From positions 888,501-952,500 of the forward strand of contig NZ_AP019783.1 of NCBI RefSeq assembly GCF_019670005.1: a stretch of DNA of 64,000 nt, given 5' to 3'. The notes beneath the pieces were generated by a model. That model was not told the origin of the DNA. It searched no databases and worked only from the letters and a program-made list of their open reading frames with translations. The translations under genes were made by a program, and so were the position numbers. The DNA comes from Methylomagnum ishizawai. Lineage in GTDB: Bacteria > Pseudomonadota > Gammaproteobacteria > Methylococcales > Methylococcaceae. Shown one piece after another: positions 1 to 64,000 of this stretch. The first letter of the stretch is position 1. Every line of letters starts with the position of its first letter.

Positions 1-677
1 CCCCACCCTGAACCCCAGCCCGGAACCCCTCTTAGCCATTCCCTTTTTCAATATAAGCTATTGATTTATAATTGAATTAAGTAGAGTCAATGAAAGTGGG
101 GTGCAGAGGGGTTCCGGGGTGCAGGGCTAAACGCAGTTCGGCGGAGCAACGTTTTCATTTCTCGTCGGCGAGCATCAATGGGGAATAAAGCAAAAAATGG
201 GCTGGAACCCCTGCACCCCGGAACCCCTTCCGGCTTCAATGGCGTTTCGGGCCGACCACGGGGACGACGGTTCAACCATCGTCGGCTGAGGGGGTAGGAC
301 GACACTCGGGGTTGGCTCGGTTGAGCCGTGCCGGGTGAATTGGGTTCCGGCGTTGCCAATCGGCCTCACGGTCGGCGACTGGTGGACCGGAGCCGGGTCA
401 AGGCTTCCCCACCGCTTAGCCGCTCGTAGACGCCCATAGCTCCACGATCCGGGGAATCCGGTGGATAGCCCTGTGCCCCTCTCCCAAGCGAACACCTACG
501 GGCGTCTACGGCCCAGCCCAACACGGTAGTTCCCGCATCCGGCATGACTCGGCGTTTGGTGCATATCAATGCTTCGGCTGCCACCATCATCTCCACTGCT
601 CCGAAACTACAGTTGACTTAGATAGCTTTGCGTGATACTTATAGTCATCTTTTGGTTCATTTTAAAAGGGGTATAAA
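1..677. other. Gene-free left edge with GGGGTTCC-type repeats
   Basis: I see no convincing gene here. Three overlapping open frames on the minus strand have low-complexity, proline- and arginine-rich translations, no plausible ribosome site and no recognisable domain. The stretch is GC-rich to about 600 and then turns AT-rich at the promoter side of the methyltransferase gene. Its only clear structure is a set of GGGGTTCC / GGGGTGCAG motifs near positions 6-30, 97-126 and 205-230. Confidence 0.6.
107..228. repeat. Perfect 20-bp inverted repeat
   Basis: AGGGGTTCCGGGGTGCAGGG at 107-126 is repeated exactly in inverted orientation at 209-228, separated by 82 bp. A diverged third copy in the same orientation as the second lies at about 6-30. 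The arms are too far apart for a simple terminator. Recombination or protein binding is possible, but the function is unknown. Confidence 0.75.
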
Positions 678-2000
678 TTGAATAAACAGGCTGTGCTATT
701 TGAAGATGACTTCTTTGAAGATGAGATTCAGAGGTGCTTTTTTGAAAATATTAAATTATCCGGCTTTTCCTATGAAGAGGTGGATATTGGAGATATTACC
801 TTCAAGGCTGGGCAGGAGGAGTCTATTCATCGTTGGTACCGGCTAACGCCAAGCTATTCGCCTGAGCTAGTTAGGTTCTTTTTGAAAGAATTTAAATTAA
901 AAGAAAATGATGTGGTATTCGACCCATTCTCGGGGAGGGGCACAACTGCGATTGAGTGCCAAAAGAAGGGGATAGAGTGTATTTCCTTTGAAATCAATCC
1001 ATTGCTGCAAGCGGTTGGCGAAAAATCATTGCGTTGGTCTAATGACTATGACTTTTCCTTATTTAATAAATATATAACTGAATGTCGGGGGTTGGTTAAA
1101 AAGCACCATAATCAAACCCCTGATGAGGTAGCAGCTTCTTTTAGAACGACCATCCCGATCATTCATGACGTCTATCGCTGGTGGAGGCCAAGTGTATTGC
1201 GAGATTTGATTATATTTAGGAGTGTTTTATATTTTGAATCTTATCGCAATATTCAGGATTTGCTTTGGGTCGCGATAAATAAAGCCGCCCTTGACTGCGC
1301 CAACATACATAGAAATCATCCAACAATTACGTTTGATGATGATCATGGTCGAGAGATTTATGTTGATTATGAAATAGAAAACAATCTGACTGCAATCAGG
1401 AATGATTTAATTAGATATTGTGGTCCAAGGCGGGAAACGTCAAAAATAATATGTTGCGATTCTGTCAATATTGATGCTGGCTTTTTGGGTGACCTCCAGA
1501 TTGACGCGGCAATCACATCGCCACCTTATCCCAATAGATTTAGTTATGTTCATCAGACTCGTCCGCAGTTGCATTTTATGGAATTGCTTAGCGATCGAGG
1601 GGCGGCGACTGAAATCGATCTGAAAGCTATTGGCGGCACTTGGGGGCGTGCCACTTCAATTCTCCAAAAAGAGTTGATTATTCCTGACGAAGAGCTAAAA
1701 CAGCATTTGTGCTATTACGATGAGTTGAGCCGCAAAAGTATTCTTATGTGCAATTATGCAACAAAATACTTTTCCGATATGCGGCTCCATATAAGGGGTA
1801 TTCGCCCTTATCTCAAACAAGGTTTTCGTGGAGCTTATGTTGTAGGTAACTCTCGGCTCTCGGGAATTGAGATTTTCACCGAGGTCATTCTCGGTAAAAT
1901 TTTTGAAAGCGAAGGCTTCTCTGTTCAGAAGATAGTTTCTTTCAGAAAGAGAGGCGGAAGAAAGCGGCTTTATGAAACAGCCGTAGTGGTCAGCCGATAG
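678..2000 (+). CDS. Type II DNA methyltransferase, TSPPY class (probably N4-cytosine)
   Basis: This 440-residue protein is an AdoMet-dependent DNA methyltransferase, the protective half of a restriction-modification pair. The AdoMet-binding motif I is DPFSGRGTT at about residues 82-90. The catalytic motif IV is TSPPYPNR near residue 281; an S/T-P-P-Y core is typical of N4-cytosine enzymes and of some N6-adenine enzymes. Motif I precedes motif IV with about 190 residues between, so the target-recognition part probably lies between them (alpha-like order). The start is TTG at 678, six bases after AAAAGGGG; no better ATG exists. It converges on the endonuclease gene with an 11-bp overlap of 3' ends. 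The gene is AT-rich against its GC-rich surroundings, which suggests recent transfer. Confidence 0.88.
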   Translation: MNKQAVLFEDDFFEDEIQRCFFENIKLSGFSYEEVDIGDITFKAGQEESIHRWYRLTPSYSPELVRFFLKEFKLKENDVVFDPFSGRGTTAIECQKKGIECISFEINPLLQAVGEKSLRWSNDYDFSLFNKYITECRGLVKKHHNQTPDEVAASFRTTIPIIHDVYRWWRPSVLRDLIIFRSVLYFESYRNIQDLLWVAINKAALDCANIHRNHPTITFDDDHGREIYVDYEIENNLTAIRNDLIRYCGPRRETSKIICCDSVNIDAGFLGDLQIDAAITSPPYPNRFSYVHQTRPQLHFMELLSDRGAATEIDLKAIGGTWGRATSILQKELIIPDEELKQHLCYYDELSRKSILMCNYATKYFSDMRLHIRGIRPYLKQGFRGAYVVGNSRLSGIEIFTEVILGKIFESEGFSVQKIVSFRKRGGRKRLYETAVVVSR

Positions 2001-2697
2001 ATAGAGCTGTATTTATAGATTCTGAGAAATGATCTCTATGTCTAAACATAAAATCGTGAAGATCAAACCCGGTTATCGCATGGATTAACCTAAACGTATC
2101 TGCTCCCTCATACAAATCCCACGAATTCCTTAGACGGGTCACAGGAGACCTTAACGAAGTTTCGCAGAATATTAACATGACAGGGAGTATATTATTTGCT
2201 TTTAGTGCCAGCGCCATATCATAATCTGCTTGAATTCGTTTTGAGTCTCCTATTTGATAGCAAGACCTTAACTCAAATCCAACGCCGTCAAAACTACGCC
2301 AATCCAAAGGAAAGTTATCTTTATATTTTTCCTTCGGTATAAGCCCATCAGTTGAACGCTCTTGGAATCGATCATTTATTCTGACGTTAACGCTGAAATG
2401 TAGGTCATGCTCAGGGATATTAAAAACCTTTATTAGAAGATAAGAAAAAATATTTTCATACATATCCCCTATTTTTCTGTGGAGAGAAGTGATGAGGTTG
2501 CCCCCTATTCTAGCCATCACATACTCATCCGTCCCGAGGCCCAAGTGACAGAAAGCTGGATCATTGTTTATCAAGCCAATAAAATCAGCTTTTGAATTAA
2601 CGCCAGGATAGCTTGCGAACGGATCGAAGCTATGGACTCTGTTTAAGTTTCTCAATGCGATAGAGAGAAGCTCTTGCTCATTTATGCGAGTCGTCAT
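1990..2697 (-). CDS. Probable type II restriction endonuclease
   Basis: This 235-residue protein is assigned by context: it sits between a controller-type HTH gene, which it overlaps by 20 bp, and a convergent DNA methyltransferase gene. I do not recognise its sequence family. A possible PD-(D/E)xK-like site is DGVGFELR near residue 150, where the usual ExK would be ELR, followed by QIGDSKRIQAD. The start chosen is the ATG at 2697 (MTTRINEQ), inside the end of the controller gene, which suggests translational coupling; an in-frame ATG at 2736 would add 13 unlikely residues. AT-rich composition matches the methyltransferase gene. The cleavage site cannot be predicted from sequence. Confidence 0.7.
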   Translation of the reverse strand: MTTRINEQELLSIALRNLNRVHSFDPFASYPGVNSKADFIGLINNDPAFCHLGLGTDEYVMARIGGNLITSLHRKIGDMYENIFSYLLIKVFNIPEHDLHFSVNVRINDRFQERSTDGLIPKEKYKDNFPLDWRSFDGVGFELRSCYQIGDSKRIQADYDMALALKANNILPVMLIFCETSLRSPVTRLRNSWDLYEGADTFRLIHAITGFDLHDFMFRHRDHFSESINTALSIG

Positions 2698-2923
2698 TAT
2701 TTTTATTTTCTGCGTTATAAAATATTGTGGATGCATTAACTTGAAGGGCGCCGCATATCTTCAAGAAGCTTACAAGCGTTATGTTCCGCTCCCCTCTTTC
2801 AACTGAGCCGATGTATGTGCGATGAAGCCCCGACTTACCAGCTAATTCTTCTTGAGACATACCTTTTAAAACCCGAACTGCTTTTAGCTCACTAACTATG
2901 TTTTTGTATAAGTTCTCATTCAT
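2678..2923 (-). CDS. Restriction-modification controller (C) protein, XRE-type HTH
   Basis: An 81-residue, single-domain helix-turn-helix protein of the lambda Cro/XRE family. The HTH covers about residues 20-45 (MSQEELAGKSGLHRTYIGSVERGERN), and its length is typical of C proteins such as C.AhdI and C.PvuII. C proteins dimerise on tandem C-boxes upstream of their own gene, first activating and then repressing the C-R operon, which delays nuclease expression until methylation is established. Matching C-boxes lie 46-71 bp upstream of the start. The gene overlaps the endonuclease start, so the two form one operon. Confidence 0.87.
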   Translation of the reverse strand: MNENLYKNIVSELKAVRVLKGMSQEELAGKSGLHRTYIGSVERGERNITLVSFLKICGALQVNASTIFYNAENKNNDDSHK

Positions 2924-2968
2924 GGCTATTATTCGGGTATAAAGCACTCGTTATCATCCGCACGAGAT

Positions 2969-2994
2969 GACTATCGGTCTACAGACTATAAGTA
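2969..2994 (-). promoter_or_regulatory. Tandem C-boxes for the controller protein
   Basis: Two GACT-N3-AGTC-like palindromes occur 15 bp centre to centre: GACTATCGGTC at 2969-2979 and GACTATAAGTA at 2984-2994. This matches the known layout of C-protein operators. They lie upstream of the controller start (2923, minus strand) with an AT-rich -10-like TTATAC near 2935-2940 between. Confidence 0.75.
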
Positions 2995-3042
2995 TCATTT
3001 TTCAGTGTTGGTTCTGGAAAACAACAGCTTAGTATCAAGCTT

Positions 3043-3906
3043 TTGAAAGGACTGCTGGACTGCATCGGGGCAGGGGTGAACATCGACGACCGGAAGTTCA
3101 CCGAAGGACTACGAGAAGCCGTCAAGATTACCCGCCGGGAAGAAAGCCTGTTCGATGGCGTCGTCGGGCATTGCGCCGTGCTGGCCCGTCTGGAAAGGGA
3201 AAGGATCGCCCAACAAGCCCAACGGGTATTGTTCGAGCCGGAAGGCTACCTTCACCCACGGGACTTGATCGCCACCCTCATGAAGCGGATGCGCCGGGAG
3301 TGCGAGGCGCAGGGCATCGTCAAATCCGACGAGGAACTACGGTATGCCCTGGATTTGATTTTCGTCAGGTTCCCCGGACTGGTCCGCAGGGCGGCGAGGG
3401 AATGCGCGGCCTGCTTTAAGGAACTCCACGACACCGCGCCCCTGCCCGAACGCCTGGAACTCCCATTCGCCACGGCCAAGTCCCGGCTCAACGTCTACGG
3501 CGTCATCCCGCCGGATTTGAACCTGGACGAACGAGCCTTCGCCGAACTCCTGGATGCGGACCTGACCGACACCGTGGAATGGTGGCACCGGAACGAGTCC
3601 GGCAAGCCCTGGTCCATCGGCCTCGTCCTGCCGAGCGGTAAACAATACTTCCCCGACTTCGTAGTGAAGGTGCGGAAGCGCACACGGGGCAACGGCCTAT
3701 TGCTGTTGGAAATCAAGGGAAGCCATATTCTCAACGACACGGGAACCCTGGACAAAGCCATTGCCGAGCATAAGCTCTACAAGGCCCCGCTGATGCTGGT
3801 CCGGGACCGCGACGGCGGAAGGTTCATGACTGTGAAGCCCAACGACAAGGGCGACAAAAACCAACTCGACCAAGTTTTCTACGTGGAGAACATGGCCCAA
3901 TACTGA
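3043..3906 (+). pseudogene. 5'-truncated helicase-nuclease: C-terminal PD-(D/E)xK part of a type III-like Res protein
   Basis: The 287-residue frame resembles the C-terminal part of DEAD/DEAH helicase-nucleases related to type III restriction Res subunits. The nuclease-like core is KQYFPDFVV at about residues 202-210, then LLLLEIKG at about 224-231, giving the D...ExK pattern. No Walker A, DEAH or other helicase motif remains, although full-length relatives carry a large N-terminal motor. The only start is a weak TTG with no Shine-Dalgarno, directly after AT-rich intergenic DNA. The gene is GC-rich, unlike the adjacent restriction-modification genes, so it probably lost its 5' part when that AT-rich segment was inserted. 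A short functional nuclease cannot be excluded. Confidence 0.6.
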
Positions 3907-3991
3907 CGGTGGGGCGGCGAACCATCTTCCCGCCTCACCCTCCTTCAAGCAAAATGAGGGTAAGCGAGAGGGTGAGAACACCCCGCCAACG

Positions 3992-4026
3992 AAAAAAGGC
4001 CCACCCCCTTGCAGGGATAAGCCTTT
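3992..4026 (-). terminator. Intrinsic terminator of tRNA-Arg
   Basis: On the minus strand AAAGGC...GCCTTTTTT forms an outer stem with an inner CCC/GGG pairing, ending in a T-run. It starts nine bases beyond the tRNA CCA end. Confidence 0.7.
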
Positions 4027-4034
4027 GATAAATA

Positions 4035-4111
4035 TGGTGCCCCGAATACGATTCGAACGTACGACCTTCCCCTTAGGAGGGGGACGCTCTATCCTACTGA
4101 GCTACCGGGGC
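4035..4111 (-). tRNA. tRNA-Arg (CCU anticodon)
   Basis: A 77-nt gene on the minus strand with the CCA end encoded. The acceptor stem is GCCCCGG paired with TCGGGGC (last pair G-U), discriminator A. The anticodon stem TCCCC/GGGGA holds the loop CTCCTAA, so the anticodon is CCU, reading AGG. The T-arm GTTCGAATC is canonical. Its 3' end faces the accessory region at 1-3.9 kb, the usual orientation for integration into a tRNA 3' end. Confidence 0.96.
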
Positions 4112-4218
4112 CGTGGGAAAAGAGGCGGCTATTCTAGCACCTCAGCCGCCGGATTGCGCCCCCTGGCCGTCTTTCCAAAGCCCATCCCGCCGCGCCCCCG
4201 CCGAAAGGAGGAATCCCC

Positions 4219-5637
4219 ATGATCCGGAAGCTCCTCATCGCCAACCGCGGCGAAATCGCCGTCCGCATCATCCGTGCCTGCGCCGAGCTGGACATCCGCT
4301 CGGTCGCCATCTATTCCGAGGCCGACCGCTTCGCCCTGCATGTCAAGAAGGCCGACGAAGCCTATTGCATCGGTGCCGAGGAACTGGCCGGATATCTCAA
4401 TCCCCACCGCATCGTCAACCTCGCCGCCGCCACCGGTTGCGACGCCGTGCATCCCGGCTATGGCTTCCTATCCGAAAACCCGGAACTGGCCCGCGCTTGT
4501 GCGGTGCGGGGCTTGGTGTTCGTGGGACCCAACGCCGACACCATCCGCCTCCTGGGCGACAAGACCCAGGCCCGCGCCGCCATGGTCGCGGCGGGCGTGC
4601 CGGTGACGCCGGGGAGCGAGGGCAATGTCGAGCGCCTCGAAGCCGCTTTGGAAGAAGCGGCCCGTATTGGCTATCCGGTGATGCTGAAAGCGACTTCCGG
4701 CGGCGGCGGGCGCGGCATCCGCCGTTGCGACAGCGCCCACGAACTGGCCCAGAATTACCGGCGGGTGGTTTCCGAGGCCACCCAGGCGTTCGGGCGGGCC
4801 GAGGTGTTTTTGGAAAAATGCATCGAGCGGCCCCGCCATATCGAGGTGCAGGTCCTGGGCGACCATTTCGGCAATGTGGTGCATTTGTACGAGCGGGATT
4901 GCTCGATCCAGCGCCGTAATCAAAAGCTGATCGAAATCGCCCCCTCGCCGCAGCTTAGGCCCGAACAGCGCGAATTTATCGGCCAACTCGCGGTGCGGGC
5001 GGCCAAGGCGGCGGATTACCGCAACGCGGGCACGGTGGAATTCCTGCTGACCGGGACCGGGGAATTCTATTTCATGGAGGTAAATACCCGCATCCAGGTC
5101 GAACACACCATCACCGAGGAAATCACCGGCATCGATATCGTCAAGGAGCAAATCCATATCGCCAACCACCAGCCCTTGAGCTTCCGCCAAGAGGACGTGC
5201 GCTACCACGGCTATGCCATGCAACTCCGCATCAACGCCGAAGACCCCAAGAACAACTTCCTGCCCAGCTATGGCCGCTTGACCCGTTATTACGCGCCGGG
5301 CGGACCGGGCGTCCGCATCGATACCGCGATCTATACCGGCTATGAAATCCCGCCGCATTACGATTCCCTGTGCGCCAAGCTCATCGTGAGCGGGCGCACT
5401 TGGGAGGAAACCATCGCCCGCGGGCGGCGGGTGTTGGGCGATATTGCCATCAGCGGGGTACGCACCACCCTGCCGTTCTACCGGGAAATCCTCGACCATC
5501 CCGAATTCCGGCGCGGCGTGTTCGATACCGGGTTTTTGCAGGACCATCCCGAGTTGTTGAATTATTCGCTGAAGCGGGGCAGGAGCGAGGCGGCTTTGGC
5601 CATCGCGGCGGCGATTGCGGCGCATGTGGGTTTATAG
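4219..5637 (+). CDS. pycA: Pyruvate carboxylase subunit A (biotin carboxylase)
   Basis: This 472-residue ATP-grasp protein carboxylates biotin with bicarbonate and ATP, the first half-reaction of pyruvate carboxylase. Family marks are the N-terminal KLLIANRGEIAVRI, the glycine-rich ATP loop KATSGGGGRGIR near residue 158, and the catalytic stretch MEVNTRIQVEHT near residue 286. The start is the ATG after GAAAGGAGG. It lies 11 bp from the carboxyltransferase/biotin-carrier gene. That pairing, with no acetyl-CoA carboxyltransferase or membrane decarboxylase subunit nearby, indicates the two-subunit anaplerotic pyruvate carboxylase known in Pseudomonas and Azotobacter rather than AccC or a sodium-pump oxaloacetate decarboxylase. 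Confidence 0.9.
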   Translation: MIRKLLIANRGEIAVRIIRACAELDIRSVAIYSEADRFALHVKKADEAYCIGAEELAGYLNPHRIVNLAAATGCDAVHPGYGFLSENPELARACAVRGLVFVGPNADTIRLLGDKTQARAAMVAAGVPVTPGSEGNVERLEAALEEAARIGYPVMLKATSGGGGRGIRRCDSAHELAQNYRRVVSEATQAFGRAEVFLEKCIERPRHIEVQVLGDHFGNVVHLYERDCSIQRRNQKLIEIAPSPQLRPEQREFIGQLAVRAAKAADYRNAGTVEFLLTGTGEFYFMEVNTRIQVEHTITEEITGIDIVKEQIHIANHQPLSFRQEDVRYHGYAMQLRINAEDPKNNFLPSYGRLTRYYAPGGPGVRIDTAIYTGYEIPPHYDSLCAKLIVSGRTWEETIARGRRVLGDIAISGVRTTLPFYREILDHPEFRRGVFDTGFLQDHPELLNYSLKRGRSEAALAIAAAIAAHVGL

Positions 5638-5648
5638 GGGAAAAAGCC

Positions 5649-7457
5649 ATGAGCAAAGTCTTCATCACCGACACCATCCTGCGCGACGCCCACCAGTCGC
5701 TCATCGCCACCCGGCTCCGCACCGAGGACATGCTGCCCATCTGCGACAAGCTGGACCGGGTGGGCTACTGGTCGCTGGAAGTCTGGGGCGGGGCGACCTT
5801 CGACGCCTGTTTGCGCTTCCTGAAAGAAGACCCCTGGGAACGGCTGCGCCAACTGCGCCGCGCCCTGCCGCACACCCGCTTGCAAATGCTGCTGCGTGGC
5901 CAGAATCTCCTGGGCTACCGGCATTATTCCGACGATGTGGTGCGCGAATTCGTGCGGCTCGCGGCCCTGGAAGGCATCGATGTGTTCCGGGTGTTCGACG
6001 CGCTCAACGACCTTCGCAACCTCGAAACCGCCATCGCGGCGGTGAAGGAACAAGACAAGCACGCCCAGGCGGCGATTTGCTACACCTTGAGTCCGGTGCA
6101 TACTGTGGACCTCTATGTCGAGCAGGCCCAAGCCCTGGCCGCGATGGGCGCGGATAGCCTCGCCATCAAGGATATGGCCGGGTTGCTCACGCCCAGCGCC
6201 ACCGCCGAATTGATCGCCGCCCTGCGCGGGGCGGTCGAAATCCCTTTGCATCTGCACACCCATGCCACCTGCGGCCTGGCCGAGATGTGCGCCCTGAAAG
6301 CCGTGGAACACGGCTGCGCCCATATCGACACGGCGATTTCGGCCTTCGCGGGCGGCACCAGCCACGCGCCCACCGAAAGCATGGTCGCGGCCCTGCGCGG
6401 CACCCATCACGAAACCGGGCTGGATTTGGAATCGCTCCAGGAGATCGCCGCCTATTTCGCCAAGGTGCGCAAGCAATACCGCCAGTTCGAGAGCGAATTC
6501 ACCGGGGTCGATACCCGCGTCCAGGTCAACCAGGTGCCGGGCGGGATGATGTCGAACTTGGCGAAGCAATTGGAAGAGCAGGGCGCTTTGCACCGTATCC
6601 TGGAAGTATTCGACGAAATCCCCAGGGTGCGGCGCGATTTGGGCTATCCGCCCTTGGTGACGCCGACTTCGCAGATCGTCGGCACCCAGGCGGTGCTGAA
6701 CGTGGTCACGGGCGAGCGCTACCAATCCATCACCAACGAGGTGAAACGCTATCTGCAAGGCGGTTATGGCAAGCCCCCGGCCCCGGTCGATCCCGATTTG
6801 CAGCGGCGGGCCATCGGCCAGGAGCAGGTGATCGACATCCGTCCGGCGGATTTGCTCAAGCCCGAACTCGAAACCCTGGCGCGGGATAGCGGCGACTTCG
6901 CCACCAGCCCGACCGATTTGATGATCTACGCCATGTTCCCGGAAGTGGGGAAGACCTTCTTGGTCGAGCGCCGGGAAGGCCGTTTGCAGCCCGAACCCTT
7001 GTTGCCGGAAACCGCCGCCGCCGCCGCCACGGTCCAGGGCGAGGTGCCCACCGAGTTCAAGGTGTTCGTGCATGGCGAAGCCTACGATGTCCAGATCACC
7101 GGCGCCAATATCAGCGGACAACCCCGGCGGCGCTTCTATATCACCTTGGACGGCGTGCCGCAGGAAGTCGATTTGGAAGTGCTGAGCGGCTACCGGCGCG
7201 GGGTCGCGCCCAGCGGCAGGCCGATTCCTGGGAAGCCCGGCGATGTGGTCGCGGCCATGCCCGGCAATATCGTCGATATCCTGGTCCAGGTCGGCGACGC
7301 GGTGCGGGCCGGGCAGTGCGTCTTGGTGACGGAGGCCATGAAGATGGAATCGGAAATCCAAGCGCCCATCGCCGGCACGGTGGCGGCGGTCCATGCCAAG
7401 AAAGGCGACCGGGTGAATCCCAACGAAGTGTTGATGGAAATCGTCCCGGATGCCTGA
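5649..7457 (+). CDS. pycB: Pyruvate carboxylase subunit B (carboxyltransferase plus biotin carrier)
   Basis: This 602-residue protein transfers the carboxyl group from biotin to pyruvate, giving oxaloacetate. The N-terminal HMGL-like barrel opens with ITDTILRDAHQSL and contains the divalent-metal/pyruvate region; a conserved carboxylase linker follows at about 300-460; the C-terminal biotinyl domain carries the acceptor lysine in EAMKME near residue 565. The start (MSKVFITDT) follows a GGGGAAAAAG site and lies 11 bp after pycA; the frame stays open upstream within pycA but without homology. The sequence also resembles OadA, but no oadB or oadG occurs in the window, so an anaplerotic carboxylase is preferred. 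Confidence 0.88.
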   Translation: MSKVFITDTILRDAHQSLIATRLRTEDMLPICDKLDRVGYWSLEVWGGATFDACLRFLKEDPWERLRQLRRALPHTRLQMLLRGQNLLGYRHYSDDVVREFVRLAALEGIDVFRVFDALNDLRNLETAIAAVKEQDKHAQAAICYTLSPVHTVDLYVEQAQALAAMGADSLAIKDMAGLLTPSATAELIAALRGAVEIPLHLHTHATCGLAEMCALKAVEHGCAHIDTAISAFAGGTSHAPTESMVAALRGTHHETGLDLESLQEIAAYFAKVRKQYRQFESEFTGVDTRVQVNQVPGGMMSNLAKQLEEQGALHRILEVFDEIPRVRRDLGYPPLVTPTSQIVGTQAVLNVVTGERYQSITNEVKRYLQGGYGKPPAPVDPDLQRRAIGQEQVIDIRPADLLKPELETLARDSGDFATSPTDLMIYAMFPEVGKTFLVERREGRLQPEPLLPETAAAAATVQGEVPTEFKVFVHGEAYDVQITGANISGQPRRRFYITLDGVPQEVDLEVLSGYRRGVAPSGRPIPGKPGDVVAAMPGNIVDILVQVGDAVRAGQCVLVTEAMKMESEIQAPIAGTVAAVHAKKGDRVNPNEVLMEIVPDA

Positions 7458-7519
7458 GCCGTCCCGCCGCCCGCCACGCTGTCGTACAATCGCCCATCCC
7501 CGATTGCACCGAGCGAGCC

Positions 7520-8008
7520 ATGGCCACCGCGAACCCCCCCCATGAACCTGACGCCCACGACCATCAAGATTGCATCGCCAAGGCGCTGGCGCTGGCGGAA
7601 CGCCTGTGCGATGAGCGCGGCGCCAGGTTCACGCCGCTCCGGCGGCGGGTGCTGGAACTGATCTGGTCCAGCCACGAATCGGCCAAGGCCTACGACCTGC
7701 TCGAAGCGCTCAAGGATTTCGATTGTTCCGCCAAGCCCGCCACCATCTACCGGGCGCTGGATTTCCTGTTGGAACAAGGGCTGATCCACCGGGTGGAAAG
7801 CCTGAACGCCTATGTCGGCTGCAATGTGCCCGAGCAGCGCCACGAACTCCTGCTATTGATCTGCGAGCGCTGCCATACCGTCGAGGAGCGGCCCGCCCCG
7901 GAACTGATGGCGGCGGCGGCGCGGGAGATCGGGGTGGCGGGGTTCGCGCCCAGCCGCAAGACCTTCGAGGTGCATGGCTTGTGCGCCGGCTGCGCCGGGG
8001 TTGGTTGA
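7520..8008 (+). CDS. zur: Fur-family regulator, probably zinc-responsive Zur
   Basis: A 162-residue Fur-family repressor. The N-terminal winged helix (about 30-105) contains FTPLRRRVLELI and the recognition segment KPATIYRALDFLLEQGLIHRVES. The dimerisation part has the two structural-zinc pairs CERC and CAGC. The arrangement and the AYVGC segment are closer to Zur than to Fur or PerR, but metal specificity is inferred. The start chosen (MATANPP) gives a family-typical length; a TACAAT -10-like hexamer sits at 7485-7490. It follows pycB by 62 bp and precedes ftsE by about 100 bp. Zur represses zinc uptake and ribosomal-paralogue genes, none of which are in the window. Confidence 0.78.
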   Translation: MATANPPHEPDAHDHQDCIAKALALAERLCDERGARFTPLRRRVLELIWSSHESAKAYDLLEALKDFDCSAKPATIYRALDFLLEQGLIHRVESLNAYVGCNVPEQRHELLLLICERCHTVEERPAPELMAAAAREIGVAGFAPSRKTFEVHGLCAGCAGVG

Positions 8009-8109
8009 GCCCGGCGGGCGGCTCCGTCGGGACATGCCCCATCGGTTATCAATGCGTTGGAATCGATGTGCGTCGATTCCGGCGTAGGATTCATCCACTT
8101 GTTCAATCC

Positions 8110-8769
<660 letters not shown>

Positions 8770-8772
8770 GCG

Positions 8773-9777
8773 ATGGATTGGGATCGGTTCAAATTCTGGG
8801 CGCGGCGGCGCAATGGCACGGTGGGCCGGGCGGGCCGCTTGGGCCGGGGTCCCGTCGAGCGGCTGCAAGCCTTCTGCGCCTTGCAGCGCGATATCGCCAA
8901 GGACAGTTTCCATCGGCTGCGGGACGCCCCCTTGGCCTCGGCCCTCACCATCCTGGTGATCGCCATCGCCCTGACCTTGCCCGCCGATTTCCACGCCTTG
9001 ATCCGCAACGCCCAGGAAGCCAGCGCCGGCCTCGAAGCCACCAGCCGGATTTCGCTGTTCCTGAAGCCGGAACTGTCCAACGACGTGGCCCGGCGCTTGG
9101 CCGAGCGGCTGCGGCTGCATCCCAAGCTGGCCGAGGCCCAGGTCATCAGCAAGGAGGAAGGTTTGCGCGAACTGCGGGCCTATAGTGGTTTTGGCGATGC
9201 CCTGGAAGCGTTGGATTACAACCCCCTGCCCGCCGTCATCAGTCTGAAACCCAAGGATGGCCGGGCCACGCCGGACGAGTTGCAAGTCCTCCTGGCCGAA
9301 CTGTCCGGCTTGCCCGAGGCCGATTTCGCCCAGTTCGACACCGAATGGCTGCGCAAGCTCAGGGCCATGCTGGCGATGGCGGACCGGGCCATCGTGGTGT
9401 TCGGCCTGTTGTTGGGATTGGGGGTGTTGTTCATCGTCGGTAATACCATCCGCCTGGAATTGCAGCACCGCCGCGAGGAAATCGCCGTCGCCAAGCTGCT
9501 CGGGGCCACCGATGGCTTCATCATCCGGCCTTTCCTGTACGCCGGGTTTTGGTATGGCTTGTTGGGCGGGAGCCTGGCCTGGGTGCTGAGCGATCTACTA
9601 CTCTTGATCTTGCGCGGCCCGGCGCTGGAATTGGCCGAACTCTATGGGAGCGCCTACCGTCTGGCCTTCCTGAACTGGGCGGAATCGGAACTCTTGATCG
9701 GGGCCTCGGTCGTATTGGGCGTCGCCGGGGCGTGGGCGGTGGTGTTCTACCATCTCCGCAAGCTCGACCCGGATTGA
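8773..9777 (+). CDS. ftsX: Cell division permease-like protein FtsX
   Basis: A 334-residue inner-membrane partner of FtsE. It has a cytoplasmic N-terminal extension (to about residue 50), TM1 (ALTILVIAIALTLP), a periplasmic loop of about 120 residues that would contact an EnvC-type hydrolase activator, and three C-terminal TM segments (around 205-230, 255-280 and 295-320). The cytoplasmic segment RREEIAVAKLLGATDGFI is characteristic of FtsX. FtsX transmits ATP hydrolysis across the membrane and is not thought to transport a substrate. It starts 3 bp after ftsE. Confidence 0.94.
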   Translation: MDWDRFKFWARRRNGTVGRAGRLGRGPVERLQAFCALQRDIAKDSFHRLRDAPLASALTILVIAIALTLPADFHALIRNAQEASAGLEATSRISLFLKPELSNDVARRLAERLRLHPKLAEAQVISKEEGLRELRAYSGFGDALEALDYNPLPAVISLKPKDGRATPDELQVLLAELSGLPEADFAQFDTEWLRKLRAMLAMADRAIVVFGLLLGLGVLFIVGNTIRLELQHRREEIAVAKLLGATDGFIIRPFLYAGFWYGLLGGSLAWVLSDLLLLILRGPALELAELYGSAYRLAFLNWAESELLIGASVVLGVAGAWAVVFYHLRKLDPD

Positions 9778-9790
9778 GCCGTGCGAACCA

Positions 9791-9820
9791 TTAGCACTCG
9801 ATAAAGAGGAGTGCTAATAT
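9791..9820 (+). promoter_or_regulatory. CIRCE (HrcA) operator overlapping the rpoH promoter
   Basis: TTAGCACTC (9791-9799), nine bases, then GAGTGCTAA (9809-9817) is an exact CIRCE element, the binding site of the heat-shock repressor HrcA. The sequence also provides promoter parts: TTAGCA (9791-9796) as a -35 matching 4 of 6 and the extended -10 TGC-TAATAT (9812-9820), 18 bp apart. The operator therefore covers the core promoter. The rpoH start is 31 bp downstream. Confidence 0.92.
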
Positions 9821-9851
9821 CTGGCAACCCTCCAAAAACAGGATACCTACC

Positions 9852-10706
9852 ATGAGCAACGCATTAACCCTTCCGGTCAATCCCGCGCTGGGTTCCATCG
9901 AAGAGTACGTCGCCACGGTCAACCGTATGCCGCGTTGGGATGCCGAGCAAGAACACGAACTCGCCCTGCGTTTCCGCGACGAGAACGATCTGGAGGCCGC
10001 CCGCCTGTTGGTGCTGGGCAATCTCCGCTTCGTGGTGCATATCGCCAAAGGGTATCTGGGCTACGGTTTGCCGCTGCCCGACCTGATCCAGGAGGGCAAT
10101 ATCGGCCTGATGAAGGCCGTGAAGCGCTACGACCCCGAGGTCGGCGTGCGCCTGGTGTCGTTCGCGGTGCATTGGATCCGGGCCGAAATCCACGAATTCA
10201 TCATCCAGAACTGGCGCATCGTCAAGGTCGCCACCACCAAGGCCCAGCGCAAGCTGTTCTTCAACCTCAGGAAATTTAAGCCGCGCCTGGGTTGGTTCAC
10301 CCACGACGAGGCCACGGCGGTGGCCGACGAACTCGGGGTGGACGTGGATACGGTCTACGAGATGGAAAGCCGCCTGAGCCAGCAGGACATGGCCTTCGAC
10401 CAGCCGCTCGACGCCGACGCCGACGAGAAGGACGTGTCGGCCCCGGTGCATTACCTGCAACAGGACAACGCCGACCCCGCCGCGCTGTTGGAAGACAACG
10501 ATTGGGGCGAGCATAAGCAACAGCGCCTCCTGGCCGCCATCGAGCAATTGGACGACCGCAGCCGCGACATCGTGACCAGCCGCTGGCTGAGCGAGCAGAA
10601 GCTGACCCTGCACGATCTGGCGGCCCGGTACAACGTCTCCGCCGAGCGCATCCGCCAGCTCGAGAACACCGCCATGAAGCGGCTGAAAACCTCGCTGGCG
10701 GCTTGA
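9852..10706 (+). CDS. rpoH: RNA polymerase sigma-32 factor
   Basis: This 284-residue heat-shock sigma factor has region 2 (ARLLVLGNLRFVVHIAKGYLGYGLPLPDLIQEGNIGLMKAV and the -10 recognition part VSFAVHWIRAEIHEFII), the RpoH box QRKLFFNLRKF near residue 135, and region 4 with LHDLAARYNVSAERIRQLENTAMKRLK. The start is ATG at 9852 after an AGGATA site. It normally directs transcription of chaperone and protease genes. Here its own promoter carries a CIRCE operator, so HrcA probably represses rpoH at permissive temperature. It lies 74 bp after ftsX and ends at a strong terminator. Confidence 0.96.
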   Translation: MSNALTLPVNPALGSIEEYVATVNRMPRWDAEQEHELALRFRDENDLEAARLLVLGNLRFVVHIAKGYLGYGLPLPDLIQEGNIGLMKAVKRYDPEVGVRLVSFAVHWIRAEIHEFIIQNWRIVKVATTKAQRKLFFNLRKFKPRLGWFTHDEATAVADELGVDVDTVYEMESRLSQQDMAFDQPLDADADEKDVSAPVHYLQQDNADPAALLEDNDWGEHKQQRLLAAIEQLDDRSRDIVTSRWLSEQKLTLHDLAARYNVSAERIRQLENTAMKRLKTSLAA

Positions 10707-10726
10707 GCGGCCTCGCATGGTCCTGG

Positions 10727-10756
10727 AAAAAAGGCGGCTTTGGAGCCGCCTTTTTT
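10727..10756. terminator. Bidirectional intrinsic terminator
   Basis: A-run, GGCGGCT, short loop, AGCCGCC and T-run form a near-perfect hairpin 20 bp after rpoH and 25 bp beyond the 3' end of the convergent methyltransferase gene, so it can serve both. Confidence 0.9.
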
Positions 10757-10781
10757 CATGTCCGCGATCCCGCCGGGCGCT

Positions 10782-11402
10782 TCAACGTTCTTTCTTCAGG
10801 TGCAGCATGGTGAACATGCCCAGCGGCGGCAACTGGTGGCGCCTCACCTCGCGCAGATGGGTGTTGGACAGGATTTCCTCGACCGGCATGTCGGGACGCC
10901 AGCCCAGCTTGTGCGACAGGGGCGCGAGCATCTTCTCGACATTGCGCCGGAAGCCCCGTTCCGCCGCGAAATGGTTGACGATCACCACATCGCCGCCGGG
11001 CTTGCACACCCGCTCGATTTCCCGCAATACCTTCGCCGGTTCCGGCACCACCGACATCACATAGGCGGCCACCACGAAATCGAAGCTCTCGTCCTCGTAT
11101 TCCATATCCCTGGCGTCCATGAGGCTGAGCTTGGAGACATGGGACAGCCGGGCCTTGTGGACGCGCCGGTGGGCGATGGCGAGCATGTCCGGCGAAATAT
11201 CGATGCCATGGACCTGATGTTCCCTACGGTAGTAGCGCAGGCTGATCCCGGTGCCGACGCCCACCTCCAGCACCTTGCCGGGCCGCTGGTTGGTGACCCC
11301 GGCCGCCATGGTGCGGCCGCGGTAGCTCAGCATCCAGCCGAAGGTTTGGTCGTAGACCGGGGCGTAGCGGGCGTAGGATTTCAGGATGTGTTCCAATTGC
11401 AT
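10782..11402 (-). CDS. pmtA: Class I SAM methyltransferase, PmtA-like phospholipid N-methyltransferase
   Basis: A 206-residue Rossmann-fold methyltransferase. The N-terminal YARYAPVYDQTFGWML is typical of Rhodobacter-type phosphatidylethanolamine N-methyltransferases (PmtA). Motif I is VLEVGVGTGISL near residue 42, the acidic post-I residue is in VHGIDISPDML, and the post-II region is FDFVVAAYVMSVVPEP. Such enzymes make phosphatidylcholine or its mono- and dimethyl precursors, lipids that are common in methanotroph membranes. The start MQLEHILKS was chosen because the open frame upstream is low-complexity. A ubiquinone or other lipid methyltransferase remains possible. Confidence 0.7.
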   Translation of the reverse strand: MQLEHILKSYARYAPVYDQTFGWMLSYRGRTMAAGVTNQRPGKVLEVGVGTGISLRYYRREHQVHGIDISPDMLAIAHRRVHKARLSHVSKLSLMDARDMEYEDESFDFVVAAYVMSVVPEPAKVLREIERVCKPGGDVVIVNHFAAERGFRRNVEKMLAPLSHKLGWRPDMPVEEILSNTHLREVRRHQLPPLGMFTMLHLKKER

Positions 11403-11715
11403 AGCGTGTCCTCTGCCCTGGCGCGGTGTCGCGGCGGCAAGGGCGTTTCTTGGGTTTTCGGGTGGGTTTCTGGCCATGCCCGCCGGGCTGCGCGGCGGGG
11501 GGCGGAAACGGAAGGGATGGGCGTGGGTTTCCGCCGTCCGGGCCATGGGTTCCCGGCGGCGGGGCGGTTTCGGTTGGAACGCGGCCCGCGCCGATGGGAG
11601 CCCGAATCATAAAGGTTCGGCGGTCCCATGGGAATCGGCCCGCCCGTGCCCGCTTCCGCGAATTCGTTTAAGATGGGCCGGCTTGTTTCAATACCGGTAA
11701 CGCGAATCCCAGACC

Positions 11716-11961
11716 ATGAGCAAATCATTCGAAGTAAAACTGAAGGGCGATCCCGAGGCGATCATCGCCAAGGCCAAGGTGGCGGCGAAGGACAAGGGGG
11801 TCGAGTTCGAGGGGAATGGACAGGCCGGGAGTTTTTCCGGCCTGGGCATCGAGGGGAGTTATTCGATCCAGGCGGATACGATGGCGGTGGAGATCACCAA
11901 GAAGCCGTTCGTCATGCCTTGGAGCCTGATCGAATCGTCCTTGCGCGATTATTTCGCCTGA
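11716..11961 (+). CDS. Small conserved protein of unknown function
   Basis: An 81-residue soluble protein with an alpha/beta pattern and no signal peptide or membrane segment: residues 1-30 are charged and helical (SKSFEVKLKGDPEAIIAKAKVAA), followed by glycine-rich strands (GSFSGLGIEGSYSI) and a C-terminal helix (PWSLIESSLRDYFA). The strand-helix end resembles small proteins annotated as polyhydroxyalkanoate-granule associated, but I would not assign a function. It begins after a CCAGACC stretch with no strong Shine-Dalgarno and ends at its own hairpin terminator, so it is probably monocistronic. Confidence 0.7.
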   Translation: MSKSFEVKLKGDPEAIIAKAKVAAKDKGVEFEGNGQAGSFSGLGIEGSYSIQADTMAVEITKKPFVMPWSLIESSLRDYFA

Positions 11962-11967
11962 AGCCGC

Positions 11968-11995
11968 GGCGGTTCCGCCCGGAACCGCCGGTTTT
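11968..11995 (+). terminator. Intrinsic terminator
   Basis: GGCGGTTCC, a four-base loop GCCC, GGAACCGCC, then GGTTTT, seven bases beyond the stop of the 81-residue protein gene. Confidence 0.75.
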
Positions 11996-12026
11996 GCGCC
12001 GGGCTTCCCGGAACCGCCGGGAGGAC

Positions 12027-13355
12027 TCAAGCCTTCGAGCCGGGGAGGCTCCTGGGATCGACCCCGAGCTTCCGCATCCTCCGGTACAGCGTCATCCGCG
12101 AGCAATTCAGCCGCGCCGCCGCCTCGCTCTTATTCCCCCCCGTCGCCGCCAACGCGGCCAGCAAGCGCGCCCGTTCCCCGGTGGACTGGGGGGCCGATTG
12201 CCGCAGCGCCTTGGGCAGGTGCTGGGGCAGGAGGCGCGGGCCTTGGCAGGTTTGCAGGGCCAGGGCCACGGTCTCGCGCAGTTCCCGCACATTGCCCGGC
12301 CAGTCGTAGGCCATGAGCGCCTCCAGGACGGAAGGGTCCATGCCGGGCGCGGCGTGGCGCCATTCGGTGGCGTGCAGGTGCAGGAAATGGCGGAATAACA
12401 AAGGAATGTCCTCGGTCCGTTCGCGCAGGGGCGGCAGTTCTATCGTGGCGGCGTTGAGCCGGGACAGCAGTCCGGGATGCAGCTTGCCCGACCCGGCCAG
12501 GGTGTCCAACGGCTGGCGGCTGGCGGCGACGACGCGCAGGTCCACCCGGCGCGGGCGCTCGCCGCCCAGGGGCATGACCGCGTGGGTTTCCAGGACACGG
12601 ACCAATTCGGCCTGGATGGCGGCGGGCAATTCGCCGGGCTCTTCCAGGAACAAGGTGCCGCCGTCCGCCAGCGCCAGGCGGCCGGGGAACGGGCGGATCG
12701 CCCCCTCGAACGCACCCCGCTCGTAGCCGAACAATTCGCCCGCCAGCAGGTGTCCGGGCAGGGTGGTCCCGTTGAAGCGGATCAAGGGACCGGCCCGGCG
12801 CTGGCTGGCGCCGTGGATGAGTTCGGCGAACAATTCCTTGCCGGTGCCGGGTTCGCCGGTGACGAAGGCGTGGCAATCGTGGCCCGCGATGCGGCGGGCG
12901 TATTCGGCCCGGGCCAGCATGTCGGGGTTGCTGGTCAGGATGGAGGGCATGTCGCGGGGCAGCATGCGGATCGGGGCGTGCCCCTGCTCGATATGGTCGA
13001 TGACCGCCGCGCAGATGGGGGCGATGGGCGCGGGCCAGGCCAGATAATCCTTGAAGCCCAGCCGCAAGGCCCGGACCGCCCGTTCCTTGGAATCGGAGGC
13101 ATCCACCAAGACCAGGGGCAGGCGGGCATCCACCCGCCCATCCAGCCAGTCCAGGGCGTCCGGGTCGGAGCCGTGGCCCCCGCCCAGCACGGCGATGCGC
13201 CCGCCCGGTTGGGTGGCGAGGCTGTGGAATTCGGTGGCATGGCGCACCGGACGGATTTCCAGGTCCAGTTCCAATAGCCGTTCGCCCAGCGCTTGCGTCA
13301 GCGCCGTGTCCAGATTGCCCAATATCGCGAAACCGCGGTCGTTATTGGCGTCCAT
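12027..13355 (-). CDS. Sigma54-activator-like AAA+ regulator with degenerate motifs
   Basis: This 442-residue protein has the NtrC layout. A receiver-like N-terminal domain (1-125) has VLGGG where a phospho-acceptor Asp is expected and DYLAWP in place of the conserved lysine. An AAA+ domain (about 138-370) follows, then a Fis-type HTH (NKSEAAARLNCSRMTLYRRMRKLG). Walker A is intact (GEPGTGKE, 167-174). The sigma54-contact loop reads GAFEGA (214-219) instead of GAFTGA, and Walker B reads LFLEEP instead of LFLDEI. Sensor-type R-rich segments (LRERTEDIPLLFRHF) remain. The altered loop makes classical sigma54 activation doubtful; it may act as a DNA-binding regulator or on sigma70, as Rhodobacter NtrC and TyrR do. 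No kinase gene is adjacent. Confidence 0.82.
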   Translation of the reverse strand: MDANNDRGFAILGNLDTALTQALGERLLELDLEIRPVRHATEFHSLATQPGGRIAVLGGGHGSDPDALDWLDGRVDARLPLVLVDASDSKERAVRALRLGFKDYLAWPAPIAPICAAVIDHIEQGHAPIRMLPRDMPSILTSNPDMLARAEYARRIAGHDCHAFVTGEPGTGKELFAELIHGASQRRAGPLIRFNGTTLPGHLLAGELFGYERGAFEGAIRPFPGRLALADGGTLFLEEPGELPAAIQAELVRVLETHAVMPLGGERPRRVDLRVVAASRQPLDTLAGSGKLHPGLLSRLNAATIELPPLRERTEDIPLLFRHFLHLHATEWRHAAPGMDPSVLEALMAYDWPGNVRELRETVALALQTCQGPRLLPQHLPKALRQSAPQSTGERARLLAALAATGGNKSEAAARLNCSRMTLYRRMRKLGVDPRSLPGSKA

Positions 13356-13792
13356 GGTGTGTCTAGCTCCGGTTCGAGGGTGGATGAAAGCCAGGCGGCG
13401 TGGGTGTGCCCGCCGGGGCGGGGACGGTCGCCGCGGTCGACTGTCGGGGGTATGTGATGGAAATGGCGGTGGAGGTATGCATTATTCTTGTGGATACATT
13501 TGGGATGGGCGATGAAGTCCTCGCGGAGGGACATATCCTACCGTCGATCATGCCACCCTGGAATACCAGAATTAACAATGCCGGGACGCCATGATGCAAT
13601 AAGCCGGGGGCGAGGTATTGTTCATATATCGCCCGGCTTTTGTGAATTAGTTCATTGCGTCGCCGGTATTTTTATGCTTTATGGGTATCGGGAATAGGCG
13701 GGCCGGCCCGGAATGCGCCGGTTGGGGGGGGATAAGGCGGGGCAGGGGTTCCCGGTGGCGGCGGGGGAACCCCTGGGGTGGGACTGCGGGTT
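13356..13792. other. 437-bp intergenic region with hairpins
   Basis: No coding frame here looks real. The region separates two minus-strand genes and contains the promoter side of the AAA+ regulator. It holds a plus-strand terminator-like hairpin (13601-13641) with no gene upstream of it on that strand, and a GC-rich inverted repeat GGGGTTCCC...GGGAACCCC at about 13746-13774 beyond the fabI stop. Confidence 0.6.
13601..13641 (+). terminator. Orphan plus-strand terminator-like hairpin
   Basis: AAGCCGGG...CCCGGCTT with an added CGA/TCG pairing ends in a short T-run (TTTT) on the plus strand. No plus-strand gene precedes it within 1.6 kb, so it may end a non-coding transcript starting near 13400-13550 or be a remnant. 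Confidence 0.5.
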
Positions 13793-14575
13793 TTACAGTC
13801 CCGACAAGCCGACAATGTTGTAACCGCCATCCACGTAGAGGATTTCCCCGGTGATGCCCGAGGCGAGGTCGGAGCAGAGGAAGGCGGCGGCGTTGCCGAC
13901 CTCCTCGATGGTGACGTTGCGGCGGGTGGGGGCGGCCTGCTCGCCCTTGGACAGCATCTCGCGGAAATTGGCGATGCCGGAGGCGGCCAGGGTGCGGATC
14001 GGACCGGCCGACACGGCGTTGACCCGGATGCCCTCGGGGCCGAGCGAGGCCGCCATGTAGCGGACATTGGCCTCCAGGCTGGCCTTGGCGACGCCCATCA
14101 CGTTGTAGTTGGGGATGACCCGCTCGGCCCCGAGATAGCTCAGGGTCAGCAGGGCGCCGTTGCGGCCCTGTAGCATTTTGCGCCCGGCCTTGGCCAGGGC
14201 GGCGAAGCTATAGGAACTCACATCGTGGGCGATCTGGAAATTCTCGCGGGTGACGGCGTCGAGGTAGTCGCCTTCCAGCGCGGCGCGGGGCGCGAAGGCC
14301 ACCGAGTGGACGATGATGTCGAGTCCGTCCCAATGTTGGCCCAGTTCGGTGAATAAGGTCTCGATCTCGGCGTCGCTGCTGACCTCGCAGGGCAGGACGA
14401 TCTTGGCGCCCAGTTCCGCGGCCAGTTTCTCCACCCGTTCCTTGAGCTTGTCGTTCTGATAGGTCAGGGCGATTTCCGCGCCTTCCCGGACCATGGCCTC
14501 GGCGATGCCGTAGGCGATGGAGCGGTTGCTGGCGACGCCGACGACGAGGGCGCGCTTGTTCTGCATGAAACCCAT
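13793..14575 (-). CDS. fabI: Enoyl-[acyl-carrier-protein] reductase FabI (NADH)
   Basis: A 260-residue short-chain dehydrogenase-type enzyme that reduces trans-2-enoyl-ACP in the last step of each fatty-acid elongation cycle. The N-terminal nucleotide fold is [15 protein letters not shown], the catalytic residues lie in [23 protein letters not shown] (the FabI Tyr-x6-Lys arrangement), and the substrate-lid side is [13 protein letters not shown]. The length is typical. Start ATG at 14575 (MGFMQNK) or the internal ATG three codons later. It is the usual target of triclosan-type inhibitors. A hairpin overlaps the stop codon (13781-13803) and may aid termination. Confidence 0.95.
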
Positions 14576-14676
14576 GGTGTTTCTCCGGTGTGTGGGGGTG
14601 GAAAGGGGCGCAAGTATCCGACAGCGCCGGGGGGCTGTCCAGTCGCGGGGGGAGGGGTTGGCGGGGGTGTGGCCGG

Positions 14677-16035
14677 CTAACCGCCGAGCGCGGCACCCAG
14701 GCGGTCCAACTGGTTTTTGACCGATTCGGACAGGGAATCCAACTGGATCGCCATGGCTTTCGCTTCGGCCCGCCGTCCCGCGTGGATCGCCGCGACGATT
14801 TTCCGGCCGGTCTCGTGGACCTGTTCATGGATATGCAGCAGGGCTTGGAATTCCGGGAGGTTCCCGAAGCGCTCCCGGCCCGGGCCGTCGTACCATTGCC
14901 CCAGCCGGCAGCTATGGTGGTCGGTCAATTCCCTGGGGTCGAGCGAACTCCCCCCGTCGATCAGGGCCTTGTTGACCTTGGCCACCCACAGGCTATGGCA
15001 GCCCTTGGCGGTCTTCACCAGCAGGGCCGGGGTTTCCCAGCGCGCCAGCAGGTTGAGTTGCTGGGCGCTGGATTGGACCAACCGTTCCATCGACCCGAGC
15101 ATTCCGTCGTAAATGCCCTCGACATGGGCGACGCTGGTCGATAGCTCGTGGATATTGCCCGCCATCGCCTGGCTGACCTGGCTTTGCTGTTCGGCGGCGA
15201 CGGCGATGCCATGGGTCCGGTCGTTGGTGTCGCGGGTGGCCTGCTCGACTTCGGATAGCAAGTATTCCAGCCGTCCCAGGGTGGCCCCGCCCGTGTTCAG
15301 GCGCTCGCGGGTGGTTTCGACCTGGGCGATGACCTGGCCGGATTGCTGGCCGACCGAAGCCGCCACCTTGTCGATTTCCTGCGCGGCCTCCGCCGAGACG
15401 TTGGCGAGCTTGCGGATTTCGTCGGCCACCACCGCGAAGCCGCGGCCGTGTTCCCCGGCCCGCGCCGCCTCGATGGCCGCGTTGAGCGCCAGCAGGTTGG
15501 TTTGCTCGGCGATGTTGCGTACCCGCGCCGTGAATTCGCCGATGCTGCGGACCTCCTCGACGAAGTGCTTGAGGGCGTCGCCGGTCTGGCGCACCGCGCC
15601 GGTCAGGCCGTTCATCTCGGCGATCAGCACATCGATTTCCCGGCGGCCCTGGTTGGAGTAGTCCAGGCTTTTGCCCGCGCATTCCGAGGAGAACCCGGCG
15701 TTGCGGGCGATATCGTCGGCGGTGGCGGACATCTGCTCGATGGCCGAGGCCAGGCTCTGGGTCATCGTGTTGACCTGGTGGAGCTTTTGGTGGAAATCGT
15801 GCCCGGAAATCTGCGCCTTGGCGATCAGCGCCACGGTGTCGCTGGTGTGGTCGGCCAGGGCCAGCAGGCGGTGGCCGGAGTCGGCGATGGCGTTCAGGGT
15901 ATCCGCGAACAACGCCGCCTCCCGCCGGTGTTCGGCCATGGCGCTTCGCAGCCGGCCCCGGTCCATCGCCAGCGCGGCGTCGATGAGATGCTTGGCCGCT
16001 TCTTGGGCGTTTTTGAAAAACAAGGGGAAACTCAT
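14677..16035 (-). CDS. Soluble methyl-accepting chemotaxis protein with C-terminal CZB domain
   Basis: A 452-residue cytoplasmic chemoreceptor-like protein. It has no signal peptide or membrane segment and no recognisable N-terminal sensor beyond a short helical lead (1-60). The signalling hairpin tip is [39 protein letters not shown] at about 178-216. Residues about 345-440 match the chemoreceptor zinc-binding (CZB) domain, with the histidine in AKGCHSLW, the cysteine in [12 protein letters not shown] and two histidines in [13 protein letters not shown] domains sense zinc or, in TlpD-like receptors, hypochlorite. No other chemotaxis genes are nearby. Start: the ATG at 16035; the longer frame upstream is low-complexity. 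Confidence 0.86.
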
Positions 16036-16207
16036 GGCTGCCTGTGCGGGTAAGTGCCTGACGGAGGCCGCGATCCGGCCCGGATTGGGGGCTGGCCGCG
16101 CCCGCCGGGGCGGGTTCGGATCAGCCGCTGCAATCCAAAATATAGCCAGGAACCGGGGAAATGCGGAATGCCGGGGGGGCGGGTGGCTGCCGATGGGTTC
16201 GGGCCGC

Positions 16208-16642
16208 CTATAGGCTGTTTTGCTGGGCGAGCAGTTGGCCGAAATCTTCCAGTCCCAGCGTCCCGACGATATTGAAGTCGTCGTCCAGCACCTCGAACAA
16301 AACGCCCGCTTCGCCGCGGATGCTGTAGACGACCACGGCCCCTTCCGCGCCCCCGCCTTCACGGTGTGGCTCGCCCGCTGGACTAGCGGTGTAACTTCCC
16401 GCGGGGCGCGCTTCTTTCAGGCCGCCATCGGGTTCATAGAGCCGGTGTTCGCCTTGCAGCACAAAGGTATGGGTCAAGGCCCGGTGGCGGTGCAGGAAAA
16501 TGGATTGGTTGGGGTCGAATTTGACGATGAAATCGACCGTTTTGCGGGCAATATCCACATCGAACAGATAGTATGTGAAATGCTCGAAATCCCCCAGTTT
16601 TTGCCAGCGGATGTTGTGGTCGTCGAAGATATGGGCGGTCAT
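16208..16642 (-). CDS. Cupin-fold protein (ChrR/acetylacetone-dioxygenase-like)
   Basis: A 144-residue single-domain cupin. The metal-binding motif 1 is visible as [25 protein letters not shown] (two histidines and a glutamate position shifted), and motif 2 is around [24 protein letters not shown] with one histidine. Such proteins are small non-haem metal dioxygenases or ligand sensors; substrate cannot be told. It stands alone on the minus strand between the chemoreceptor gene and a PEP-CTERM gene, with AAAGGAACCC before the start as a possible ribosome site. Confidence 0.72.
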
Positions 16643-16958
16643 GGTGTGGGTTCCTTTGATGTATCTGGTGGTTTGAATTGCGGGCGTTGATTGGTTTTAT
16701 TTGCGCGGATTCATCGGGTATGGGCGACCGGGTTGCCTGCCCAATCGATTTGTGGTTGCGATAGCCGGGCTTGGGTCGCTTGCTGTCCAGGGGTCAAGCT
16801 GGATGGTGCGGTGTTTTAAGCTTGGCGGGTGGCTGGGACGGGATTCATGCGGGTTTCCCGTAAGCTGGATTGAATTGGGGGATTCTGAATATCGGAGGGC
16901 GGGGTGGGGTGGAACCCATCGGGCCGGGCGGATTGCGATGGGTTCCGGGGGGCGCTTC
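16643..16958. other. 316-bp intergenic region with a palindromic repeat
   Basis: No gene is visible. The stretch contains a 10-bp-arm inverted repeat, GGAACCCATC at 16911-16920 and GATGGGTTCC at 16937-16946, 12 bp beyond the stop of the PEP-CTERM gene. Its AACCCATC core recurs at 29633-29655 and 48792-48852, so this looks like a dispersed REP-type element that may also help end transcription. Confidence 0.6.
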
Positions 16959-17573
16959 TTAGGTTCCGACCGCCGCCGGACGCCGCCGGAACCCATAGGC
17001 GAGGCCGACCCCCATGAGCAACAGCGTCGAGGGTTCCGGCACCGACGCTTGCTGTACGCCGAAGGTCAGGGCATCTAAACCCCCGGTCGCGCTGGAAACC
17101 CCCGTGATCGATAGCGAAGTGATCGGCCCGGTGAATTGCAGTATCCCATTCGTATAGGTGGCGAAATTGCCGGGGGTGGTCAGGGTGGTGGAGGTCGAGC
17201 TGACGCCGCTATTGCCGGTCAGGATCGTGAAGGCTTGGTTGAACGTGAAGGTCGGACCGCCGCGCCAGCCCACCTCGTAAAGCAGCAAATCCGTCACCGG
17301 CGAAGCGAAGGTGATGTTCCAGTTGGAGCCGTCCGCGTAATAGAGCGTCTGCTGGTTGGACGCCAGGGCATAGCCCGTGTAGTTCGGTCCCGAGAGGTCC
17401 AGCGTGGTCAACCCGGAGCCGCCGGTGAAACTGAACGCGACGCCATTGAGGGTGCCGCCGGAAGCGTTCGACCAGGACGCGCCGATGATGCCGGCCTGGA
17501 CGGAGGGGGCCGCGGCGAGCCCGGCGGATAATATCGCGGCGAGAGCCGCGGCGCGTGGAATGATTTGGGTCAT
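16959..17573 (-). CDS. PEP-CTERM sorting-domain protein
   Basis: This 204-residue exported protein has a signal peptide (MTQIIPRAAALAAILSAGLA, cleavage near AAPSVQA), a serine/threonine/glycine-rich beta-type middle part (30-175) and the C-terminal sorting tail VPEPSTLLLMGVGLAYGFRRR: VPEP motif, hydrophobic segment and basic end. PEP-CTERM proteins are processed by exosortase and usually end up in extracellular polysaccharide or at the surface; no exosortase gene is in the window. The start at 17573 gives a proper signal peptide, whereas the open frame upstream does not. The substrate or ligand is unknown. Confidence 0.9.
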   Translation of the reverse strand: MTQIIPRAAALAAILSAGLAAAPSVQAGIIGASWSNASGGTLNGVAFSFTGGSGLTTLDLSGPNYTGYALASNQQTLYYADGSNWNITFASPVTDLLLYEVGWRGGPTFTFNQAFTILTGNSGVSSTSTTLTTPGNFATYTNGILQFTGPITSLSITGVSSATGGLDALTFGVQQASVPEPSTLLLMGVGLAYGFRRRPAAVGT

Positions 17574-17892
17574 AGTGGTTTTCTCCGAATGTGAACCCGT
17601 TAGGGAGGAGGTGTTGCGGATGGGTGTCATCGCCCATGCGGGGTTAGGATACCCGCGTCGCCGGGCTATCTCAATTAAGCGGGCTGGTTCGGCTTGGGTG
17701 AAACCACGGTGCTGTATGGTGTAACCGGCCATCGGCTTGATTTCCTTGGCGCGCCGATGTGCCATCCTCCAGCGGCGCGGCCTATTGCCGCCCGAATCCC
17801 GAATCCCGCCGGCCAAGGCGTACACAAATAGCCCCCGCCGCCTTGCGCGTATAATGCCCCCGTCCACTCCGCCCACCCAAGACCCCGGACCC
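17574..17892. promoter_or_regulatory. Divergent intergenic region with promoter of the ABC operon
   Basis: This 319-bp stretch lies between divergently transcribed genes. A consensus -10 TATAAT sits at 17850-17855 on the plus strand, 37 bp before the SBP start, with no clear -35. The PEP-CTERM side has AGGGAGGAGG about 35 bp from the start codon. No gene is visible in it. Confidence 0.45.
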
Positions 17893-20076
17893 ATGCCCAA
17901 CGCCCGCACCTCCTGGCTAGCCCTGTCCCTCCTCCTAACCGCCTGCGGCCACCCGCCCAACAACCCCTATCCGGCGGAAGACCATGGCCGCAACATCCTG
18001 TATACCTCGTTCGAGGAACGCCCCAAGCACCTGGACCCGGCCCGCGCCTATAGCAGCAACGAATACGAGATCATCGCCCAGGTCTACGAACCCCCGTTGC
18101 AATACGCCTATCTCAAGCGCCCCTATCAACTCGAACCCCTGGCGGCGGCGGAACTCCCCGCCGTCGGCTATCTCGATCAGGCCGGGGATCCCCTGCCCGC
18201 CACCGCCCCCGACGGGCAGATCGCCTATAGCGTCTATGATTTGCGCCTCCGCCCCGACCTCGCTTTCCAGCCGCATCCCGCCTTCGCCCGCGACGCCGCC
18301 GGCGCCCCCCGTTACCACGCCCTGACCCCGGCCCAGCTGGCCGATATCCATACCCTGGCCGATTTCCCGGACACCGCCAGCCGCCCCGTCACCGCCGAGG
18401 ATTTCGCCTACCAAATCAAGCGCCTGGTCCACCCGGAGGTGCATTCGCCCATCGCCGAACTGATGCAGGGCTATATCGTCGGCCTCAAGGATTTGGGCGA
18501 CCGCTTGGCCGCCGCGCGGGCGGCGCAGCCCGACAAATCCGCTTGGCTGGACTTGCGGAAATTCCCGCTGGAAGGCGTGGAAGTGGTGGACGCACACCGT
18601 TTGAAAATCCGCCTACAGGGCAAATACCCGCAATTCCGCTTCTGGCTGGCGATGCCGTTCTTCGCGCCCCTGCCGTGGGAAGCCGACGCCTTCTATTCCC
18701 AACCCGGCTTGGCCGAAAAGAACATCAGCCTGGATTGGTATCCGGTCGGCAGTGGTGCCTTCATGCTGGCCGAAAACAATCCCAACCGGCGCATGGTGTT
18801 GAGCAAAAATCCCCACCACCATCCCGAATTCTATCCCACCGCAGGCGAACCGGACGACGTGGCGGCGGGGTATCTCCAGGATGCGGGAAAACCCTTGCCC
18901 TTCATCGACCGGGTGGTTTTCGTTTTGGAAAAGGAAACCATCCCCTACTGGAATAAATTCCTCCAAGGTTATTACGATGCCTCGGGGCTGGCCTCCGATA
19001 ATTTCGACCAAGCCATCCAGTTTTCCGGCCAGGGCAGCGCCGAACTCACGCCCGAGATGCGTGATAAAGGGATTCGCTTGCGGACAGCGGTGGAGGTTTC
19101 CACGATGTTTTTTGGGTTCAATATGCTCGATCCGGTGGTCGGTGGTTTGGACGAAGCCAAGGCCAAATTGCGCCGCGCTATCAGCATCGCCATCGACCAG
19201 GAGGAATATATCGCCATCTTCAGGAATGGCCGCGGTATTCCAGCCCAAGGCGCGTTGCCGCCGGGCTTGTTTGGCTTCGTGGAAGGCGAGGCGGGTATCA
19301 ACCCTTATGTCTATGATTGGGAAAATGGCGGTGTCCGCCGCAAGCCCATCGAAGCGGCGAAAAAATTATTGGCCGAGGCCGGCTATCCAGGCGGGGTCGG
19401 AAGCGACGGCAAGCCTTTGGTTTTATATCTCGACGTGAGGGCGGTTGGGCCGGATGACAAATCGATGTTGGACTGGTATCGCAAGCAATTCGAGAAATTG
19501 GGTATCCAGCTCATTATCCGCAATACGGATTACAACCAGTTCCAGCAAAAAATGAGCAATGGCAATGCCCAGATGTTTATCTGGGGATGGAATGCGGATT
19601 ATCCAGACCCGGAGAATTTCTTGTTTTTGTTTTATGGCGGCAATGCCAAGGTGGGCAATGGCGGTGAAAACGCGGCCAATTACCAAAATCCTGGGTTTGA
19701 TCGATTGTTCGAGCGTATGAGGAACCTCGATGATGGGCCGGAGCGCTATGCTTTGATCCAGGAGATGCAGGAGGTTTTACGACGGGATTCACCTTGGGTC
19801 TTTGGCTTCCACCCTAAAACCTATGCTTTATCCCATGGCTGGGTGGCTGCTAGGAAACCCAATATGATCGCGAACAACGGCATGAAATATCTCCGCATCG
19901 ACGCCGCGCAACGCGAAACCCAGCGGGCGGAATGGAACCGGCCTTTATATTGGCCCGTGGTCTTGATGCCGGTGGGCTTGGCGGTGGCGGTGTGGCCGGC
20001 TTATAGGGTTTATCGGCGGCGGCTGCGGGCGACCATCGCCATCGATCCCGTGCCCCAGCCTTTCGATAAAACTTGA
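17893..20076 (+). CDS. Extracellular solute-binding lipoprotein, family 5 (peptide type), with C-terminal membrane segment
   Basis: This 727-residue protein is the substrate-capture subunit of a peptide/nickel-type ABC importer. The start MPNARTSWLALSLLLTAC gives a lipoprotein signal with lipidated Cys18; the frame is open further upstream but the lipobox fixes the start. The family-5 body opens with TSFEERPKHLDPARAYSSNEYEI and contains the usual LDWYPVGSGAFML and FIWGWNADYPDPENFLFLFYG segments. It is longer than the usual 500-600 residues and ends in a predicted transmembrane helix (about 682-700, WPVVLMPVGLAVAVWPAY) with a basic tail, which is unusual for a periplasmic binding protein. Both ends would be membrane-attached. 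The two permeases lie downstream beyond a TPR gene. Confidence 0.85.
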   Translation: MPNARTSWLALSLLLTACGHPPNNPYPAEDHGRNILYTSFEERPKHLDPARAYSSNEYEIIAQVYEPPLQYAYLKRPYQLEPLAAAELPAVGYLDQAGDPLPATAPDGQIAYSVYDLRLRPDLAFQPHPAFARDAAGAPRYHALTPAQLADIHTLADFPDTASRPVTAEDFAYQIKRLVHPEVHSPIAELMQGYIVGLKDLGDRLAAARAAQPDKSAWLDLRKFPLEGVEVVDAHRLKIRLQGKYPQFRFWLAMPFFAPLPWEADAFYSQPGLAEKNISLDWYPVGSGAFMLAENNPNRRMVLSKNPHHHPEFYPTAGEPDDVAAGYLQDAGKPLPFIDRVVFVLEKETIPYWNKFLQGYYDASGLASDNFDQAIQFSGQGSAELTPEMRDKGIRLRTAVEVSTMFFGFNMLDPVVGGLDEAKAKLRRAISIAIDQEEYIAIFRNGRGIPAQGALPPGLFGFVEGEAGINPYVYDWENGGVRRKPIEAAKKLLAEAGYPGGVGSDGKPLVLYLDVRAVGPDDKSMLDWYRKQFEKLGIQLIIRNTDYNQFQQKMSNGNAQMFIWGWNADYPDPENFLFLFYGGNAKVGNGGENAANYQNPGFDRLFERMRNLDDGPERYALIQEMQEVLRRDSPWVFGFHPKTYALSHGWVAARKPNMIANNGMKYLRIDAAQRETQRAEWNRPLYWPVVLMPVGLAVAVWPAYRVYRRRLRATIAIDPVPQPFDKT

Positions 20077-20095
20077 GTTCCTGAAATCCATCGCC

Positions 20096-23000
20096 ATGCC
20101 TGAATCCCGACCGTTGCCCGCCCTAGTCCAAGCTCCGCTGGCGGAACAAGCCGTCGCCCTCTACCAAGCCGCCCGCTTCCAGGACGCCCTCGACCTCTCG
20201 CGCCAGGCCCTGGCCCAAGCGCCCGAGGATGTGGGTTGGCTGAACATCGCCGCCGCCTGCGCCCGCGCCCTCGGACTCCACGGCCCCGCCGAAACCTATT
20301 GGCGCGAGGCGATCCGGCTGCGGCCCGGTTATGCCGAGGCCCACAACAACCTGGGAATCTTGCTCAAGGAACTGAAGCGCCCCGCCGAGGCCGAGTCCTG
20401 CTATCGCGCCGCCATCGCCTTCCGGCCCGATTATGTCGAGGCCCACAATAATCTGGCCTTGCTCTTGACCGAAGCCGGGCGGCGCGGAGAAGCCGAAACC
20501 TGTTACCGCCGCGCCTTGGAACTCCGGCCCGATTCCATCGAGATCGGGCTCAATCTCGTCGCCTTGTTGCAGGAGCGCAGGGATTGGGACGAGGTGGTGG
20601 CCTGTTGCCAGCGCGTGTTGGAGCGGCAACCCGGTTGCGCCGAGGCTTATAACGGCATGGGTTTGGCGCTGAAGGAGCTTAAACGCCACGGAGAAGCCGA
20701 GGCCAGCTATCGGCAAGCCCTGGCCCTGCGCCCCGATTACGTCGCCGCGCTGGGCAATCTCGGCGGGATGTTGAACGAACTCAAGCGGCGGGACGAGGCG
20801 GAACCCTATTTGCGGCGGGCCGTGGCGCTGAATCCCAATATCCCCGAGGTCCATTACAACCTGGGGGTGTTGTTCTACGGTACGCGCCGCTACGACGAGG
20901 CCGAAGCCTGCTACCGGCGGGCGTTGGAACTACGGCCCGGCTATGTCGGGGCCGAGTGGAACCTGAGCGCCTTGCTGTTGTTATTGGGCCGGTTCGAGGA
21001 AGGCTGGCGGCGCTATGAAATCCGCTACCATGCCGATCGCCACGGCGGCAAGGCGGCGGTGCCGGACCTGCCGTTCCCGCAATGGCGCGGCGAAGCCTTG
21101 GCCGGGAAATCCCTGGTGGTCTGGCCGGAACAGGGGTTCGGCGACGCTATCCAATTCTGCCGCTATTTGCGACCGCTCAAACGCTTGGGCGCGGCGCGGA
21201 TCACCCTGGTGTGCAAGCCGCCGCTCCTGTCCCTGCTGCGCACCCTGGCGGACGCGGACGCCGTGGTGTCCCTGGCCGAAGCGGCCCCACTGCCGCCCCA
21301 TGATTATTGGATGTTGGCCCTCAGCGCCCCTTGGCATTGCGGCACCACCGCCGTCGAACGCATCCCCGCCGCCGAACCGCCCTATCTCAACGCCCCGCCC
21401 GGGCGGCGCGACCAGTGGGCTCCCAAACTCCAGCCCTTGACCGGCAAGCGGGTGGGGCTGGTCTGGAAGGGTAGCGCCACCAATGGCAACGATGCCCACC
21501 GTTCCTTGCCCGGCCTGGAAATCCTGGCCCCGTTGTGGCGGGTGCCGGGCTTGTCGTTCGTCAGCCTGCAAAAAGGCCAGGCCGAGGACGAAGCCGCGGC
21601 ACCGCCCCAAGGCCAGCCTTTGCTCGCCCTGGGCCGGGAGGTGCGCGATTTCGCCGACAGCGCCGCCGTGTTGGTCCAGCTCGATTTGCTCATCAGCGTC
21701 GATACCGCGACCGCGCATCTGGCCGGGGCTTTGGGCGTGCCGTGCTGGGTGATGCTGCCCGCCGAAGGCTTGGATTGGCGCTGGTTGTTGGAACGGAGCG
21801 ACTCGCCCTGGTATCCGGCGATGCGCTTGTTCCGGCAGCAGCCTGGACAGACCTGGGAACCCGTCGTCGCGGCCATCACCCTGGAATTGCGGCGTTGGCT
21901 CCAAACCCACGGCCCGGACTGCGCCGAAGGTCGGCTCCCGGTCCTCCCGGTGGCGGCGCATGGTCCCGATATCGAACAAGTGGTCGCGGTCTATGGTTCG
22001 GGCCGCCACCGGGACGCGCTGGGCATGGCCGAGCGGGCCTTGGCCGCCGAGCCGGACAACGCGGCTTGGTTGAATGTCGCGGGGGCTTGTTGCCGTGCCT
22101 TGGGCCGGGCGGAAGCCGCCGAGCGCCATTGGCGCAGGGCGCTGGCCCTCAGCCCGGATTATGTCGAGGTCGGCAACAACCTGGGGATTTTGCTGAAAGA
22201 GCAGGGCCGTTATGCGGAGGCGGAGGCCAGCTACCGCCAAGCCATCGCCACCCGGCCCGATTTTCCCGAGGCTTATTACAACCTGGGCTTGCTGCTCAAG
22301 GAGCAAAAGCGCCATGCGGAAGCCGAGGCCAGCCTGGAACGGGCCTTGGCGCTCCGGCCCGATTATCCCGACGCGGACTGGAACCTCAGCCTGCTATTGT
22401 TGCGGCGGGGCGAATATCCTTGGGGGTGGCTGCGCCACGAGGCCCGCCAGCACCCGGCCCTCTCGGGGGCCAAGGTCGTTCCGCCCCGGCTACCGTTCCC
22501 GCCGTGGCGGGGGCAGCCCTTGGCCGGCAAGTCCCTGGCGATCTGGCCGGAACAAGGCTTGGGCGATGAAATCCAGTTCTGCCGTTATGTCGGGGAGTTC
22601 AAGCGGCGCGGCGCGGCCCGCATCACTTTGGTGTGCAAGCCGCCCTTGTATGTCCTGTTCCAGGCCATGCCGGAAGTGGATGCGGTGCGGGTGTTGCCGG
22701 AGGCCGGGGCGAAGACCGGGCTGCCACCGCATGATTATTGGGTGTTGGCGCACAGCGCCCCGCTGTATTGTGGCACCACCCTCGACAGCATTCCCGCCCG
22801 CCTGCCTTACCTGCGGGTTCCGCCGGACCGGCTGGCCGAGTGGGCGCCGCGCTTGGGCGGAGGGGCCGGAATCCGGGTCGGTTTGGTTTGGAAAGGCGGT
22901 ACCGCCCTGTCCAACGATGCCCAGCGTTCCTTGCCGGGCCTCGCCACCTTGGCCCCGTTATGGCGGGTGCCGGGCGTGGTGTTCGTGGGCTTGCAACTGG

Positions 23001-23455
23001 GCCAGGGCGCGGAGGAAGCCGCCGCCCCGCCGCCTGGGCAGCCCTTGTGCGACCTTGGCCCGGACATCCGCGATTTCGCCGATACCGCCGCCATCCTCGC
23101 CCAGATCGACCTGTTGATCAGCGTCGATACCGCGGCGGCCCATTTGGCCGGCGCCCTGGACCGGCCTTGTTGGGTGCTCCTGCCCGCCACCGGCACCGAC
23201 TGGCGTTGGCTGGCGGAGCGTTCCGATTCGCCCTGGTATCCGGGAGCCTTGCGCTTGTTCCGGCAGGCGGTGCCGGGCGATTGGGGTCCGGTCGTCGCGG
23301 AGGTCGCGGCGGCATTGCGGGATTTCCAGCCGGGTTCGGCATCCCGTCCGCGGCGGGAGGCGGAACCGCTCGCGGCCCGCTTGGCCCGTTTGTCCGCCGC
23401 CGATTTCGAGTTGGTCCGCGCCTTGGTGGACCGCCTGGCCGACCCCGGCGCGTAG
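20096..23455 (+). CDS. TPR-glycosyltransferase-like protein with whole-module tandem duplication
   Basis: A 1119-residue protein made of two copies of one module. Module 1 has TPR repeats (about 20-300, units such as AEAHNNLGILLKELKRPAEA) and a C-terminal GT9/heptosyltransferase-like domain (about 315-600, VGLVWKGSATNGNDAHRSLPG and LLISVDTATAHLAGALGVPCW). Module 2 repeats this with fewer TPRs (about 621-790) and a second domain (about 795-1075, VGLVWKGGTALSNDAQRSLPG, LLISVDTAAAHLAGALDRPCW). It starts 19 bp after the SBP gene and ends 25 bp before the first permease gene, so it is co-transcribed with the transporter. No signal peptide is visible, so it should be cytoplasmic. The acceptor is unknown; a role unrelated to sugar transfer is possible. 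Confidence 0.78.
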   Translation: MPESRPLPALVQAPLAEQAVALYQAARFQDALDLSRQALAQAPEDVGWLNIAAACARALGLHGPAETYWREAIRLRPGYAEAHNNLGILLKELKRPAEAESCYRAAIAFRPDYVEAHNNLALLLTEAGRRGEAETCYRRALELRPDSIEIGLNLVALLQERRDWDEVVACCQRVLERQPGCAEAYNGMGLALKELKRHGEAEASYRQALALRPDYVAALGNLGGMLNELKRRDEAEPYLRRAVALNPNIPEVHYNLGVLFYGTRRYDEAEACYRRALELRPGYVGAEWNLSALLLLLGRFEEGWRRYEIRYHADRHGGKAAVPDLPFPQWRGEALAGKSLVVWPEQGFGDAIQFCRYLRPLKRLGAARITLVCKPPLLSLLRTLADADAVVSLAEAAPLPPHDYWMLALSAPWHCGTTAVERIPAAEPPYLNAPPGRRDQWAPKLQPLTGKRVGLVWKGSATNGNDAHRSLPGLEILAPLWRVPGLSFVSLQKGQAEDEAAAPPQGQPLLALGREVRDFADSAAVLVQLDLLISVDTATAHLAGALGVPCWVMLPAEGLDWRWLLERSDSPWYPAMRLFRQQPGQTWEPVVAAITLELRRWLQTHGPDCAEGRLPVLPVAAHGPDIEQVVAVYGSGRHRDALGMAERALAAEPDNAAWLNVAGACCRALGRAEAAERHWRRALALSPDYVEVGNNLGILLKEQGRYAEAEASYRQAIATRPDFPEAYYNLGLLLKEQKRHAEAEASLERALALRPDYPDADWNLSLLLLRRGEYPWGWLRHEARQHPALSGAKVVPPRLPFPPWRGQPLAGKSLAIWPEQGLGDEIQFCRYVGEFKRRGAARITLVCKPPLYVLFQAMPEVDAVRVLPEAGAKTGLPPHDYWVLAHSAPLYCGTTLDSIPARLPYLRVPPDRLAEWAPRLGGGAGIRVGLVWKGGTALSNDAQRSLPGLATLAPLWRVPGVVFVGLQLGQGAEEAAAPPPGQPLCDLGPDIRDFADTAAILAQIDLLISVDTAAAHLAGALDRPCWVLLPATGTDWRWLAERSDSPWYPGALRLFRQAVPGDWGPVVAEVAAALRDFQPGSASRPRREAEPLAARLARLSAADFELVRALVDRLADPGA

Positions 23456-23480
23456 CTGAATCCTTCCTGGAAAACCCGCC

Positions 23481-24458
23481 ATGCTCCATTACATCCTCCG
23501 CCGCCTGCTCTACGCCCTCCCGCTCTTGCTCGGCATCAATATCCTGACCTTCCTGCTGTTCTTCGTGGTCAACACGCCCGAGGACATGGCGCGGATGCAT
23601 CTCGGGCAAAAGCATGTCACCCCCGAGGCCGTGCAGAAATGGAAGCACGAACGCGGCTACGACCTGCCCTTGTTCTGGAACGATCAAGCCCAGGGCGGCG
23701 GACAAGCCACCCAAACCATCTTCTACCAAAAATCGCTGGGCCTGTTCCTGTTCCGCTTCGGGCGTTCGGACGAGGGCCGCGATATTGGCGCGGATATCCG
23801 GCAGCGCATGTGGCCCTCGCTCGCCATCGCCGTGCCGTCCTTGTTGGCGGGATTGCTGGCCGATATCAGCGTGGCCTTGCTCTTGGTATTCTTCCGGCTC
23901 ACCTATCTGGAGTTCTGGGGCGTGGCTTTATGCGTGGCGGCGATGTCGGTTTCGACCTTGTTCTATATCATCGGCGGGCAATACCTGCTGGGGAAACTCT
24001 TGCAACTCACGCCGATTTCCGGCTACGACACCGGCTTGGAAGCCGTGCGTTTCATTATCCTGCCGGTGGTGATCGGCGTGGTGGCGGGGATAGGTTCCGG
24101 GGCGCGGTGGTATCGGACCCTGTTTCTGGAAGAAGTGGAAAAGGATTATGTCCGCACCGCCCGCGCCAAGGGTTTGTCCGAGCCGCAAGTCTTATTCCGC
24201 CATGTACTGAAAAACGCCATGATCCCGATTTTGACCGGCGTGGTGGTGGTATTGCCTTTGTTATTCACCGGCAGTTTGATGACCGAATCGTTTTTCGCCA
24301 TCCCCGGTTTGGGTAGTTATACCATCGACGCCATCGCCCAGCAGGATTTCGCCATCGTGCGGTCGATGGTGTTCCTGGGTTCGGCGTTGTATATCCTGGG
24401 ATTATTGCTGACCGATTTGTCCTATACCCTGGTCGATCCCCGCGTGAGGTTGGGATGA
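23481..24458 (+). CDS. ABC transporter permease, DppB/OppB family
   Basis: This 325-residue inner-membrane protein is one half of the channel of a peptide-type importer. It begins with the family signature MLHYILRRLLYALPLLLGINILTFLLFF, has about six membrane segments, and carries the cytoplasmic EAA loop that contacts the ATPase (VRTARAKGLSEPQVLFRHVLKNA). A soluble periplasmic insertion lies at about 40-105. The start is 25 bp after the TPR gene; the end overlaps the next permease by ATGA. No ATP-binding subunit is encoded in this operon within the window. Confidence 0.9.
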   Translation: MLHYILRRLLYALPLLLGINILTFLLFFVVNTPEDMARMHLGQKHVTPEAVQKWKHERGYDLPLFWNDQAQGGGQATQTIFYQKSLGLFLFRFGRSDEGRDIGADIRQRMWPSLAIAVPSLLAGLLADISVALLLVFFRLTYLEFWGVALCVAAMSVSTLFYIIGGQYLLGKLLQLTPISGYDTGLEAVRFIILPVVIGVVAGIGSGARWYRTLFLEEVEKDYVRTARAKGLSEPQVLFRHVLKNAMIPILTGVVVVLPLLFTGSLMTESFFAIPGLGSYTIDAIAQQDFAIVRSMVFLGSALYILGLLLTDLSYTLVDPRVRLG

Positions 24459-25849
24459 GTATGCCGGTTTTCCTCGCCACCGACCTCCTGTTCTTCCTCC
24501 TGCTGGCGGCCCTGGGCGCGACGGCGTTCCATGCCGCCCGGCGCGAGCCTTTGCGGCGGCCTTGGCGCAAGGTCGCCCGCAATCCCGTCGCCATGGTGTC
24601 CCTGGTCATCCTGCTGGCGTTCCTGGCGCTGGCGGTGCTGGATTCGATCCGCTTCCCGCCCAAGGCGGCGGACGGCGCGGCCCAATACCGCAACGAGCCG
24701 CTGAGCCTCTTGGACCTCTGGCTCGCCCCCCTCAAAACGCACACCGAGAAAACCTATTCCGCGCCGCTCGCGGCCTATGCCTACGCCAAGGAAATGATCC
24801 GCGAACCCGGCGGCGGCGAACGCTGGGATTATCCGCGCCTGCGGTACGGCGGTGCCCATCTGGCCGACCCGGAGCGCGAGCGGATGGCCGATATCGTCGC
24901 GACCGGGGCCAAGGGTTTGGCCGAGGGTTTCGCGCTGTGGCTGCTGCCGCTGGGGCTGGGCTTGGCCGGGCTATACCGGCGCGGGCGGGCGGATTTTGCC
25001 GGACGCCTGTCCGCCCTGCTGCGCGGCCAAGGCGGAATGCCGTGGCGGGCCATCGGCCTGACCGTGCTGCTGCTCTGCCTCCTGGGCGGGGCCATGGGCG
25101 AACTTGGCCTGAAATACCATGTGTTGGGCACCGGCAAGGTCGGCGGGGATGTGCTGTATCAAAGCCTCAAAAGTATCCGCACCGGCCTGTTGATCGGCAC
25201 GCTGACCACGTTCGCCACCCTGCCGCTGGCTTTGGGGTTCGGTATCCTGGCCGGGTATTTCCGGGGTTGGGTGGACGATGTGATCCAGTATCTCTATACC
25301 ACTTTGAATTCCATTCCTGGAGTATTGCTGATCGCCGCCGCCATGTTGGTGATGCAAGGCTATATGGCCCGGCACGAGGCGGAATTCGCCAGCCTCGCGC
25401 TGCGGGCCGATTTCAGGTTGCTGGCGCTGTGCCTGATCCTGGGGATGACCTCCTGGACCGGATTATGCCGCTTGCTACGGGCTGAGACCTTGAAACTGCG
25501 GGAATTGGAATATGTGCAGGCGGCGCGGGCCTTGGGCGTGGGGCGGGGGATGATTTTGCTGCGGCATATCCTGCCCAATCTGTTCCATTTGGTATTGATT
25601 TCGGTGGCCTTGGATTTCAGTTCGCTGGTGCTGGCCGAAGCGGTGTTGTCCTATATCAATATCGGGGTCGATCCGAGCATGGATTCCTGGGGCAATATGA
25701 TTAACGGGGCGCGGCTGGAAATGGCCCGCGATCCGGTGGTGTGGTGGTCCTTGGCGGCGGCGTTTTGGTTCATGTTCGCCTTGGTATTGCCGGCCAATTT
25801 GTTCGCGGACGCGGTGCGGGATGCGTTCGATCCGCGACGGGGGGATTAG
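24455..25849 (+). CDS. ABC transporter permease, DppC/OppC family (long form)
   Basis: A 464-residue partner permease, longer than the usual 280-350. An extra N-terminal segment brings a first TM (LLFFLLLAALGATAF) before the normal family start (RNPVAMVSLVILLAFLAL). Residues about 75-190 form a large extra region with a further hydrophobic stretch. The core transport domain (about 220-460) has the EAA loop YVQAARALGVGRGMILLRHILPN. It overlaps the preceding permease gene by four bases. It is the last gene of the operon and no ATPase follows, so the energising subunit must come from elsewhere. Confidence 0.88.
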   Translation: MSMPVFLATDLLFFLLLAALGATAFHAARREPLRRPWRKVARNPVAMVSLVILLAFLALAVLDSIRFPPKAADGAAQYRNEPLSLLDLWLAPLKTHTEKTYSAPLAAYAYAKEMIREPGGGERWDYPRLRYGGAHLADPERERMADIVATGAKGLAEGFALWLLPLGLGLAGLYRRGRADFAGRLSALLRGQGGMPWRAIGLTVLLLCLLGGAMGELGLKYHVLGTGKVGGDVLYQSLKSIRTGLLIGTLTTFATLPLALGFGILAGYFRGWVDDVIQYLYTTLNSIPGVLLIAAAMLVMQGYMARHEAEFASLALRADFRLLALCLILGMTSWTGLCRLLRAETLKLRELEYVQAARALGVGRGMILLRHILPNLFHLVLISVALDFSSLVLAEAVLSYINIGVDPSMDSWGNMINGARLEMARDPVVWWSLAAAFWFMFALVLPANLFADAVRDAFDPRRGD

Positions 25850-25940
25850 CGGTCGCGCTTGGAGAAGGGTTTCCGGTCCATGCGGCAATCGGAATCTTGC
25901 TTTGCATCGCGGGTATTCCAGCCCCTGGATACCGGAGTTT

Positions 25941-26441
25941 CTATTCCGCTTTAGCGCTGGGTTCCGACCAATGATAGAAATGCTGGATCACCAATTGGTC
26001 CGGCCTGCACCGCAATTCCTCGCGCCAATGGACTTGGCGGGTGCCGCGCATCAGCACGCCATCGCCGGGGGCGATAGGGACCGAGGCGATCCGGTAATCC
26101 AGCCCTTGCGCCGAAATCGGCCATTCGACCTCGGCGAAACTACATAGCGATAAGGTCCAATCCAGGCCGGGACGGTCCACATGGGGTTTGAGATAGGCCC
26201 CTTTGAAATAGATTCGGCTATAGGAGTTGGCCCGGATGGCGGTGGGTCCGATAAAAGGGCGCACTTGGCGCTCGACCGTGTCGTAGAACTCATCGACCTG
26301 GGGTATATCGCCCAGGCCGCAGCAATCCCGCACATAATCGTCCTGGGTCCAGTCCAAGCGGCCCGAGCGGAGCAAGGCAACCAGGGTGTTATTCAAGAAA
26401 CCGCACTGGGCCGGATTGAGGATGGCTTTGAGATAATGCAT
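25941..26441 (-). CDS. 2-oxoglutarate/Fe(II)-dependent oxygenase-like protein
   Basis: A 166-residue single-domain protein resembling small prolyl-4-hydroxylase-type oxygenases. Expected features are seen: a first iron-binding pair in LKPHVDRPGLDW (HxD, about residue 95), a jelly-roll strand pattern, and a distal histidine in GTRQVHWREEL (about 137) followed by a basic residue for 2-oxoglutarate. The segment RANSYSRIYFKGAYL before HxD is typical of the family. The substrate is unknown. It is convergent with the ABC operon and 65 bp from the NERD gene on the same strand. Confidence 0.68.
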   Translation of the reverse strand: MHYLKAILNPAQCGFLNNTLVALLRSGRLDWTQDDYVRDCCGLGDIPQVDEFYDTVERQVRPFIGPTAIRANSYSRIYFKGAYLKPHVDRPGLDWTLSLCSFAEVEWPISAQGLDYRIASVPIAPGDGVLMRGTRQVHWREELRCRPDQLVIQHFYHWSEPSAKAE

Positions 26442-26506
26442 GGATCGATTCCAAAAGGCTGGGATGCTTTGGGAGGAAGGTGTGGCCTGCGGAAAACCGG
26501 CGGGCG

Positions 26507-27160
26507 TTAGCGTATTCTACGTGTTTTGCGGTTTTTATGACGTTGTTCGAGTTGCCGTACATGCGCCCGGGTGGTCGCTAACGAAGGGGCCAGCCGGCGG
26601 GTTTTGATGGCGCGGACCATCGTATCGACTTCGGCCTGGGTGAATAGCCGTGCCTGTTTCGATTGGATATAGCGGATATATCCATCGGCCTGGGTGACGT
26701 TATCCGGCATCGCGGTTTTGAAGCGGCTATCGCCCACGAATACGACCACCGAATGGATTTTGGTATGGGGTATATCCAGCAAGGCCGCGAGCGCCTTGGT
26801 ATGCTTATAGTTTTGGCGTAGCGGATTTTGGAAGGTAAAGGTCTTGCTATAGAGTTGCTGCGTCCAGGTGGCTTGGTCCGGGTCGCCGAATATCCAACCG
26901 CCGAAGTTCTTGGTTTCCACCACGAATATCCCGTAGCGGGACACGAAGATATGGTCGATCTGCGTGGTCCCGTCGTGGGTCGGCAAGGTCACGTTATGCA
27001 GGGCTTTATATTGGTTCCGGTCCAGGAACACCCAAGCCGATAACCGGACCCGGAATTCCCCGGCGAAGCCTTTGAATCCTTTGCTGCGGACGAGTACGCG
27101 GGTTAATGCCAGGATGGGTAATAGCCCGAAGAGGGCCGTGAAGATCGCCATCTGGGTCAC
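26507..27160 (-). CDS. NERD-domain membrane-anchored protein
   Basis: A 217-residue protein with one N-terminal membrane helix (IFTALFGLLPILALTRVLV) and a nuclease-related domain (NERD) at about 30-145. The conserved NERD core is visible as HNVTLPTHDGTTQIDHIFVSRYGIFVVETKNFGGWIFG, containing the D...ExK pattern of PD-(D/E)xK folds. A basic, probably nucleic-acid-binding tail follows (RRLAPSLATTRAHVRQLEQRHKNRKTRRIR). NERD proteins are presumed nucleases or DNA-processing factors with no firm physiological role. It overlaps the upstream GNAT gene by four bases, so the two are translationally coupled. Confidence 0.82.
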   Translation of the reverse strand: MTQMAIFTALFGLLPILALTRVLVRSKGFKGFAGEFRVRLSAWVFLDRNQYKALHNVTLPTHDGTTQIDHIFVSRYGIFVVETKNFGGWIFGDPDQATWTQQLYSKTFTFQNPLRQNYKHTKALAALLDIPHTKIHSVVVFVGDSRFKTAMPDNVTQADGYIRYIQSKQARLFTQAEVDTMVRAIKTRRLAPSLATTRAHVRQLEQRHKNRKTRRIR

Positions 27161-27636
27161 AAAACCCCCTTGAGCTTGCGTCCGCCGGTGATCGCGAAAC
27201 CTTGGTTTTCGTAGAAGGCCAGGGTTTTATCGAACTGGGGCAGGGGCGGCGTAGTGACTTCCAGGCGTTTCCAGCCGCGGGCCCGGCCCAGTTCCCGCGC
27301 TTGTCCGAGTAAACGCCGCCCCAGGGTTTGCGAGCGGAAACCGGGGCGTACGAATAATTCTGCAATCGTGCCGAAGCTGCCTTCGGCATAAAGGGCGTGG
27401 CTTTCGTAGAGCGCGATGAATCCCATCGGGTTTCCATCCGCCGTTTGGGCGAAGAAGACGAAGTATTTGCCCTGGGCCAGGAACTCTTCGAGCCGCGCCG
27501 TGGTGTCGGCGAGTTCGAAATTGAAGGCCGGAATACCTATCGCCGCCATGATTTCCTGGAGTAATTCGCCCACCAGGGGGGCGATTAGCGGGGCGTCGTG
27601 CGGGGTCGCGCCGTGGATGGAACAGTTCGCCGTCAT
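27157..27636 (-). CDS. GNAT-family N-acetyltransferase
   Basis: A 159-residue acyl-CoA-dependent acetyltransferase of the GNAT fold. The core strand and pyrophosphate loop are seen in GTIAELFVRPGFRSQTLGRRLLGQARELGRARG, and the C-terminal part reads FYENQGFAITGGRKLKGVL, typical of the family. The substrate (amine, protein terminus or antibiotic) cannot be told. The start at 27636 (MTANCSIHG) was chosen over an upstream in-frame ATG because the added residues are low-complexity. It is the first gene of a two-gene unit with the NERD protein. Confidence 0.82.
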   Translation of the reverse strand: MTANCSIHGATPHDAPLIAPLVGELLQEIMAAIGIPAFNFELADTTARLEEFLAQGKYFVFFAQTADGNPMGFIALYESHALYAEGSFGTIAELFVRPGFRSQTLGRRLLGQARELGRARGWKRLEVTTPPLPQFDKTLAFYENQGFAITGGRKLKGVL

Positions 27637-27859
27637 TGTCGAATCCTTATCGTATCGCTCGGTTGCCGATGAATCCGTCCGCCGCCGTAAACCCAAACAC
27701 AGGACAGCGGGCAAGGATCATGCTTGAGTGGTGTTATAGCACATCCCGGTGGCGATAAAGTATCGGGAAAACCGTGCGGGAAGGTGGCTTGAACCAAAGC
27801 CTGGATTCGGCCTACTAAACCCTTGGGCGGATTCGCCGGAACCCTGCGAGGCAAGCGTT

Positions 27860-28018
27860 ATGGACAGCTATACGGATTTTCTTCTGAACGAATTGGTGGG
27901 TATGTCGGGCTTGGACGACGCCCAAGCCGCCGAGGTGGTCGAAAAACTCGAAATCCTCCGGGAAGAGGATTCGGGGATACGGGCGGTGGAGGCCGTCGCG
28001 TCCGAGGAACTGGGTTGA
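27860..28018 (+). CDS. Very small acidic ORF (52 residues), function unknown
   Basis: The frame from ATG 27860 encodes 52 residues, strongly acidic and helical (MDSYTDFLLNELVGMSG, then DDAQAAEVVEKLEIL), with no membrane segment. The upstream GCGAGGCAAGCG is a weak ribosome site. Coding-like composition and a clean helical amphipathic pattern argue that it is real, but I recognise no family. It lies upstream of the nitrate transporter promoter. Confidence 0.45.
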   Translation: MDSYTDFLLNELVGMSGLDDAQAAEVVEKLEILREEDSGIRAVEAVASEELG

Positions 28019-28178
28019 TATGACCGCTTGGGTTGTTGATAACCAGGCCGATTGCACTGGAACGGGGCGGTTGTTCGGAGTTCTTGGTGCGGGGCGGGGC
28101 GGAAGGTTCCGCCCGGCGCTGTGCCGGGGCGGGCTAAGGCCTTGAACCGCCAAGCCTAAGCCGGTCCGGGCGGCGTTT

Positions 28179-28192
28179 GGCATCGTCCCTGC
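28179..28192 (+). promoter_or_regulatory. Sigma54 promoter of the nitrate transporter gene
   Basis: TTGGCATCGTCCCTGCAT contains GG at 28179-28180 and GC at 28191-28192 with exactly 10 bases between, the -24/-12 layout. Transcription would start near 28203, just before the first ANTAR hairpin at 28208. Confidence 0.8.
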
Positions 28193-28207
28193 ATACGGCC
28201 CCGCGTG

Positions 28208-28295
28208 GTCGTCCTAATGGCGGGGCGGCGCGATTCTGACAAAGGCGTCTTGCGAACCCTACTCTTCGAGCGGGGTTCGCCGGACGCCTTTTTTT
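28208..28295 (+). promoter_or_regulatory. ANTAR (NasT) antiterminator leader of the nitrate transporter gene
   Basis: Hairpin P1 (28208-28229) has an 8-bp stem closing the hexaloop AATGGC. Hairpin P2 (28238-28249) has GAC/GTC closing the hexaloop AAAGGC. Both loops carry A at position 1 and G at position 4, the ANTAR recognition signature. The P2 loop and 3' arm are also the 5' arm of an intrinsic terminator (AAAGGCGTC at 28241-28249 with GACGCCTTT, plus GCGAACC/GGTTCGC, ending in seven T at 28289-28295). NasT bound to P1-P2 would block the terminator. Confidence 0.85.
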
Positions 28296-28342
28296 GTGCC
28301 CAGGAAAAGGCACGCTTACTCCAAACCCACGGGTGCTTAGCG

Positions 28343-29620
28343 ATGAACCTCAAGGAATTCAAACAAGCGGGCCATTGGCCGACGCTGTTATCGGCCTTTT
28401 TGTATTTCGACGTGTCCTTCATGGTCTGGGTGATGCTGGGACCGTTGTCGCTCTACATCACCAAGGACCTGGGGATTCCGGTCGGGGAGAAATTCACCCT
28501 GGTCGCCATTCCCATCCTGTCGGGGGCGGTGTTCCGCATCGTCCTGGGCTCGCTGGCCGACCATCTCGGGGCCAAGCTGACCGGCATCCTGGCCCAGATG
28601 TTGGTCATCGCGGGGATGGCCTATGTGTTCTTGTTCGGGCTGGGCTCCAAGTTGGAGGTGGAGTTGCTGGGCGGGCTGTTGGGTGTGGCCGGGGCCAGTT
28701 TCGCCGTGGCCTTGCCGCAGGCCAGCCGTTGGTATCCACCCAAGTTCCAGGGCATCGTGATGGGCATCGCCGGGGCGGGCAATATGGGCGTGGTGCTGGA
28801 TTCGATGATCGTGCCGGTGCTGGCGGAAAAATTCGGCTGGCAGGCGGTGTTCGGCTTCCTGATGATCCCGCTGCTCATCGTGCTGGTGATTTATGCGGTC
28901 CTGGTCAAGGACGCCCCGGACAAGCGCGCCCCGGTCACGTTCGCCAATTACGCGGCGGTGTTGAAGGACGTGGATTGCTGGTGGTTCATGTTCTTCTATT
29001 CCATCACCTTCGGCGGTTTCGTGGGCCTCGGGAACGCGCTGCCCTTGTATTTCACCAGTTGGTACCACGTTTCCGGGGTCGCGGCGGGGTTGATGGCGGC
29101 CATCGTGGTGTTCGCCGGGTCGATGTTCCGGCCTTTGGGCGGCTATCTGGCCGACCGGCTGGGCGGCATCAAGGTCTTGCAGGTGTTGTTCGTGCTGGTC
29201 TCGCTGTGCTATCTCGCGATCTCGTTCATGCCGGAAGGCCCGGCCGCGCCCAGCACCAGCGCCGAGGCCAAGGTGGCGGGCTGGGGCTTCCTGGAATTGC
29301 CCGCCGTGGCCTGGGGGGCGGTCGCCATCTTCTTCGTGGGCACGCTGTCGCTGGGGATGGGCAATGGCTCGGTATTCCAATTGGTGCCCTTGCGCTTCCG
29401 CAAGGAAATCGGCGTGGTCACGGGCTTGGTGGGCTGCGCCGGGGGCGTGGGCGGGTTTTTCCTGGCGAAGGCGCTGGGCTGGTCCTGGGAGATGCAACAT
29501 GGGTTCGCCTTGGGGTTCAGCGTGTTCGCGCTGCTGCCTTTGTTCGGGCTGGGCGGGTTGTTGCTGGTCAAGCGGCGCTGGCGCACCACGTGGGGCGCGG
29601 TGGCGGAGGCGCGGGTATAG
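28343..29620 (+). CDS. narK: Nitrate/nitrite transporter, NNP family (MFS)
   Basis: This 425-residue inner-membrane protein with about 12 membrane helices takes up nitrate, or exchanges nitrate and nitrite. The two glycine-rich nitrate-signature segments are present: MGIAGAGNMGVVLDSMIVP (about 137) and GLVGCAGGVGGFFLAKALG (about 355). The MFS loop after TM2 is VLGSLADHLGAKLTG. The start MNLKEFKQAGHWPTL is family-typical; the upstream open frame runs through the leader hairpins and is not coding. It begins 48 bp after the leader terminator and is followed by the phosphatase-kinase gene, as in the Pseudomonas nitrate assimilation cluster. Confidence 0.92.
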   Translation: MNLKEFKQAGHWPTLLSAFLYFDVSFMVWVMLGPLSLYITKDLGIPVGEKFTLVAIPILSGAVFRIVLGSLADHLGAKLTGILAQMLVIAGMAYVFLFGLGSKLEVELLGGLLGVAGASFAVALPQASRWYPPKFQGIVMGIAGAGNMGVVLDSMIVPVLAEKFGWQAVFGFLMIPLLIVLVIYAVLVKDAPDKRAPVTFANYAAVLKDVDCWWFMFFYSITFGGFVGLGNALPLYFTSWYHVSGVAAGLMAAIVVFAGSMFRPLGGYLADRLGGIKVLQVLFVLVSLCYLAISFMPEGPAAPSTSAEAKVAGWGFLELPAVAWGAVAIFFVGTLSLGMGNGSVFQLVPLRFRKEIGVVTGLVGCAGGVGGFFLAKALGWSWEMQHGFALGFSVFALLPLFGLGGLLLVKRRWRTTWGAVAEARV

Positions 29621-29632
29621 CTTCCGCAACGG

Positions 29633-29655
29633 TGGGTTACGCTATCGCTAACCCA
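29633..29655. repeat. Small palindromic repeat (AACCCA type)
   Basis: TGGGTTA (29633-29639) and TAACCCA (29649-29655) flank a nine-base loop. The flank ACCCATCCTGCG and the core resemble the element at 48792-48852. Confidence 0.5.
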
Positions 29656-29680
29656 TCCTGCGAATACGCCGTTTGTCGCC

Positions 29681-31402
29681 ATGACCGAACCTTGCTTGAG
29701 TTTCCGCGCCGCCTTCGCCTCCTTGCAAGGGCGGCGCGAGGACAACCAGGATTTCGCCGCCATCGCCGAACCGCCGTTGCGGGAATTGGGCCTGTGCGGG
29801 GCGGTGCTGGCGGTGGCGGACGGCATGGGCGGTACCCAGGGCGGGCGGGTCGCCGCCGAGCTTTGCGTCCGGGGCTTCCTCGAAGCCTGGTATGGCCTGC
29901 CGGAAACCCTGGAACCGGAACGGCGGGTGGAACGGGCCTTGGCCCCGGTCAACCGTTGGGTCCACGCCCTGGGCCGGCACGATCCCCAACTGGCCGGGAT
30001 GGGCACCACCTTCAGCGCGGTGATCCTCCGGGGCCGCCGCGCCCATCTGGTGCATGTGGGCGATAGCCGCGTCTACCGCCTGCGCGGCGAAAACCTGGAA
30101 CTCTTGTCCGAAGACCATACCCTGGCCGGTCCCGGCCAGGACCATATCCTCTACCGCGCCATCGGCCTGGAAGCGCGGCTCCGCATCGATTACGCCGAAT
30201 ATCCCCTCGAACCCCACGACCGCTTCCTGCTGTGCAGCGATGGCGTCCATGGCGCTTTGAAAACCGCCGATCTCGCCCGCGTATTGCTGGAACGCGCCAC
30301 GCCGGAAGCCACGGCGGCGAATCTCGCCGAATCGGCCCTGCAACGGGGCGGGCAGGACAATATCACCGCCCTGGTGGTGGACGTGCTCGCCCTGCCCAGG
30401 GCCGACCGGCGGGCGCTCCGCGATTGGATCGAAACCTTGCCCTTGCTGGAACTGCCCGAACTGGGCGGGATGGTGGATGGCTTCCGGTTGGAGCGGCGTT
30501 TGGCCTTGGGCCGTTATAGCGCCTTGTTCGTCGCCAGCGATCCGGGCAACGATACCCAGGTGGTGCTGAAATTCCCCCATCCCAGGGTGGCGGACGAGCG
30601 GGAATACCACGATGCCTTCTTGCGGGAAGCCTGGATCGGGGCGCGGGTGAAAAGCCCGTGGGTGGCGGAAATTTTGGAACAAGCGCCGGGCCGCCAAACC
30701 CGGCTGTATTCGGTGATGCCGTTCTATCCCGGCCCGACCCTGGAGCAGTGGCTGGCCCGGCGGGGTCCGCCCGGTTTGGAGCAAGGCATCGATATCGCCT
30801 TGAAGCTGTGCAAGGCGGTCCACGCCCTGCACCGCCAGCGCATCGTCCACCGCGATATCAAGCCGGACAACATCCTATTGCCGGATGCGGGGGGCTTGAA
30901 ACTCTTGGACCTCGGCATCGCCCGGCTCCCGGCCTGGGACGAGGACGAGACCGATCCCGTGCCGGGCACGCCCAGCTATATGGCCCCCGAGTTGTTCCAC
31001 GGCGGGCGGGGCGGCGTCGCCAGCGATGTCTATGCGCTGGGCGTGACCCTCTACCGGCTGTTCGGTGGTGCCTATCCTTACGGCGAGGTCGAGCCTTTCG
31101 CCGCGCCGCGTTTTGTCGGCCCGCCCCAGCCCTTGACGGCCCAGCGCCCGGACCTCCCGGTTTGGCTGGATGCGGTGCTGGAACGGGCCGTGGCCGTGGA
31201 CCCGGACCGGCGCTATGCCGATAGCGTCGAACTGGCCTACGACTTGGAAGCGGGCCTTGCCAAGGGCGGCGGCAAGCGGACCCCGGCGCGGCGGCTATCC
31301 CTATACGAGCGCGATCCGCTGGCGTTCTGGAAGGGCGTGGCGCTGGCCTTGTTCGGCGGGCTGATGGTGTGCCTGTATCGGCTGGCGGGTGGATGCGGAT
31401 AG
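29681..31402 (+). CDS. Fused PP2C phosphatase and Ser/Thr protein kinase, membrane-anchored
   Basis: This 573-residue protein joins antagonistic activities. Residues about 1-245 are a PP2C phosphatase with the metal-site motifs RREDNQDF, AVADGMGG, LVHVGDSRVYRL, LLCSDGVHG and GGQDNITALVV. Residues about 265-525 are a Hanks-type kinase with the ATP lysine in VVLKFPHP, catalytic HRDIKPDNILL and APE; the usual DFG reads DLG and the glycine loop is weak (LALGRYSALF). A C-terminal membrane helix (WKGVALALFGGLMVCLYRL) anchors it. It follows narK by 60 bp and is closed by its own terminator. The same fusion occurs in Pseudomonas nitrate clusters (from memory); its substrate is not known to me. Confidence 0.88.
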   Translation: MTEPCLSFRAAFASLQGRREDNQDFAAIAEPPLRELGLCGAVLAVADGMGGTQGGRVAAELCVRGFLEAWYGLPETLEPERRVERALAPVNRWVHALGRHDPQLAGMGTTFSAVILRGRRAHLVHVGDSRVYRLRGENLELLSEDHTLAGPGQDHILYRAIGLEARLRIDYAEYPLEPHDRFLLCSDGVHGALKTADLARVLLERATPEATAANLAESALQRGGQDNITALVVDVLALPRADRRALRDWIETLPLLELPELGGMVDGFRLERRLALGRYSALFVASDPGNDTQVVLKFPHPRVADEREYHDAFLREAWIGARVKSPWVAEILEQAPGRQTRLYSVMPFYPGPTLEQWLARRGPPGLEQGIDIALKLCKAVHALHRQRIVHRDIKPDNILLPDAGGLKLLDLGIARLPAWDEDETDPVPGTPSYMAPELFHGGRGGVASDVYALGVTLYRLFGGAYPYGEVEPFAAPRFVGPPQPLTAQRPDLPVWLDAVLERAVAVDPDRRYADSVELAYDLEAGLAKGGGKRTPARRLSLYERDPLAFWKGVALALFGGLMVCLYRLAGGCG

Positions 31403-31436
31403 GCGGCGAGCCGCACCACGACCGTTCAACTTCTCC

Positions 31437-31476
31437 CCCGCATGGTGCAAACTTCTCGGCGTCATGCGGGTTTTTT
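31437..31476 (+). terminator. Intrinsic terminator after the phosphatase-kinase gene
   Basis: CCCGCATG (31437-31444) pairs with CATGCGGG (31463-31470), followed by six T. It isolates the narK unit from the nirB promoter downstream. Confidence 0.8.
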
Positions 31477-31514
31477 ATGCCCGAATCCCAGTCTCCACGC
31501 CCGTCGCGCCGTCC

Positions 31515-31528
31515 GGCACGATCCCTGC
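31515..31528 (+). promoter_or_regulatory. Sigma54 promoter of nirB
   Basis: CGGCACGATCCCTGCTAA has GG at 31515-31516 and GC at 31527-31528 with 10 bases between, and a GGCACG box close to the -24 consensus. Transcription would start near 31539, 15 bp before the first ANTAR hairpin. Confidence 0.82.
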
Positions 31529-31554
31529 TAATAATCCAGGCAACGGCCCCCACG

Positions 31555-31639
31555 CGCCAACGGCGGCGACCCAGGGCCAATGACAAAGGCGTCATGCATC
31601 CAGCGGAGTTTTCCGCATCGGCTGCGGACGCCTTTTTTT
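31555..31639 (+). promoter_or_regulatory. ANTAR (NasT) antiterminator leader of nirB
   Basis: P1: CGCC/GGCG stem with hexaloop AACGGC (31555-31568). P2: ATGAC/GTCAT stem with hexaloop AAAGGC (31580-31595). The P2 loop and 3' arm AAAGGCGTC (31585-31593) form the 5' arm of the terminator that ends GACGCC plus seven T (31627-31639); an inner GCGGA/TCCGC hairpin fills its loop. P2 and the terminator are mutually exclusive. nirB starts 58 bp further on. Confidence 0.87.
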
Positions 31640-31697
31640 GTTGCCCGAAATATCCGCCCGGAACACAAGCGCCGGGCCAGCGAAGGCAGGAAACCTT

Positions 31698-34139
31698 ATG
31701 AGCAAGCAGAAACTGATCCTGGTCGGCAATGGCATGGCCGGTATGCGCACCGTGGAAGAACTCCTGAAACGGGCACCGGACCTGTACGACATCACCGTGT
31801 TCGGGGCCGAACCCCACACCAATTACAACCGCATCCTGCTGTCCCCGGTGCTGACCGGGGAAAAGCGCCTGCAAGACATCGTCATCCACGACGAGGCTTG
31901 GTACGCCGAGCGCGATATCACCCTCCACAAGGGCCGTCCCATCGCCGCCATCGACCGCCACAAACGCCGGGTCCGCACGGCGGATGGCCTGGAACTCGGC
32001 TACGACCGGCTATTGCTCGCCACCGGCTCGCTGCCGTTCATCCTGCCGGTGCCGGGCAAGGATTTGGACGGCGTCATCGGCTTCCGCGATATCGGCGATG
32101 TGAACCGGATGCTGGAAGCTTCGGAACAATACTCCCATGCCGTGGTGATCGGCGGCGGCTTGCTCGGCCTCGAAGCCGCCAACGGTCTCCGGCAGCGCGG
32201 CATGAAAGTCACCGTGGTGCATTTGCTCGACACGCTGATGGAGCGGCAATTGGATAAGCCCGCCTCCGACCTGCTGAAAGCCGCGCTGGAAAAGAGCGGC
32301 CTGGAATTCAAGCTGGAAGCCCAGACCGAAGCCTTGTTGGGCGAGGAGGGCCGGGTCAGGGCGGTCAGGTTCAAGGACGGCGCGGAAATCCCCGCCGATC
32401 TGGTGGTGATGGCCGTGGGCATCCGCCCCAATGTGGAACTGGCCAAAGCCGCCGGACTGCACTGCGAACGCGGCATCCTGGTGGACGACGGCCTCAAGAC
32501 CTTCGATCCCCATATCTACGCCGTGGGCGAATGCGTGCAGCATCGTGGCCAGTTGTTCGGGCTGGTCGCGCCCTTGTTCGAGCAGGCCAAGGTTTGCGCC
32601 GAGCATCTGGCCGGTCCGAGCGCCGCGGCCTACGAAAGTTCGGCGACCTCCACCAAGCTCAAAGTGACCGGCATCGATGTGTTCTCCGCCGGGGATTTCC
32701 AGGGCGGCGCGGACACCGAGGAACTGGTGTTCCAGGACCGGGGCCGGGGCGTCTACAAAAAGCTGGTGCTGCGCGATAACCGCATCCAGGGCGCGGTGCT
32801 ATACGGCGATACCGCCGACGGGGCTTGGTATTTCCAGCTGATGCGGGAAGGCACCGATATCGCGGCGATCCGCGAGCAGGTGCTGTTCGGCCAGGCCCAG
32901 GTGGACGCGGCGGGCGCGGGTCCGGCTCCCGTCAACCGCGCCGCCGCCCTGCCGGACGGGGCCGAGGTTTGCGGCTGCAATGGCGTGTGCAAGAAAACCA
33001 TCGTCGATGCCATCGTCGGCCACAAGCTGTCCAGCCTGGACGAGGTGCGGGCGCAGACCAAGGCTTCGGCCTCCTGCGGTTCCTGCACCGGTTTGGTCGA
33101 GCAAATCCTGCAACATACCTTGGGCGGGGCTTACGCGGCGGGCGAGGCCAAGAAATCCCTGTGCAAATGCACCGGCCACAGCCACGAGGACATCCGCGCC
33201 GCCATCCGCGAACGCAACCTCAAGAGCATTCCCGAACTCATGCGGGCGCTGGCCTGGAAAACCTCGGATGGTTGCCACACCTGCCGCCCGGCCCTGAATT
33301 ATTACCTGTTGTGCGCCTGGCCGGAGGAGTACCGCGACGACCCGCAATCCCGCTTCGTCAACGAGCGCAAGCACGCCAATATCCAGAAGGACGGCACCTA
33401 CTCGGTGGTCCCGCGCATCTGGGGCGGCGTCACCAGCGCCCAGGAACTCAGGGCCATCGCCGATGTGGCGGAAAAATTCCAGGTGCCCTGCGTCAAGATC
33501 ACCGGCGGCCAGCGTATCGACCTGTTGGGCGTGCCGGGCGAGCAATTGCCGGATATCTGGGCGGAACTGGGCCGGCACGGACTGGTGTCGGGCCATGCCT
33601 ACGGCAAGGCGCTACGCACGGTGAAAACCTGCGTCGGCCAGGAATGGTGCCGGTTCGGCACCCAGGATTCGACCCAAATGGGCATCGAACTGGAGCAAAT
33701 GACCTGGGGCTCCTGGACCCCGCATAAATTCAAGATGGCGGTGTCGGGCTGTCCGCGCAATTGCGCCGAGGCCACCATCAAGGATTTCGGCGTGGTGGCG
33801 GTGGAGTCCGGCTGGGAATTGCATGTCGGCGGCAATGGCGGGATCAAGGTGCGGGCCACCGACCTGCTGTGCAAGGTCGAGACCCCCGAGGAGGTGAAGG
33901 AATATTGCGGTGCCTTCATGCAGTTGTACCGCGAAGAGGCCCGCTATCTGGAACGCACCGCGCCCTGGATCGAGCGGGTCGGGCTGGATTTCGTCAAGCG
34001 CCATATCGTCGAGGACGCGGCGGGGCGCAAGGCGCTGTATGCGCGGTTCCTGCAATCGCAAGCACCGGCCCAGGTCGATCCCTGGGCCGAACTCTCGAAA
34101 CAGCGCGAGCAATTCGCGCCTTTGCACAAGCTGGGGTGA
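31698..34139 (+). CDS. nirB: NAD(P)H-dependent nitrite reductase, large subunit
   Basis: This 813-residue cytoplasmic enzyme reduces nitrite to ammonium. Domains in order: FAD/NAD(P)H oxidoreductase (about 1-310, KLILVGNGMAGMRTVEEL and VVIGGGLLGLEAANGL); two BFD-type [2Fe-2S] segments (CGCNGVCKKTIVDAI...CGSC near 425-465 and CKCTGHSHEDIRAAI...CHTC near 490-535); a ferredoxin-like nitrite-reductase half domain (550-620); and the sirohaem/4Fe-4S site with CVGQEWC and SGCPRNC (about 645-690). The start MSKQKLILV is set by homology and follows GCAGGAAACC. nirD follows after 3 bp. Expression is expected to depend on the leader attenuator upstream. Confidence 0.96.
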   Translation: MSKQKLILVGNGMAGMRTVEELLKRAPDLYDITVFGAEPHTNYNRILLSPVLTGEKRLQDIVIHDEAWYAERDITLHKGRPIAAIDRHKRRVRTADGLELGYDRLLLATGSLPFILPVPGKDLDGVIGFRDIGDVNRMLEASEQYSHAVVIGGGLLGLEAANGLRQRGMKVTVVHLLDTLMERQLDKPASDLLKAALEKSGLEFKLEAQTEALLGEEGRVRAVRFKDGAEIPADLVVMAVGIRPNVELAKAAGLHCERGILVDDGLKTFDPHIYAVGECVQHRGQLFGLVAPLFEQAKVCAEHLAGPSAAAYESSATSTKLKVTGIDVFSAGDFQGGADTEELVFQDRGRGVYKKLVLRDNRIQGAVLYGDTADGAWYFQLMREGTDIAAIREQVLFGQAQVDAAGAGPAPVNRAAALPDGAEVCGCNGVCKKTIVDAIVGHKLSSLDEVRAQTKASASCGSCTGLVEQILQHTLGGAYAAGEAKKSLCKCTGHSHEDIRAAIRERNLKSIPELMRALAWKTSDGCHTCRPALNYYLLCAWPEEYRDDPQSRFVNERKHANIQKDGTYSVVPRIWGGVTSAQELRAIADVAEKFQVPCVKITGGQRIDLLGVPGEQLPDIWAELGRHGLVSGHAYGKALRTVKTCVGQEWCRFGTQDSTQMGIELEQMTWGSWTPHKFKMAVSGCPRNCAEATIKDFGVVAVESGWELHVGGNGGIKVRATDLLCKVETPEEVKEYCGAFMQLYREEARYLERTAPWIERVGLDFVKRHIVEDAAGRKALYARFLQSQAPAQVDPWAELSKQREQFAPLHKLG

Positions 34140-34142
34140 GCC

Positions 34143-34460
34143 ATGGGCGAATGGATCGAAATCGGCCACATCGACGATATCCCGCCGCAAGCCGCCCGCA
34201 CGGTGGCGACGGCCTTCGGCGATATCGCGGTATTCCGCACGGTGGACGACCGCTTTTTCGCGGTGCGCGACCGCTGCCCGCACAAGGGCGGGCCGCTGTC
34301 GCAGGGGATCGTGCATGGCGGGCGGGTCGCCTGTCCCTTGCATAACTGGGTGATCGATCTCGCCACGGGCGAGGCGGTGGCCCCGGATAAGGGCTGCGCC
34401 CATCGCTATGCGGTGAAGGTGGAGGCGGGGCGCTTGTTCCTGGGATCGGCGGTGCGATAG
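34143..34460 (+). CDS. nirD: Nitrite reductase small subunit (Rieske-like)
   Basis: A 105-residue Rieske-fold protein that partners NirB. It has both cluster-ligand pairs, CPHKGG (about 46-51) and CPLHNW (about 66-71), so unlike E. coli NirD, which lacks the ligands, it probably binds a [2Fe-2S] cluster. It begins 3 bp after nirB and ends 56 bp before the nitrate reductase gene, consistent with one nirB-nirD-nas operon. Confidence 0.93.
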   Translation: MGEWIEIGHIDDIPPQAARTVATAFGDIAVFRTVDDRFFAVRDRCPHKGGPLSQGIVHGGRVACPLHNWVIDLATGEAVAPDKGCAHRYAVKVEAGRLFLGSAVR

Positions 34461-34516
34461 CGCCCGACCCTCCGCTTGTCTCCAGTCAATCATCCTAGCC
34501 ATGTGAGAGCCTAGCC

Positions 34517-37180
34517 ATGAACGCCACATCCCCCATCCGCACCACCTGCCCTTACTGCGGCGTCGGCTGTGGCGTCCTGGCGACGCCGACCGGGCCGGAA
34601 TCCGCGCTCATCCAGGGCGACCCGGAACATCCCGCCAATGCCGGGCGGCTCTGTTCCAAGGGTTCGGCCCTGGGCGAAACCCTGTCGCTCGCAACCCGGT
34701 TGCTCCATCCCCGGATCGGCCCGCGCCGGGTCGGCTGGGACGAAGCGCTCGACAAGGTGGCGGGCGAATTCCGCCGCGTCATCGATACCCACGGACCCGG
34801 GGCCGTGGCCTTCTATGTCTCCGGCCAATTGCTGACCGAGGATTATTACCTCGCCAACAAGCTGATGAAGGGCTATATCGGCTCGGCCAATATCGACACC
34901 AATTCCCGGCTGTGCATGTCCTCCACCGTGGCGGGGCAGAAACGCGCCTTCGGCGAGGACGTGGTGCCGGGTTGCTACGAGGATTTGGAACAGGCCGATT
35001 TGATCGTGTTGGTGGGTTCCAATGCCGCGTGGTGCCATCCGGTGCTGTTCCAGCGCATCGTGAAGGCCAAACAGGACCGGCCCGGCCTCAAGCTGGTCAC
35101 TATCGACCCGCGCCGCACCGCCACTTCGGAATCCGCCGACCTGCATCTTGCCATCCGGCCTGGCAGCGATGTGATGCTGTTCAACGGCTTGCTGAATTAT
35201 CTGCGCCAGCACGACCGGCTGGATTTCGGTTTCATGGAGCGGCATTTGGTCGGCCTATCCCAAGCCCTGGACATGGCGCGGGACAGCGCCCCGTCGGTGC
35301 CCGCCGTGGCCCTGGCCTGTGGGGTGCCGGAAACCGATCTCGCCCGCTTCTACCAATGGTTCGCCCGCACCGAAAGGACAGTCACCGCCTGGTCGCAGGG
35401 CGTGAACCAATCCAGCAGCGGCACCGACAAGGTGAATGCCATCCTCAATGTGCATCTGGCGACGGGCCGTATCGGCAAGCCGGGCATGGGGCCGCTGTCC
35501 CTGACCGGCCAGCCCAACGCCATGGGGGGGCGCGAAGTGGGCGGCTTGGCCAACCAACTGGCGGCGCACCTGGATATCGAAAATCCGCGGCACCGGGCCT
35601 GGGTGCGCGAATTCTGGAACGCGCCGCGCATGGCGGAACAACCGGGCCTGAAAGCCGTGGAGCTATTCCAGGCCATCGAACAGGGCCGGGTGAAGGCGGT
35701 GTGGATCATGGCGACCAATCCCGTGGTCAGCCTCCCGGATGCGGTGGCGGTGCGGCGGGCGCTCGCGGCTTGCGAGTTCGTGGCGGTCTCGGATTGCGAG
35801 GCCGCTACCGATTTGGCGGCCTATGCCCATGTCAGCCTGCCCGCCGCGGCCTGGGGCGAGAAGGACGGCACCGTGACCAATTCCGAGCGGCGGATTTCCC
35901 GGCAACGCGCCTTCCTGCCGCTGCCGGGCGAGGCCAAGCCGGATGGGTGGATCATCGCCGAGGTCGCCCGCCGCATGGGCTATGCCGAAGGTTTCGCTTA
36001 TGCCTCGCCCCGCGATATTTTCGTGGAACATGCCCGGCTGTCCGGGTTCCACAACGAAGGACGGCGCTTATTCGATATTTCCGGGCTGGCCGGACTCGAC
36101 GCCGCCGCCTACGACGCGCTGCCACCCACGCAATGGCCGGTGAACGCGGCGCATCCGCAAGGCACCGCCCGCTTGTTCGCCGCGGGCGGATTCCCCGGCC
36201 CGGAAGGCAAGGCGCGGCTGTTGCCCTTGCCGCCCAAGCCGCCGGCCCATCCGCCCGATCCGGATTATCCGCTGGTCCTCAACACGGGCCGCATCCGCGA
36301 CCAATGGCACACCATGACCCGCACCGGCAAAGCGGCGCGGCTCGGCCATCATTTGCCCGAACCCTACGCCGAATTGCACCCGGACGACGCCGCCCGCTTG
36401 GAGGTCGCGGACGGGGCTTTGGTCCGGCTGGCCAGCCGCCACGGTACGGCCCTGGCCCGCGCCCGCGTCACGCCGGACCAGCAAACAGGTTCGGTGTTCA
36501 TGCCCATGCATTGGAGCGACACCCAGTCCCGGCGCGGTGGGGTGAATGCCTTGGTGAATCCGGTGGTCGATCCGGTGTCGGGCGAACCCGAATCCAAGCA
36601 TACGCCGGTCCGGGTCGAGGCTTACCGGCCCGCTTGGCACGGGTTCCTCCTGTCGCGGGAGGCTGTGGAAATTCCCGGCCCGGACTACCGGGTCGCCGTG
36701 CGCGGCGCGGGCTATTGGCGCTATGAACTGGCGGGCGAAACCGCGCCGGATGATTGGCGGTCCTGGGCGGGGTCTATCCTGATGCAAGAGGGCGCTGCCG
36801 ACTGGTTGGAATTCGCCGATGCCCGCGCCGGGCGCTACCGTTGCGCCGTGCTGGGCGGCGGGCGGTTGCGGGCTTGTTTGTTCGTCGGGGCGGAGTCGAT
36901 ATTGCCGTCCCGCGATTGGCTGGCGGGCTTGTTCGCCCAAGAGGCCTTGCCGGAGCGGGACCGGGCGGCCTTGCTGGCGGGACGGCCCGCCGTCGCCGGG
37001 AGCGATCCGGGCCGTACCGTCTGCGCTTGCTTCGGGGTGGGCGTGAATGTTTTGCGGAGCGCGATCCAAAGCCAGGGCTTCACCACGGTGGAGCAGATCG
37101 GCGCGGCGCTCAAGGCCGGGACCGGCTGCGGTTCCTGCCTACCGGAGTTGAACCGCCTGCTGCGCGGGACGCGGTCTTAA
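34517..37180 (+). CDS. nasA: Assimilatory nitrate reductase, catalytic subunit with C-terminal BFD domain
   Basis: This 887-residue molybdopterin enzyme reduces nitrate to nitrite in the cytoplasm. The N-terminal [4Fe-4S] ligands are in TTCPYCGVGCGVLA and GRLCSKG; the Mo-bisMGD domains follow (NSRLCMSSTVAG, LVGSNAAWCHPVL, WSQGVNQSSSGTDKVNAI); the molydopterin dinucleotide-binding domain is at about 575-700 (NTGRIRDQWHTMTRTGKA). A C-terminal BFD-like [2Fe-2S] domain is present (CACFGVGVNVLRSAIQ...CGSCLPEL, about 830-880), as in Klebsiella NasA. No Tat signal, as expected for an assimilatory enzyme. The symbol follows Klebsiella; Pseudomonas authors use other names. Confidence 0.94.
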   Translation: MNATSPIRTTCPYCGVGCGVLATPTGPESALIQGDPEHPANAGRLCSKGSALGETLSLATRLLHPRIGPRRVGWDEALDKVAGEFRRVIDTHGPGAVAFYVSGQLLTEDYYLANKLMKGYIGSANIDTNSRLCMSSTVAGQKRAFGEDVVPGCYEDLEQADLIVLVGSNAAWCHPVLFQRIVKAKQDRPGLKLVTIDPRRTATSESADLHLAIRPGSDVMLFNGLLNYLRQHDRLDFGFMERHLVGLSQALDMARDSAPSVPAVALACGVPETDLARFYQWFARTERTVTAWSQGVNQSSSGTDKVNAILNVHLATGRIGKPGMGPLSLTGQPNAMGGREVGGLANQLAAHLDIENPRHRAWVREFWNAPRMAEQPGLKAVELFQAIEQGRVKAVWIMATNPVVSLPDAVAVRRALAACEFVAVSDCEAATDLAAYAHVSLPAAAWGEKDGTVTNSERRISRQRAFLPLPGEAKPDGWIIAEVARRMGYAEGFAYASPRDIFVEHARLSGFHNEGRRLFDISGLAGLDAAAYDALPPTQWPVNAAHPQGTARLFAAGGFPGPEGKARLLPLPPKPPAHPPDPDYPLVLNTGRIRDQWHTMTRTGKAARLGHHLPEPYAELHPDDAARLEVADGALVRLASRHGTALARARVTPDQQTGSVFMPMHWSDTQSRRGGVNALVNPVVDPVSGEPESKHTPVRVEAYRPAWHGFLLSREAVEIPGPDYRVAVRGAGYWRYELAGETAPDDWRSWAGSILMQEGAADWLEFADARAGRYRCAVLGGGRLRACLFVGAESILPSRDWLAGLFAQEALPERDRAALLAGRPAVAGSDPGRTVCACFGVGVNVLRSAIQSQGFTTVEQIGAALKAGTGCGSCLPELNRLLRGTRS

Positions 37181-37314
37181 TGCGCCGCGCTTGGCAAAGC
37201 CGGGAAGGAGCGGATACCTTGCCGTTTTTACCCATGCCGCACTGATCGCGGTAATCCAAGGATCACCATGAACCCGACGTACCGAGATTCCCCACTGAAC
37301 CCAGAGGCCCGCCC

Positions 37315-38592
37315 ATGAGCGCCGCCCTCGAAAAACGCGAGCTGACCCTGGGCTTCATCCCCCTGACCGATTGCGCCCCCTTGGTCATCGCCCTGGAAAA
37401 AGGCTGGTTCGCCAAGTATGGCTTGGAAGTCCGCCTGTCCCGCCAAGTGTCCTGGGCCAATATCCGCGACAAGGTGGCGGTCGGGGTGCTGGACGGTGCC
37501 CATATGCTGGCGGCGATGCCCATCGCCACCACCCTGGGCCTGGGCGAGATCAAACAGCCCATGGTCGCCGCGCTGTCGCTGGACCTCAACGGCAATGCCA
37601 TCACCGTATCGCCCGATTTATACCAGCGGATGGCGGAGGCCGACCCCGAGGCCGCGCAGGCACAGCCGATGACGGCGCGGGCGCTGGCGCGGGTCGTCGC
37701 GCAGGAGCGCGGGGCCGGGCGTCCACCGATGAATTTCGCCATGGTGTTCCCGTTCTCGACCCATCACTATCTGCTGCGCTATTGGCTGGCCGCGGGCGGC
37801 ATCGATCCCGACCGCGATACCCGGTTGCTGGTGGTGCCGCCGTCCTACATGGTGGAGTGCCTGAATATGGGCGAGATCGACGGCTATTGCGTGGGCGAGC
37901 CCTGGAACGAACAAGCCGTGGCCGTGGGCGTGGGGCGGACCTTGATTACCGACTACGACATCTGGAACAACCATCCCGAGAAGGTGTTCGGCGTCACCCG
38001 CGATTGGGCCGAGCGCCACCCCCACACCCACCGCGCCGTGCTGATGGCCTTGCTGGAAGCCGCGCGCTGGATCGATCAACCGGAACACCGGCTGGAAGTG
38101 GCCGAAATCCTGGCCCGCGAAGACTATGTGAACGCGCCGGCCGAGGTGGTGAAGATGTCCATGACCGGCTCGTTCCAATACCAAGCCGGGGCCGCGCCCC
38201 GCGCCTGCCCGGATTTCAACGTGTTCCACCGCTATGCCGCCAATTTCCCCTGGCGTTCCCATGCCATGTGGTTCGTGACCCAGATGTACCGCTGGGGCCA
38301 GTTGGAGGAGCCCAGGAATATCCGCGAGGTCGCGGAACAGGTCTACCGTCCCGACCTGTACCGGGAAGCGGCCCATGCCTTGGGGCTCGCCAGTCCCGCC
38401 GTGGACTACAAAACCGAGGGCGGGCACGCCGGGCCATGGACGCTGGACGGCCCGGCACCCATCGCCTTGGGCGCGGACCGGTACGCCGATGGCCGTTGTT
38501 TCGATCCCGCCGATCCGGTGGGCTATCTGCGGCAATTCGATATCCATCGGTTGCGGGTGTCCTTGGACCAACTGGCCGGGCTGAATCCATGA
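37315..38592 (+). CDS. nasS: Nitrate sensor NasS (NrtA/CmpA-like)
   Basis: A 425-residue protein of the NrtA/CmpA nitrate/bicarbonate-binding family. It starts directly with the ligand-binding fold (TLGFIPLTDCAPLVIALEKGWFAKYGLEV) and lacks a signal peptide or lipobox, so it is cytoplasmic, which distinguishes the sensor NasS from transport subunits; no NrtB or NrtC genes are nearby. In Azotobacter and other bacteria NasS holds NasT inactive until nitrate or nitrite binds. Its stop overlaps the nasT start (ATGA). A gap of 134 bp separates it from the nitrate reductase gene; I saw no promoter or ANTAR hairpins there. Confidence 0.92.
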   Translation: MSAALEKRELTLGFIPLTDCAPLVIALEKGWFAKYGLEVRLSRQVSWANIRDKVAVGVLDGAHMLAAMPIATTLGLGEIKQPMVAALSLDLNGNAITVSPDLYQRMAEADPEAAQAQPMTARALARVVAQERGAGRPPMNFAMVFPFSTHHYLLRYWLAAGGIDPDRDTRLLVVPPSYMVECLNMGEIDGYCVGEPWNEQAVAVGVGRTLITDYDIWNNHPEKVFGVTRDWAERHPHTHRAVLMALLEAARWIDQPEHRLEVAEILAREDYVNAPAEVVKMSMTGSFQYQAGAAPRACPDFNVFHRYAANFPWRSHAMWFVTQMYRWGQLEEPRNIREVAEQVYRPDLYREAAHALGLASPAVDYKTEGGHAGPWTLDGPAPIALGADRYADGRCFDPADPVGYLRQFDIHRLRVSLDQLAGLNP

Positions 38593-39170
38593 ACGCAGAG
38601 CGATTGAAAATCATGCTGGTCGATCAGGACGCCGGGCGCAGCGCCATCCTGCGCCAAGCCCTGAGCGACGCCGGGCATACGGTGGTGGCCCGCATCGAGC
38701 CGGGCCGGAGCCTCCTGGGCGAGGTGCAATCGTGCCAGCCCGACATCGTCATCGTCGATATGGAAGCGCCGGGCCGCGACACCCTGGAGCAAATGCGCGA
38801 AATCGGCCGCGACCAGCCCAAGCCCATCATCCTGTTTTCCAACAAGCGCGATGGCGAATACATCCGCCAGGCGGTGCAGGCCGGGGTCAGCGCCTACGTG
38901 GTGGACGGCCTGAGCCGGGAGCGGATCATGCCCATCGTCGAGGTGGCGATAGCGCGGTTCCGCGAGTTCGAGGCGCTGCGGCAGGAATTGCACGAGACCA
39001 AGAGCCAACTGGCCGACCGCAAGGTGATCGACAAGGCCAAGGGCGTGTTGATGCAGCGCCGGGGCTTGAGCGAGGACGCGGCCTATCAGTTGCTGCGCAA
39101 GGCCGCGATGGACCGCAATCTCAAGGTGGCCGAGGTGGCGCGGACCTTGTTGGCGCTGGAAGGCTTGTAG
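38589..39170 (+). CDS. nasT: Nitrate-responsive antiterminator NasT (receiver plus ANTAR)
   Basis: This 193-residue protein has a receiver domain (about 8-122; acceptor-site aspartate in PDIVIVDMEAPG) and a C-terminal ANTAR RNA-binding domain (about 128-190; KSQLADRKVIDKAKGVLMQRRGLSEDAAYQLLRKAAMDRN). ANTAR proteins bind paired hexaloop hairpins in leader RNA and prevent terminator formation. Three leaders with exactly such hairpins lie in this window, before narK, nirB and the porin gene. Start ATG at 38589 overlaps the nasS stop by four bases, giving one sensor-effector unit. Confidence 0.96.
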   Translation: MNAERLKIMLVDQDAGRSAILRQALSDAGHTVVARIEPGRSLLGEVQSCQPDIVIVDMEAPGRDTLEQMREIGRDQPKPIILFSNKRDGEYIRQAVQAGVSAYVVDGLSRERIMPIVEVAIARFREFEALRQELHETKSQLADRKVIDKAKGVLMQRRGLSEDAAYQLLRKAAMDRNLKVAEVARTLLALEGL

Positions 39171-39254
39171 CGGCCCGCCGGACACGGCGGAGTGTTCTAT
39201 ACCTTGGGTTCCCAGGTCGCCAAACCGGGCTTGGGCGCCGAAATGATTTCCGTT

Positions 39255-39381
39255 CCATGCCAATGGCGGCATGGGGTGGTTCCGATCCCTGATTTTTCTC
39301 CCTAGCCAGCGGCGGCGGGGAGCGGACAACGGCGTCCATGCGGGTCGCGCCTTAGGCGTGGTCCGTGTGGACGCTTTTTTT
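39255..39381 (+). promoter_or_regulatory. ANTAR (NasT) antiterminator leader of the porin gene
   Basis: P1: a perfect 7-bp stem CCATGCC/GGCATGG with hexaloop AATGGC (39255-39274). P2: GGAC/GTCC with hexaloop AACGGC (39324-39337). The terminator is GCGTCCA (39332-39338) paired with TGGACGC (39368-39374) plus seven T (39375-39381); it uses the P2 3' arm and part of its loop, so P2 and the terminator exclude each other. The P1-P2 spacer is 49 nt, longer than the 8 and 11 nt of the other two leaders. A GG-N10-GC at 39207-39220 is only a weak sigma54 candidate. Confidence 0.82.
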
Positions 39382-39424
39382 GTGTCCGGGCCCGGCCGCC
39401 CATCGACCCGACGAGGATTGACCC

Positions 39425-40975
39425 ATGATTCGAGCATTGCATCTCCCATCCCATCCGCCGACCTTGGCCATCGTCCCCAAGCCCTGGGCTTGGTCTGGGT
39501 TGGTTGCCTGCCTGTGGGGCGCCGCCGCCCAGGCCGCCGATGAAGCGCCCTTGGGCCAGATCGGCCCCAATTTCAGGGTATTGGGCGAATTGCGCGGGCG
39601 TTTCGAAGCCTTCGATTTTTTCCAGCCCGCGATCAATCCGGCCCAGGGCGTGGTCGCCAACCAGAACGATTATGCCTTCGGGGCGCTGCGGGCGCGGTTG
39701 GGCGTCGCCATGACCACGCCCTGGGTGGATGGCTTGGCCCAGGGGGAATATACCGGGCTGTATGATTTGCCCACCCATGCCTTCGGCGGGCCGGGGGTCG
39801 GGCCTTTGGGCCTGGGCGGAGCCTATTACGCCGACAGTGGCAAGAATGTCTCGTCCGGCGATGTGCATATCAAGCAGGCTTATCTGAACTTCAAACTCCA
39901 GCCCATGGTGGGCTTGGCCAACACCTATTTCAAAGGTGGCCGCTTCGAGTTTTCGGATGGCTTGGAATATAAGACCGGCGATGCCAAGTTCGATGGGTTG
40001 AAGACCACCCGGATTTCCCAGCGCCTGATCGGCCCGTTCGACTTCGCCCATGCCACCCGCAATCTCGACGGCTTCGCGCTGAACTACGACGCCCCGGACT
40101 TCAATGTCACCCTCACCGCCACCCATCCGACCCAGGGCGGTTTCAATATCCGGGCCGAAGACCAAATCAGCCATATCGATCTGGCCTATGGCGCGATCAC
40201 CAGCAAGAAGGGGGCATTGCTGCCCGATACCGAGGCCCGGCTGTTCTATCTCTATTACGGCGACAACCGCGGTGTCCAGCCCACCGATAACCGGCCCTTG
40301 GCCGATAGGCCCAAACTGAGCCAGGACGCCTTGGCCATCAGCACGGTCGGCACCCATGCCTTGACCGTACAGAAGATCGGTCCCGGCAGTCTCGACGGGG
40401 TGTTTTGGGGGGCTTACCAGTTCGGCGATTGGGGCAATCTCAACCAGGACGCCTGGGCCGTCACCCCGGAAATCGGCTACCAATTCACCGATGTGATGTT
40501 CAAACCTTGGCTCCGGGCCGGTTATTTCCGCAGTTCCGGCGATAGCAACGCCAAGGACGGTACCCATGGCACGTTCTTCCAGGTGTTGCCCACGGTCCGG
40601 CTGTACGCCAAGTTCCCGTTCTTCAACTTGATGAATATACAGGATGTGTTCGCCCAGTTCTCGGTGCTGCCCACCGACACCACCAAACTCGGCGTGGATG
40701 TCCACCATCTTTCGCTGGGCGATAGCCACGACTTGTTCTATGGCGGCTCGGGGGCCACCTCGCGGAGCGGGAGTTTCGGCTATTTTGGCCGTGCCTCCGG
40801 TGGGCATAGCAGCATCGGCCAGTTGGTGGACGTGACCTTCACCCATACCATCTCCAAGTATTTTTCCTGGAGCGCCTATTACGCCCATGTCTTCGGGTCC
40901 GATGTCGCCCGCAGCGACTACGCGCTCCAGAACGACGCCAATTATGGTTTCCTGGAAATCAACGCCTCGTTTTGA
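39425..40975 (+). CDS. Outer-membrane porin of the alginate-export (AlgE-like) family, candidate nitrate porin
   Basis: A 516-residue protein with a long basic N-terminal lead and signal peptide (WSGLVACLWGAAAQAA, cleavage near residue 38), followed by a beta-barrel pattern of alternating aromatic strands ending in F (LEINASF), the usual outer-membrane C-terminus. The body matches alginate-export-type porins (LGELRGRFEAFDFFQ, LRARLGVAM, AYLNFKL, KFDGLKTTRISQRLIG). Despite the family name, the neighbourhood contains no alginate genes. Control by the third NasT-type leader indicates that it works with nitrate uptake, probably as the outer-membrane channel for nitrate or nitrite. That role is inference. 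Confidence 0.8.
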   Translation: MIRALHLPSHPPTLAIVPKPWAWSGLVACLWGAAAQAADEAPLGQIGPNFRVLGELRGRFEAFDFFQPAINPAQGVVANQNDYAFGALRARLGVAMTTPWVDGLAQGEYTGLYDLPTHAFGGPGVGPLGLGGAYYADSGKNVSSGDVHIKQAYLNFKLQPMVGLANTYFKGGRFEFSDGLEYKTGDAKFDGLKTTRISQRLIGPFDFAHATRNLDGFALNYDAPDFNVTLTATHPTQGGFNIRAEDQISHIDLAYGAITSKKGALLPDTEARLFYLYYGDNRGVQPTDNRPLADRPKLSQDALAISTVGTHALTVQKIGPGSLDGVFWGAYQFGDWGNLNQDAWAVTPEIGYQFTDVMFKPWLRAGYFRSSGDSNAKDGTHGTFFQVLPTVRLYAKFPFFNLMNIQDVFAQFSVLPTDTTKLGVDVHHLSLGDSHDLFYGGSGATSRSGSFGYFGRASGGHSSIGQLVDVTFTHTISKYFSWSAYYAHVFGSDVARSDYALQNDANYGFLEINASF

Positions 40976-41090
40976 CCCGCCGGGAACCCAGGGACATCCA
41001 CGCCGACCCAAGCAGGAGGTTCATTCCATCGGCGGGCCGGGCGCGGCCAGAACGCGCCGCGCCGGATTCCCCCGCAACGGAGGTTAGGCG

Positions 41091-41318
41091 ATGCTATTGT
41101 CCCAAGTTCCCTCGGCCGACGATTGGTTCGGCATCCTGGTCCTCGCGCTGTTGCTGCTTTCCATCGCGGTCATCAAAACCCTGCAATGGCGGGAGGCGCG
41201 GCGCGAATACGAGCGCCGGGCCCGCGACCGGCGCGGCGCGATGGAACTCACGCCCCATGGGGTGGGTATTTTGGAGCGGCGGGTCGGCGACCGGCGCAGG
41301 TCGCGGCGGCGCGGTTGA
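41091..41318 (+). CDS. Small single-pass membrane protein, unknown
   Basis: A 75-residue protein with one membrane helix (about 13-28, GILVLALLLLSIAVIKTL) followed by a strongly basic cytoplasmic tail rich in arginine (REARREYERRARDRRG and RRVGDRRRSRRRG). It starts after a clear AACGGAGG site. The tail could bind nucleic acid or acidic lipids, but no family is recognised. It lies 115 bp after the porin gene and may be co-transcribed with it. Confidence 0.6.
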   Translation: MLLSQVPSADDWFGILVLALLLLSIAVIKTLQWREARREYERRARDRRGAMELTPHGVGILERRVGDRRRSRRRG

Positions 41319-41334
41319 GCGGGTGGCCGGGCAT

Positions 41335-41368
41335 AAAAAAAGCCGACCCGGCGGCTGTCCAGGTCGGC
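41335..41368 (-). terminator. Intrinsic terminator of the FHA-phosphatase gene
   Basis: On the minus strand GCCGACC pairs with GGTCGGC and is followed by seven T. It lies 113 bp beyond the stop at 41481, and the hairpin may also stop plus-strand transcripts. Confidence 0.7.
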
Positions 41369-41480
41369 AAACTCCCTATGTTCCACCGCCCGCCTGGGGG
41401 AGGCGGCGGCGGACGGTGGTTATGATGGTCCGGGCCGGACTTCCGGTCCATGCGGACGAATACCTATGCGTCCGCCGGGG

Positions 41481-42617
41481 CTACGGGAAGCGGAGGATCA
41501 TCAGCGAGAAGTCGTCGCTGATCCGGCCCTGCCGGGCCAGGGCCGCGATCTCGCGGTAGACCGCCTGGGCCGGGACCGGGTCGGGTTGTCCCGTCGCCAA
41601 GGCCCGGAATTCGCCGAGGCTCCATTCGCCGCCGTCCGGCAGGCTGATCTCGAACACCCCGTCGCTATACACCCACAGCGTGCTGGCGGGCGGTAGGGCG
41701 AGTTCCTGTTGCTGGAAATCCCCCGTCGGCAACACCCCCACGAACAGTCCGCCCGTGGTCAAATCCCGCGCCGCGTCCCGGCCCGGACTCAGGAGGAGGG
41801 CGGGCGGATGCCCGCCCGAGGCGAACACCAGGTGCCGGGTGGAAACCCGGTACACCCCATACCAGATCGAAAAGAACATCTCGCCGTGCTGTTCCATCCC
41901 CAGGGCCGCGTTCAGCCCGTTCAACACCTGGGCGGGCTGGCCGAAATCCACGTTCGCCAGCGACTTATGCCGCAGCACGTTCAGCACCGAGACCGCGTGC
42001 ATGGCGGGTCCGACCCCGTGTCCGCACACATCCACCAGATAGAACGCGAAGCGGTCCGCGTCCAGCCAGCCATAGCCCAGGCCGTCGCCGCCCAGCACGG
42101 CGGAAGGCACGAAGCACCAATCCACCCGCACCGGCCCTTGGCCCAAGGGGGGTGGCAACAGGGATTGGACATATTCGCTGGCTTTCTGGAGGTCGGCGGC
42201 CAGGGTTTCCGATTCCCGCATGGAAGGCTTGTGGCGGTATTCGTGCTTGAGGACGTGGTTGCCGATGCGGAGCAATCCGTCCACCGGCCATAGGGTCTGG
42301 CCGGCGATCTTGCGCTCGTCGATGAAAGTGCCGTTGGTGGAGCCTAGGTCTTCCACCCAGACCAGGGGATGTTGCAGGCTGACGCGGCAATGCTGCTTGG
42401 AAACGCAATGGTCGGGCAGGCGCAGCGCGTTGTCGGAATGCCTGCCGATGGTGAGTGGCTGTTCGCCCAGTTCGACGGTTTGGCCGCGTTCGCTGCCGGC
42501 GATGACCAGGAGGTAATGGGCGTTGCCGTCGTCGCCGTCCTTGCGTATGGAGGGGCCTGGGGCAAAGAAGCCGGTCTTGTCTTCGTCCATCGGGGTGGTG
42601 TGTTCCGTATCGTTCAT
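41481..42617 (-). CDS. FHA-domain SpoIIE/PP2C-type phosphatase
   Basis: A 378-residue cytoplasmic protein. The N-terminal FHA domain (about 45-125) has GRHSDNALRLPDHCVSKQHCRV and GSTNGTFID, which bind phosphothreonine. A short linker helix follows, then a SpoIIE/RsbU-type PP2C domain (about 165-378) with GGDGLGYGWL, LVDVCGHGVGPAMHAVSVL, ASGGHPPALLL, LWVYSDGVFE and SDDFSLMIL. Such proteins dephosphorylate anti-anti-sigma factors or read out kinase signalling. The membrane kinase-phosphatase at 29681-31402 is the only kinase in the window and a conceivable partner, though the genes are 10 kb apart. Confidence 0.86.
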   Translation of the reverse strand: MNDTEHTTPMDEDKTGFFAPGPSIRKDGDDGNAHYLLVIAGSERGQTVELGEQPLTIGRHSDNALRLPDHCVSKQHCRVSLQHPLVWVEDLGSTNGTFIDERKIAGQTLWPVDGLLRIGNHVLKHEYRHKPSMRESETLAADLQKASEYVQSLLPPPLGQGPVRVDWCFVPSAVLGGDGLGYGWLDADRFAFYLVDVCGHGVGPAMHAVSVLNVLRHKSLANVDFGQPAQVLNGLNAALGMEQHGEMFFSIWYGVYRVSTRHLVFASGGHPPALLLSPGRDAARDLTTGGLFVGVLPTGDFQQQELALPPASTLWVYSDGVFEISLPDGGEWSLGEFRALATGQPDPVPAQAVYREIAALARQGRISDDFSLMILRFP

Positions 42618-42720
42618 GGGTAGGGTGCGGTCGGGCCCAGGGAGTCCAATAAAGCCGGGAAAACCGGGCCTGTCAATCGTGGTGGCGGGCGGGGCCGGGC
42701 CACGGGGGGGAACCGATGTT

Positions 42721-42750
42721 TTTACAGCGGCGGCGCTCCGGCCCTATACT
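42721..42750 (+). promoter_or_regulatory. Promoter of the first metal-efflux operon
   Basis: TTTACA (42721-42726, 5 of 6 matches to the -35), an 18-bp spacer, and TATACT (42745-42750). The first start codon is at 42793. I see no clear operator dyad in the spacer. Confidence 0.55.
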
Positions 42751-42792
42751 GTGGCCCGGCCATCCGCACGATTCCCTATCCCCACCCATATC

Positions 42793-43206
42793 ATGACCCG
42801 AGTCCCGCGCGCCGTGTTGTTCCCGTTGCTGGTGCTGATGCAATTCATCGCGCCCTGGGTCCATGCCCATGCGTTCGACCACGTCGGGGGCGGCGAGGGT
42901 TTCCTGCATCTGCCGGGCCTGGAATTCCTGGGGCGGGGCGGACCGGAACCCGTGGTCCTGCCGGCGCAACTCGATCCCGGCGACTGGATCGTGGGGATGC
43001 AGGCGGGCGTCCGCCACGATAGCGCCACCGCACCCGCCTGGGTCGGCGATCCCGATCCCGCCGCGCTCCCGGTGGCCTTGCCATCCCCGCCGCCCACGGC
43101 CTGGGCCGATCCGCCCTATCTCAACGCGCCGCCGCCGCTGTTCCACCGGCCCCGCCGCGCCACCGTCCATCCCCGCGCCCCGCCCGCCGTTCCCGCCGAG
43201 CTTTGA
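42793..43206 (+). CDS. Small exported protein upstream of metal efflux genes
   Basis: A 137-residue protein with a signal peptide (VPRAVLFPLLVLMQFIAPWVHA). The mature N-terminus has closely spaced histidines (HAHAFDHVGG) and the C-terminal third is proline-rich and basic. Small histidine-bearing exported proteins often sit at the head of czc/cus operons, where they may bind periplasmic metal, but this one has no family I can name. The start at 42793 was chosen for the signal peptide. The gap to the outer-membrane factor gene is 108 bp with no terminator. Confidence 0.62.
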   Translation: MTRVPRAVLFPLLVLMQFIAPWVHAHAFDHVGGGEGFLHLPGLEFLGRGGPEPVVLPAQLDPGDWIVGMQAGVRHDSATAPAWVGDPDPAALPVALPSPPPTAWADPPYLNAPPPLFHRPRRATVHPRAPPAVPAEL

Positions 43207-43314
43207 TGCCCGGTGCGGCCTGGATAACGCCGCACGTCCTTTCCTCCCGCGCCGTTCCGGCGGCGCTGCCCATCTGAGGCGCGGCCCCGCGAAGCCGCGC
43301 CGTGGAGAATACAC

Positions 43315-44565
43315 ATGAGATTGCGATACGGCTTGGCGGCCTTGCTGTGCCTATGCGCCGCCGCGTCCGCGCAGGGTCAAGACCTCGTGGTCGAACATTA
43401 CGACGACCTGCGTTTCGACGAGCGCATGACCCTCAAACAGGCGGTCGAGGCCACGTTCGAGAAATATCCCCAGCAGACCCTGTTGACCGCCTTCGAGGAG
43501 GAGGCGCGGGCCTTGGAGCAGCGCGGCGCGAGTTGGATCGCGGGCTACCCCATGATCTATCTGCAATGGATCGACGACGCCTTGATCGACAACAAGGGTT
43601 CCCAGGATTTGCAGACCGGCTATCAGGTGCCCCTGTGGATGTGGGACCAGCGCAAGGCCGGCCAGCGGGTGGCGGACGAGGCCAAGAAAAGCGCCGAGAC
43701 CTATGCGCGGGCGCTCCGGCACGAGGTGGCCGGTTTGGTGCGCGAATCCCTGTGGAACCTCCGGTTGGTGGAGAACCGCTATGGGGTGGCCCGGCAAATC
43801 TACGAGGTGGCCGAGCAATTGACCGACGTGGTGCGGCGGCGGGTGGAACTCGGGGATTTGGCGCGGGCCGATTTGCTGCTGGCCGAGAGCGACCAGTTGG
43901 AGAAGAAAACCGCCCTGGTCCAGGCCGAGGCCGAAGTGATGCACGCCCGCAAGGCTTACCAGAACCTCACCCGGCTGTCGCGGGCACCGAAAACCTTCGA
44001 CGAGGCGCAAAGTCCTTTGCGCGGCTTCGACGAAAGCCATCCCGCCCTGGCCGCCGCCAATGCCCTGGTGGAGCGGGCGCAGGCCGAAGTCGAATTCACC
44101 CGCTTGTCCAAGCAGGGCAATCAGCCGACCTTGTTGCTGGGCACCGATACCTCGCGCGGCAGCCCCAAGGACAATTTCAGCACCGGCAACAACATCGTGC
44201 TGCAAATCCCGCTCGGCGGCGACGCCTGGCACGCCCCGGTGGTGGCCCAGGCCAATGTGTTCCTCTCCGAGCGCCTGACCCAGCGCGAAATCCTCTGGCG
44301 GCAATTGGAAAAAGCCTTGCACGAGGCCGAACACACCCTGGAAGTGGACCGGACCGCCCTGGCCATCGCCGAGCGCCGCAAGGAAATCGCCGGGACGCAA
44401 CTCAAGATGAGCCGCTTGGCCTTCGAGACCGGGGAAATCGCCTTGATCGACTATCTGAAAATCCAGGCCGGCGCCCAGGCCGCCATCCAGGAAGCCGCCC
44501 AGCGGGCCATCCTGGTCCAGAAGGACACGGCAATCTATAACCAAGTGGTGGGAGTGACCCCATGA
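43315..44565 (+). CDS. czcC: Outer-membrane efflux protein, TolC/CzcC family
   Basis: A 416-residue outer-membrane factor of a tripartite metal exporter. A signal peptide (LRYGLAALLCLCAAASA) is followed by two long alpha-helical repeats with coiled-coil character (about 45-225 and 235-410), as in CzcC and CusC. The proteins form a trimeric channel through the outer membrane. It overlaps the adaptor gene by four bases (ATGA). The symbol indicates family only; the transported metal cannot be told. Confidence 0.85.
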   Translation: MRLRYGLAALLCLCAAASAQGQDLVVEHYDDLRFDERMTLKQAVEATFEKYPQQTLLTAFEEEARALEQRGASWIAGYPMIYLQWIDDALIDNKGSQDLQTGYQVPLWMWDQRKAGQRVADEAKKSAETYARALRHEVAGLVRESLWNLRLVENRYGVARQIYEVAEQLTDVVRRRVELGDLARADLLLAESDQLEKKTALVQAEAEVMHARKAYQNLTRLSRAPKTFDEAQSPLRGFDESHPALAAANALVERAQAEVEFTRLSKQGNQPTLLLGTDTSRGSPKDNFSTGNNIVLQIPLGGDAWHAPVVAQANVFLSERLTQREILWRQLEKALHEAEHTLEVDRTALAIAERRKEIAGTQLKMSRLAFETGEIALIDYLKIQAGAQAAIQEAAQRAILVQKDTAIYNQVVGVTP

Positions 44566-45674
44566 GCAGCGTCAAACGCGTCGGTTTTCGTTACGTCCTG
44601 CCGCTCTTGTTGGGCTGGGCGGTTCCGGTCCACGCCTTGGAGAACACCGTCCGCCTCACCCCCGAGCAAATCAGCCATCTCGGTATCCGCGCCGTTCCGC
44701 CGGAAGCGGTCACGGCCTTGCCCTTGTCCCAGGCACCGGGCCGGGTGGTGCTGCCGCCCGCCAAGGAATTCGTGGTGTCGGCCTTGCAGGCCGGGGTCAT
44801 CAGCCATGTCAACGTGCCCTTGGGGGTCAAGGTGGGCAAGGGCCAAGCCTTGGCCCAACTGCGCAGCGCCACCTTGCTGGATGCCCAGCGCAGCCTGATC
44901 GACGCCGCTTCCGAGTACGAACTGGCCCGCGCCAAGTTGGACCGCGACCAGACCTTGCTGCAAGAAGGCGTGATTTCCAAGCTGCGCTGGCAGGAAACCA
45001 GGGGCGCGTTCGACAAGGCCCAGGCCGCGCTGGGCGAGGCCGAGCAAATCCTGATCGCCTCCGGGGTCGGTCCCGCCGATGTGGCGCGGATCAAGGCCAA
45101 GCATCAACTCGACAGCGCGATGGAGGTGCGCTCGCCCATCGACGGCGTGGTGCTGGAACGCATGGCCGTGGTCGGGCAAAGGGTGGACGCCATGGCCCCG
45201 TTATTCCGCATCGGCAAGCTGGACGAACTGTGGTTGGAAGTGGACATGCCGCAGGAGCGCCTGCGCGAGGTCAAGCTGGGCGACAGGATCGCGGTCGAGA
45301 ATCCCAAGGCCGCAGCCCGTATCATCGAGGTGGGCCAGAACGTCGATGCCCAGAGCCAAAGCGCCCTGGTCCGCGCCGTGGTGGACCAGGGCGCGGAGAA
45401 CCTCCGGCCCGGCATGAACCTCAATGTGCAATTGATGCATCGCAGCACCGACCGGATTTTCCGTGTCCCGGTCGCGGCGGTCATCAGCCACGAGGGCAAG
45501 AACTACGTGTTCGTGAAGACCGCCGAGGGCTACGCGGCGCGGGAAGTGGCGGTGGCGGGGCAGGAAGCCTACAGCGTCACCGTGCATGAGGGCTTGGAGC
45601 CGGGCGACGAGGTCGCGGCCCAGGGCGTGGCGGGGCTCAAGGCGGCGTGGCTCGGCATGGGGGAAGGCGAATGA
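44562..45674 (+). CDS. czcB: RND efflux periplasmic adaptor, CzcB/CusB family
   Basis: A 370-residue membrane-fusion protein linking the inner-membrane pump to the outer-membrane channel. Signal peptide (YVLPLLLGWAVPVHA), then barrel-sandwich/lipoyl half motifs (VISHVNVPLGVKVGKGQALAQL and SPIDGVVLERMAVVGQRV) flanking an alpha-hairpin (about 105-165), and a beta-barrel domain to the C-terminus. It lies in a tight operon, overlapping czcC upstream and czcA downstream by four bases each. Confidence 0.88.
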   Translation: MSSVKRVGFRYVLPLLLGWAVPVHALENTVRLTPEQISHLGIRAVPPEAVTALPLSQAPGRVVLPPAKEFVVSALQAGVISHVNVPLGVKVGKGQALAQLRSATLLDAQRSLIDAASEYELARAKLDRDQTLLQEGVISKLRWQETRGAFDKAQAALGEAEQILIASGVGPADVARIKAKHQLDSAMEVRSPIDGVVLERMAVVGQRVDAMAPLFRIGKLDELWLEVDMPQERLREVKLGDRIAVENPKAAARIIEVGQNVDAQSQSALVRAVVDQGAENLRPGMNLNVQLMHRSTDRIFRVPVAAVISHEGKNYVFVKTAEGYAAREVAVAGQEAYSVTVHEGLEPGDEVAAQGVAGLKAAWLGMGEGE

Positions 45675-48600
45675 TGGCGCGCCTCATCCAATTCGCCCTG
45701 ACCCAGCGCGTTTTCGCCCTGCTCCTGGCCTTGCTGCTGGCGGGGGCGGGCTGGCTGGCGGCGATGAACCTGCCCATCGACGCCTTCCCGGATGTTTCGC
45801 CCACCCAGGTCAAAATCATCGTCAAAGTCCCCGGCATGACCCCGGAGGAGGTCGAGGCCCGCGTCACCGCGCCGGTCGAAGTGGAACTTTTGGGCATCCC
45901 CAAGCAAACCATGCTGCGCTCCATCGCCAAATACGCCCTCACCGATATCACCCTGGATTTCGAGGAAGGCACCGATATCTATTGGGCGCGGCAACAGGTG
46001 GCCGAGCGCCTGAACGGCGTCTGGGCCAACCTCCCGGCCAACGCCGAGGGCGGCATGGCCCCGATGACCACGCCCTTGGGCGAGATGTTCATGTTCACCG
46101 TGGAGGGCGGGGATTTGAGCCTCGCCGACCGGCGCAGCCTGTTGGATTGGGTGATCCGTCCGGCCCTGCGTACCGTGCCGGGCGTGGCCGATGTCAACAC
46201 CCTGGGCGGGCGGGTGCGGAGCTTCGAGGTCATCCCCGACAATATGCGGATGGCGGCGCGGGGCGTGTCCATCGGCGAATTGACCACGGCGCTCAAGGCC
46301 AACAACCGCAACGACGGCGCGGGCCGCTTGGTCCAGGGCGAGGAATCGCTGCTGGTGCGGGCCGAGGGCCGTATCGTCGATTTGGACGATGTGCGGACCA
46401 TCGTCATCGTCCAGCGCAACGGCATCCCCATCACCGTGGGCGATGTGGCCGAAGTCCGCATCGGGGCGCTGACCCGATACGGCGCGGTCAGCCAGAACGG
46501 GAAGGGCGAGGCGGTCGAGGGCCTGGTCCTGAGCCTCCGGGGGGCCAACGCCCGGCAGGTGGTGGCGGGCCTCGAACAGAAACTGGAAGAAATCCAGCCG
46601 GCCCTGCCCAAGGGCGTGAAGATCGACGTGTTCTACAACCGCGCCCATCTGGTGGAAAAAGCCACCTACACCATCATCCACGCCTTGGTGGAGGCGACGG
46701 TGCTGGTGCTGGTGCTGCTGCTGGCCTTCCTGGGCGATGTCCGCGCCGCGCTGACCGTGGCTTGCATCCTGCCGATGGTGGCGCTGTTCACCTTCCTGCT
46801 GATGCACCAGTTCGGCCTGACCGCCAACCTGATGAGCCTGGGCGGCCTCGCCATCGCCATCGGCAAGCTGGTGGACCCGGCGGTGGTCGTGGTCGAGAAC
46901 ATCACCGCCCACCTCGCCGAACACGGCAAGGCCCAGCGCCTGCCGCGGCTGCATATCATCTACCGGGCCATGCGCGAAATCACCGCGCCGGTGGTGTCGG
47001 GAGCCATGATTATCGGCATCGTGTTCGTGCCGTTGTTCTCGCTGGAAGGCTTGGAAGGCAAGCTGTTCAAACCGGTGGCCTTCACCAATGTGTTCGCCAT
47101 GAGCGGCTCGCTGATTTTTTCGCTGATCGTCATCCCGGTGCTGGCCTCGTTCCTGATGACCCAGGTCAAGCACGAAGAGCCCTGGCTGGCGCGGCAATTC
47201 CTGGCGCTATACCGCCCGGTGTTGCTGTGGTCGCTGGCGCACGGGCGCACGGTGATGGCGGGCGCGGGGCTGTTGCTGCTATCCACCTTGTTCGTCTACA
47301 ACCAAATCGGCAAGACCTTCATGCCCACCATGGACGAGGGCGATATCATCGTGCAGGTGGAAAAACTGCCGTCCATCACCTTGGAGGAATCGGTGCGGCT
47401 GGACCAGCAAATCCAGAAAGCCATCATGGAGCATGTGCCGGAAGTGGTCCGGGCCGTGTCGCGGGTCGGGGTCGATGAAATCGGCCTGGACCCCATGGGC
47501 TTGAACGAGACCGACAACTTCTTCGTGCTGAAGCCGCAGGCGGAATGGCGCATGAAGACCAAGGAGGAATTGACCGAGGCCATCCGCAAGGTACTGGATA
47601 CCATTCCCGGCATCGCCTACGGCTTCACCCAGCCGATCCAGATGCGGGTGACAGAGATGCTGACCGGCGTGCGCGGCGATGTGGCGGTGAAGCTCTATGG
47701 CCCGGAATTGTCGGTGCTGAACGCCAAGGCCGAGGAAATCGCCGCCGCGATGAAGAAGATTCCCGGCGCGTCCGATGTGTTCACCGTCCGCAACGAGGGG
47801 ATGCAATATCTGGTGGTGAAGCTGGACCGGCTGGCGGCGGGACGGCTGGGGCTGGACGCCGACGCGCTGGCCGACACGCTCCGGGCGCAGATCGAAGGTT
47901 TGAAGCTGGGCATCGTGCAGGAGGATATCCGGCGGACGCCCTTGCTGCTGCGGGGTTCCGGGGAACCGGCCCATATGGCCACCTTGCAGATCGCCCTGCC
48001 CGACGGGCGGCGGGTGCCCTTGTCCGCCGTCGCCAAGATCGAGCCGGTGGAAGGCGTGGTGGCGGTCAACCGCGAACGCGGCCAGCGCTATGCCTCGGTG
48101 CGCAGCAATGTCGAGGGGCGGGATTTGGTCGGCTTCGTCGAGGACGCCAAGCGGGCCGTGGCGGAACAGGTACAGCTACCGACCGGCTATTACATCCAAT
48201 GGGGCGGGCAGTTCGAGAACCAGCAACGCGCCGCCGACCGCTTGGCGGTGGTGATTCCGCTGTCCATCGGGCTGATTTTCCTGCTGCTGTTCTCGACCTT
48301 CGGCTCGGTGCGGCAGGCGGGGCTGGTGCTGGCGAATGTGCCGCTGGCCTTGATCGGCGGGGTGTATGGGGTGTGGATTTCCGGGGAATACCTGTCGGTG
48401 TCGGCTTCGGTCGGGTTTATTTCCCTGCTGGGGATCGCGGTCTTGAATGGCGTGGTGATGGTCAGCTATTTCAACCAACTCCGCGCCCTGGGCCTGCCGA
48501 TGGATGAAGTGGTGGTGACGGGGGCGTTGCGGCGCTTGCGTCCGGTGTTGATGACGGCGGGGATCGCGGCTTTCGGCTTGATTCCGTTGCTGTTCGCGAC

Positions 48601-48721
48601 CGGGCCGGGGTCGGAGATCCAGCGGCCCTTGGCGGTGGTGGGCGTGGGGGGATTGTGTACCTCCACGCTGCTGACTTTGGTGATGTTGCCGGTTTTGTAT
48701 CGGCGCTGGGGGGAGGGTTAA
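45671..48721 (+). CDS. czcA: Heavy-metal RND efflux pump, CzcA/CusA family (first copy)
   Basis: This 1016-residue proton-driven inner-membrane transporter has twelve membrane helices and two large periplasmic loops. The family start is MMARLIQFALTQRVFALLLALLLAG, the first loop begins DAFPDVSPTQVKI, and the TM4 motif is GGLAIAIGKLVDPAVVVVENI, which carries the proton-relay aspartate. This motif differs from the textbook Co/Zn (CzcA) and Cu/Ag (CusA) forms, so I leave the substrate open. The start at 45671 overlaps czcB by ATGA; a second ATG follows directly. Confidence 0.9.
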   Translation: MMARLIQFALTQRVFALLLALLLAGAGWLAAMNLPIDAFPDVSPTQVKIIVKVPGMTPEEVEARVTAPVEVELLGIPKQTMLRSIAKYALTDITLDFEEGTDIYWARQQVAERLNGVWANLPANAEGGMAPMTTPLGEMFMFTVEGGDLSLADRRSLLDWVIRPALRTVPGVADVNTLGGRVRSFEVIPDNMRMAARGVSIGELTTALKANNRNDGAGRLVQGEESLLVRAEGRIVDLDDVRTIVIVQRNGIPITVGDVAEVRIGALTRYGAVSQNGKGEAVEGLVLSLRGANARQVVAGLEQKLEEIQPALPKGVKIDVFYNRAHLVEKATYTIIHALVEATVLVLVLLLAFLGDVRAALTVACILPMVALFTFLLMHQFGLTANLMSLGGLAIAIGKLVDPAVVVVENITAHLAEHGKAQRLPRLHIIYRAMREITAPVVSGAMIIGIVFVPLFSLEGLEGKLFKPVAFTNVFAMSGSLIFSLIVIPVLASFLMTQVKHEEPWLARQFLALYRPVLLWSLAHGRTVMAGAGLLLLSTLFVYNQIGKTFMPTMDEGDIIVQVEKLPSITLEESVRLDQQIQKAIMEHVPEVVRAVSRVGVDEIGLDPMGLNETDNFFVLKPQAEWRMKTKEELTEAIRKVLDTIPGIAYGFTQPIQMRVTEMLTGVRGDVAVKLYGPELSVLNAKAEEIAAAMKKIPGASDVFTVRNEGMQYLVVKLDRLAAGRLGLDADALADTLRAQIEGLKLGIVQEDIRRTPLLLRGSGEPAHMATLQIALPDGRRVPLSAVAKIEPVEGVVAVNRERGQRYASVRSNVEGRDLVGFVEDAKRAVAEQVQLPTGYYIQWGGQFENQQRAADRLAVVIPLSIGLIFLLLFSTFGSVRQAGLVLANVPLALIGGVYGVWISGEYLSVSASVGFISLLGIAVLNGVVMVSYFNQLRALGLPMDEVVVTGALRRLRPVLMTAGIAAFGLIPLLFATGPGSEIQRPLAVVGVGGLCTSTLLTLVMLPVLYRRWGEG

Positions 48722-48791
48722 TATAGGGTATCCGCTCCCTATTCGGCTGGAGCATCTTCGCGTTAACTGTGGATGGGCGGAGGCAGGAGCC

Positions 48792-48852
48792 GAAACCCAT
48801 CGATGCGTTTCCGACAGCGCGGCGAGATGGGTTTCGTTGCGCTCTACCCATC
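48792..48852. repeat. Dispersed palindromic repeat with alternative arms
   Basis: GAAACCCATC (48792-48801) is inverted as GATGGGTTTC (48826-48835), which can also pair with ACCCATC (48846-48852). The sequence TTCGTTGCGCTCTACCCATC belongs to a GGGTTTCG...ACCCATC repeat type that I believe is common in GC-rich gammaproteobacteria. Related copies lie at 16911-16946 and 29633-29655. Confidence 0.6.
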
Positions 48853-48892
48853 TACGCCGAGTGTATAACCCAACCGGAAGTGCTTTAGAACG

Positions 48893-49555
48893 ATGCCCAT
48901 GCCGATTCGTCGATCCGCGCAATCAACCATTGGGTTTCCTGCTTATATTTGGAGCCATTGCAATATCTTCGGTTGCATCTTGGGATCGGTCGCGCTATGG
49001 CTGCACTTCGGCGGAATCGTCGTCGATCAATGGCCTTGGTTGGTATTGGCCTTTTATGGGTTGGGTTGGCTGATCGGGCGGCGCGCTTTTGCCGAAGAAA
49101 TCGTCGTTGATTTCCGTAAAAAGTCCGATGGGACTTCGCTGTTGGGTAGTTTGGACCAGCTCATAGGGGTGGTGGAGTCCCGGTTGCCCACGGAGGCGGT
49201 GTCCTTGCTAAGCAATATCCGATCGAACCTGGCCGAACTGTTGCCCCGCATGGCCGAGTGCGCTTCGTACCCAGAAGATACTTATATCATCGAAGCCGCC
49301 ATCCGACGCTATATACCTTCCACGCTGGCCAGCTATCTAAAACTACCCAAGCATTATGCCCAATCCCATAGCCTGGCGGCTGGAAAAACCGCAAGCGCAC
49401 TTTTGATTGAGCAGCTTGGTCTGTTAGACAAGCATATCCAGAAGCTCTTAAAAAATGCGCTGGACAAGGATGCAATGGGATTATTAGAGAATGGTAGGTT
49501 TCTAGCCGATAAATTCAAAGCGGATAATGTTTTCAAACTCGGTGACGACCCATGA
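48893..49555 (+). CDS. Membrane protein with XpaC-like cytoplasmic domain
   Basis: A 220-residue protein with two N-terminal membrane helices (about 22-40 and 46-62) and a helical cytoplasmic domain (about 75-220). The segment EAAIRRYIPSTLASYLKLPKHY followed by LLIEQLGLLDKHIQKLLKNAL resembles the XpaC family (misnamed 5-bromo-4-chloroindolyl phosphate hydrolysis protein), which often travels with TelA tellurite/toxic-anion resistance proteins. No telA is present here. The resemblance is from memory and weak. The gene overlaps the next by four bases, and its composition is more AT-rich than the efflux genes around it. Confidence 0.55.
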   Translation: MPMPIRRSAQSTIGFPAYIWSHCNIFGCILGSVALWLHFGGIVVDQWPWLVLAFYGLGWLIGRRAFAEEIVVDFRKKSDGTSLLGSLDQLIGVVESRLPTEAVSLLSNIRSNLAELLPRMAECASYPEDTYIIEAAIRRYIPSTLASYLKLPKHYAQSHSLAAGKTASALLIEQLGLLDKHIQKLLKNALDKDAMGLLENGRFLADKFKADNVFKLGDDP

Positions 49556-50430
49556 GTGGGCCTAAGAACACCGGGTTACGCTTGGTTTTGAAGCGGGAGC
49601 CGTCGGTGCGCCGTAAGTGGCTAGGCGTGCTGGCATCGCTGGTTTTCGTGGCGGAATGGGTCTATGCGGTATGGCCTCATTTCCCTCCTCCGCCAGTGGC
49701 GCCTATTCCGGTGGCCACGCCTGCCCCGGTGGCCGTCCCGCCTAAGTCCGAAACCGTGGTTGTGATACAACCTATCTTCGTGCCCGTTGGCCCGTATACC
49801 GTGGAGCGAACCAGACCGGAATCCCAGCCTGCGGCACCGGTTTTACCCCAGGGAATATTGCAACCGTACTATACCAAGGAAGCACAGTTACACTTGGTCG
49901 GTGTATACGAAGGTCGTGATCCTTTGGATGACGGTCGGCCCTGGTGGAGTAAATGCGGCGGCGACCACCGCGATTCCGCGAATATGCGAGAATGCCATGC
50001 CCGCTATGCCAACCAACACAGGCAAGGTTTTGTCGAGGTAGATGTTAGTTATAGTGAGCGCCCTATAATTTTGGTTTTGACGGCTTATAATCCAGTGGTT
50101 TGGAAGGTCAGGCAAGGACATCGCGTGGTCATAGAGGGCGTGATACTGGCAGGTTATCATAGCCAGAGTGTCGAGGGGATCGATCCCGCCATTCCAGTAC
50201 GGGTTTATACCTATGAGCCATCATCTTGCGAGCGGTGTTGGCAGGCTGGCGGCTATTTTTATATCTATCAATCTGAGAGCGGCATCCAGGGGTTTGAGTC
50301 TGCCGAGAGAAGGCTTTTTGAAATTACTGGAAAGCGGATATCTTCGATCCAGGCCAAGTATAAAGGCAGCCAGTTCGCTATCGCGCAGGGGATACCCATG
50401 TTTTCGTATCCTGATTCCAAAGTGGAGTAG
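49552..50430 (+). CDS. Proline-rich single-pass membrane protein, unknown
   Basis: A 292-residue protein with one membrane anchor near residues 24-45 (WLGVLASLVFVAEWVYAVW), a proline/valine/alanine-rich periplasmic spacer (46-105) and a mixed alpha/beta C-terminal domain (about 110-292) with four to five cysteines (WSKCGGDH, MRECHARY, SSCERCW). It is translationally coupled to the XpaC-like gene by an ATGA overlap, so the two probably act together at the inner membrane. No family is recognised. Confidence 0.6.
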   Translation: MSGPKNTGLRLVLKREPSVRRKWLGVLASLVFVAEWVYAVWPHFPPPPVAPIPVATPAPVAVPPKSETVVVIQPIFVPVGPYTVERTRPESQPAAPVLPQGILQPYYTKEAQLHLVGVYEGRDPLDDGRPWWSKCGGDHRDSANMRECHARYANQHRQGFVEVDVSYSERPIILVLTAYNPVVWKVRQGHRVVIEGVILAGYHSQSVEGIDPAIPVRVYTYEPSSCERCWQAGGYFYIYQSESGIQGFESAERRLFEITGKRISSIQAKYKGSQFAIAQGIPMFSYPDSKVE

Positions 50431-50919
50431 GGCGTGATTGTTGGTATGGGTATGGGGGATCGATGCCGATGCCGCAGCCTACGAGTCGAGAAGGCGTAAA
50501 AGATTTCCCAGGCTTATTAAATCCACTGCTTGCCAGGCGATTCCCCGCCAAGAAACCACCCCGCCGCTCCATACGCGGCAAGCCCGAATCCTTCGCGAAT
50601 TCCATCAACCCCCGCCCGCCCCGCCACAAATCCCCCACCGCCGCGCCGTCTGATCCGGTGGGATCGTCGCCATGCCCGGTCCTATCCCGGCTGGAACAAC
50701 AGGCAAACCCCGGCGCTTGAGGCCCGATACGGTTCTTCTCGTCGAAGGGTGTGGCGCGTTCGGACAGGCGTTTCCGCCGACCCGGCAGGGGAGGACGCAT
50801 GGGCGTGCCGGGTGGCCATTTCCGGGTATACGGGGTGGAATTTGAAAGGGGATCGGTCGGGCCTGTACCGCCCGCCGATGGTTTGGCGGACGGTGGGGTC
50901 TGTCCAAGAACCCGCTGGT
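50431..50919. other. 489-bp region without a recognisable gene
   Basis: Open frames on both strands here give arginine- and proline-rich translations with no domain or ribosome site. It probably includes the 3' untranslated parts of the converging unknown gene and the beta-gamma-crystallin gene. I see no clear hairpin with a T-run. Confidence 0.5.
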
Positions 50920-51474
50920 TTATGCCGTTTCGGAATCCGGCCTTATCGAGGAAATGGCGTCGTTGTCGAAAAACCCGTCCGGGCCGGAATAGAACCCATT
51001 CTGGGTGGGACCGCCCTTATCGGAGAGCGCCCAGCGCTGGCCGCTGAAATTGGTATCCCGGTAGGCCGACCAGTTGCCCCGCACGATGATCGCCGAAGAC
51101 ACCTGATCGTTGAAACCGATGTAAGGGAAATCGGCATTGGCTTCGGTGAAGGACACCATGCGGCCATTGAAATCGCCATCGCCGAACAGGACGGCCAGGG
51201 GGAGTCCTTTGTCCGCAGGGACCGGGCGCAGGGAGGAGATATTGTCGTGCGAGCCGCCCCAGGTACCGGGGGTGGGATATTCGCCGGGTTTCAAAACCCA
51301 GCACTTGCCGTTGTAATCGCCGTCGGCGTAGACCAGCCAGGTTCCCCGCACCACGATGATGGACGAGGTTTTGTCGTTGAAATTATGGTCGCGGCCCAGG
51401 CTGGAGCCACATTGGTTGATATCGACCCGGCGGCCGCTGAAGTTTTCATGTTCGAATAAGACGATATGAGGCAT
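50920..51474 (-). CDS. Beta-gamma-crystallin-fold protein, two domains
   Basis: A 184-residue protein built of four Greek-key motifs in two domains. Each motif ends in the calcium-binding clamp (N/D)(N/D)xx(S/T)S or a close form: NDKTSS (33-38), HDNISS, NDQVSS and NDAISS. The aromatic starts are VLFEHENFSG, LVYADGDYNG, AVLFGDGDFNG and SAYRDTNFSG. Family members bind calcium, and microbial ones are often secreted or stress-related; no signal peptide is visible here. The start at 51474 follows AAGGTGAT on the minus strand; the longer upstream frame is not coding-like. It stands alone between the two metal-efflux systems. Confidence 0.88.
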   Translation of the reverse strand: MPHIVLFEHENFSGRRVDINQCGSSLGRDHNFNDKTSSIIVVRGTWLVYADGDYNGKCWVLKPGEYPTPGTWGGSHDNISSLRPVPADKGLPLAVLFGDGDFNGRMVSFTEANADFPYIGFNDQVSSAIIVRGNWSAYRDTNFSGQRWALSDKGGPTQNGFYSGPDGFFDNDAISSIRPDSETA

Positions 51475-51799
51475 ATGGATCACCTTGTTGATTATTACGA
51501 TGCTTGTTATCGATACGGAAAACTTGGTTATTCGGTCTGGTGGGTTAAGCCTCCTTGTGATGGGTTGGAAACGGATTTTCCGGGCCGGATGGACAGGATG
51601 CCGCGCGCCTAATGAGTGACATCCTAAAAAAATGAGGCACGCTGACCTTCGTGACATAGTGTATTTTGAGTCGCTGGAATTGCGAACTGGATCAGACGGA
51701 TAAAAAGCTCCCTGTGTTCTTAGGCAGAAGCAGTCTTCCGGGGCTTGCCCTTTGATTGAAGCTACGGGACTGCGAAGCTGGCTAGCAGTGTTATTGTGA
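51475..51799. other. 325-bp region without a gene
   Basis: More AT-rich than its surroundings. It contains the promoter side of the beta-gamma-crystallin gene and the upstream edge of the TPR remnant. No hairpin terminator, RNA gene or complete coding frame is apparent. Confidence 0.5.
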
Positions 51800-52125
51800 G
51801 TGGGGTCTGGTACCTTGGCAGCGGCGTCTCTCGAAGAGGCATTGAGCCAGGGCGAGGTCTATCGCGAGCGCGGCCAAATTTATCTCGCCGTCGAGACCTT
51901 GAAAGCCTTGCGGGACAAGCTGATCGATCCCGGACAAGCGGCGCGCTGGGCGGGTGCGTTGGGGCAGGCCCATTACCTGACCCGCCAACCCAGCCACCGC
52001 CCGGCCGTCCTGGCCTTGCTGGAAGAGGCCGCGATTCCGGTCCAGAGACCGCTGCCGGGGCTGCTGCGGCCCGCGTTACAATCCCCCCCGGTGACGCATC
52101 ATCCTTCCACACCCAGGAATCCCCC
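51800..52125 (+). pseudogene. N-terminal remnant of a TPR/CHAT-type protein
   Basis: From a GTG at 51800 the frame encodes EEALSQGEVYRERGQIYLAVETLKALRD followed by ARWAGALGQAHYLTRQ and VLALLEEAA, a TPR-like pattern resembling the start of large CHAT/TPR proteins. The similarity ends near 52045 and the frame then runs into the next gene. No signal peptide and no downstream repeats remain. It is most likely the leftover 5' end of a larger gene; a short active protein is less likely. Confidence 0.45.
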
Positions 52126-52428
52126 ATGTCCGAATTTTCCCTGTTGACCCTGATTTGCCCGCCCGGCCTGGAAGAACCCCTGGTCGATTGGTTGCTCGAA
52201 TCCCTGCCCGATCATGGTTTCAGCACCTTCCCGGTGAGCGGCCATTCCAGCCGCCACCAAGGGCTGAGCCTGGCCGAGCAGGTCGCGGGCCGCAAGCGCC
52301 AAGTCCGGTTCGAGCTACACGCGCCGGAGGCCGAACTGTTCCGGCTGGTCGAGCGTCTTACCACTGAGTTCGCCGGGACCGGGCTGCATTACTGGATGAC
52401 GCCGGTCTTGGCGCAAGGCCGGATCTAG
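52126..52428 (+). CDS. DUF3240-family small protein of a metal-efflux operon
   Basis: A 100-residue soluble protein matching the DUF3240 pattern: MSEFSLLTLICPPGLEEPLVDWLLE at the start, FPVSGHSSRHQGLSLAEQVAGRKRQVRFEL in the middle and a ferredoxin-like alpha/beta fold overall. The family recurs next to heavy-metal RND pump genes and looks like a PII-type small regulator or metal binder. It lies 75 bp upstream of the second adaptor gene and begins within the end of the TPR remnant frame. Confidence 0.75.
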   Translation: MSEFSLLTLICPPGLEEPLVDWLLESLPDHGFSTFPVSGHSSRHQGLSLAEQVAGRKRQVRFELHAPEAELFRLVERLTTEFAGTGLHYWMTPVLAQGRI

Positions 52429-52503
52429 TCGCGTCCGCCGCTGGCATCGGCTTTGCTGTTCCTGTGCGGAGATTCGCTATATTCGCCGACCCCCGAGGAT
52501 TCG

Positions 52504-53628
52504 ATGAAACTACCGCTCGCCTGGATATTCGCGCTGGTCCTGCCCAATGCCTGGGCCGGGATCGCCCCCGCCCCTTCCCAGGCCACCGAGCTATCCGTCC
52601 ACGCCCCGCCCGCGCTTTTGCAAAAGCTGGTGATCGAGCCGGTGTCCGAGGCCCATTTCACCGAAACCCTGCGGCTGCCGGGCCGGGTGGCCCTGGACGA
52701 ACACCGCGTGGCCCGCATCGGTCCCAGCATCAGTGGCCGCGTCACCGAGATCAAAGCCTTCATCGGCCAAAGCGTCCGGCAGGGCGATACCCTGGCCCTC
52801 ATCAACAGCACCGAACTGGGGGCCGCCCAGGCCGCCTATCTCAAGGCCAAGACCCAGGTCGGTTTGCAGCGCTTGGCGGTGCAGCGGGCGCGGCGCTTGT
52901 TCGAGGAGGGCATCATCAGCCAAGCCACCCTGCACGAGCGGGAAGGGGCTTTGGCCGAGGCCGAGGTCGAACTCCGGGCCGGCGACGACCAACTGGAGGT
53001 TATGGGCATGAGCCCCGCCGCCATCCGCCGCCTCGCCGACACCGGCCATATCGACTCCATGACCCCGGTGACGGCCACCCTCACCGGAACGGTGCTGGAG
53101 CGCCAGATATCGGTGGGGCAAATCGCCCAGCCCGCCGACGATTTGTTCACCGTCGCCGACCTGTCCCAGGTCTGGGTGGTGGCGGAAGCCCCGGAGCAGG
53201 ACGCCCACCGGGTCGAGCCGGGCCGCTATGCCGAGGTGGAAATCCCGGCCCTGCTCCAGCAGCGCATCACAGGGCGCTTGATCTACGTGGCCGACACCGT
53301 GAACCCGGTCACGCGCACCGTAACGGTGCGGATGGCGGTTGAAAACGCCCAACACCGGATCAAGCCGGAGATGCTGGCGAACATGGTGATCCGCCGTTCC
53401 TCGGAACCGGGGCTGGTGATTCCGGCCCAGGCCGTGGTGCGGGTGGACGACCGCGACCATGTGTTCGTGCAGACCGGCGGCGACCATTTCGAACTGCGCC
53501 CGGTGGCGCTGGGCGTGGAGCAGGACGGGCGGCGGCGGGTGGTGGAAGGCTTGAGCTACGGCCAGCGCATCGTGGTGGACGGCGCGTTCCATCTCAACAA
53601 CGAGCGCATCCGCAAGGAATTGGAGTAG
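52504..53628 (+). CDS. RND efflux periplasmic adaptor, CzcB family (second copy)
   Basis: A 374-residue membrane-fusion protein. Signal peptide MKLPLAWIFALVLPNAWAG, lipoyl-like halves (GPSISGRVTEIKAFIGQSVRQGDTLALI and TPVTATLTGTVLERQISVGQIAQPADDLFTV) flanking a helical hairpin (about 105-165), then beta-barrel and membrane-proximal domains. The start at 52504 is set by the signal peptide. It differs clearly from the first adaptor (44562-45674), so the two systems are not a recent duplication. The pump gene follows after 6 bp. Confidence 0.87.
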   Translation: MKLPLAWIFALVLPNAWAGIAPAPSQATELSVHAPPALLQKLVIEPVSEAHFTETLRLPGRVALDEHRVARIGPSISGRVTEIKAFIGQSVRQGDTLALINSTELGAAQAAYLKAKTQVGLQRLAVQRARRLFEEGIISQATLHEREGALAEAEVELRAGDDQLEVMGMSPAAIRRLADTGHIDSMTPVTATLTGTVLERQISVGQIAQPADDLFTVADLSQVWVVAEAPEQDAHRVEPGRYAEVEIPALLQQRITGRLIYVADTVNPVTRTVTVRMAVENAQHRIKPEMLANMVIRRSSEPGLVIPAQAVVRVDDRDHVFVQTGGDHFELRPVALGVEQDGRRRVVEGLSYGQRIVVDGAFHLNNERIRKELE

Positions 53629-53634
53629 CCCGCC

Positions 53635-56600
53635 ATGGAGGGTTTGATCCGCGCCGCGCTCGGGCAGCGGCTGATCGTGCTGGTGATCGCCCTGGCCTTG
53701 GTCGCCGCCGGGGTGGCGGCCTTCCGGCAACTCTCGGTCGATGCCTTCCCCGATGTGACCAATGTCCAGGTGCAGGTGGCGGCGGAAGCGCCGGGCCGCT
53801 CGCCGGAGGAGGTCGAGCGCTTCGTCACCGTGCCGCTGGAAATCGCCATGACCGGCCTGCCCGGCCTGACCGAGTTGCGCTCGGTCAACCGCAACGCCCT
53901 GTCCCAGATCGTCCTGGTGTTCAGCGACGACACCGATGTTTATTTCGCCCGCCAATTGGTGCTGGAGCGCCTGATCGAGGCGGCGGCCAACCTGCCGGAA
54001 GGCGTCACGCCGGTGTTGGGGCCGGTGTCGTCGGGCTTGGGCGAGGTCTATCAATACACCCTCGAACGCCCGGACGACGGTGGCCGCGAACTGACCCTCC
54101 AGGAACTGACCGACCGCCGCACCCTTCAGGATTGGGTGGTGCGGCCCTTGTTGCGCGGGGTGCCGGGCGTGGCCGAGATCAATTCCATCGGTGGTCTGGA
54201 ACGCCAATACCAGGTGTTGCCCAATCCCGACCGCCTGCGCCATTACGGGCTGACGCTGAAGGAGGTCTATACCGCCCTGGCGCTCAACAACGCCAACAGC
54301 GGCGGCGGCAAGCTGCCGCGCTACGCCGAGCAATACCTGATCCGGGGCGTGGGTTTGATCGAGGGCGTGGAGGATATCGAGGAAATCGTCCTCAAGGAGA
54401 TCGACGGCACGCCGGTCTTCATCCGCGACGTGGCCGAGGTGAGGATCGGCGCGGCGGGCCGTTCCGGCGCGGTCATCAAGAACGGCGTGACCGAATCCGT
54501 GGGCGGCATCGTCCTGTCGATCCGGGGCGGCAACGCCAAGCGCATCGTGTCCCAGGTCAAGCAGCGGGTGGAAGAGATCAACGGCCAGGGCATGCTGCCG
54601 GACGGGCTGAGGATCGTGCCGTTCTACGACCGTTCCGAACTGGTGGACGCCGCCATCCACACCGTCGCCAAGGTGCTGCTGGAAGGCGTGGGGCTGGTGG
54701 TGGTGGTGTTGCTGCTGTATCTGGGCGATCTCAGGTCCAGTCTGATCGTGGTGGCGACCCTGGTCGTTACGCCGCTCTGCACCTTCATGGCGATGAACCA
54801 TTTCGGCATTTCCGCCAACCTGATGTCGCTGGGGGGCCTGGCCATCGCCATCGGCATCATGGTGGACGGTTCGGTGGTGGTGGTGGAGAACGCCTTCCGC
54901 CATCTGGGCGAGGCCAAGGACAGGGGCGACCGTCTCTTGACCGTGCTGCTGGCGGCGACCGAGGTGGCGACGCCGGTGCTGTTCGGGGTGGGCATCATCT
55001 GCCTGGTGTTCCTGCCCTTGATGACCCTGGAAGGCATCGAGGGCAAGCTGTTCGCCCCCCTGGCCTATACCATCGCCATCGCCTTGCTGGTTTCGCTGGT
55101 GCTGTCGCTGACCCTGTCGCCGGTCCTGTGCGCCTATCTGCTCAAGGGCGGGGCCGAACACGATACGCCCGTCATCGCCTTCATGAAGCGGCCCTATCTC
55201 AAGCTGTTGGATTTCGCGCTGGGGAATCCGGTGAGGGTGGTGGCGGCGGCGGTGGCGGTGCTGGGTTTGAGCCTGTCGCTCTTGCCCTTCCTGGGCTCCT
55301 CGTTCATCCCGGAGATGAAGGAGGGGACCATCGTGCCGGGCATCAACCGCGTGCCCAGCATGTCGCTGGCCGAATCGATCAAGCTGGAAGCGGAAGCCAT
55401 GCGGCTGGTGATGGAAGTGCCGGGCGTGGCCGGGGTGGTGTCGCAACTGGGCCGCAGCGAAAGCCCCACCGATCCCCAGCCGGAAAACGAATCCACCCCC
55501 ATCGCCACCTTGAAGCCGCGTGGGGCCCTGCCCGAAGGCTGGGACCAGGATACGGTGACGGAGGCCATCCGCGAGAAGCTCAAGGTCTTGCCGGGTGTGC
55601 AGGTGGTGATGGCCCAGCCGATTTCCGACCGGGTGGACGAGATGGTCACGGGGGTGCGCTCGGATGTCGCCATCAAGGTCTTCGGCGACGACCTCGGGGA
55701 ACTCAAGCGGCTGGCCGACGCAATCGTGAAGGTGCTGAACACGGTCGAGGGCAGCGCCGATATCAGGGTGGAGCGCCTCAGCGGCCAGCAATACCTGACC
55801 ATCGATATCGACCGCCGCGCCATCGCCCGCCACGGCATCAACGTGGCCGATATCAACGATATCATCGAGACCGCCATCGGCGGGCGGGTCAGCACCGATG
55901 TGTTCGAGGGCGAGCGGCGCTTCTCGGCGGTGGTCAGGTTCCCGGAAAGCTTCCGCGGCAGCCCCGAGGCCATCGGCGAAATCCTGTTGAAATCGCCGAA
56001 CGGGGCTTTGGTGCGGTTGGACGATCTGGCCCAGGTCCGGGTGGTGGACGGCCCGGCCCAGATCAGCCGGGAAATGGCCAAGCGCCGCATCGTGATCGGG
56101 GCCAATGTCCGGGGACGCGACCTCGGCGGCTTCGTGGCGGAATTGCAGCGAAAGGTGGGCGCGGAGGTGAAGCTGCCGCCCGGTTATTTCCTCAAATGGG
56201 GCGGGCAGTTCGAGAACCTGGAACGGGCCATGAACCGGCTCAAGCTCATCATCCCCATCACCATCGGGGCGATCTTCTTCCTGTTGTTCCTGCTGTTCAA
56301 TTCACTGCGGTTCGCGGCCCTCATCATCCTGGTGCTGCCGTTCGCGTCCATGGGCGGGATCGTTTCGCTATACCTGACCGGGGAATATCTGTCGGTCCCG
56401 GCCTCGGTGGGTTTCATCACCTTGTGGGGCATCGCGGTATTGAATGGCGTGGTGCTGGTGTCCTACATCCGGAGCTTGCGCGGGCAGGGGCTGCCACAGT
56501 GGGAAGCCATCGCCGAGGGTTGCCGCCAGCGTTTCCGCCCGGTGATGATGACCGCGACCGTCGCCATGCTGGGCCTGATTCCGTTCCTGTTCTCGACCGG

Positions 56601-56736
56601 GCCGGGTTCGGAGGTGCAAAGGCCGCTCGCCATCGTGGTGATCGGCGGTTTGATCTCGTCCACCTTGCTGACCTTGGTGGTGTTGCCCGCTTTGTACCGT
56701 TGGTTCGAACGGGAGGAGGCGGGCTTCAAGTTGTAG
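53635..56736 (+). CDS. Heavy-metal RND efflux pump, CzcA family (second copy)
   Basis: A 1033-residue inner-membrane pump with the RND layout. The family start is MEGLIRAALGQRLIVLVIALALVAAG, the first periplasmic loop begins DAFPDVTNVQVQV, and the TM4 relay motif is GGLAIAIGIMVDGSVVVVENAF, different from the first pump's KLVDPAVV version. The operon has DUF3240, adaptor and pump but no outer-membrane factor, so it may share the CzcC-like channel encoded at 43315-44565. The metal is not predictable with confidence. It ends 96 bp before a hairpin terminator. Confidence 0.9.
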   Translation: MEGLIRAALGQRLIVLVIALALVAAGVAAFRQLSVDAFPDVTNVQVQVAAEAPGRSPEEVERFVTVPLEIAMTGLPGLTELRSVNRNALSQIVLVFSDDTDVYFARQLVLERLIEAAANLPEGVTPVLGPVSSGLGEVYQYTLERPDDGGRELTLQELTDRRTLQDWVVRPLLRGVPGVAEINSIGGLERQYQVLPNPDRLRHYGLTLKEVYTALALNNANSGGGKLPRYAEQYLIRGVGLIEGVEDIEEIVLKEIDGTPVFIRDVAEVRIGAAGRSGAVIKNGVTESVGGIVLSIRGGNAKRIVSQVKQRVEEINGQGMLPDGLRIVPFYDRSELVDAAIHTVAKVLLEGVGLVVVVLLLYLGDLRSSLIVVATLVVTPLCTFMAMNHFGISANLMSLGGLAIAIGIMVDGSVVVVENAFRHLGEAKDRGDRLLTVLLAATEVATPVLFGVGIICLVFLPLMTLEGIEGKLFAPLAYTIAIALLVSLVLSLTLSPVLCAYLLKGGAEHDTPVIAFMKRPYLKLLDFALGNPVRVVAAAVAVLGLSLSLLPFLGSSFIPEMKEGTIVPGINRVPSMSLAESIKLEAEAMRLVMEVPGVAGVVSQLGRSESPTDPQPENESTPIATLKPRGALPEGWDQDTVTEAIREKLKVLPGVQVVMAQPISDRVDEMVTGVRSDVAIKVFGDDLGELKRLADAIVKVLNTVEGSADIRVERLSGQQYLTIDIDRRAIARHGINVADINDIIETAIGGRVSTDVFEGERRFSAVVRFPESFRGSPEAIGEILLKSPNGALVRLDDLAQVRVVDGPAQISREMAKRRIVIGANVRGRDLGGFVAELQRKVGAEVKLPPGYFLKWGGQFENLERAMNRLKLIIPITIGAIFFLLFLLFNSLRFAALIILVLPFASMGGIVSLYLTGEYLSVPASVGFITLWGIAVLNGVVLVSYIRSLRGQGLPQWEAIAEGCRQRFRPVMMTATVAMLGLIPFLFSTGPGSEVQRPLAIVVIGGLISSTLLTLVVLPALYRWFEREEAGFKL

Positions 56737-57195
56737 GGAGCCTACCCGGCACGCGGGGGGCGATCCCGGTTTTCTCTCCCCCTGCGCCTTCATCGCGGCC
56801 TTTGCGGATTCCCGGCCCTGGCCGGGAGGATTCCGCCGGTTACTGGATATCCGGCGGGTTTTCAAATCGGTGCCGACGAATTTTATCCATACTGTGAGCA
56901 AAGGCCGCTTATTAGGTATTTATACATAGGCACCTACATTTCATGGAAGCGTCATATTTCCCAGCCATAAGCGTTGTCAAAGCGGATATCTATAATCCGG
57001 TCCAGCATCGCGGTTAATATGGCCGCTTATTTCGGGTAATAGATCACTGATACGGGTTTCCCGGAGTTTTACACTGCTCTCCGGGCTTGGGGCCATCCCA
57101 AGTCCGATCGGGGACGCTTCCGTCCCGGCGGGCGGGGGAACTCCCGCCGGGGCGCGGGCGGCCACAACGATTCCGCTTCTTTCGAGGAAACCATC
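56737..57195. other. 459-bp intergenic region
   Basis: Contains the terminator of the second pump operon (56833-56862), then an AT-rich stretch (56880-57060) that should hold the promoter of the next gene, and a run of small GC hairpins just before it (GGGAC/GTCCC near 57112-57127 and GGCGGG/CCCGCC near 57130-57152). These hairpins would form a structured 5' leader; I recognise no riboswitch class. Confidence 0.5.
56833..56862 (+). terminator. Intrinsic terminator of the second efflux operon
   Basis: CCGCCGG (56833-56839), an 11-base loop, CCGGCGG (56851-56857) and GTTTTC. Confidence 0.65.
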
Positions 57196-57624
57196 ATGAG
57201 CATGAACAAACGCATCGTTTTCCTGGCGCCGCTGTTCGCCGCGGCTTCCATCTACGCCACCGACGCGGTGTCGGCGGTGCCCCCGGTCGATGGCGCGGGC
57301 AAACCGGCCTATACCACCTGCCCCGTGTCCACCACCGGGGTGACGCCGACCTCCATCTACCATTTCGACAAGATCATTTTCACCATCGTCGGCAAGTTGC
57401 AGGCGGCCAATACGGCGGACCAGCAGGCGTTGGAAAACCTGGTGGCGAATAATTTCAAGAAACCGCTGGATATCAAGATTCTCGACAACCCCCGCACCGT
57501 GGCCGATTTGAAAGGCAAGGTGCTGACCTTCCTGGGGGCCGACCCGAAGATTCCCGACAACTGGCTGTCCATCGAGATCACCGACGTGGAATACGCCGCC
57601 GTCGTGTGCCCGAAAACCCCCTGA
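57196..57624 (+). CDS. Small exported protein, unknown
   Basis: A 142-residue protein with a signal peptide (MSMNKRIVFLAPLFAAASIYA, cleavage near TDAVSA) and a compact mature domain of about 115 residues. Two cysteines, one near the mature N-terminus (YTTCPVSTTG) and one at the end (AAVVCPKTP), could form a disulphide joining the two ends. The middle is helical/charged (FDKIIFTIVGKLQAANTADQQALENLVANNF). AGGAAAC precedes the start. It is probably periplasmic or secreted; no family is recognised. It is closed by a strong terminator. Confidence 0.65.
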   Translation: MSMNKRIVFLAPLFAAASIYATDAVSAVPPVDGAGKPAYTTCPVSTTGVTPTSIYHFDKIIFTIVGKLQAANTADQQALENLVANNFKKPLDIKILDNPRTVADLKGKVLTFLGADPKIPDNWLSIEITDVEYAAVVCPKTP

Positions 57625-57649
57625 CTCCCCTTTGTCAGGCAGTATGTGG

Positions 57650-57679
57650 GCCGGCCCGGTGATCCGGGTCGGCTTTTTT
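57650..57679 (+). terminator. Intrinsic terminator
   Basis: GCCGGCCCGG, loop TGAT, CCGGGTCGGC and six T, 25 bp after the stop of the small exported protein. Confidence 0.85.
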
Positions 57680-57846
57680 ATGCCATTCCGTAAGCGCTGC
57701 CTGTCCTATCGCCTTATCTTGTTTGGCAGGGCAAACCCCGGTCTTCCCCTTCCATCATGGGAGCCATATTTACCATAATACACATGGAGTATTTTGCCGA
57801 CCATCCGGGTCATGACCATATCGCTTGACCATCAATCTGCGATGGG

Positions 57847-58644
57847 TCAGCAAGCAACCTGTCCGGATTTTATGTAAATCGCGGTCGTAGTATTCCCATT
57901 TTGATCGCAGAATAGATACTGGCCTCCGCCAAGATCATAAACGGCATCGGTATAAGTGGTGCCACCATAGATATATACCACCCTTGTCGCGGTGCCGGTG
58001 CCAGTAATACTCCAAGAGCCTACCGAAGTGGTGGAGTCAACCGGGTTATTGAGCCCTTGCTTCCAATCGATTAAATCCCCCCCGGATTGATGAAATTCCT
58101 GCGCCTGCCAGTTACCGGAGGATCCCACGCAAACTGTATTACCGAGCAGTAAGGTGGAAAGGGCGCCCGAGGCGGTCGTGCCTGGGGTTATCACCGGCGT
58201 TCCATTGACAGAGGTGGGGTCGTTTTCACTCCATGTAATAGTTGTGCTGGTATTGCCCGGTGTGGCGGTGAATGTCACGGTTGGATTGCTGGTGGTGCCG
58301 CCTACCGCGCTGGTGGTCCAGCCCGATAGCGTGCCCGAGTATTGATATGAATTGGAGGGTTGTCCGGTAACGGTTCCCGACGTGGCTCCGTCGCTTAGGC
58401 TAGCGTAAGCGGAAGCGGTGGTGGAGGCGGAAAAACTGGGACCGGAGGCGATTTTTTCGAAGCCCAAGCCGCCTATGGTCAAAACCTTGTTCGCGTTCAA
58501 AGTCCCGAAGGTGAACGTTGCGGTTGTCCTGGTGGACGCAGTGGTATTTTGGACTTGCGGGACGCCCGTGGGACAGGCGGCTAATAAGGCATCTGATACG
58601 AGGCAAGACAAGATGGTGCCGATTATTTTGGGGCTTGTTTGCAT
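57847..58644 (-). CDS. Exported Ser/Thr-rich protein, unknown
   Basis: A 265-residue protein with a signal peptide (IIGTILSCLVSDALLAA, near residue 22) and an extracellular-type mature chain dominated by Thr, Ser and Gly (TASTRTTATFTFGTL, TTSNPTVTFTATPGNTST). It contains a few cysteines (AACPTG, NTVCVG, LFCDQNG, GQVAC) likely in disulphides, and beta-strand alternation throughout. It could be a surface or extracellular beta-rich domain. GC content is lower than its neighbours. No sorting tail (PEP-CTERM or LPXTG) is seen and no family is recognised. Confidence 0.6.
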   Translation of the reverse strand: MQTSPKIIGTILSCLVSDALLAACPTGVPQVQNTTASTRTTATFTFGTLNANKVLTIGGLGFEKIASGPSFSASTTASAYASLSDGATSGTVTGQPSNSYQYSGTLSGWTTSAVGGTTSNPTVTFTATPGNTSTTITWSENDPTSVNGTPVITPGTTASGALSTLLLGNTVCVGSSGNWQAQEFHQSGGDLIDWKQGLNNPVDSTTSVGSWSITGTGTATRVVYIYGGTTYTDAVYDLGGGQYLFCDQNGNTTTAIYIKSGQVAC

Positions 58645-58921
58645 GGCTGTACTCTTATTTATATTGATCTATTTGATGTGCTTGTAATTTGATACGCTTT
58701 AGGTGTTACGCAAAGCGATATCATATTAAGCGATCCAATGATAGCAGATATTTATACGGCCAATGCCGCTGATACTTTCGGCCTTGGCCGGTTCTTCTTC
58801 CAGTACAGACAGGGCTATAAACCTTGCGCTAACTCCCATGCCCTTATGGGAATCATAACCCTACGAACCTTGCCTGTTTTGGATGCCTAGATAGGTTTCT
58901 CGGCAATAATCCTGGGTTCCG

Positions 58922-61039
58922 CTATACCCCGCTTGACACGGATGCCAACAACTGGTAGCTGATGGAAAAACGCAGCTTGCGGTAATGCCGGTCGGGCGCG
59001 GCCTCCAGATGGATTTGCGGATCGTCGGTTTCGAACAACAGGACGCCATCCCGCTGCCCGCTGAAGTTGGATAGAGTGACCGCCAAAGGATGCGGCTTCC
59101 CGGTGTGGTCGATGGCCTCGGCCTCGTGGATCAGCATCCGCGCCGCCGTGTTGATCGGGTCGAAGCGGAACGCCTGTATCCCGGCCCTTTCTCCCAGCTC
59201 GAACTCGATATCCTGCCGCCCCAGGCTCGGGATCAAGGGCTGGATCATCGAGTCCGCCTCGCTATAGCCCGTTCCGGTGTCGATGAACAATTGGGCGCAA
59301 TAGGCGCTGCCCTGGCGCTGGGCCAGTACTTGTTCCAGGGTTTCCGGGGCATAGCTCAGCGCCACCACCAGGCTGTGGCAGCCTTCCGCCGGGAAGCCCG
59401 CCAGGGCGATTTGCGGGTCTTGGCAGGCGAACACCATCTGGCCCGCCCGCGCTTCCGTCATGTTCAGCGGCAGGAAGCGGACCGGATGTTCCCGCCCGTC
59501 CGGCCCGAGGGCGGTGATTTTGTGGATGGCGAGGGCGGTGGGTCCGTTCATGGGGTCCAGCCGCAGGTTGCGCGGCGCGGGCCGGGTGCCCAGCTTGAAT
59601 TCCAGGGTTTGTACGCCCTGGGTATCGGCCACGCCGTGGATAATGGATTCGGCTTCGCTGAAACCTTCGCCGCTATCGATATAGAGCTGGGCGTAATCGG
59701 CCATGGCGGGGAAGGCTTCCCCGAACCTGGCTTTGAACCAACCGGCATAGGCCGAAACCGTGCTCCAAAAACTATCGATCTTGGGGTAGCTTTTCTGTTT
59801 CAAACAGGCCGCGCAGATTTTCATCGGATATTGGCCTTGGCGTATCGCCGCCCGGGTTTTTGAGAATCCGATACCGTTCCAAATCGTTTCGCCGTCGTGG
59901 GCGTCGAGATGGCCCAGATAAGCGTTGGAAAATCCGAAGCAACAAGGCCGCACCGCGCCTTGCTGGTTGACATAGAAGGTTTTGAAGGGCTGGGAGCATT
60001 GGAACCCGGTGGCCGGGTCCGGGGCGCGGATATCCAGGAATTTGCCGAGGGTTGCTCCCGCCTGGTCCATGGCGGTGGCGGGCCGGGCGCGTTCCGCCTT
60101 GGGCGGGACCAGGGCCTTGACGGTCTTGGCGGTCTGTTTGAGTTCGGCGATGGGCACGGTGGCGACGCCGCCGTCGCCCTTGCCCCAGAGCAAGCGGCCA
60201 CGCACGGCGGCTTCCTCCTCGGGCGTGGCGGCGGTGGCGACATTGCTGAATTCATCGACCAGGGCCAGGCCCCGGCGGCGGGCCAGGCGGTGGGCTTCTT
60301 CCAGCAGTTTGCCTTCCACCTGGGGCCGCATCACCGCGCCGTGGGCGTGCAGCATGGGCAGGGTTTCGTAGGCGTGCATGGGTTTCAGGTAGATGGTGTT
60401 GACGCCGCGGTCGGCCATCAAAGCCACGAAGTCCACGATGCGGTCCATATGGTGCTGGAAGGCGATGGAATTGATCTCGATCTCGGGATAGCGGCTGCCG
60501 CGTTCGGTCTTGACCCGGTGCAAGCGGGCGATGCCGTCCAGCACGGTCTCGAACCCGCCGCCCAGGTAGACGTTCTCGTAATCCTCCGGGGTGGCGCCGG
60601 AAAAACTCACCGTGACCCGGAAGATTTTGCGGTCCACCAGGAATTGGCAGAGTTCCTCGCCGAGGTTCATGCCGTTGGTGAAGAAATCCACCAGCACCTC
60701 GTATTGCAGGATGGAATCCAATAAGCCCACGAATTCGGGATGCACGGTGGGTTCGCCATAGCCATAGCAATGCACCAGCAGGGCATGGGATAACAGGGGT
60801 TCCAGGGATTCGATATGCTTGGGATCGAGGAAACCGCGCTCCTCCGATTTGAGGGCGAACAAACGATAGGGATTCAGCTCGGAAAACACGCTGCACATGG
60901 CGCATTTCAGATTACAGACATTGCTGATTTCCAGGAATATTTCCAACGGGTGGCCGGGGGATTCCCGGCCTTCCAAATGGCCTTGGAAAGATTTGATCGT
61001 CCGCTGTTTATGCGTGGAGAAACCGGGTTTCGCTGTCAT
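58922..61039 (-). CDS. Radical SAM/SPASM protein with duplicated C-terminal domain
   Basis: This 705-residue protein has a radical SAM core (about 30-300) with the cluster cysteines C42, C46 and C49 (VCNLKCAMC) and the glycine-rich strand YGYGEP. A SPASM-type auxiliary cluster region follows (about 345-415: FQCSQPF, VRPCCFG, KICAACLKQ). The C-terminal 255 residues are two copies of one beta-rich domain (about 448-575 and 580-703), each beginning AQL(Y/F)IDxGxGxSEA(D/E)S and containing DP(M/I)N and DPQI. That domain resembles accessory regions beside glycan or methyltransferase modules. No small precursor-peptide gene is adjacent, so the substrate is unknown. Confidence 0.8.
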   Translation of the reverse strand: MTAKPGFSTHKQRTIKSFQGHLEGRESPGHPLEIFLEISNVCNLKCAMCSVFSELNPYRLFALKSEERGFLDPKHIESLEPLLSHALLVHCYGYGEPTVHPEFVGLLDSILQYEVLVDFFTNGMNLGEELCQFLVDRKIFRVTVSFSGATPEDYENVYLGGGFETVLDGIARLHRVKTERGSRYPEIEINSIAFQHHMDRIVDFVALMADRGVNTIYLKPMHAYETLPMLHAHGAVMRPQVEGKLLEEAHRLARRRGLALVDEFSNVATAATPEEEAAVRGRLLWGKGDGGVATVPIAELKQTAKTVKALVPPKAERARPATAMDQAGATLGKFLDIRAPDPATGFQCSQPFKTFYVNQQGAVRPCCFGFSNAYLGHLDAHDGETIWNGIGFSKTRAAIRQGQYPMKICAACLKQKSYPKIDSFWSTVSAYAGWFKARFGEAFPAMADYAQLYIDSGEGFSEAESIIHGVADTQGVQTLEFKLGTRPAPRNLRLDPMNGPTALAIHKITALGPDGREHPVRFLPLNMTEARAGQMVFACQDPQIALAGFPAEGCHSLVVALSYAPETLEQVLAQRQGSAYCAQLFIDTGTGYSEADSMIQPLIPSLGRQDIEFELGERAGIQAFRFDPINTAARMLIHEAEAIDHTGKPHPLAVTLSNFSGQRDGVLLFETDDPQIHLEAAPDRHYRKLRFSISYQLLASVSSGV

Positions 61040-61227
61040 CGCGGGGAGTCCTGTGGCAAGGGAGTGTTCGGTGCCGCGCCATCGGGTCCGAGGGCGGCGT
61101 TGACTGGAAGTTATAACCTTAGAGGCCGGGGCAAGGCGAGCGGATGCGCCATCGACCTGCGGCGGCGGTTACGGAGCGGTGGATGCCGGGTTAGAATCGC
61201 CGCTTCCATTCATTCGGGGAGCCTGAG

Positions 61228-61506
61228 ATGAAGCATTCCATGTGGGGCGCGGGTCGGCGGATCATGCTGCTGGCGGGATTGGCCTTGGGCTTGGCGGGTT
61301 GCGGCAGCCCGGTCAACCAGCGCAATTACGATCAATTGAAGATGGGCATGGAGTTCGACCAGGTCGTCAAGCTCCTGGGCAAGCCCAGCGAGTGCGACGC
61401 GGTGATGGCGATCAAGAACTGCCGCTGGGGTAAGCCGCCCGCCGCCACCATCAGCGTGCGCTTCATCGCCGACCAGGTGGTCTTGTTCAAGGCGCAGGGC
61501 TTGTAG
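61228..61506 (+). CDS. BamE/SmpA-like small lipoprotein
   Basis: A 92-residue lipoprotein with signal and lipobox LAGLALGLAGC (lipidated Cys about residue 25) and a mature domain of about 65 residues with the SmpA/OmlA-type pattern: YDQLKMGMEFDQVVKLLGKPSECD, then strands to the C-terminus (CRWGKPPAATISVRFIADQVVLFKAQGL). Members of this fold assist outer-membrane assembly or are of unknown function (DUF3862-like). The glycine after the lipidated cysteine favours outer-membrane sorting. It is a single gene with a GGGGAG ribosome site. Confidence 0.75.
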   Translation: MKHSMWGAGRRIMLLAGLALGLAGCGSPVNQRNYDQLKMGMEFDQVVKLLGKPSECDAVMAIKNCRWGKPPAATISVRFIADQVVLFKAQGL

Positions 61507-61534
61507 GCGTCCCGGTGGCGGCGGTGCCCGCCGC

Positions 61535-62584
61535 TCACACCGTGTAGTCCACCTGCTGCACCGTGCCCGTGCCACCGTCCTCGTGCAAAAACAGGCCGGT
61601 GGCGGCCACCTGGCCGAGGTTGCGGTTTTGTCCATCGTTCAATTGGAACGGCGTGGCGGCGCTGCCGAGATAGATCGCCCCGACCCCCATCTGCCCCAGC
61701 CCCACCAGTTTCGATCCGCCCGCGTCGTCGCGCACCCAGAGCCTGAGCTGGTCGTAGACCGCATCCCCCTCGTCGATGAAGCCGTTGTGGTCTTGGTCGT
61801 ACTGGGCCAGCTCCGCGAAGCCGCTGCCGGAGGTCGGCCCGAACAACTCCTTGCCGTTGTCGATGCTGCCGTTGCCGTTCTTGTCCAGGGCCAGGAGGGC
61901 GCTGCCGGGTTTCAGGTTGGCGATTTGTTCGCTGTGGCCGTCGCTGTCGAGATCGAACTCGAAGCGGGCGTCGCCGAGTTCCGCCGCCTTGCCACCGTAG
62001 TTGATGACCAGCGGGTCGACCTTGGCCGGGGCGTTCGCCGCCGCCGCCCCGATTTGCAGGCGCGAGGTGAATTCCCGGCTCATGTTGAGCTTAGCCGAGA
62101 ATTGCAGGGTCTGGCCATCGGCGGTCTTGATCGTCCCGCTGGCGCTGAACGAAGTGGCTTCCGTTTCCCGGCGGGTCACGGTGGTGCTGAGCGTCAAGCC
62201 GGTGTTGTTGGAATTGGCGCGGGCCGGGGTGGATGGGCTGGCGCTGGGGGTGGTGGTGGAACCGCCTTGCAGTGCCTGCCGCAACTGCCCCGGTGTCGCG
62301 ACCACCAGATCGTGGCCGGTGACGAGCTTGAACAGGCGGCGGATCAGGGCGATGTTGAGCCGGTCCTTGGAACTCAAGCCATCGTCCGGGTCGGTGGAAC
62401 CACCCGTCGGAGCCGAGGCGGCGGCGCTCAGGGCTTGGTCGCTGAGGGTCAGCATATCGGTGACGGTGGCGCGGGCGCCGCTTTCGGACGGCGTGGCGCG
62501 GATTTGCAGGGAAGTTTGGCGGCTTTCGGTCTGGCTGGCCTGATGCCGGGTTTGCATCTGGATGGACGATGAGACGACGCGCAT
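61535..62584 (-). CDS. EF-hand-like calcium-binding protein, unknown role
   Basis: A 349-residue protein with no signal peptide. Residues 1-160 are Ser/Thr/Gln-rich and poorly structured. The C-terminal half holds three Asp-rich calcium-type loops: DLDSDGHSEQ (about 212), LDKNGNGSIDNGKELFG (about 233) and YDQDHNGFIDEGDAVYDQLRLW (about 262). This pattern (D-x-[DN]-x-[DN]-G) followed by LFG is frequent in large secreted calcium-dependent proteins, often type I-secreted. The N-terminal methionine-rich start MRVVSSSIQMQTRHQ is unusual. Export, if any, would need a C-terminal signal; the C-terminus (GTGTVQQVDYTV) is compatible but not diagnostic. Confidence 0.65.
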   Translation of the reverse strand: MRVVSSSIQMQTRHQASQTESRQTSLQIRATPSESGARATVTDMLTLSDQALSAAASAPTGGSTDPDDGLSSKDRLNIALIRRLFKLVTGHDLVVATPGQLRQALQGGSTTTPSASPSTPARANSNNTGLTLSTTVTRRETEATSFSASGTIKTADGQTLQFSAKLNMSREFTSRLQIGAAAANAPAKVDPLVINYGGKAAELGDARFEFDLDSDGHSEQIANLKPGSALLALDKNGNGSIDNGKELFGPTSGSGFAELAQYDQDHNGFIDEGDAVYDQLRLWVRDDAGGSKLVGLGQMGVGAIYLGSAATPFQLNDGQNRNLGQVAATGLFLHEDGGTGTVQQVDYTV

Positions 62585-62706
62585 GGCTGGACCTCCGGGC
62601 GGGCGGGTAATGGGTTATCGACCGGCGCGGCCAGGGCTTGAGTCCCGTGCGTATCGGCTTGTAACGCCTATAATGGCGCTCCGATCCAAGCCGACCCGAG
62701 TCACCC

Positions 62707-63210
62707 ATGTCCCGCTGGCGACCCGCCACCCCCAAATCCTCCCCCTATATCACCGCCCCCGGCTACCGCCGCCTCGAAATCGAACTCAAGGCGCTGTGGG
62801 AACGCCGCGCCGACGTGACCCAGCACCTCGCCGCCGCCGCCGCCGAGGGCGACCGCTCGGAGAACGCCGAGTACCTCTACCGCAAGAAGGAACTGCGCGG
62901 CATCGACCGCCGCATCCGCTATCTGCAAAAGCGCCTGCCATTGCTGACGGTGGTGGACCAAGCGCCGAAGCCGGGCGACCGGGTGTTCTTCGGGGCTTGG
63001 GTGACTTTGGAGGACGAGGCCGGGAACGAAACCACCTACCGCATCGTCGGCGCGGACGAGATCGACACCCAGCGGGGCTGGATCAGCGTGGACGCGCCCT
63101 TGGCGCGGGCGCTGCTCAAGAAGGCCATCGACGACGAGGTGAGCGTGGCGACACCGGGCGGGTTGGCGCGGTGGTTCGTCGTCGCTGTGCGCTATGGGGA
63201 AGGGGAATAG
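62707..63210 (+). CDS. greB: Transcription elongation factor GreB
   Basis: This 167-residue factor rescues backtracked RNA polymerase by stimulating transcript cleavage. The N-terminal coiled coil (about 12-80) carries the acidic tip ([28 protein letters not shown]), with D and E residues that place magnesium in the active site. The C-terminal FKBP-like domain (about 90-160) contains [24 protein letters not shown]. The basic patch in the coiled coil and the length point to GreB rather than GreA. A consensus -10 TATAAT at 62669-62674 lies 33 bp before the start. Confidence 0.94.
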
Positions 63211-63263
63211 GCCGTCGGCCACCGGATTGAGGGGCGGAAACCCGCCCCCGATGGCCCACGGCC
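63210..63263. terminator. Long hairpin between greB and the convergent phosphodiesterase gene
   Basis: GGCCGTCGGCCA (63210-63221) pairs perfectly with TGGCCCACGGCC (63252-63263) apart from one mismatch, and an inner GGGGCGG/CCGCCCC hairpin (63231-63248) fills the loop. No T-run, but its position between converging stops suggests bidirectional termination or transcript-end protection. Confidence 0.65.
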
Positions 63264-63270
63264 AAACGCC

Positions 63271-64000
63271 TTAGAGTCCCATGCAGTTGGCGTAATAGGT
63301 CACGGTGCCCGGCCAGTCGGAGAAGATGCCCCGGATGCCCACTTGGCGGCCCAGCACGTCCAGCGCCTCCAGGGCCACGCCTTCGTTTTTCTTGTTGGCG
63401 AGTACGTTCTCGACGCTCTGGTAATAGAACCCGCCGCTGCCGTCGGCCAGGATGCCGGAACGTTCCAGGGTCCAGGTGATGAGGTCGAGTCCGACCGCCT
63501 TGGCGGCTTTGGCTGCCTTGGAGGGCACGAAGCCGGTGCCCGCCTTGTTCGGGGCCAGCAAGACCCAGGTCGGCGGTGCCCAAATCTTCACGCCCTGGTC
63601 CACCCAGCTTTGCATTTCGGCCTGGGTCGGGACCGGGATCGGCGGGTTGGCGGTCAGGTCGGCGTCGTCGAGGTAGACCGCCTGGGCACCGAACGCGGGT
63701 TCGTTCTGGACCCAGTACAGCACGTCGCCAAGGTTGAAGGACTGGGCGAACACCTGGGAGGCCGGCACCCCGGCTTCCTTGTACTCGTCGATCATCTTCT
63801 GGGCGTATTGCTCCTGGCTGAAGCCATCGAACGGCATGGCGACCGAGGGCGATTTCAGTTCCGGGGTCATCTTCACGCCCAGCCGCTTGAACAGCGCGAT
63901 GCTTTCCTTATGGGTCATCAAGGTGCCGCTGGAAGGACCGGCGAACAAATCGGTGCGGAAGGAGGCGGTGCCGCCCTGGTATTCCTCGGGGGTTTTGGCG
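63271..64000 (-). CDS. Glycerophosphodiester phosphodiesterase (C-terminal part, cut by window end)
   Basis: The frame runs off the right edge, so only about 243 C-terminal residues are seen. It resembles the glycerophosphodiester phosphodiesterase TIM barrel: residues just inside the edge read TSFRTDLF-type substrate loop positions, then [14 protein letters not shown] (the conserved TPELK region), [14 protein letters not shown] (QSF), and IWAPPTWVL. Such enzymes release glycerol-3-phosphate from phospholipid head groups and are often periplasmic. A TRP/W-rich end and a C-terminal [15 protein letters not shown] match GlpQ-like enzymes (SDFPD-type end). The upstream start and signal lie outside the window. 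Confidence 0.8.

Follow-up and report, generated by a model that had tools for sequence, protein, structure and literature searches.

Does the nitrate switch NasS–NasT of the methanotroph Methylomagnum ishizawai reach as far as the outer membrane? The question is raised by a gene for an outer-membrane porin that lies behind nasT in a 64,000-nt stretch of the genome, positions 888501-952500 of its contig (the window, to which all coordinates below refer). An initial annotation had given this gene its own NasT-type leader and proposed the porin as an outer-membrane nitrate channel. To our knowledge, outer-membrane passage of nitrate has rarely been tied to a named porin. The explanation we favor, with a probability of roughly 0.6, is that NasS–NasT switches the porin on with nitrate through two adjacent leader hairpins, P1' and P2, and that its barrel admits nitrate and/or nitrite.

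The porin gene and its leader

The window contains a nas cluster on the + strand that runs from an MFS transporter through a PP2C/kinase fusion, nirB, nirD, a nasC-like reductase, nasS, and nasT to the porin. The MFS transporter gene (28300..29620; Pfam MFS_1, 113.1 bits) belongs to a mechanical ORF that opens at 28205, and its true start probably lies 3' of a leader. It is followed by the large (nirB, 31698..34139; NCBIfam nirB, 941.6 bits against a cut-off of 578.35) and small (nirD, 34143..34460; NCBIfam NirD, 94.6 bits, cut-off 74.65) subunits of nitrite reductase and by a nasC-like assimilatory nitrate reductase with a C-terminal BFD-like domain (34517..37180; NCBIfam NasC, 431.5 bits, below the cut-off of 1100). 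The next gene encodes an NMT1_2-type nitrate/nitrite sensor (37315..38592; Pfam NMT1_2, 321 bits), called nasS from its position and similarity, and it is adjoined by nasT, which encodes a REC + ANTAR antiterminator (38589..39170; Pfam ANTAR, 77.2 bits; Response_reg, 53.7 bits). A REC-ANTAR protein thus stands beside an NMT1-type sensor and nitrate assimilation genes, as in a NasS–NasT system, and in a whole-genome search NasT was the single ANTAR match. The PP2C phosphatase–protein kinase fusion (29681-31402), between the MFS gene and nirB, is a feature that several relatives retain in their nas clusters. Beyond the porin, the window holds a gene for an FHA-SpoIIE protein on the − strand (41481-42617) and, at 43315-48721 on the + strand, genes for an outer-membrane efflux protein and an HlyD-type protein, with a 1024-aa ORF after them; together they probably form an RND efflux operon.

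What lies between nasT and the porin? Two exclusive structures occupy the 3' part of this leader (+ strand): P2, a hexaloop hairpin recovered by sequence, RNA folding, and covariance models (ggac[AACGGC]gtcc, 39324..39337), and an intrinsic terminator of 20 pairs (39332-39374) with seven T (39332..39381 in all). The terminator's 5' arm starts within the P2 loop and takes in the P2 3' arm, so that P2 would act as an antiterminator; a fold of 39296-39383 yields the terminator. Further upstream lies a perfect hairpin, here called P0 (ccatgcc[AATGGC]ggcatgg, 39255..39274), which our covariance models R1 and R2 match with a P1 half only, at 22.1 and 21.8 bits, respectively. Both hairpins had been described by the initial annotation, and base-by-base inspection bears out the seven Watson–Crick pairs of P0 and the overlap of P2 with the seven-T terminator.

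Inside the gap between P0 and P2, and 1 nt upstream of P2, is another hexaloop hairpin, P1' (CUCCCU-a-GCC[AGCGGC]GGC-GGGGAG, 39298..39322), with one bulged A, a C:G closing pair, and a folding energy of −14.1 kcal/mol. An ungapped hairpin scan recovered its inner part only; RNA folding gave the longer, bulged stem. The 45-nt piece 39296-39340 folds as exactly P1' plus P2, with a z-score of only −1.8 against a competing, GC-rich background, and a C:G-closed A1/G4 hairpin placed 17 to 30 nt from the P2 loop reached an energy like that of P1' in 1 of 2,000 shuffles. P1' (AGCGGC), P2 (AACGGC), and also P0 (AATGGC) carry A1 and G4 in the loop on stems of at least 3 bp. P1' is likely the true P1 of the porin leader. 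P0 plus P1' as the two hairpins of the motif was also considered and rejected because P1' does not overlap the terminator.

The two-hairpin motif was then scored with R1 and R2, both trained without the porin leader; R2 comprises 12 leaders, none from the window. P1'–P2 was matched at 39299-39343 by R1 (28.8 bits) and R2 (31.1 bits). Across the 5.2-Mb genome, the top R1 matches were the leaders of the MFS gene (28207..28295, + strand; 50.2 bits) and nirB (31550..31639, + strand, two hexaloop hairpins and a terminator; 46.6 bits), both of them training rows, followed by the porin leader and, at 25.5 bits, by the next match elsewhere. R2, not trained on either, gave the MFS and nirB leaders 33.7 and 33.4 bits, and its three best matches within the window are the three leaders. 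The leaders had no match in Rfam at the gathering score. An alignment of 14 two-hairpin leaders (A2), which includes the MFS and nirB leaders and excludes that of the porin, has 93.7% of its stem cells paired and two-sided changes in 15 cells, compared with 4.6 in shuffles; this exceeds all 500 shuffles, and slid controls were far lower. Nearly all these changes belong to P1 or to the outer pair of P2, whose three other pairs are invariant. Counted as pairs rather than cells, A2 has 4 with changes on both sides, no more than expected from shuffling, where 131 of 500 attained that number. A second set (A3) holds 12 leaders and no window sequence.

These observations uphold the claim of three NasT-type leaders in the window, one of them belonging to the porin gene behind nasT. 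The porin leader is an ordinary mechanism, a member of the known kind of ANTAR leader, and closer to the usual design than had been held.

The porin itself (39425..40975, + strand) is a 516-aa member of Pfam Alginate_exp (PF13372; 79.4 bits against a cut-off of 25.2), the only match to that family in the genome. Its AlphaFold2 model (mean pLDDT 72.9, pTM 0.76) is a predicted 18-strand outer-membrane barrel of the AlgE/OprD type; the best match in the PDB is AlgE (Z 26.8, rmsd 3.0 over 364-365 residues, 12% identity), followed by OprD/Occ porins (Z about 21-24). A search of solved structures by sequence, with the porin profile, found nothing; the match came from the fold. Its conserved charged positions, 14 basic and 16 acidic, have no anion bias, and because the two are about equal, anion selectivity cannot be read from the sequence.

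Recurrence behind nasT and the solute of the porin

How often do nasT, leader, and porin occur together? NasT was found in 75 of 121 relatives, among them 28 of the 38 genomes of the window's family (E ≤1e-20; the match in G025 is partial). An AlgE/OprD-type porin lies behind nasT in 21 of these 28, with 95 to 1106 nt between the matches, and in 3 more (G002, G016, and G012) it occupies another place in the nas cluster. The porin of G003, though unlinked to the nas genes, is preceded by a leader (locus L034; R2, 24.0 bits). No porin of the types described below was found in the 9.4 kb downstream of nasT in G011, and in two genomes nasT is near a contig edge, 327 nt from the end in G005 and with 678 nt behind it in G022, a stretch for which one type (C) was not covered. 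The longest nasT–porin gaps, 935-1106 nt, occur in genus g9 (five genomes); in the one g9 genome checked, a 144-aa ORF with KEIKEVE-type repeats (L050:7813-8247) lies between nasT and the porin leader.

In 18 genomes the porin gene is immediately preceded by a leader, which R1 recognized in 15 (E ≤0.01) and R2 in three (G003, G006, and G026; 24.0-25.0 bits). For eight of these 18 leaders the match is trivial, since they had been used for training; the remaining ten include those of G002 and G031, whose motif is identical to that of a training row. Among the 24 family genomes with a window-type porin, the leader was found in 14 of 19 with NasT and in 0 of 5 without it (Fisher P = 0.006, kinship ignored; R1 was run on all 24 genomes and R2 on 3 of the 5). 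Genome by genome, NasT and the window-type porin co-occur weakly: 19 of 38 have both, 9 NasT only, 5 the porin only, and 5 neither, leaving out weak porin matches in G012, G015, and G026. At greater distance, a window-type porin was found in 2 of 321 gammaproteobacterial genomes (E ≤1e-40), both in the window's family, and R1 leaders in 20, 18 of them outside it. In the eight of those 18 that we examined, the gene after the leader was never a porin; by Pfam it was NMT1-type in three and MFS in one, and by sequence nitrate-reductase-like in one, MFS-like in one, and NMT1-like in two. The leader–porin pairing that one would look for downstream of nasT in relatives recurs within the family. Because the porin leader ranks third genome-wide, NasT is the sole ANTAR match, and the order nasT–leader–porin recurs in the family, the porin is very probably a member of the NasT regulon, as had been proposed.

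The porin at this position is not always of one kind. Subfamilies A (the window type, 55-97% identity) and B (35-42%) can be aligned with each other. A third type, C, has no BLAST similarity to the window porin; it lies behind nasT and a leader in G015, G021, G026, and G030, behind nasT in G014 and G029 also, and beside an MFS gene in G012. The window porin and two porins of type C were scanned with Pfam, and the rest were placed by similarity; both of the type C porins belong to PF13372 (37.2 and 34.2 bits). The predicted structure of a C-type porin (pLDDT 66.3, pTM 0.64) resembles OprD/Occ porins (Z 24-26). The kinship of A/B with C rests on Pfam and fold, since a comparison of profiles is weak (hhalign probability 12.7, E 0.0023). 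Three porin subfamilies thus occupy the same nasT–leader slot. The retained leader and position, under a changing type of porin, are the best indication that the slot may serve nitrate uptake, by an argument from gene order and not by measurement.

Could the porin be regulated by NasT and nonetheless pass something other than nitrate? It might be a general pore for anions or small solutes, or meet another need, such as nitrite release or the supply of molybdate or another compound, a reading we regard as rather unlikely. Consistent with it are the unbiased conserved charges, the varied substrates of the nearest folds, AlgE and the OprD/Occ porins, and the relatives of the porin in non-nitrate loci. 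A scan of named genomes, restricted to the best 80 of 200 loci, found a nitrate-type gene near the porin in 20 of the 80 and not in 60, by a loose criterion (any NasT, NirB, or NirD match, or a NasC/NasS match of ≥30%, within the stretch) applied to stretches many of which were short. One relative has as its neighbors an AraC regulator, a permease, and a binding protein of the NMT1 type that carries a TAT signal (L077); another, in an ammonia oxidizer, is beside MFS transporter and amidohydrolase genes (L085). Because such members sit in quite different loci, the porin family as a whole is not bound to nitrate. Within the same best 80, relatives with 45-51% identity occur in the ammonia oxidizers Nitrosomonas and Nitrosospira (L083-L085, L087-L092), where they likely carry another substrate.

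Against a general pore stand the three subfamilies at one nasT–leader slot and the porins near nitrate-type genes in other groups. Among the best 80 of 200 loci, porins near nitrate-type genes, with similarities of 25-47% to window proteins, occur outside Methylococcales at L099, L102, L106, L107, L122, L123, L134, and L138, all of which except L107 we count here; L102 is the clearest, with nirB, nirD, nasC, MFS, and porin genes in a row. Because the subfamilies share the slot and other groups have nitrate-linked porins, nitrate or nitrite is favored over a by-product of one lineage, and it is reasonably likely that these anions are the porin's main solute. The porin accordingly stands as a candidate for an outer-membrane nitrate channel only, a putative function suggested by the regulon and the conservation of the slot.

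The extra hexaloop P0 and hairpin spacing

What, then, is P0? A seven-pair A1/G4 hexaloop hairpin arose in 14 of 20,000 dinucleotide shuffles of 39171-39324, and neither window strand has a second hairpin like P0. The sister species (G001) differs at 15 positions over 254 nt, none of which falls in 39244-39286 (P0) or 39292-39343 (P1' and P2). Two fall in the terminator, at 39344 and 39362, facing each other at the loss of 1 of 20 pairs. P0 is therefore an additional ANTAR-type hexaloop that is itself not due to chance. Since its arm pairs with P1' in the fold of the full leader (39250-39383), it could also interfere. A third hexaloop behind nasT also occurs in G007, which has the next most similar porin (ccggc[AACGGC]gccgg, L033:10636-10651, upstream of P1–P2); its equal was found in 24 of 5,000 mononucleotide shuffles, and its distance differs from that of P0. 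No third hexaloop was found in the eight other nasT–porin gaps scanned outside the genus. That P0 is a working part of a three-hexaloop leader, as a landing site for NasT or an arm of the switch, feeding a dedicated nitrate/nitrite channel slot filled by three subfamilies, is a doubtful proposition. Two P1 loops elsewhere start with G in place of A, namely GACGGC (L198:7900-7905, a C-type porin leader) and GAAGGT (L034:6501-6506, the unlinked porin of G003).

The initial annotation had taken P0 as P1 and proposed that a 49-nt spacer extends the geometry of ANTAR targets. The distance is real (39274 to 39324), but the assignment overlooked P1'. In the porin leader, loop-to-loop distances are 20 nt for P1'–P2 and 66 nt for P0–P2; the linker is 49 nt for P0–P2 and, for P1'–P2, 1 nt with the full stem or 8 nt between the 3-bp cores. 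In a scan restricted to 17-34 nt, the two other window leaders have loop-to-loop distances of 25 and 26 nt, and other genomes contribute 11 leader rows at 24-25 nt (these look like true leaders, the other rows like chance). By eye, the distance is about 27 nt in L057 and 29 nt in L034. Published linkers are 5-12 nt in eut leaders, where induction of Enterococcus faecalis eutP was drastically cut at 3 or 14 nt (PMC3369931), and 2-25 nt in curated actinobacterial ANTAR targets (PMC8164766); a 20-nt extension of the linker abolished antitermination in vitro, where the ANTAR dimer grips one hexaloop at a time (PMC8934654). The P0–P2 linker exceeds both ranges. P1'–P2 fits the published hexaloop rules, including the A1, G4, and C:G closing pair selected with NasR (PMC7496416), except in the length of its linker, which is a real weakness.

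It is very unlikely, in our judgment, that NasT binds P0 and P2 across 49 nt and that ANTAR targets tolerate such spacers. In favor of P0, its seven base pairs are unbroken, its loop has A1 and G4 and is closed by C:G, it is neither a chance structure nor altered in the sister species, and it shares the loop AATGGC with P1 of the MFS leader; the neighboring P1' has a very short linker. However, P1' lies directly before P2 and was chosen by both R1 and R2, P1 adjoins P2 in the leaders of other genomes, and an extra upstream hexaloop of at least five pairs occurs in one of nine other gaps outside the genus (G007), there beside an adjacent P1. A new geometry is not needed, because the hexaloop P1' adjoins P2 and longer linkers reduce or abolish antitermination in eutP, and the claim of a widened ANTAR-target geometry is not supported.

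A promoter of the porin leader is less evident than its hairpins. Of 16 leaders scanned, 12 have a σ54-like site 22-35 nt upstream of the P1 loop (10 strictly GG-N10-GC and 2 ending in GT), and no clear site precedes the window porin leader, L032, L033, or L034; the scoring used hand-set weights based on the σ54 consensus, and 27 sites on both window strands scored ≥13. For the MFS and nirB leaders, σ54-like GG-N10-GC sites (28178-28193 and 31514-31529) precede the P1 loop by 23 and 30 nt, respectively, which fits a general nitrogen control of nas genes. Because no clear σ54 site precedes it, the porin leader may be transcribed from nasST or from a promoter that the scan did not recognize. That the leader is a relic and the porin constitutive or expressed by read-through from nasST is most improbable: the missing σ54 site and the 6 of 21 porins behind nasT that lack a leader of their own would fit, but P1' and P2 are identical in both species of the genus, the terminator changes of the sister species cost only one pair, and the leader is retained in L034, where the porin is away from the nas genes.

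Proposed mechanism and comparison with known systems

In the mechanism that we favor, switching of the porin by NasS–NasT through P1'–P2, the porin gene would be one of three transcripts turned on with nitrate. RNA polymerase in the porin leader would halt by default at the terminator (39332-39381). Nitrate or nitrite would free NasT from NasS, and the freed NasT would hold P1' (39298-39322) and then P2 (39324-39337), so that P2 takes up the initial bases of the 5' arm of the terminator and polymerase reads through to the porin; the NasT binding and the nitrate induction are both presumed here. The 18-strand AlgE/OprD-type barrel might then pass nitrate and/or nitrite over the outer membrane, and their entry would feed the MFS permease, the nitrate reductase, and NirBD. 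Porin, permease, and reductases would come under one nitrate-specific RNA switch, an arrangement found in many genera, and the porin is well placed as a testable candidate for the entry of nitrate or nitrite through the outer membrane.

How does this locus compare with known systems? The NasS–NasT systems of Paracoccus, Azotobacter, Pseudomonas putida, and Bradyrhizobium likewise have an NMT1_2-type NasS and a REC-ANTAR NasT by nitrate reductase and nirBD; the difference here is a porin in the regulon. Binding of NasT to a nasA leader is published, and nitrate-dependent release of NasT is known in Paracoccus (PMC3795266). The words porin and outer membrane are absent from the portions of the Paracoccus NasS–NasT texts that were searched, and the accessible part of PMC4831470 is silent on this porin. 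In Bradyrhizobium, one outer membrane protein is among the genes raised, not lowered, in a nasT mutant. From titles and the beginnings of abstracts in the open-licence literature, with subscription papers outside the scope, we recognized neither a porin under NasT nor a named nitrate porin.

Among porins, the alginate exporter AlgE has its Pfam family (PF13372) and barrel fold in common with the window porin, which differs in sitting in a nitrate cluster. The genome gave no matches to alginate lyase, with a working control; a search for ALGX likewise gave none, its control being equally silent. OpdQ of Pseudomonas aeruginosa (OprD/Occ) is also an outer-membrane porin raised by nitrate, and its structure is close to that of the C-type porin (Z 25.1). 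In contrast to what we propose for the window porin, the nitrate effect on OpdQ is described as acting through NarXL at low oxygen, not through NasT antitermination (PMC4694141).

The closest likeness is to the ANTAR-target leaders of Enterococcus eut, Klebsiella nasF with NasR, and Paracoccus and Azotobacter nasA with NasT. They have in common A1/G4 hexaloops with a C:G closing pair and, as in the porin leader, a P2 that is exclusive with a terminator and an adjacent ANTAR gene. P1'–P2 is more tightly spaced than in related NasT leaders, at 20 nt from loop to loop compared with 24-26 nt. Unlike the known leaders, this one has a porin as its target and a third hexaloop, P0, upstream, which makes P0 a natural case for the published model of an ANTAR dimer that grips the hexaloops one at a time, the first and then the second.
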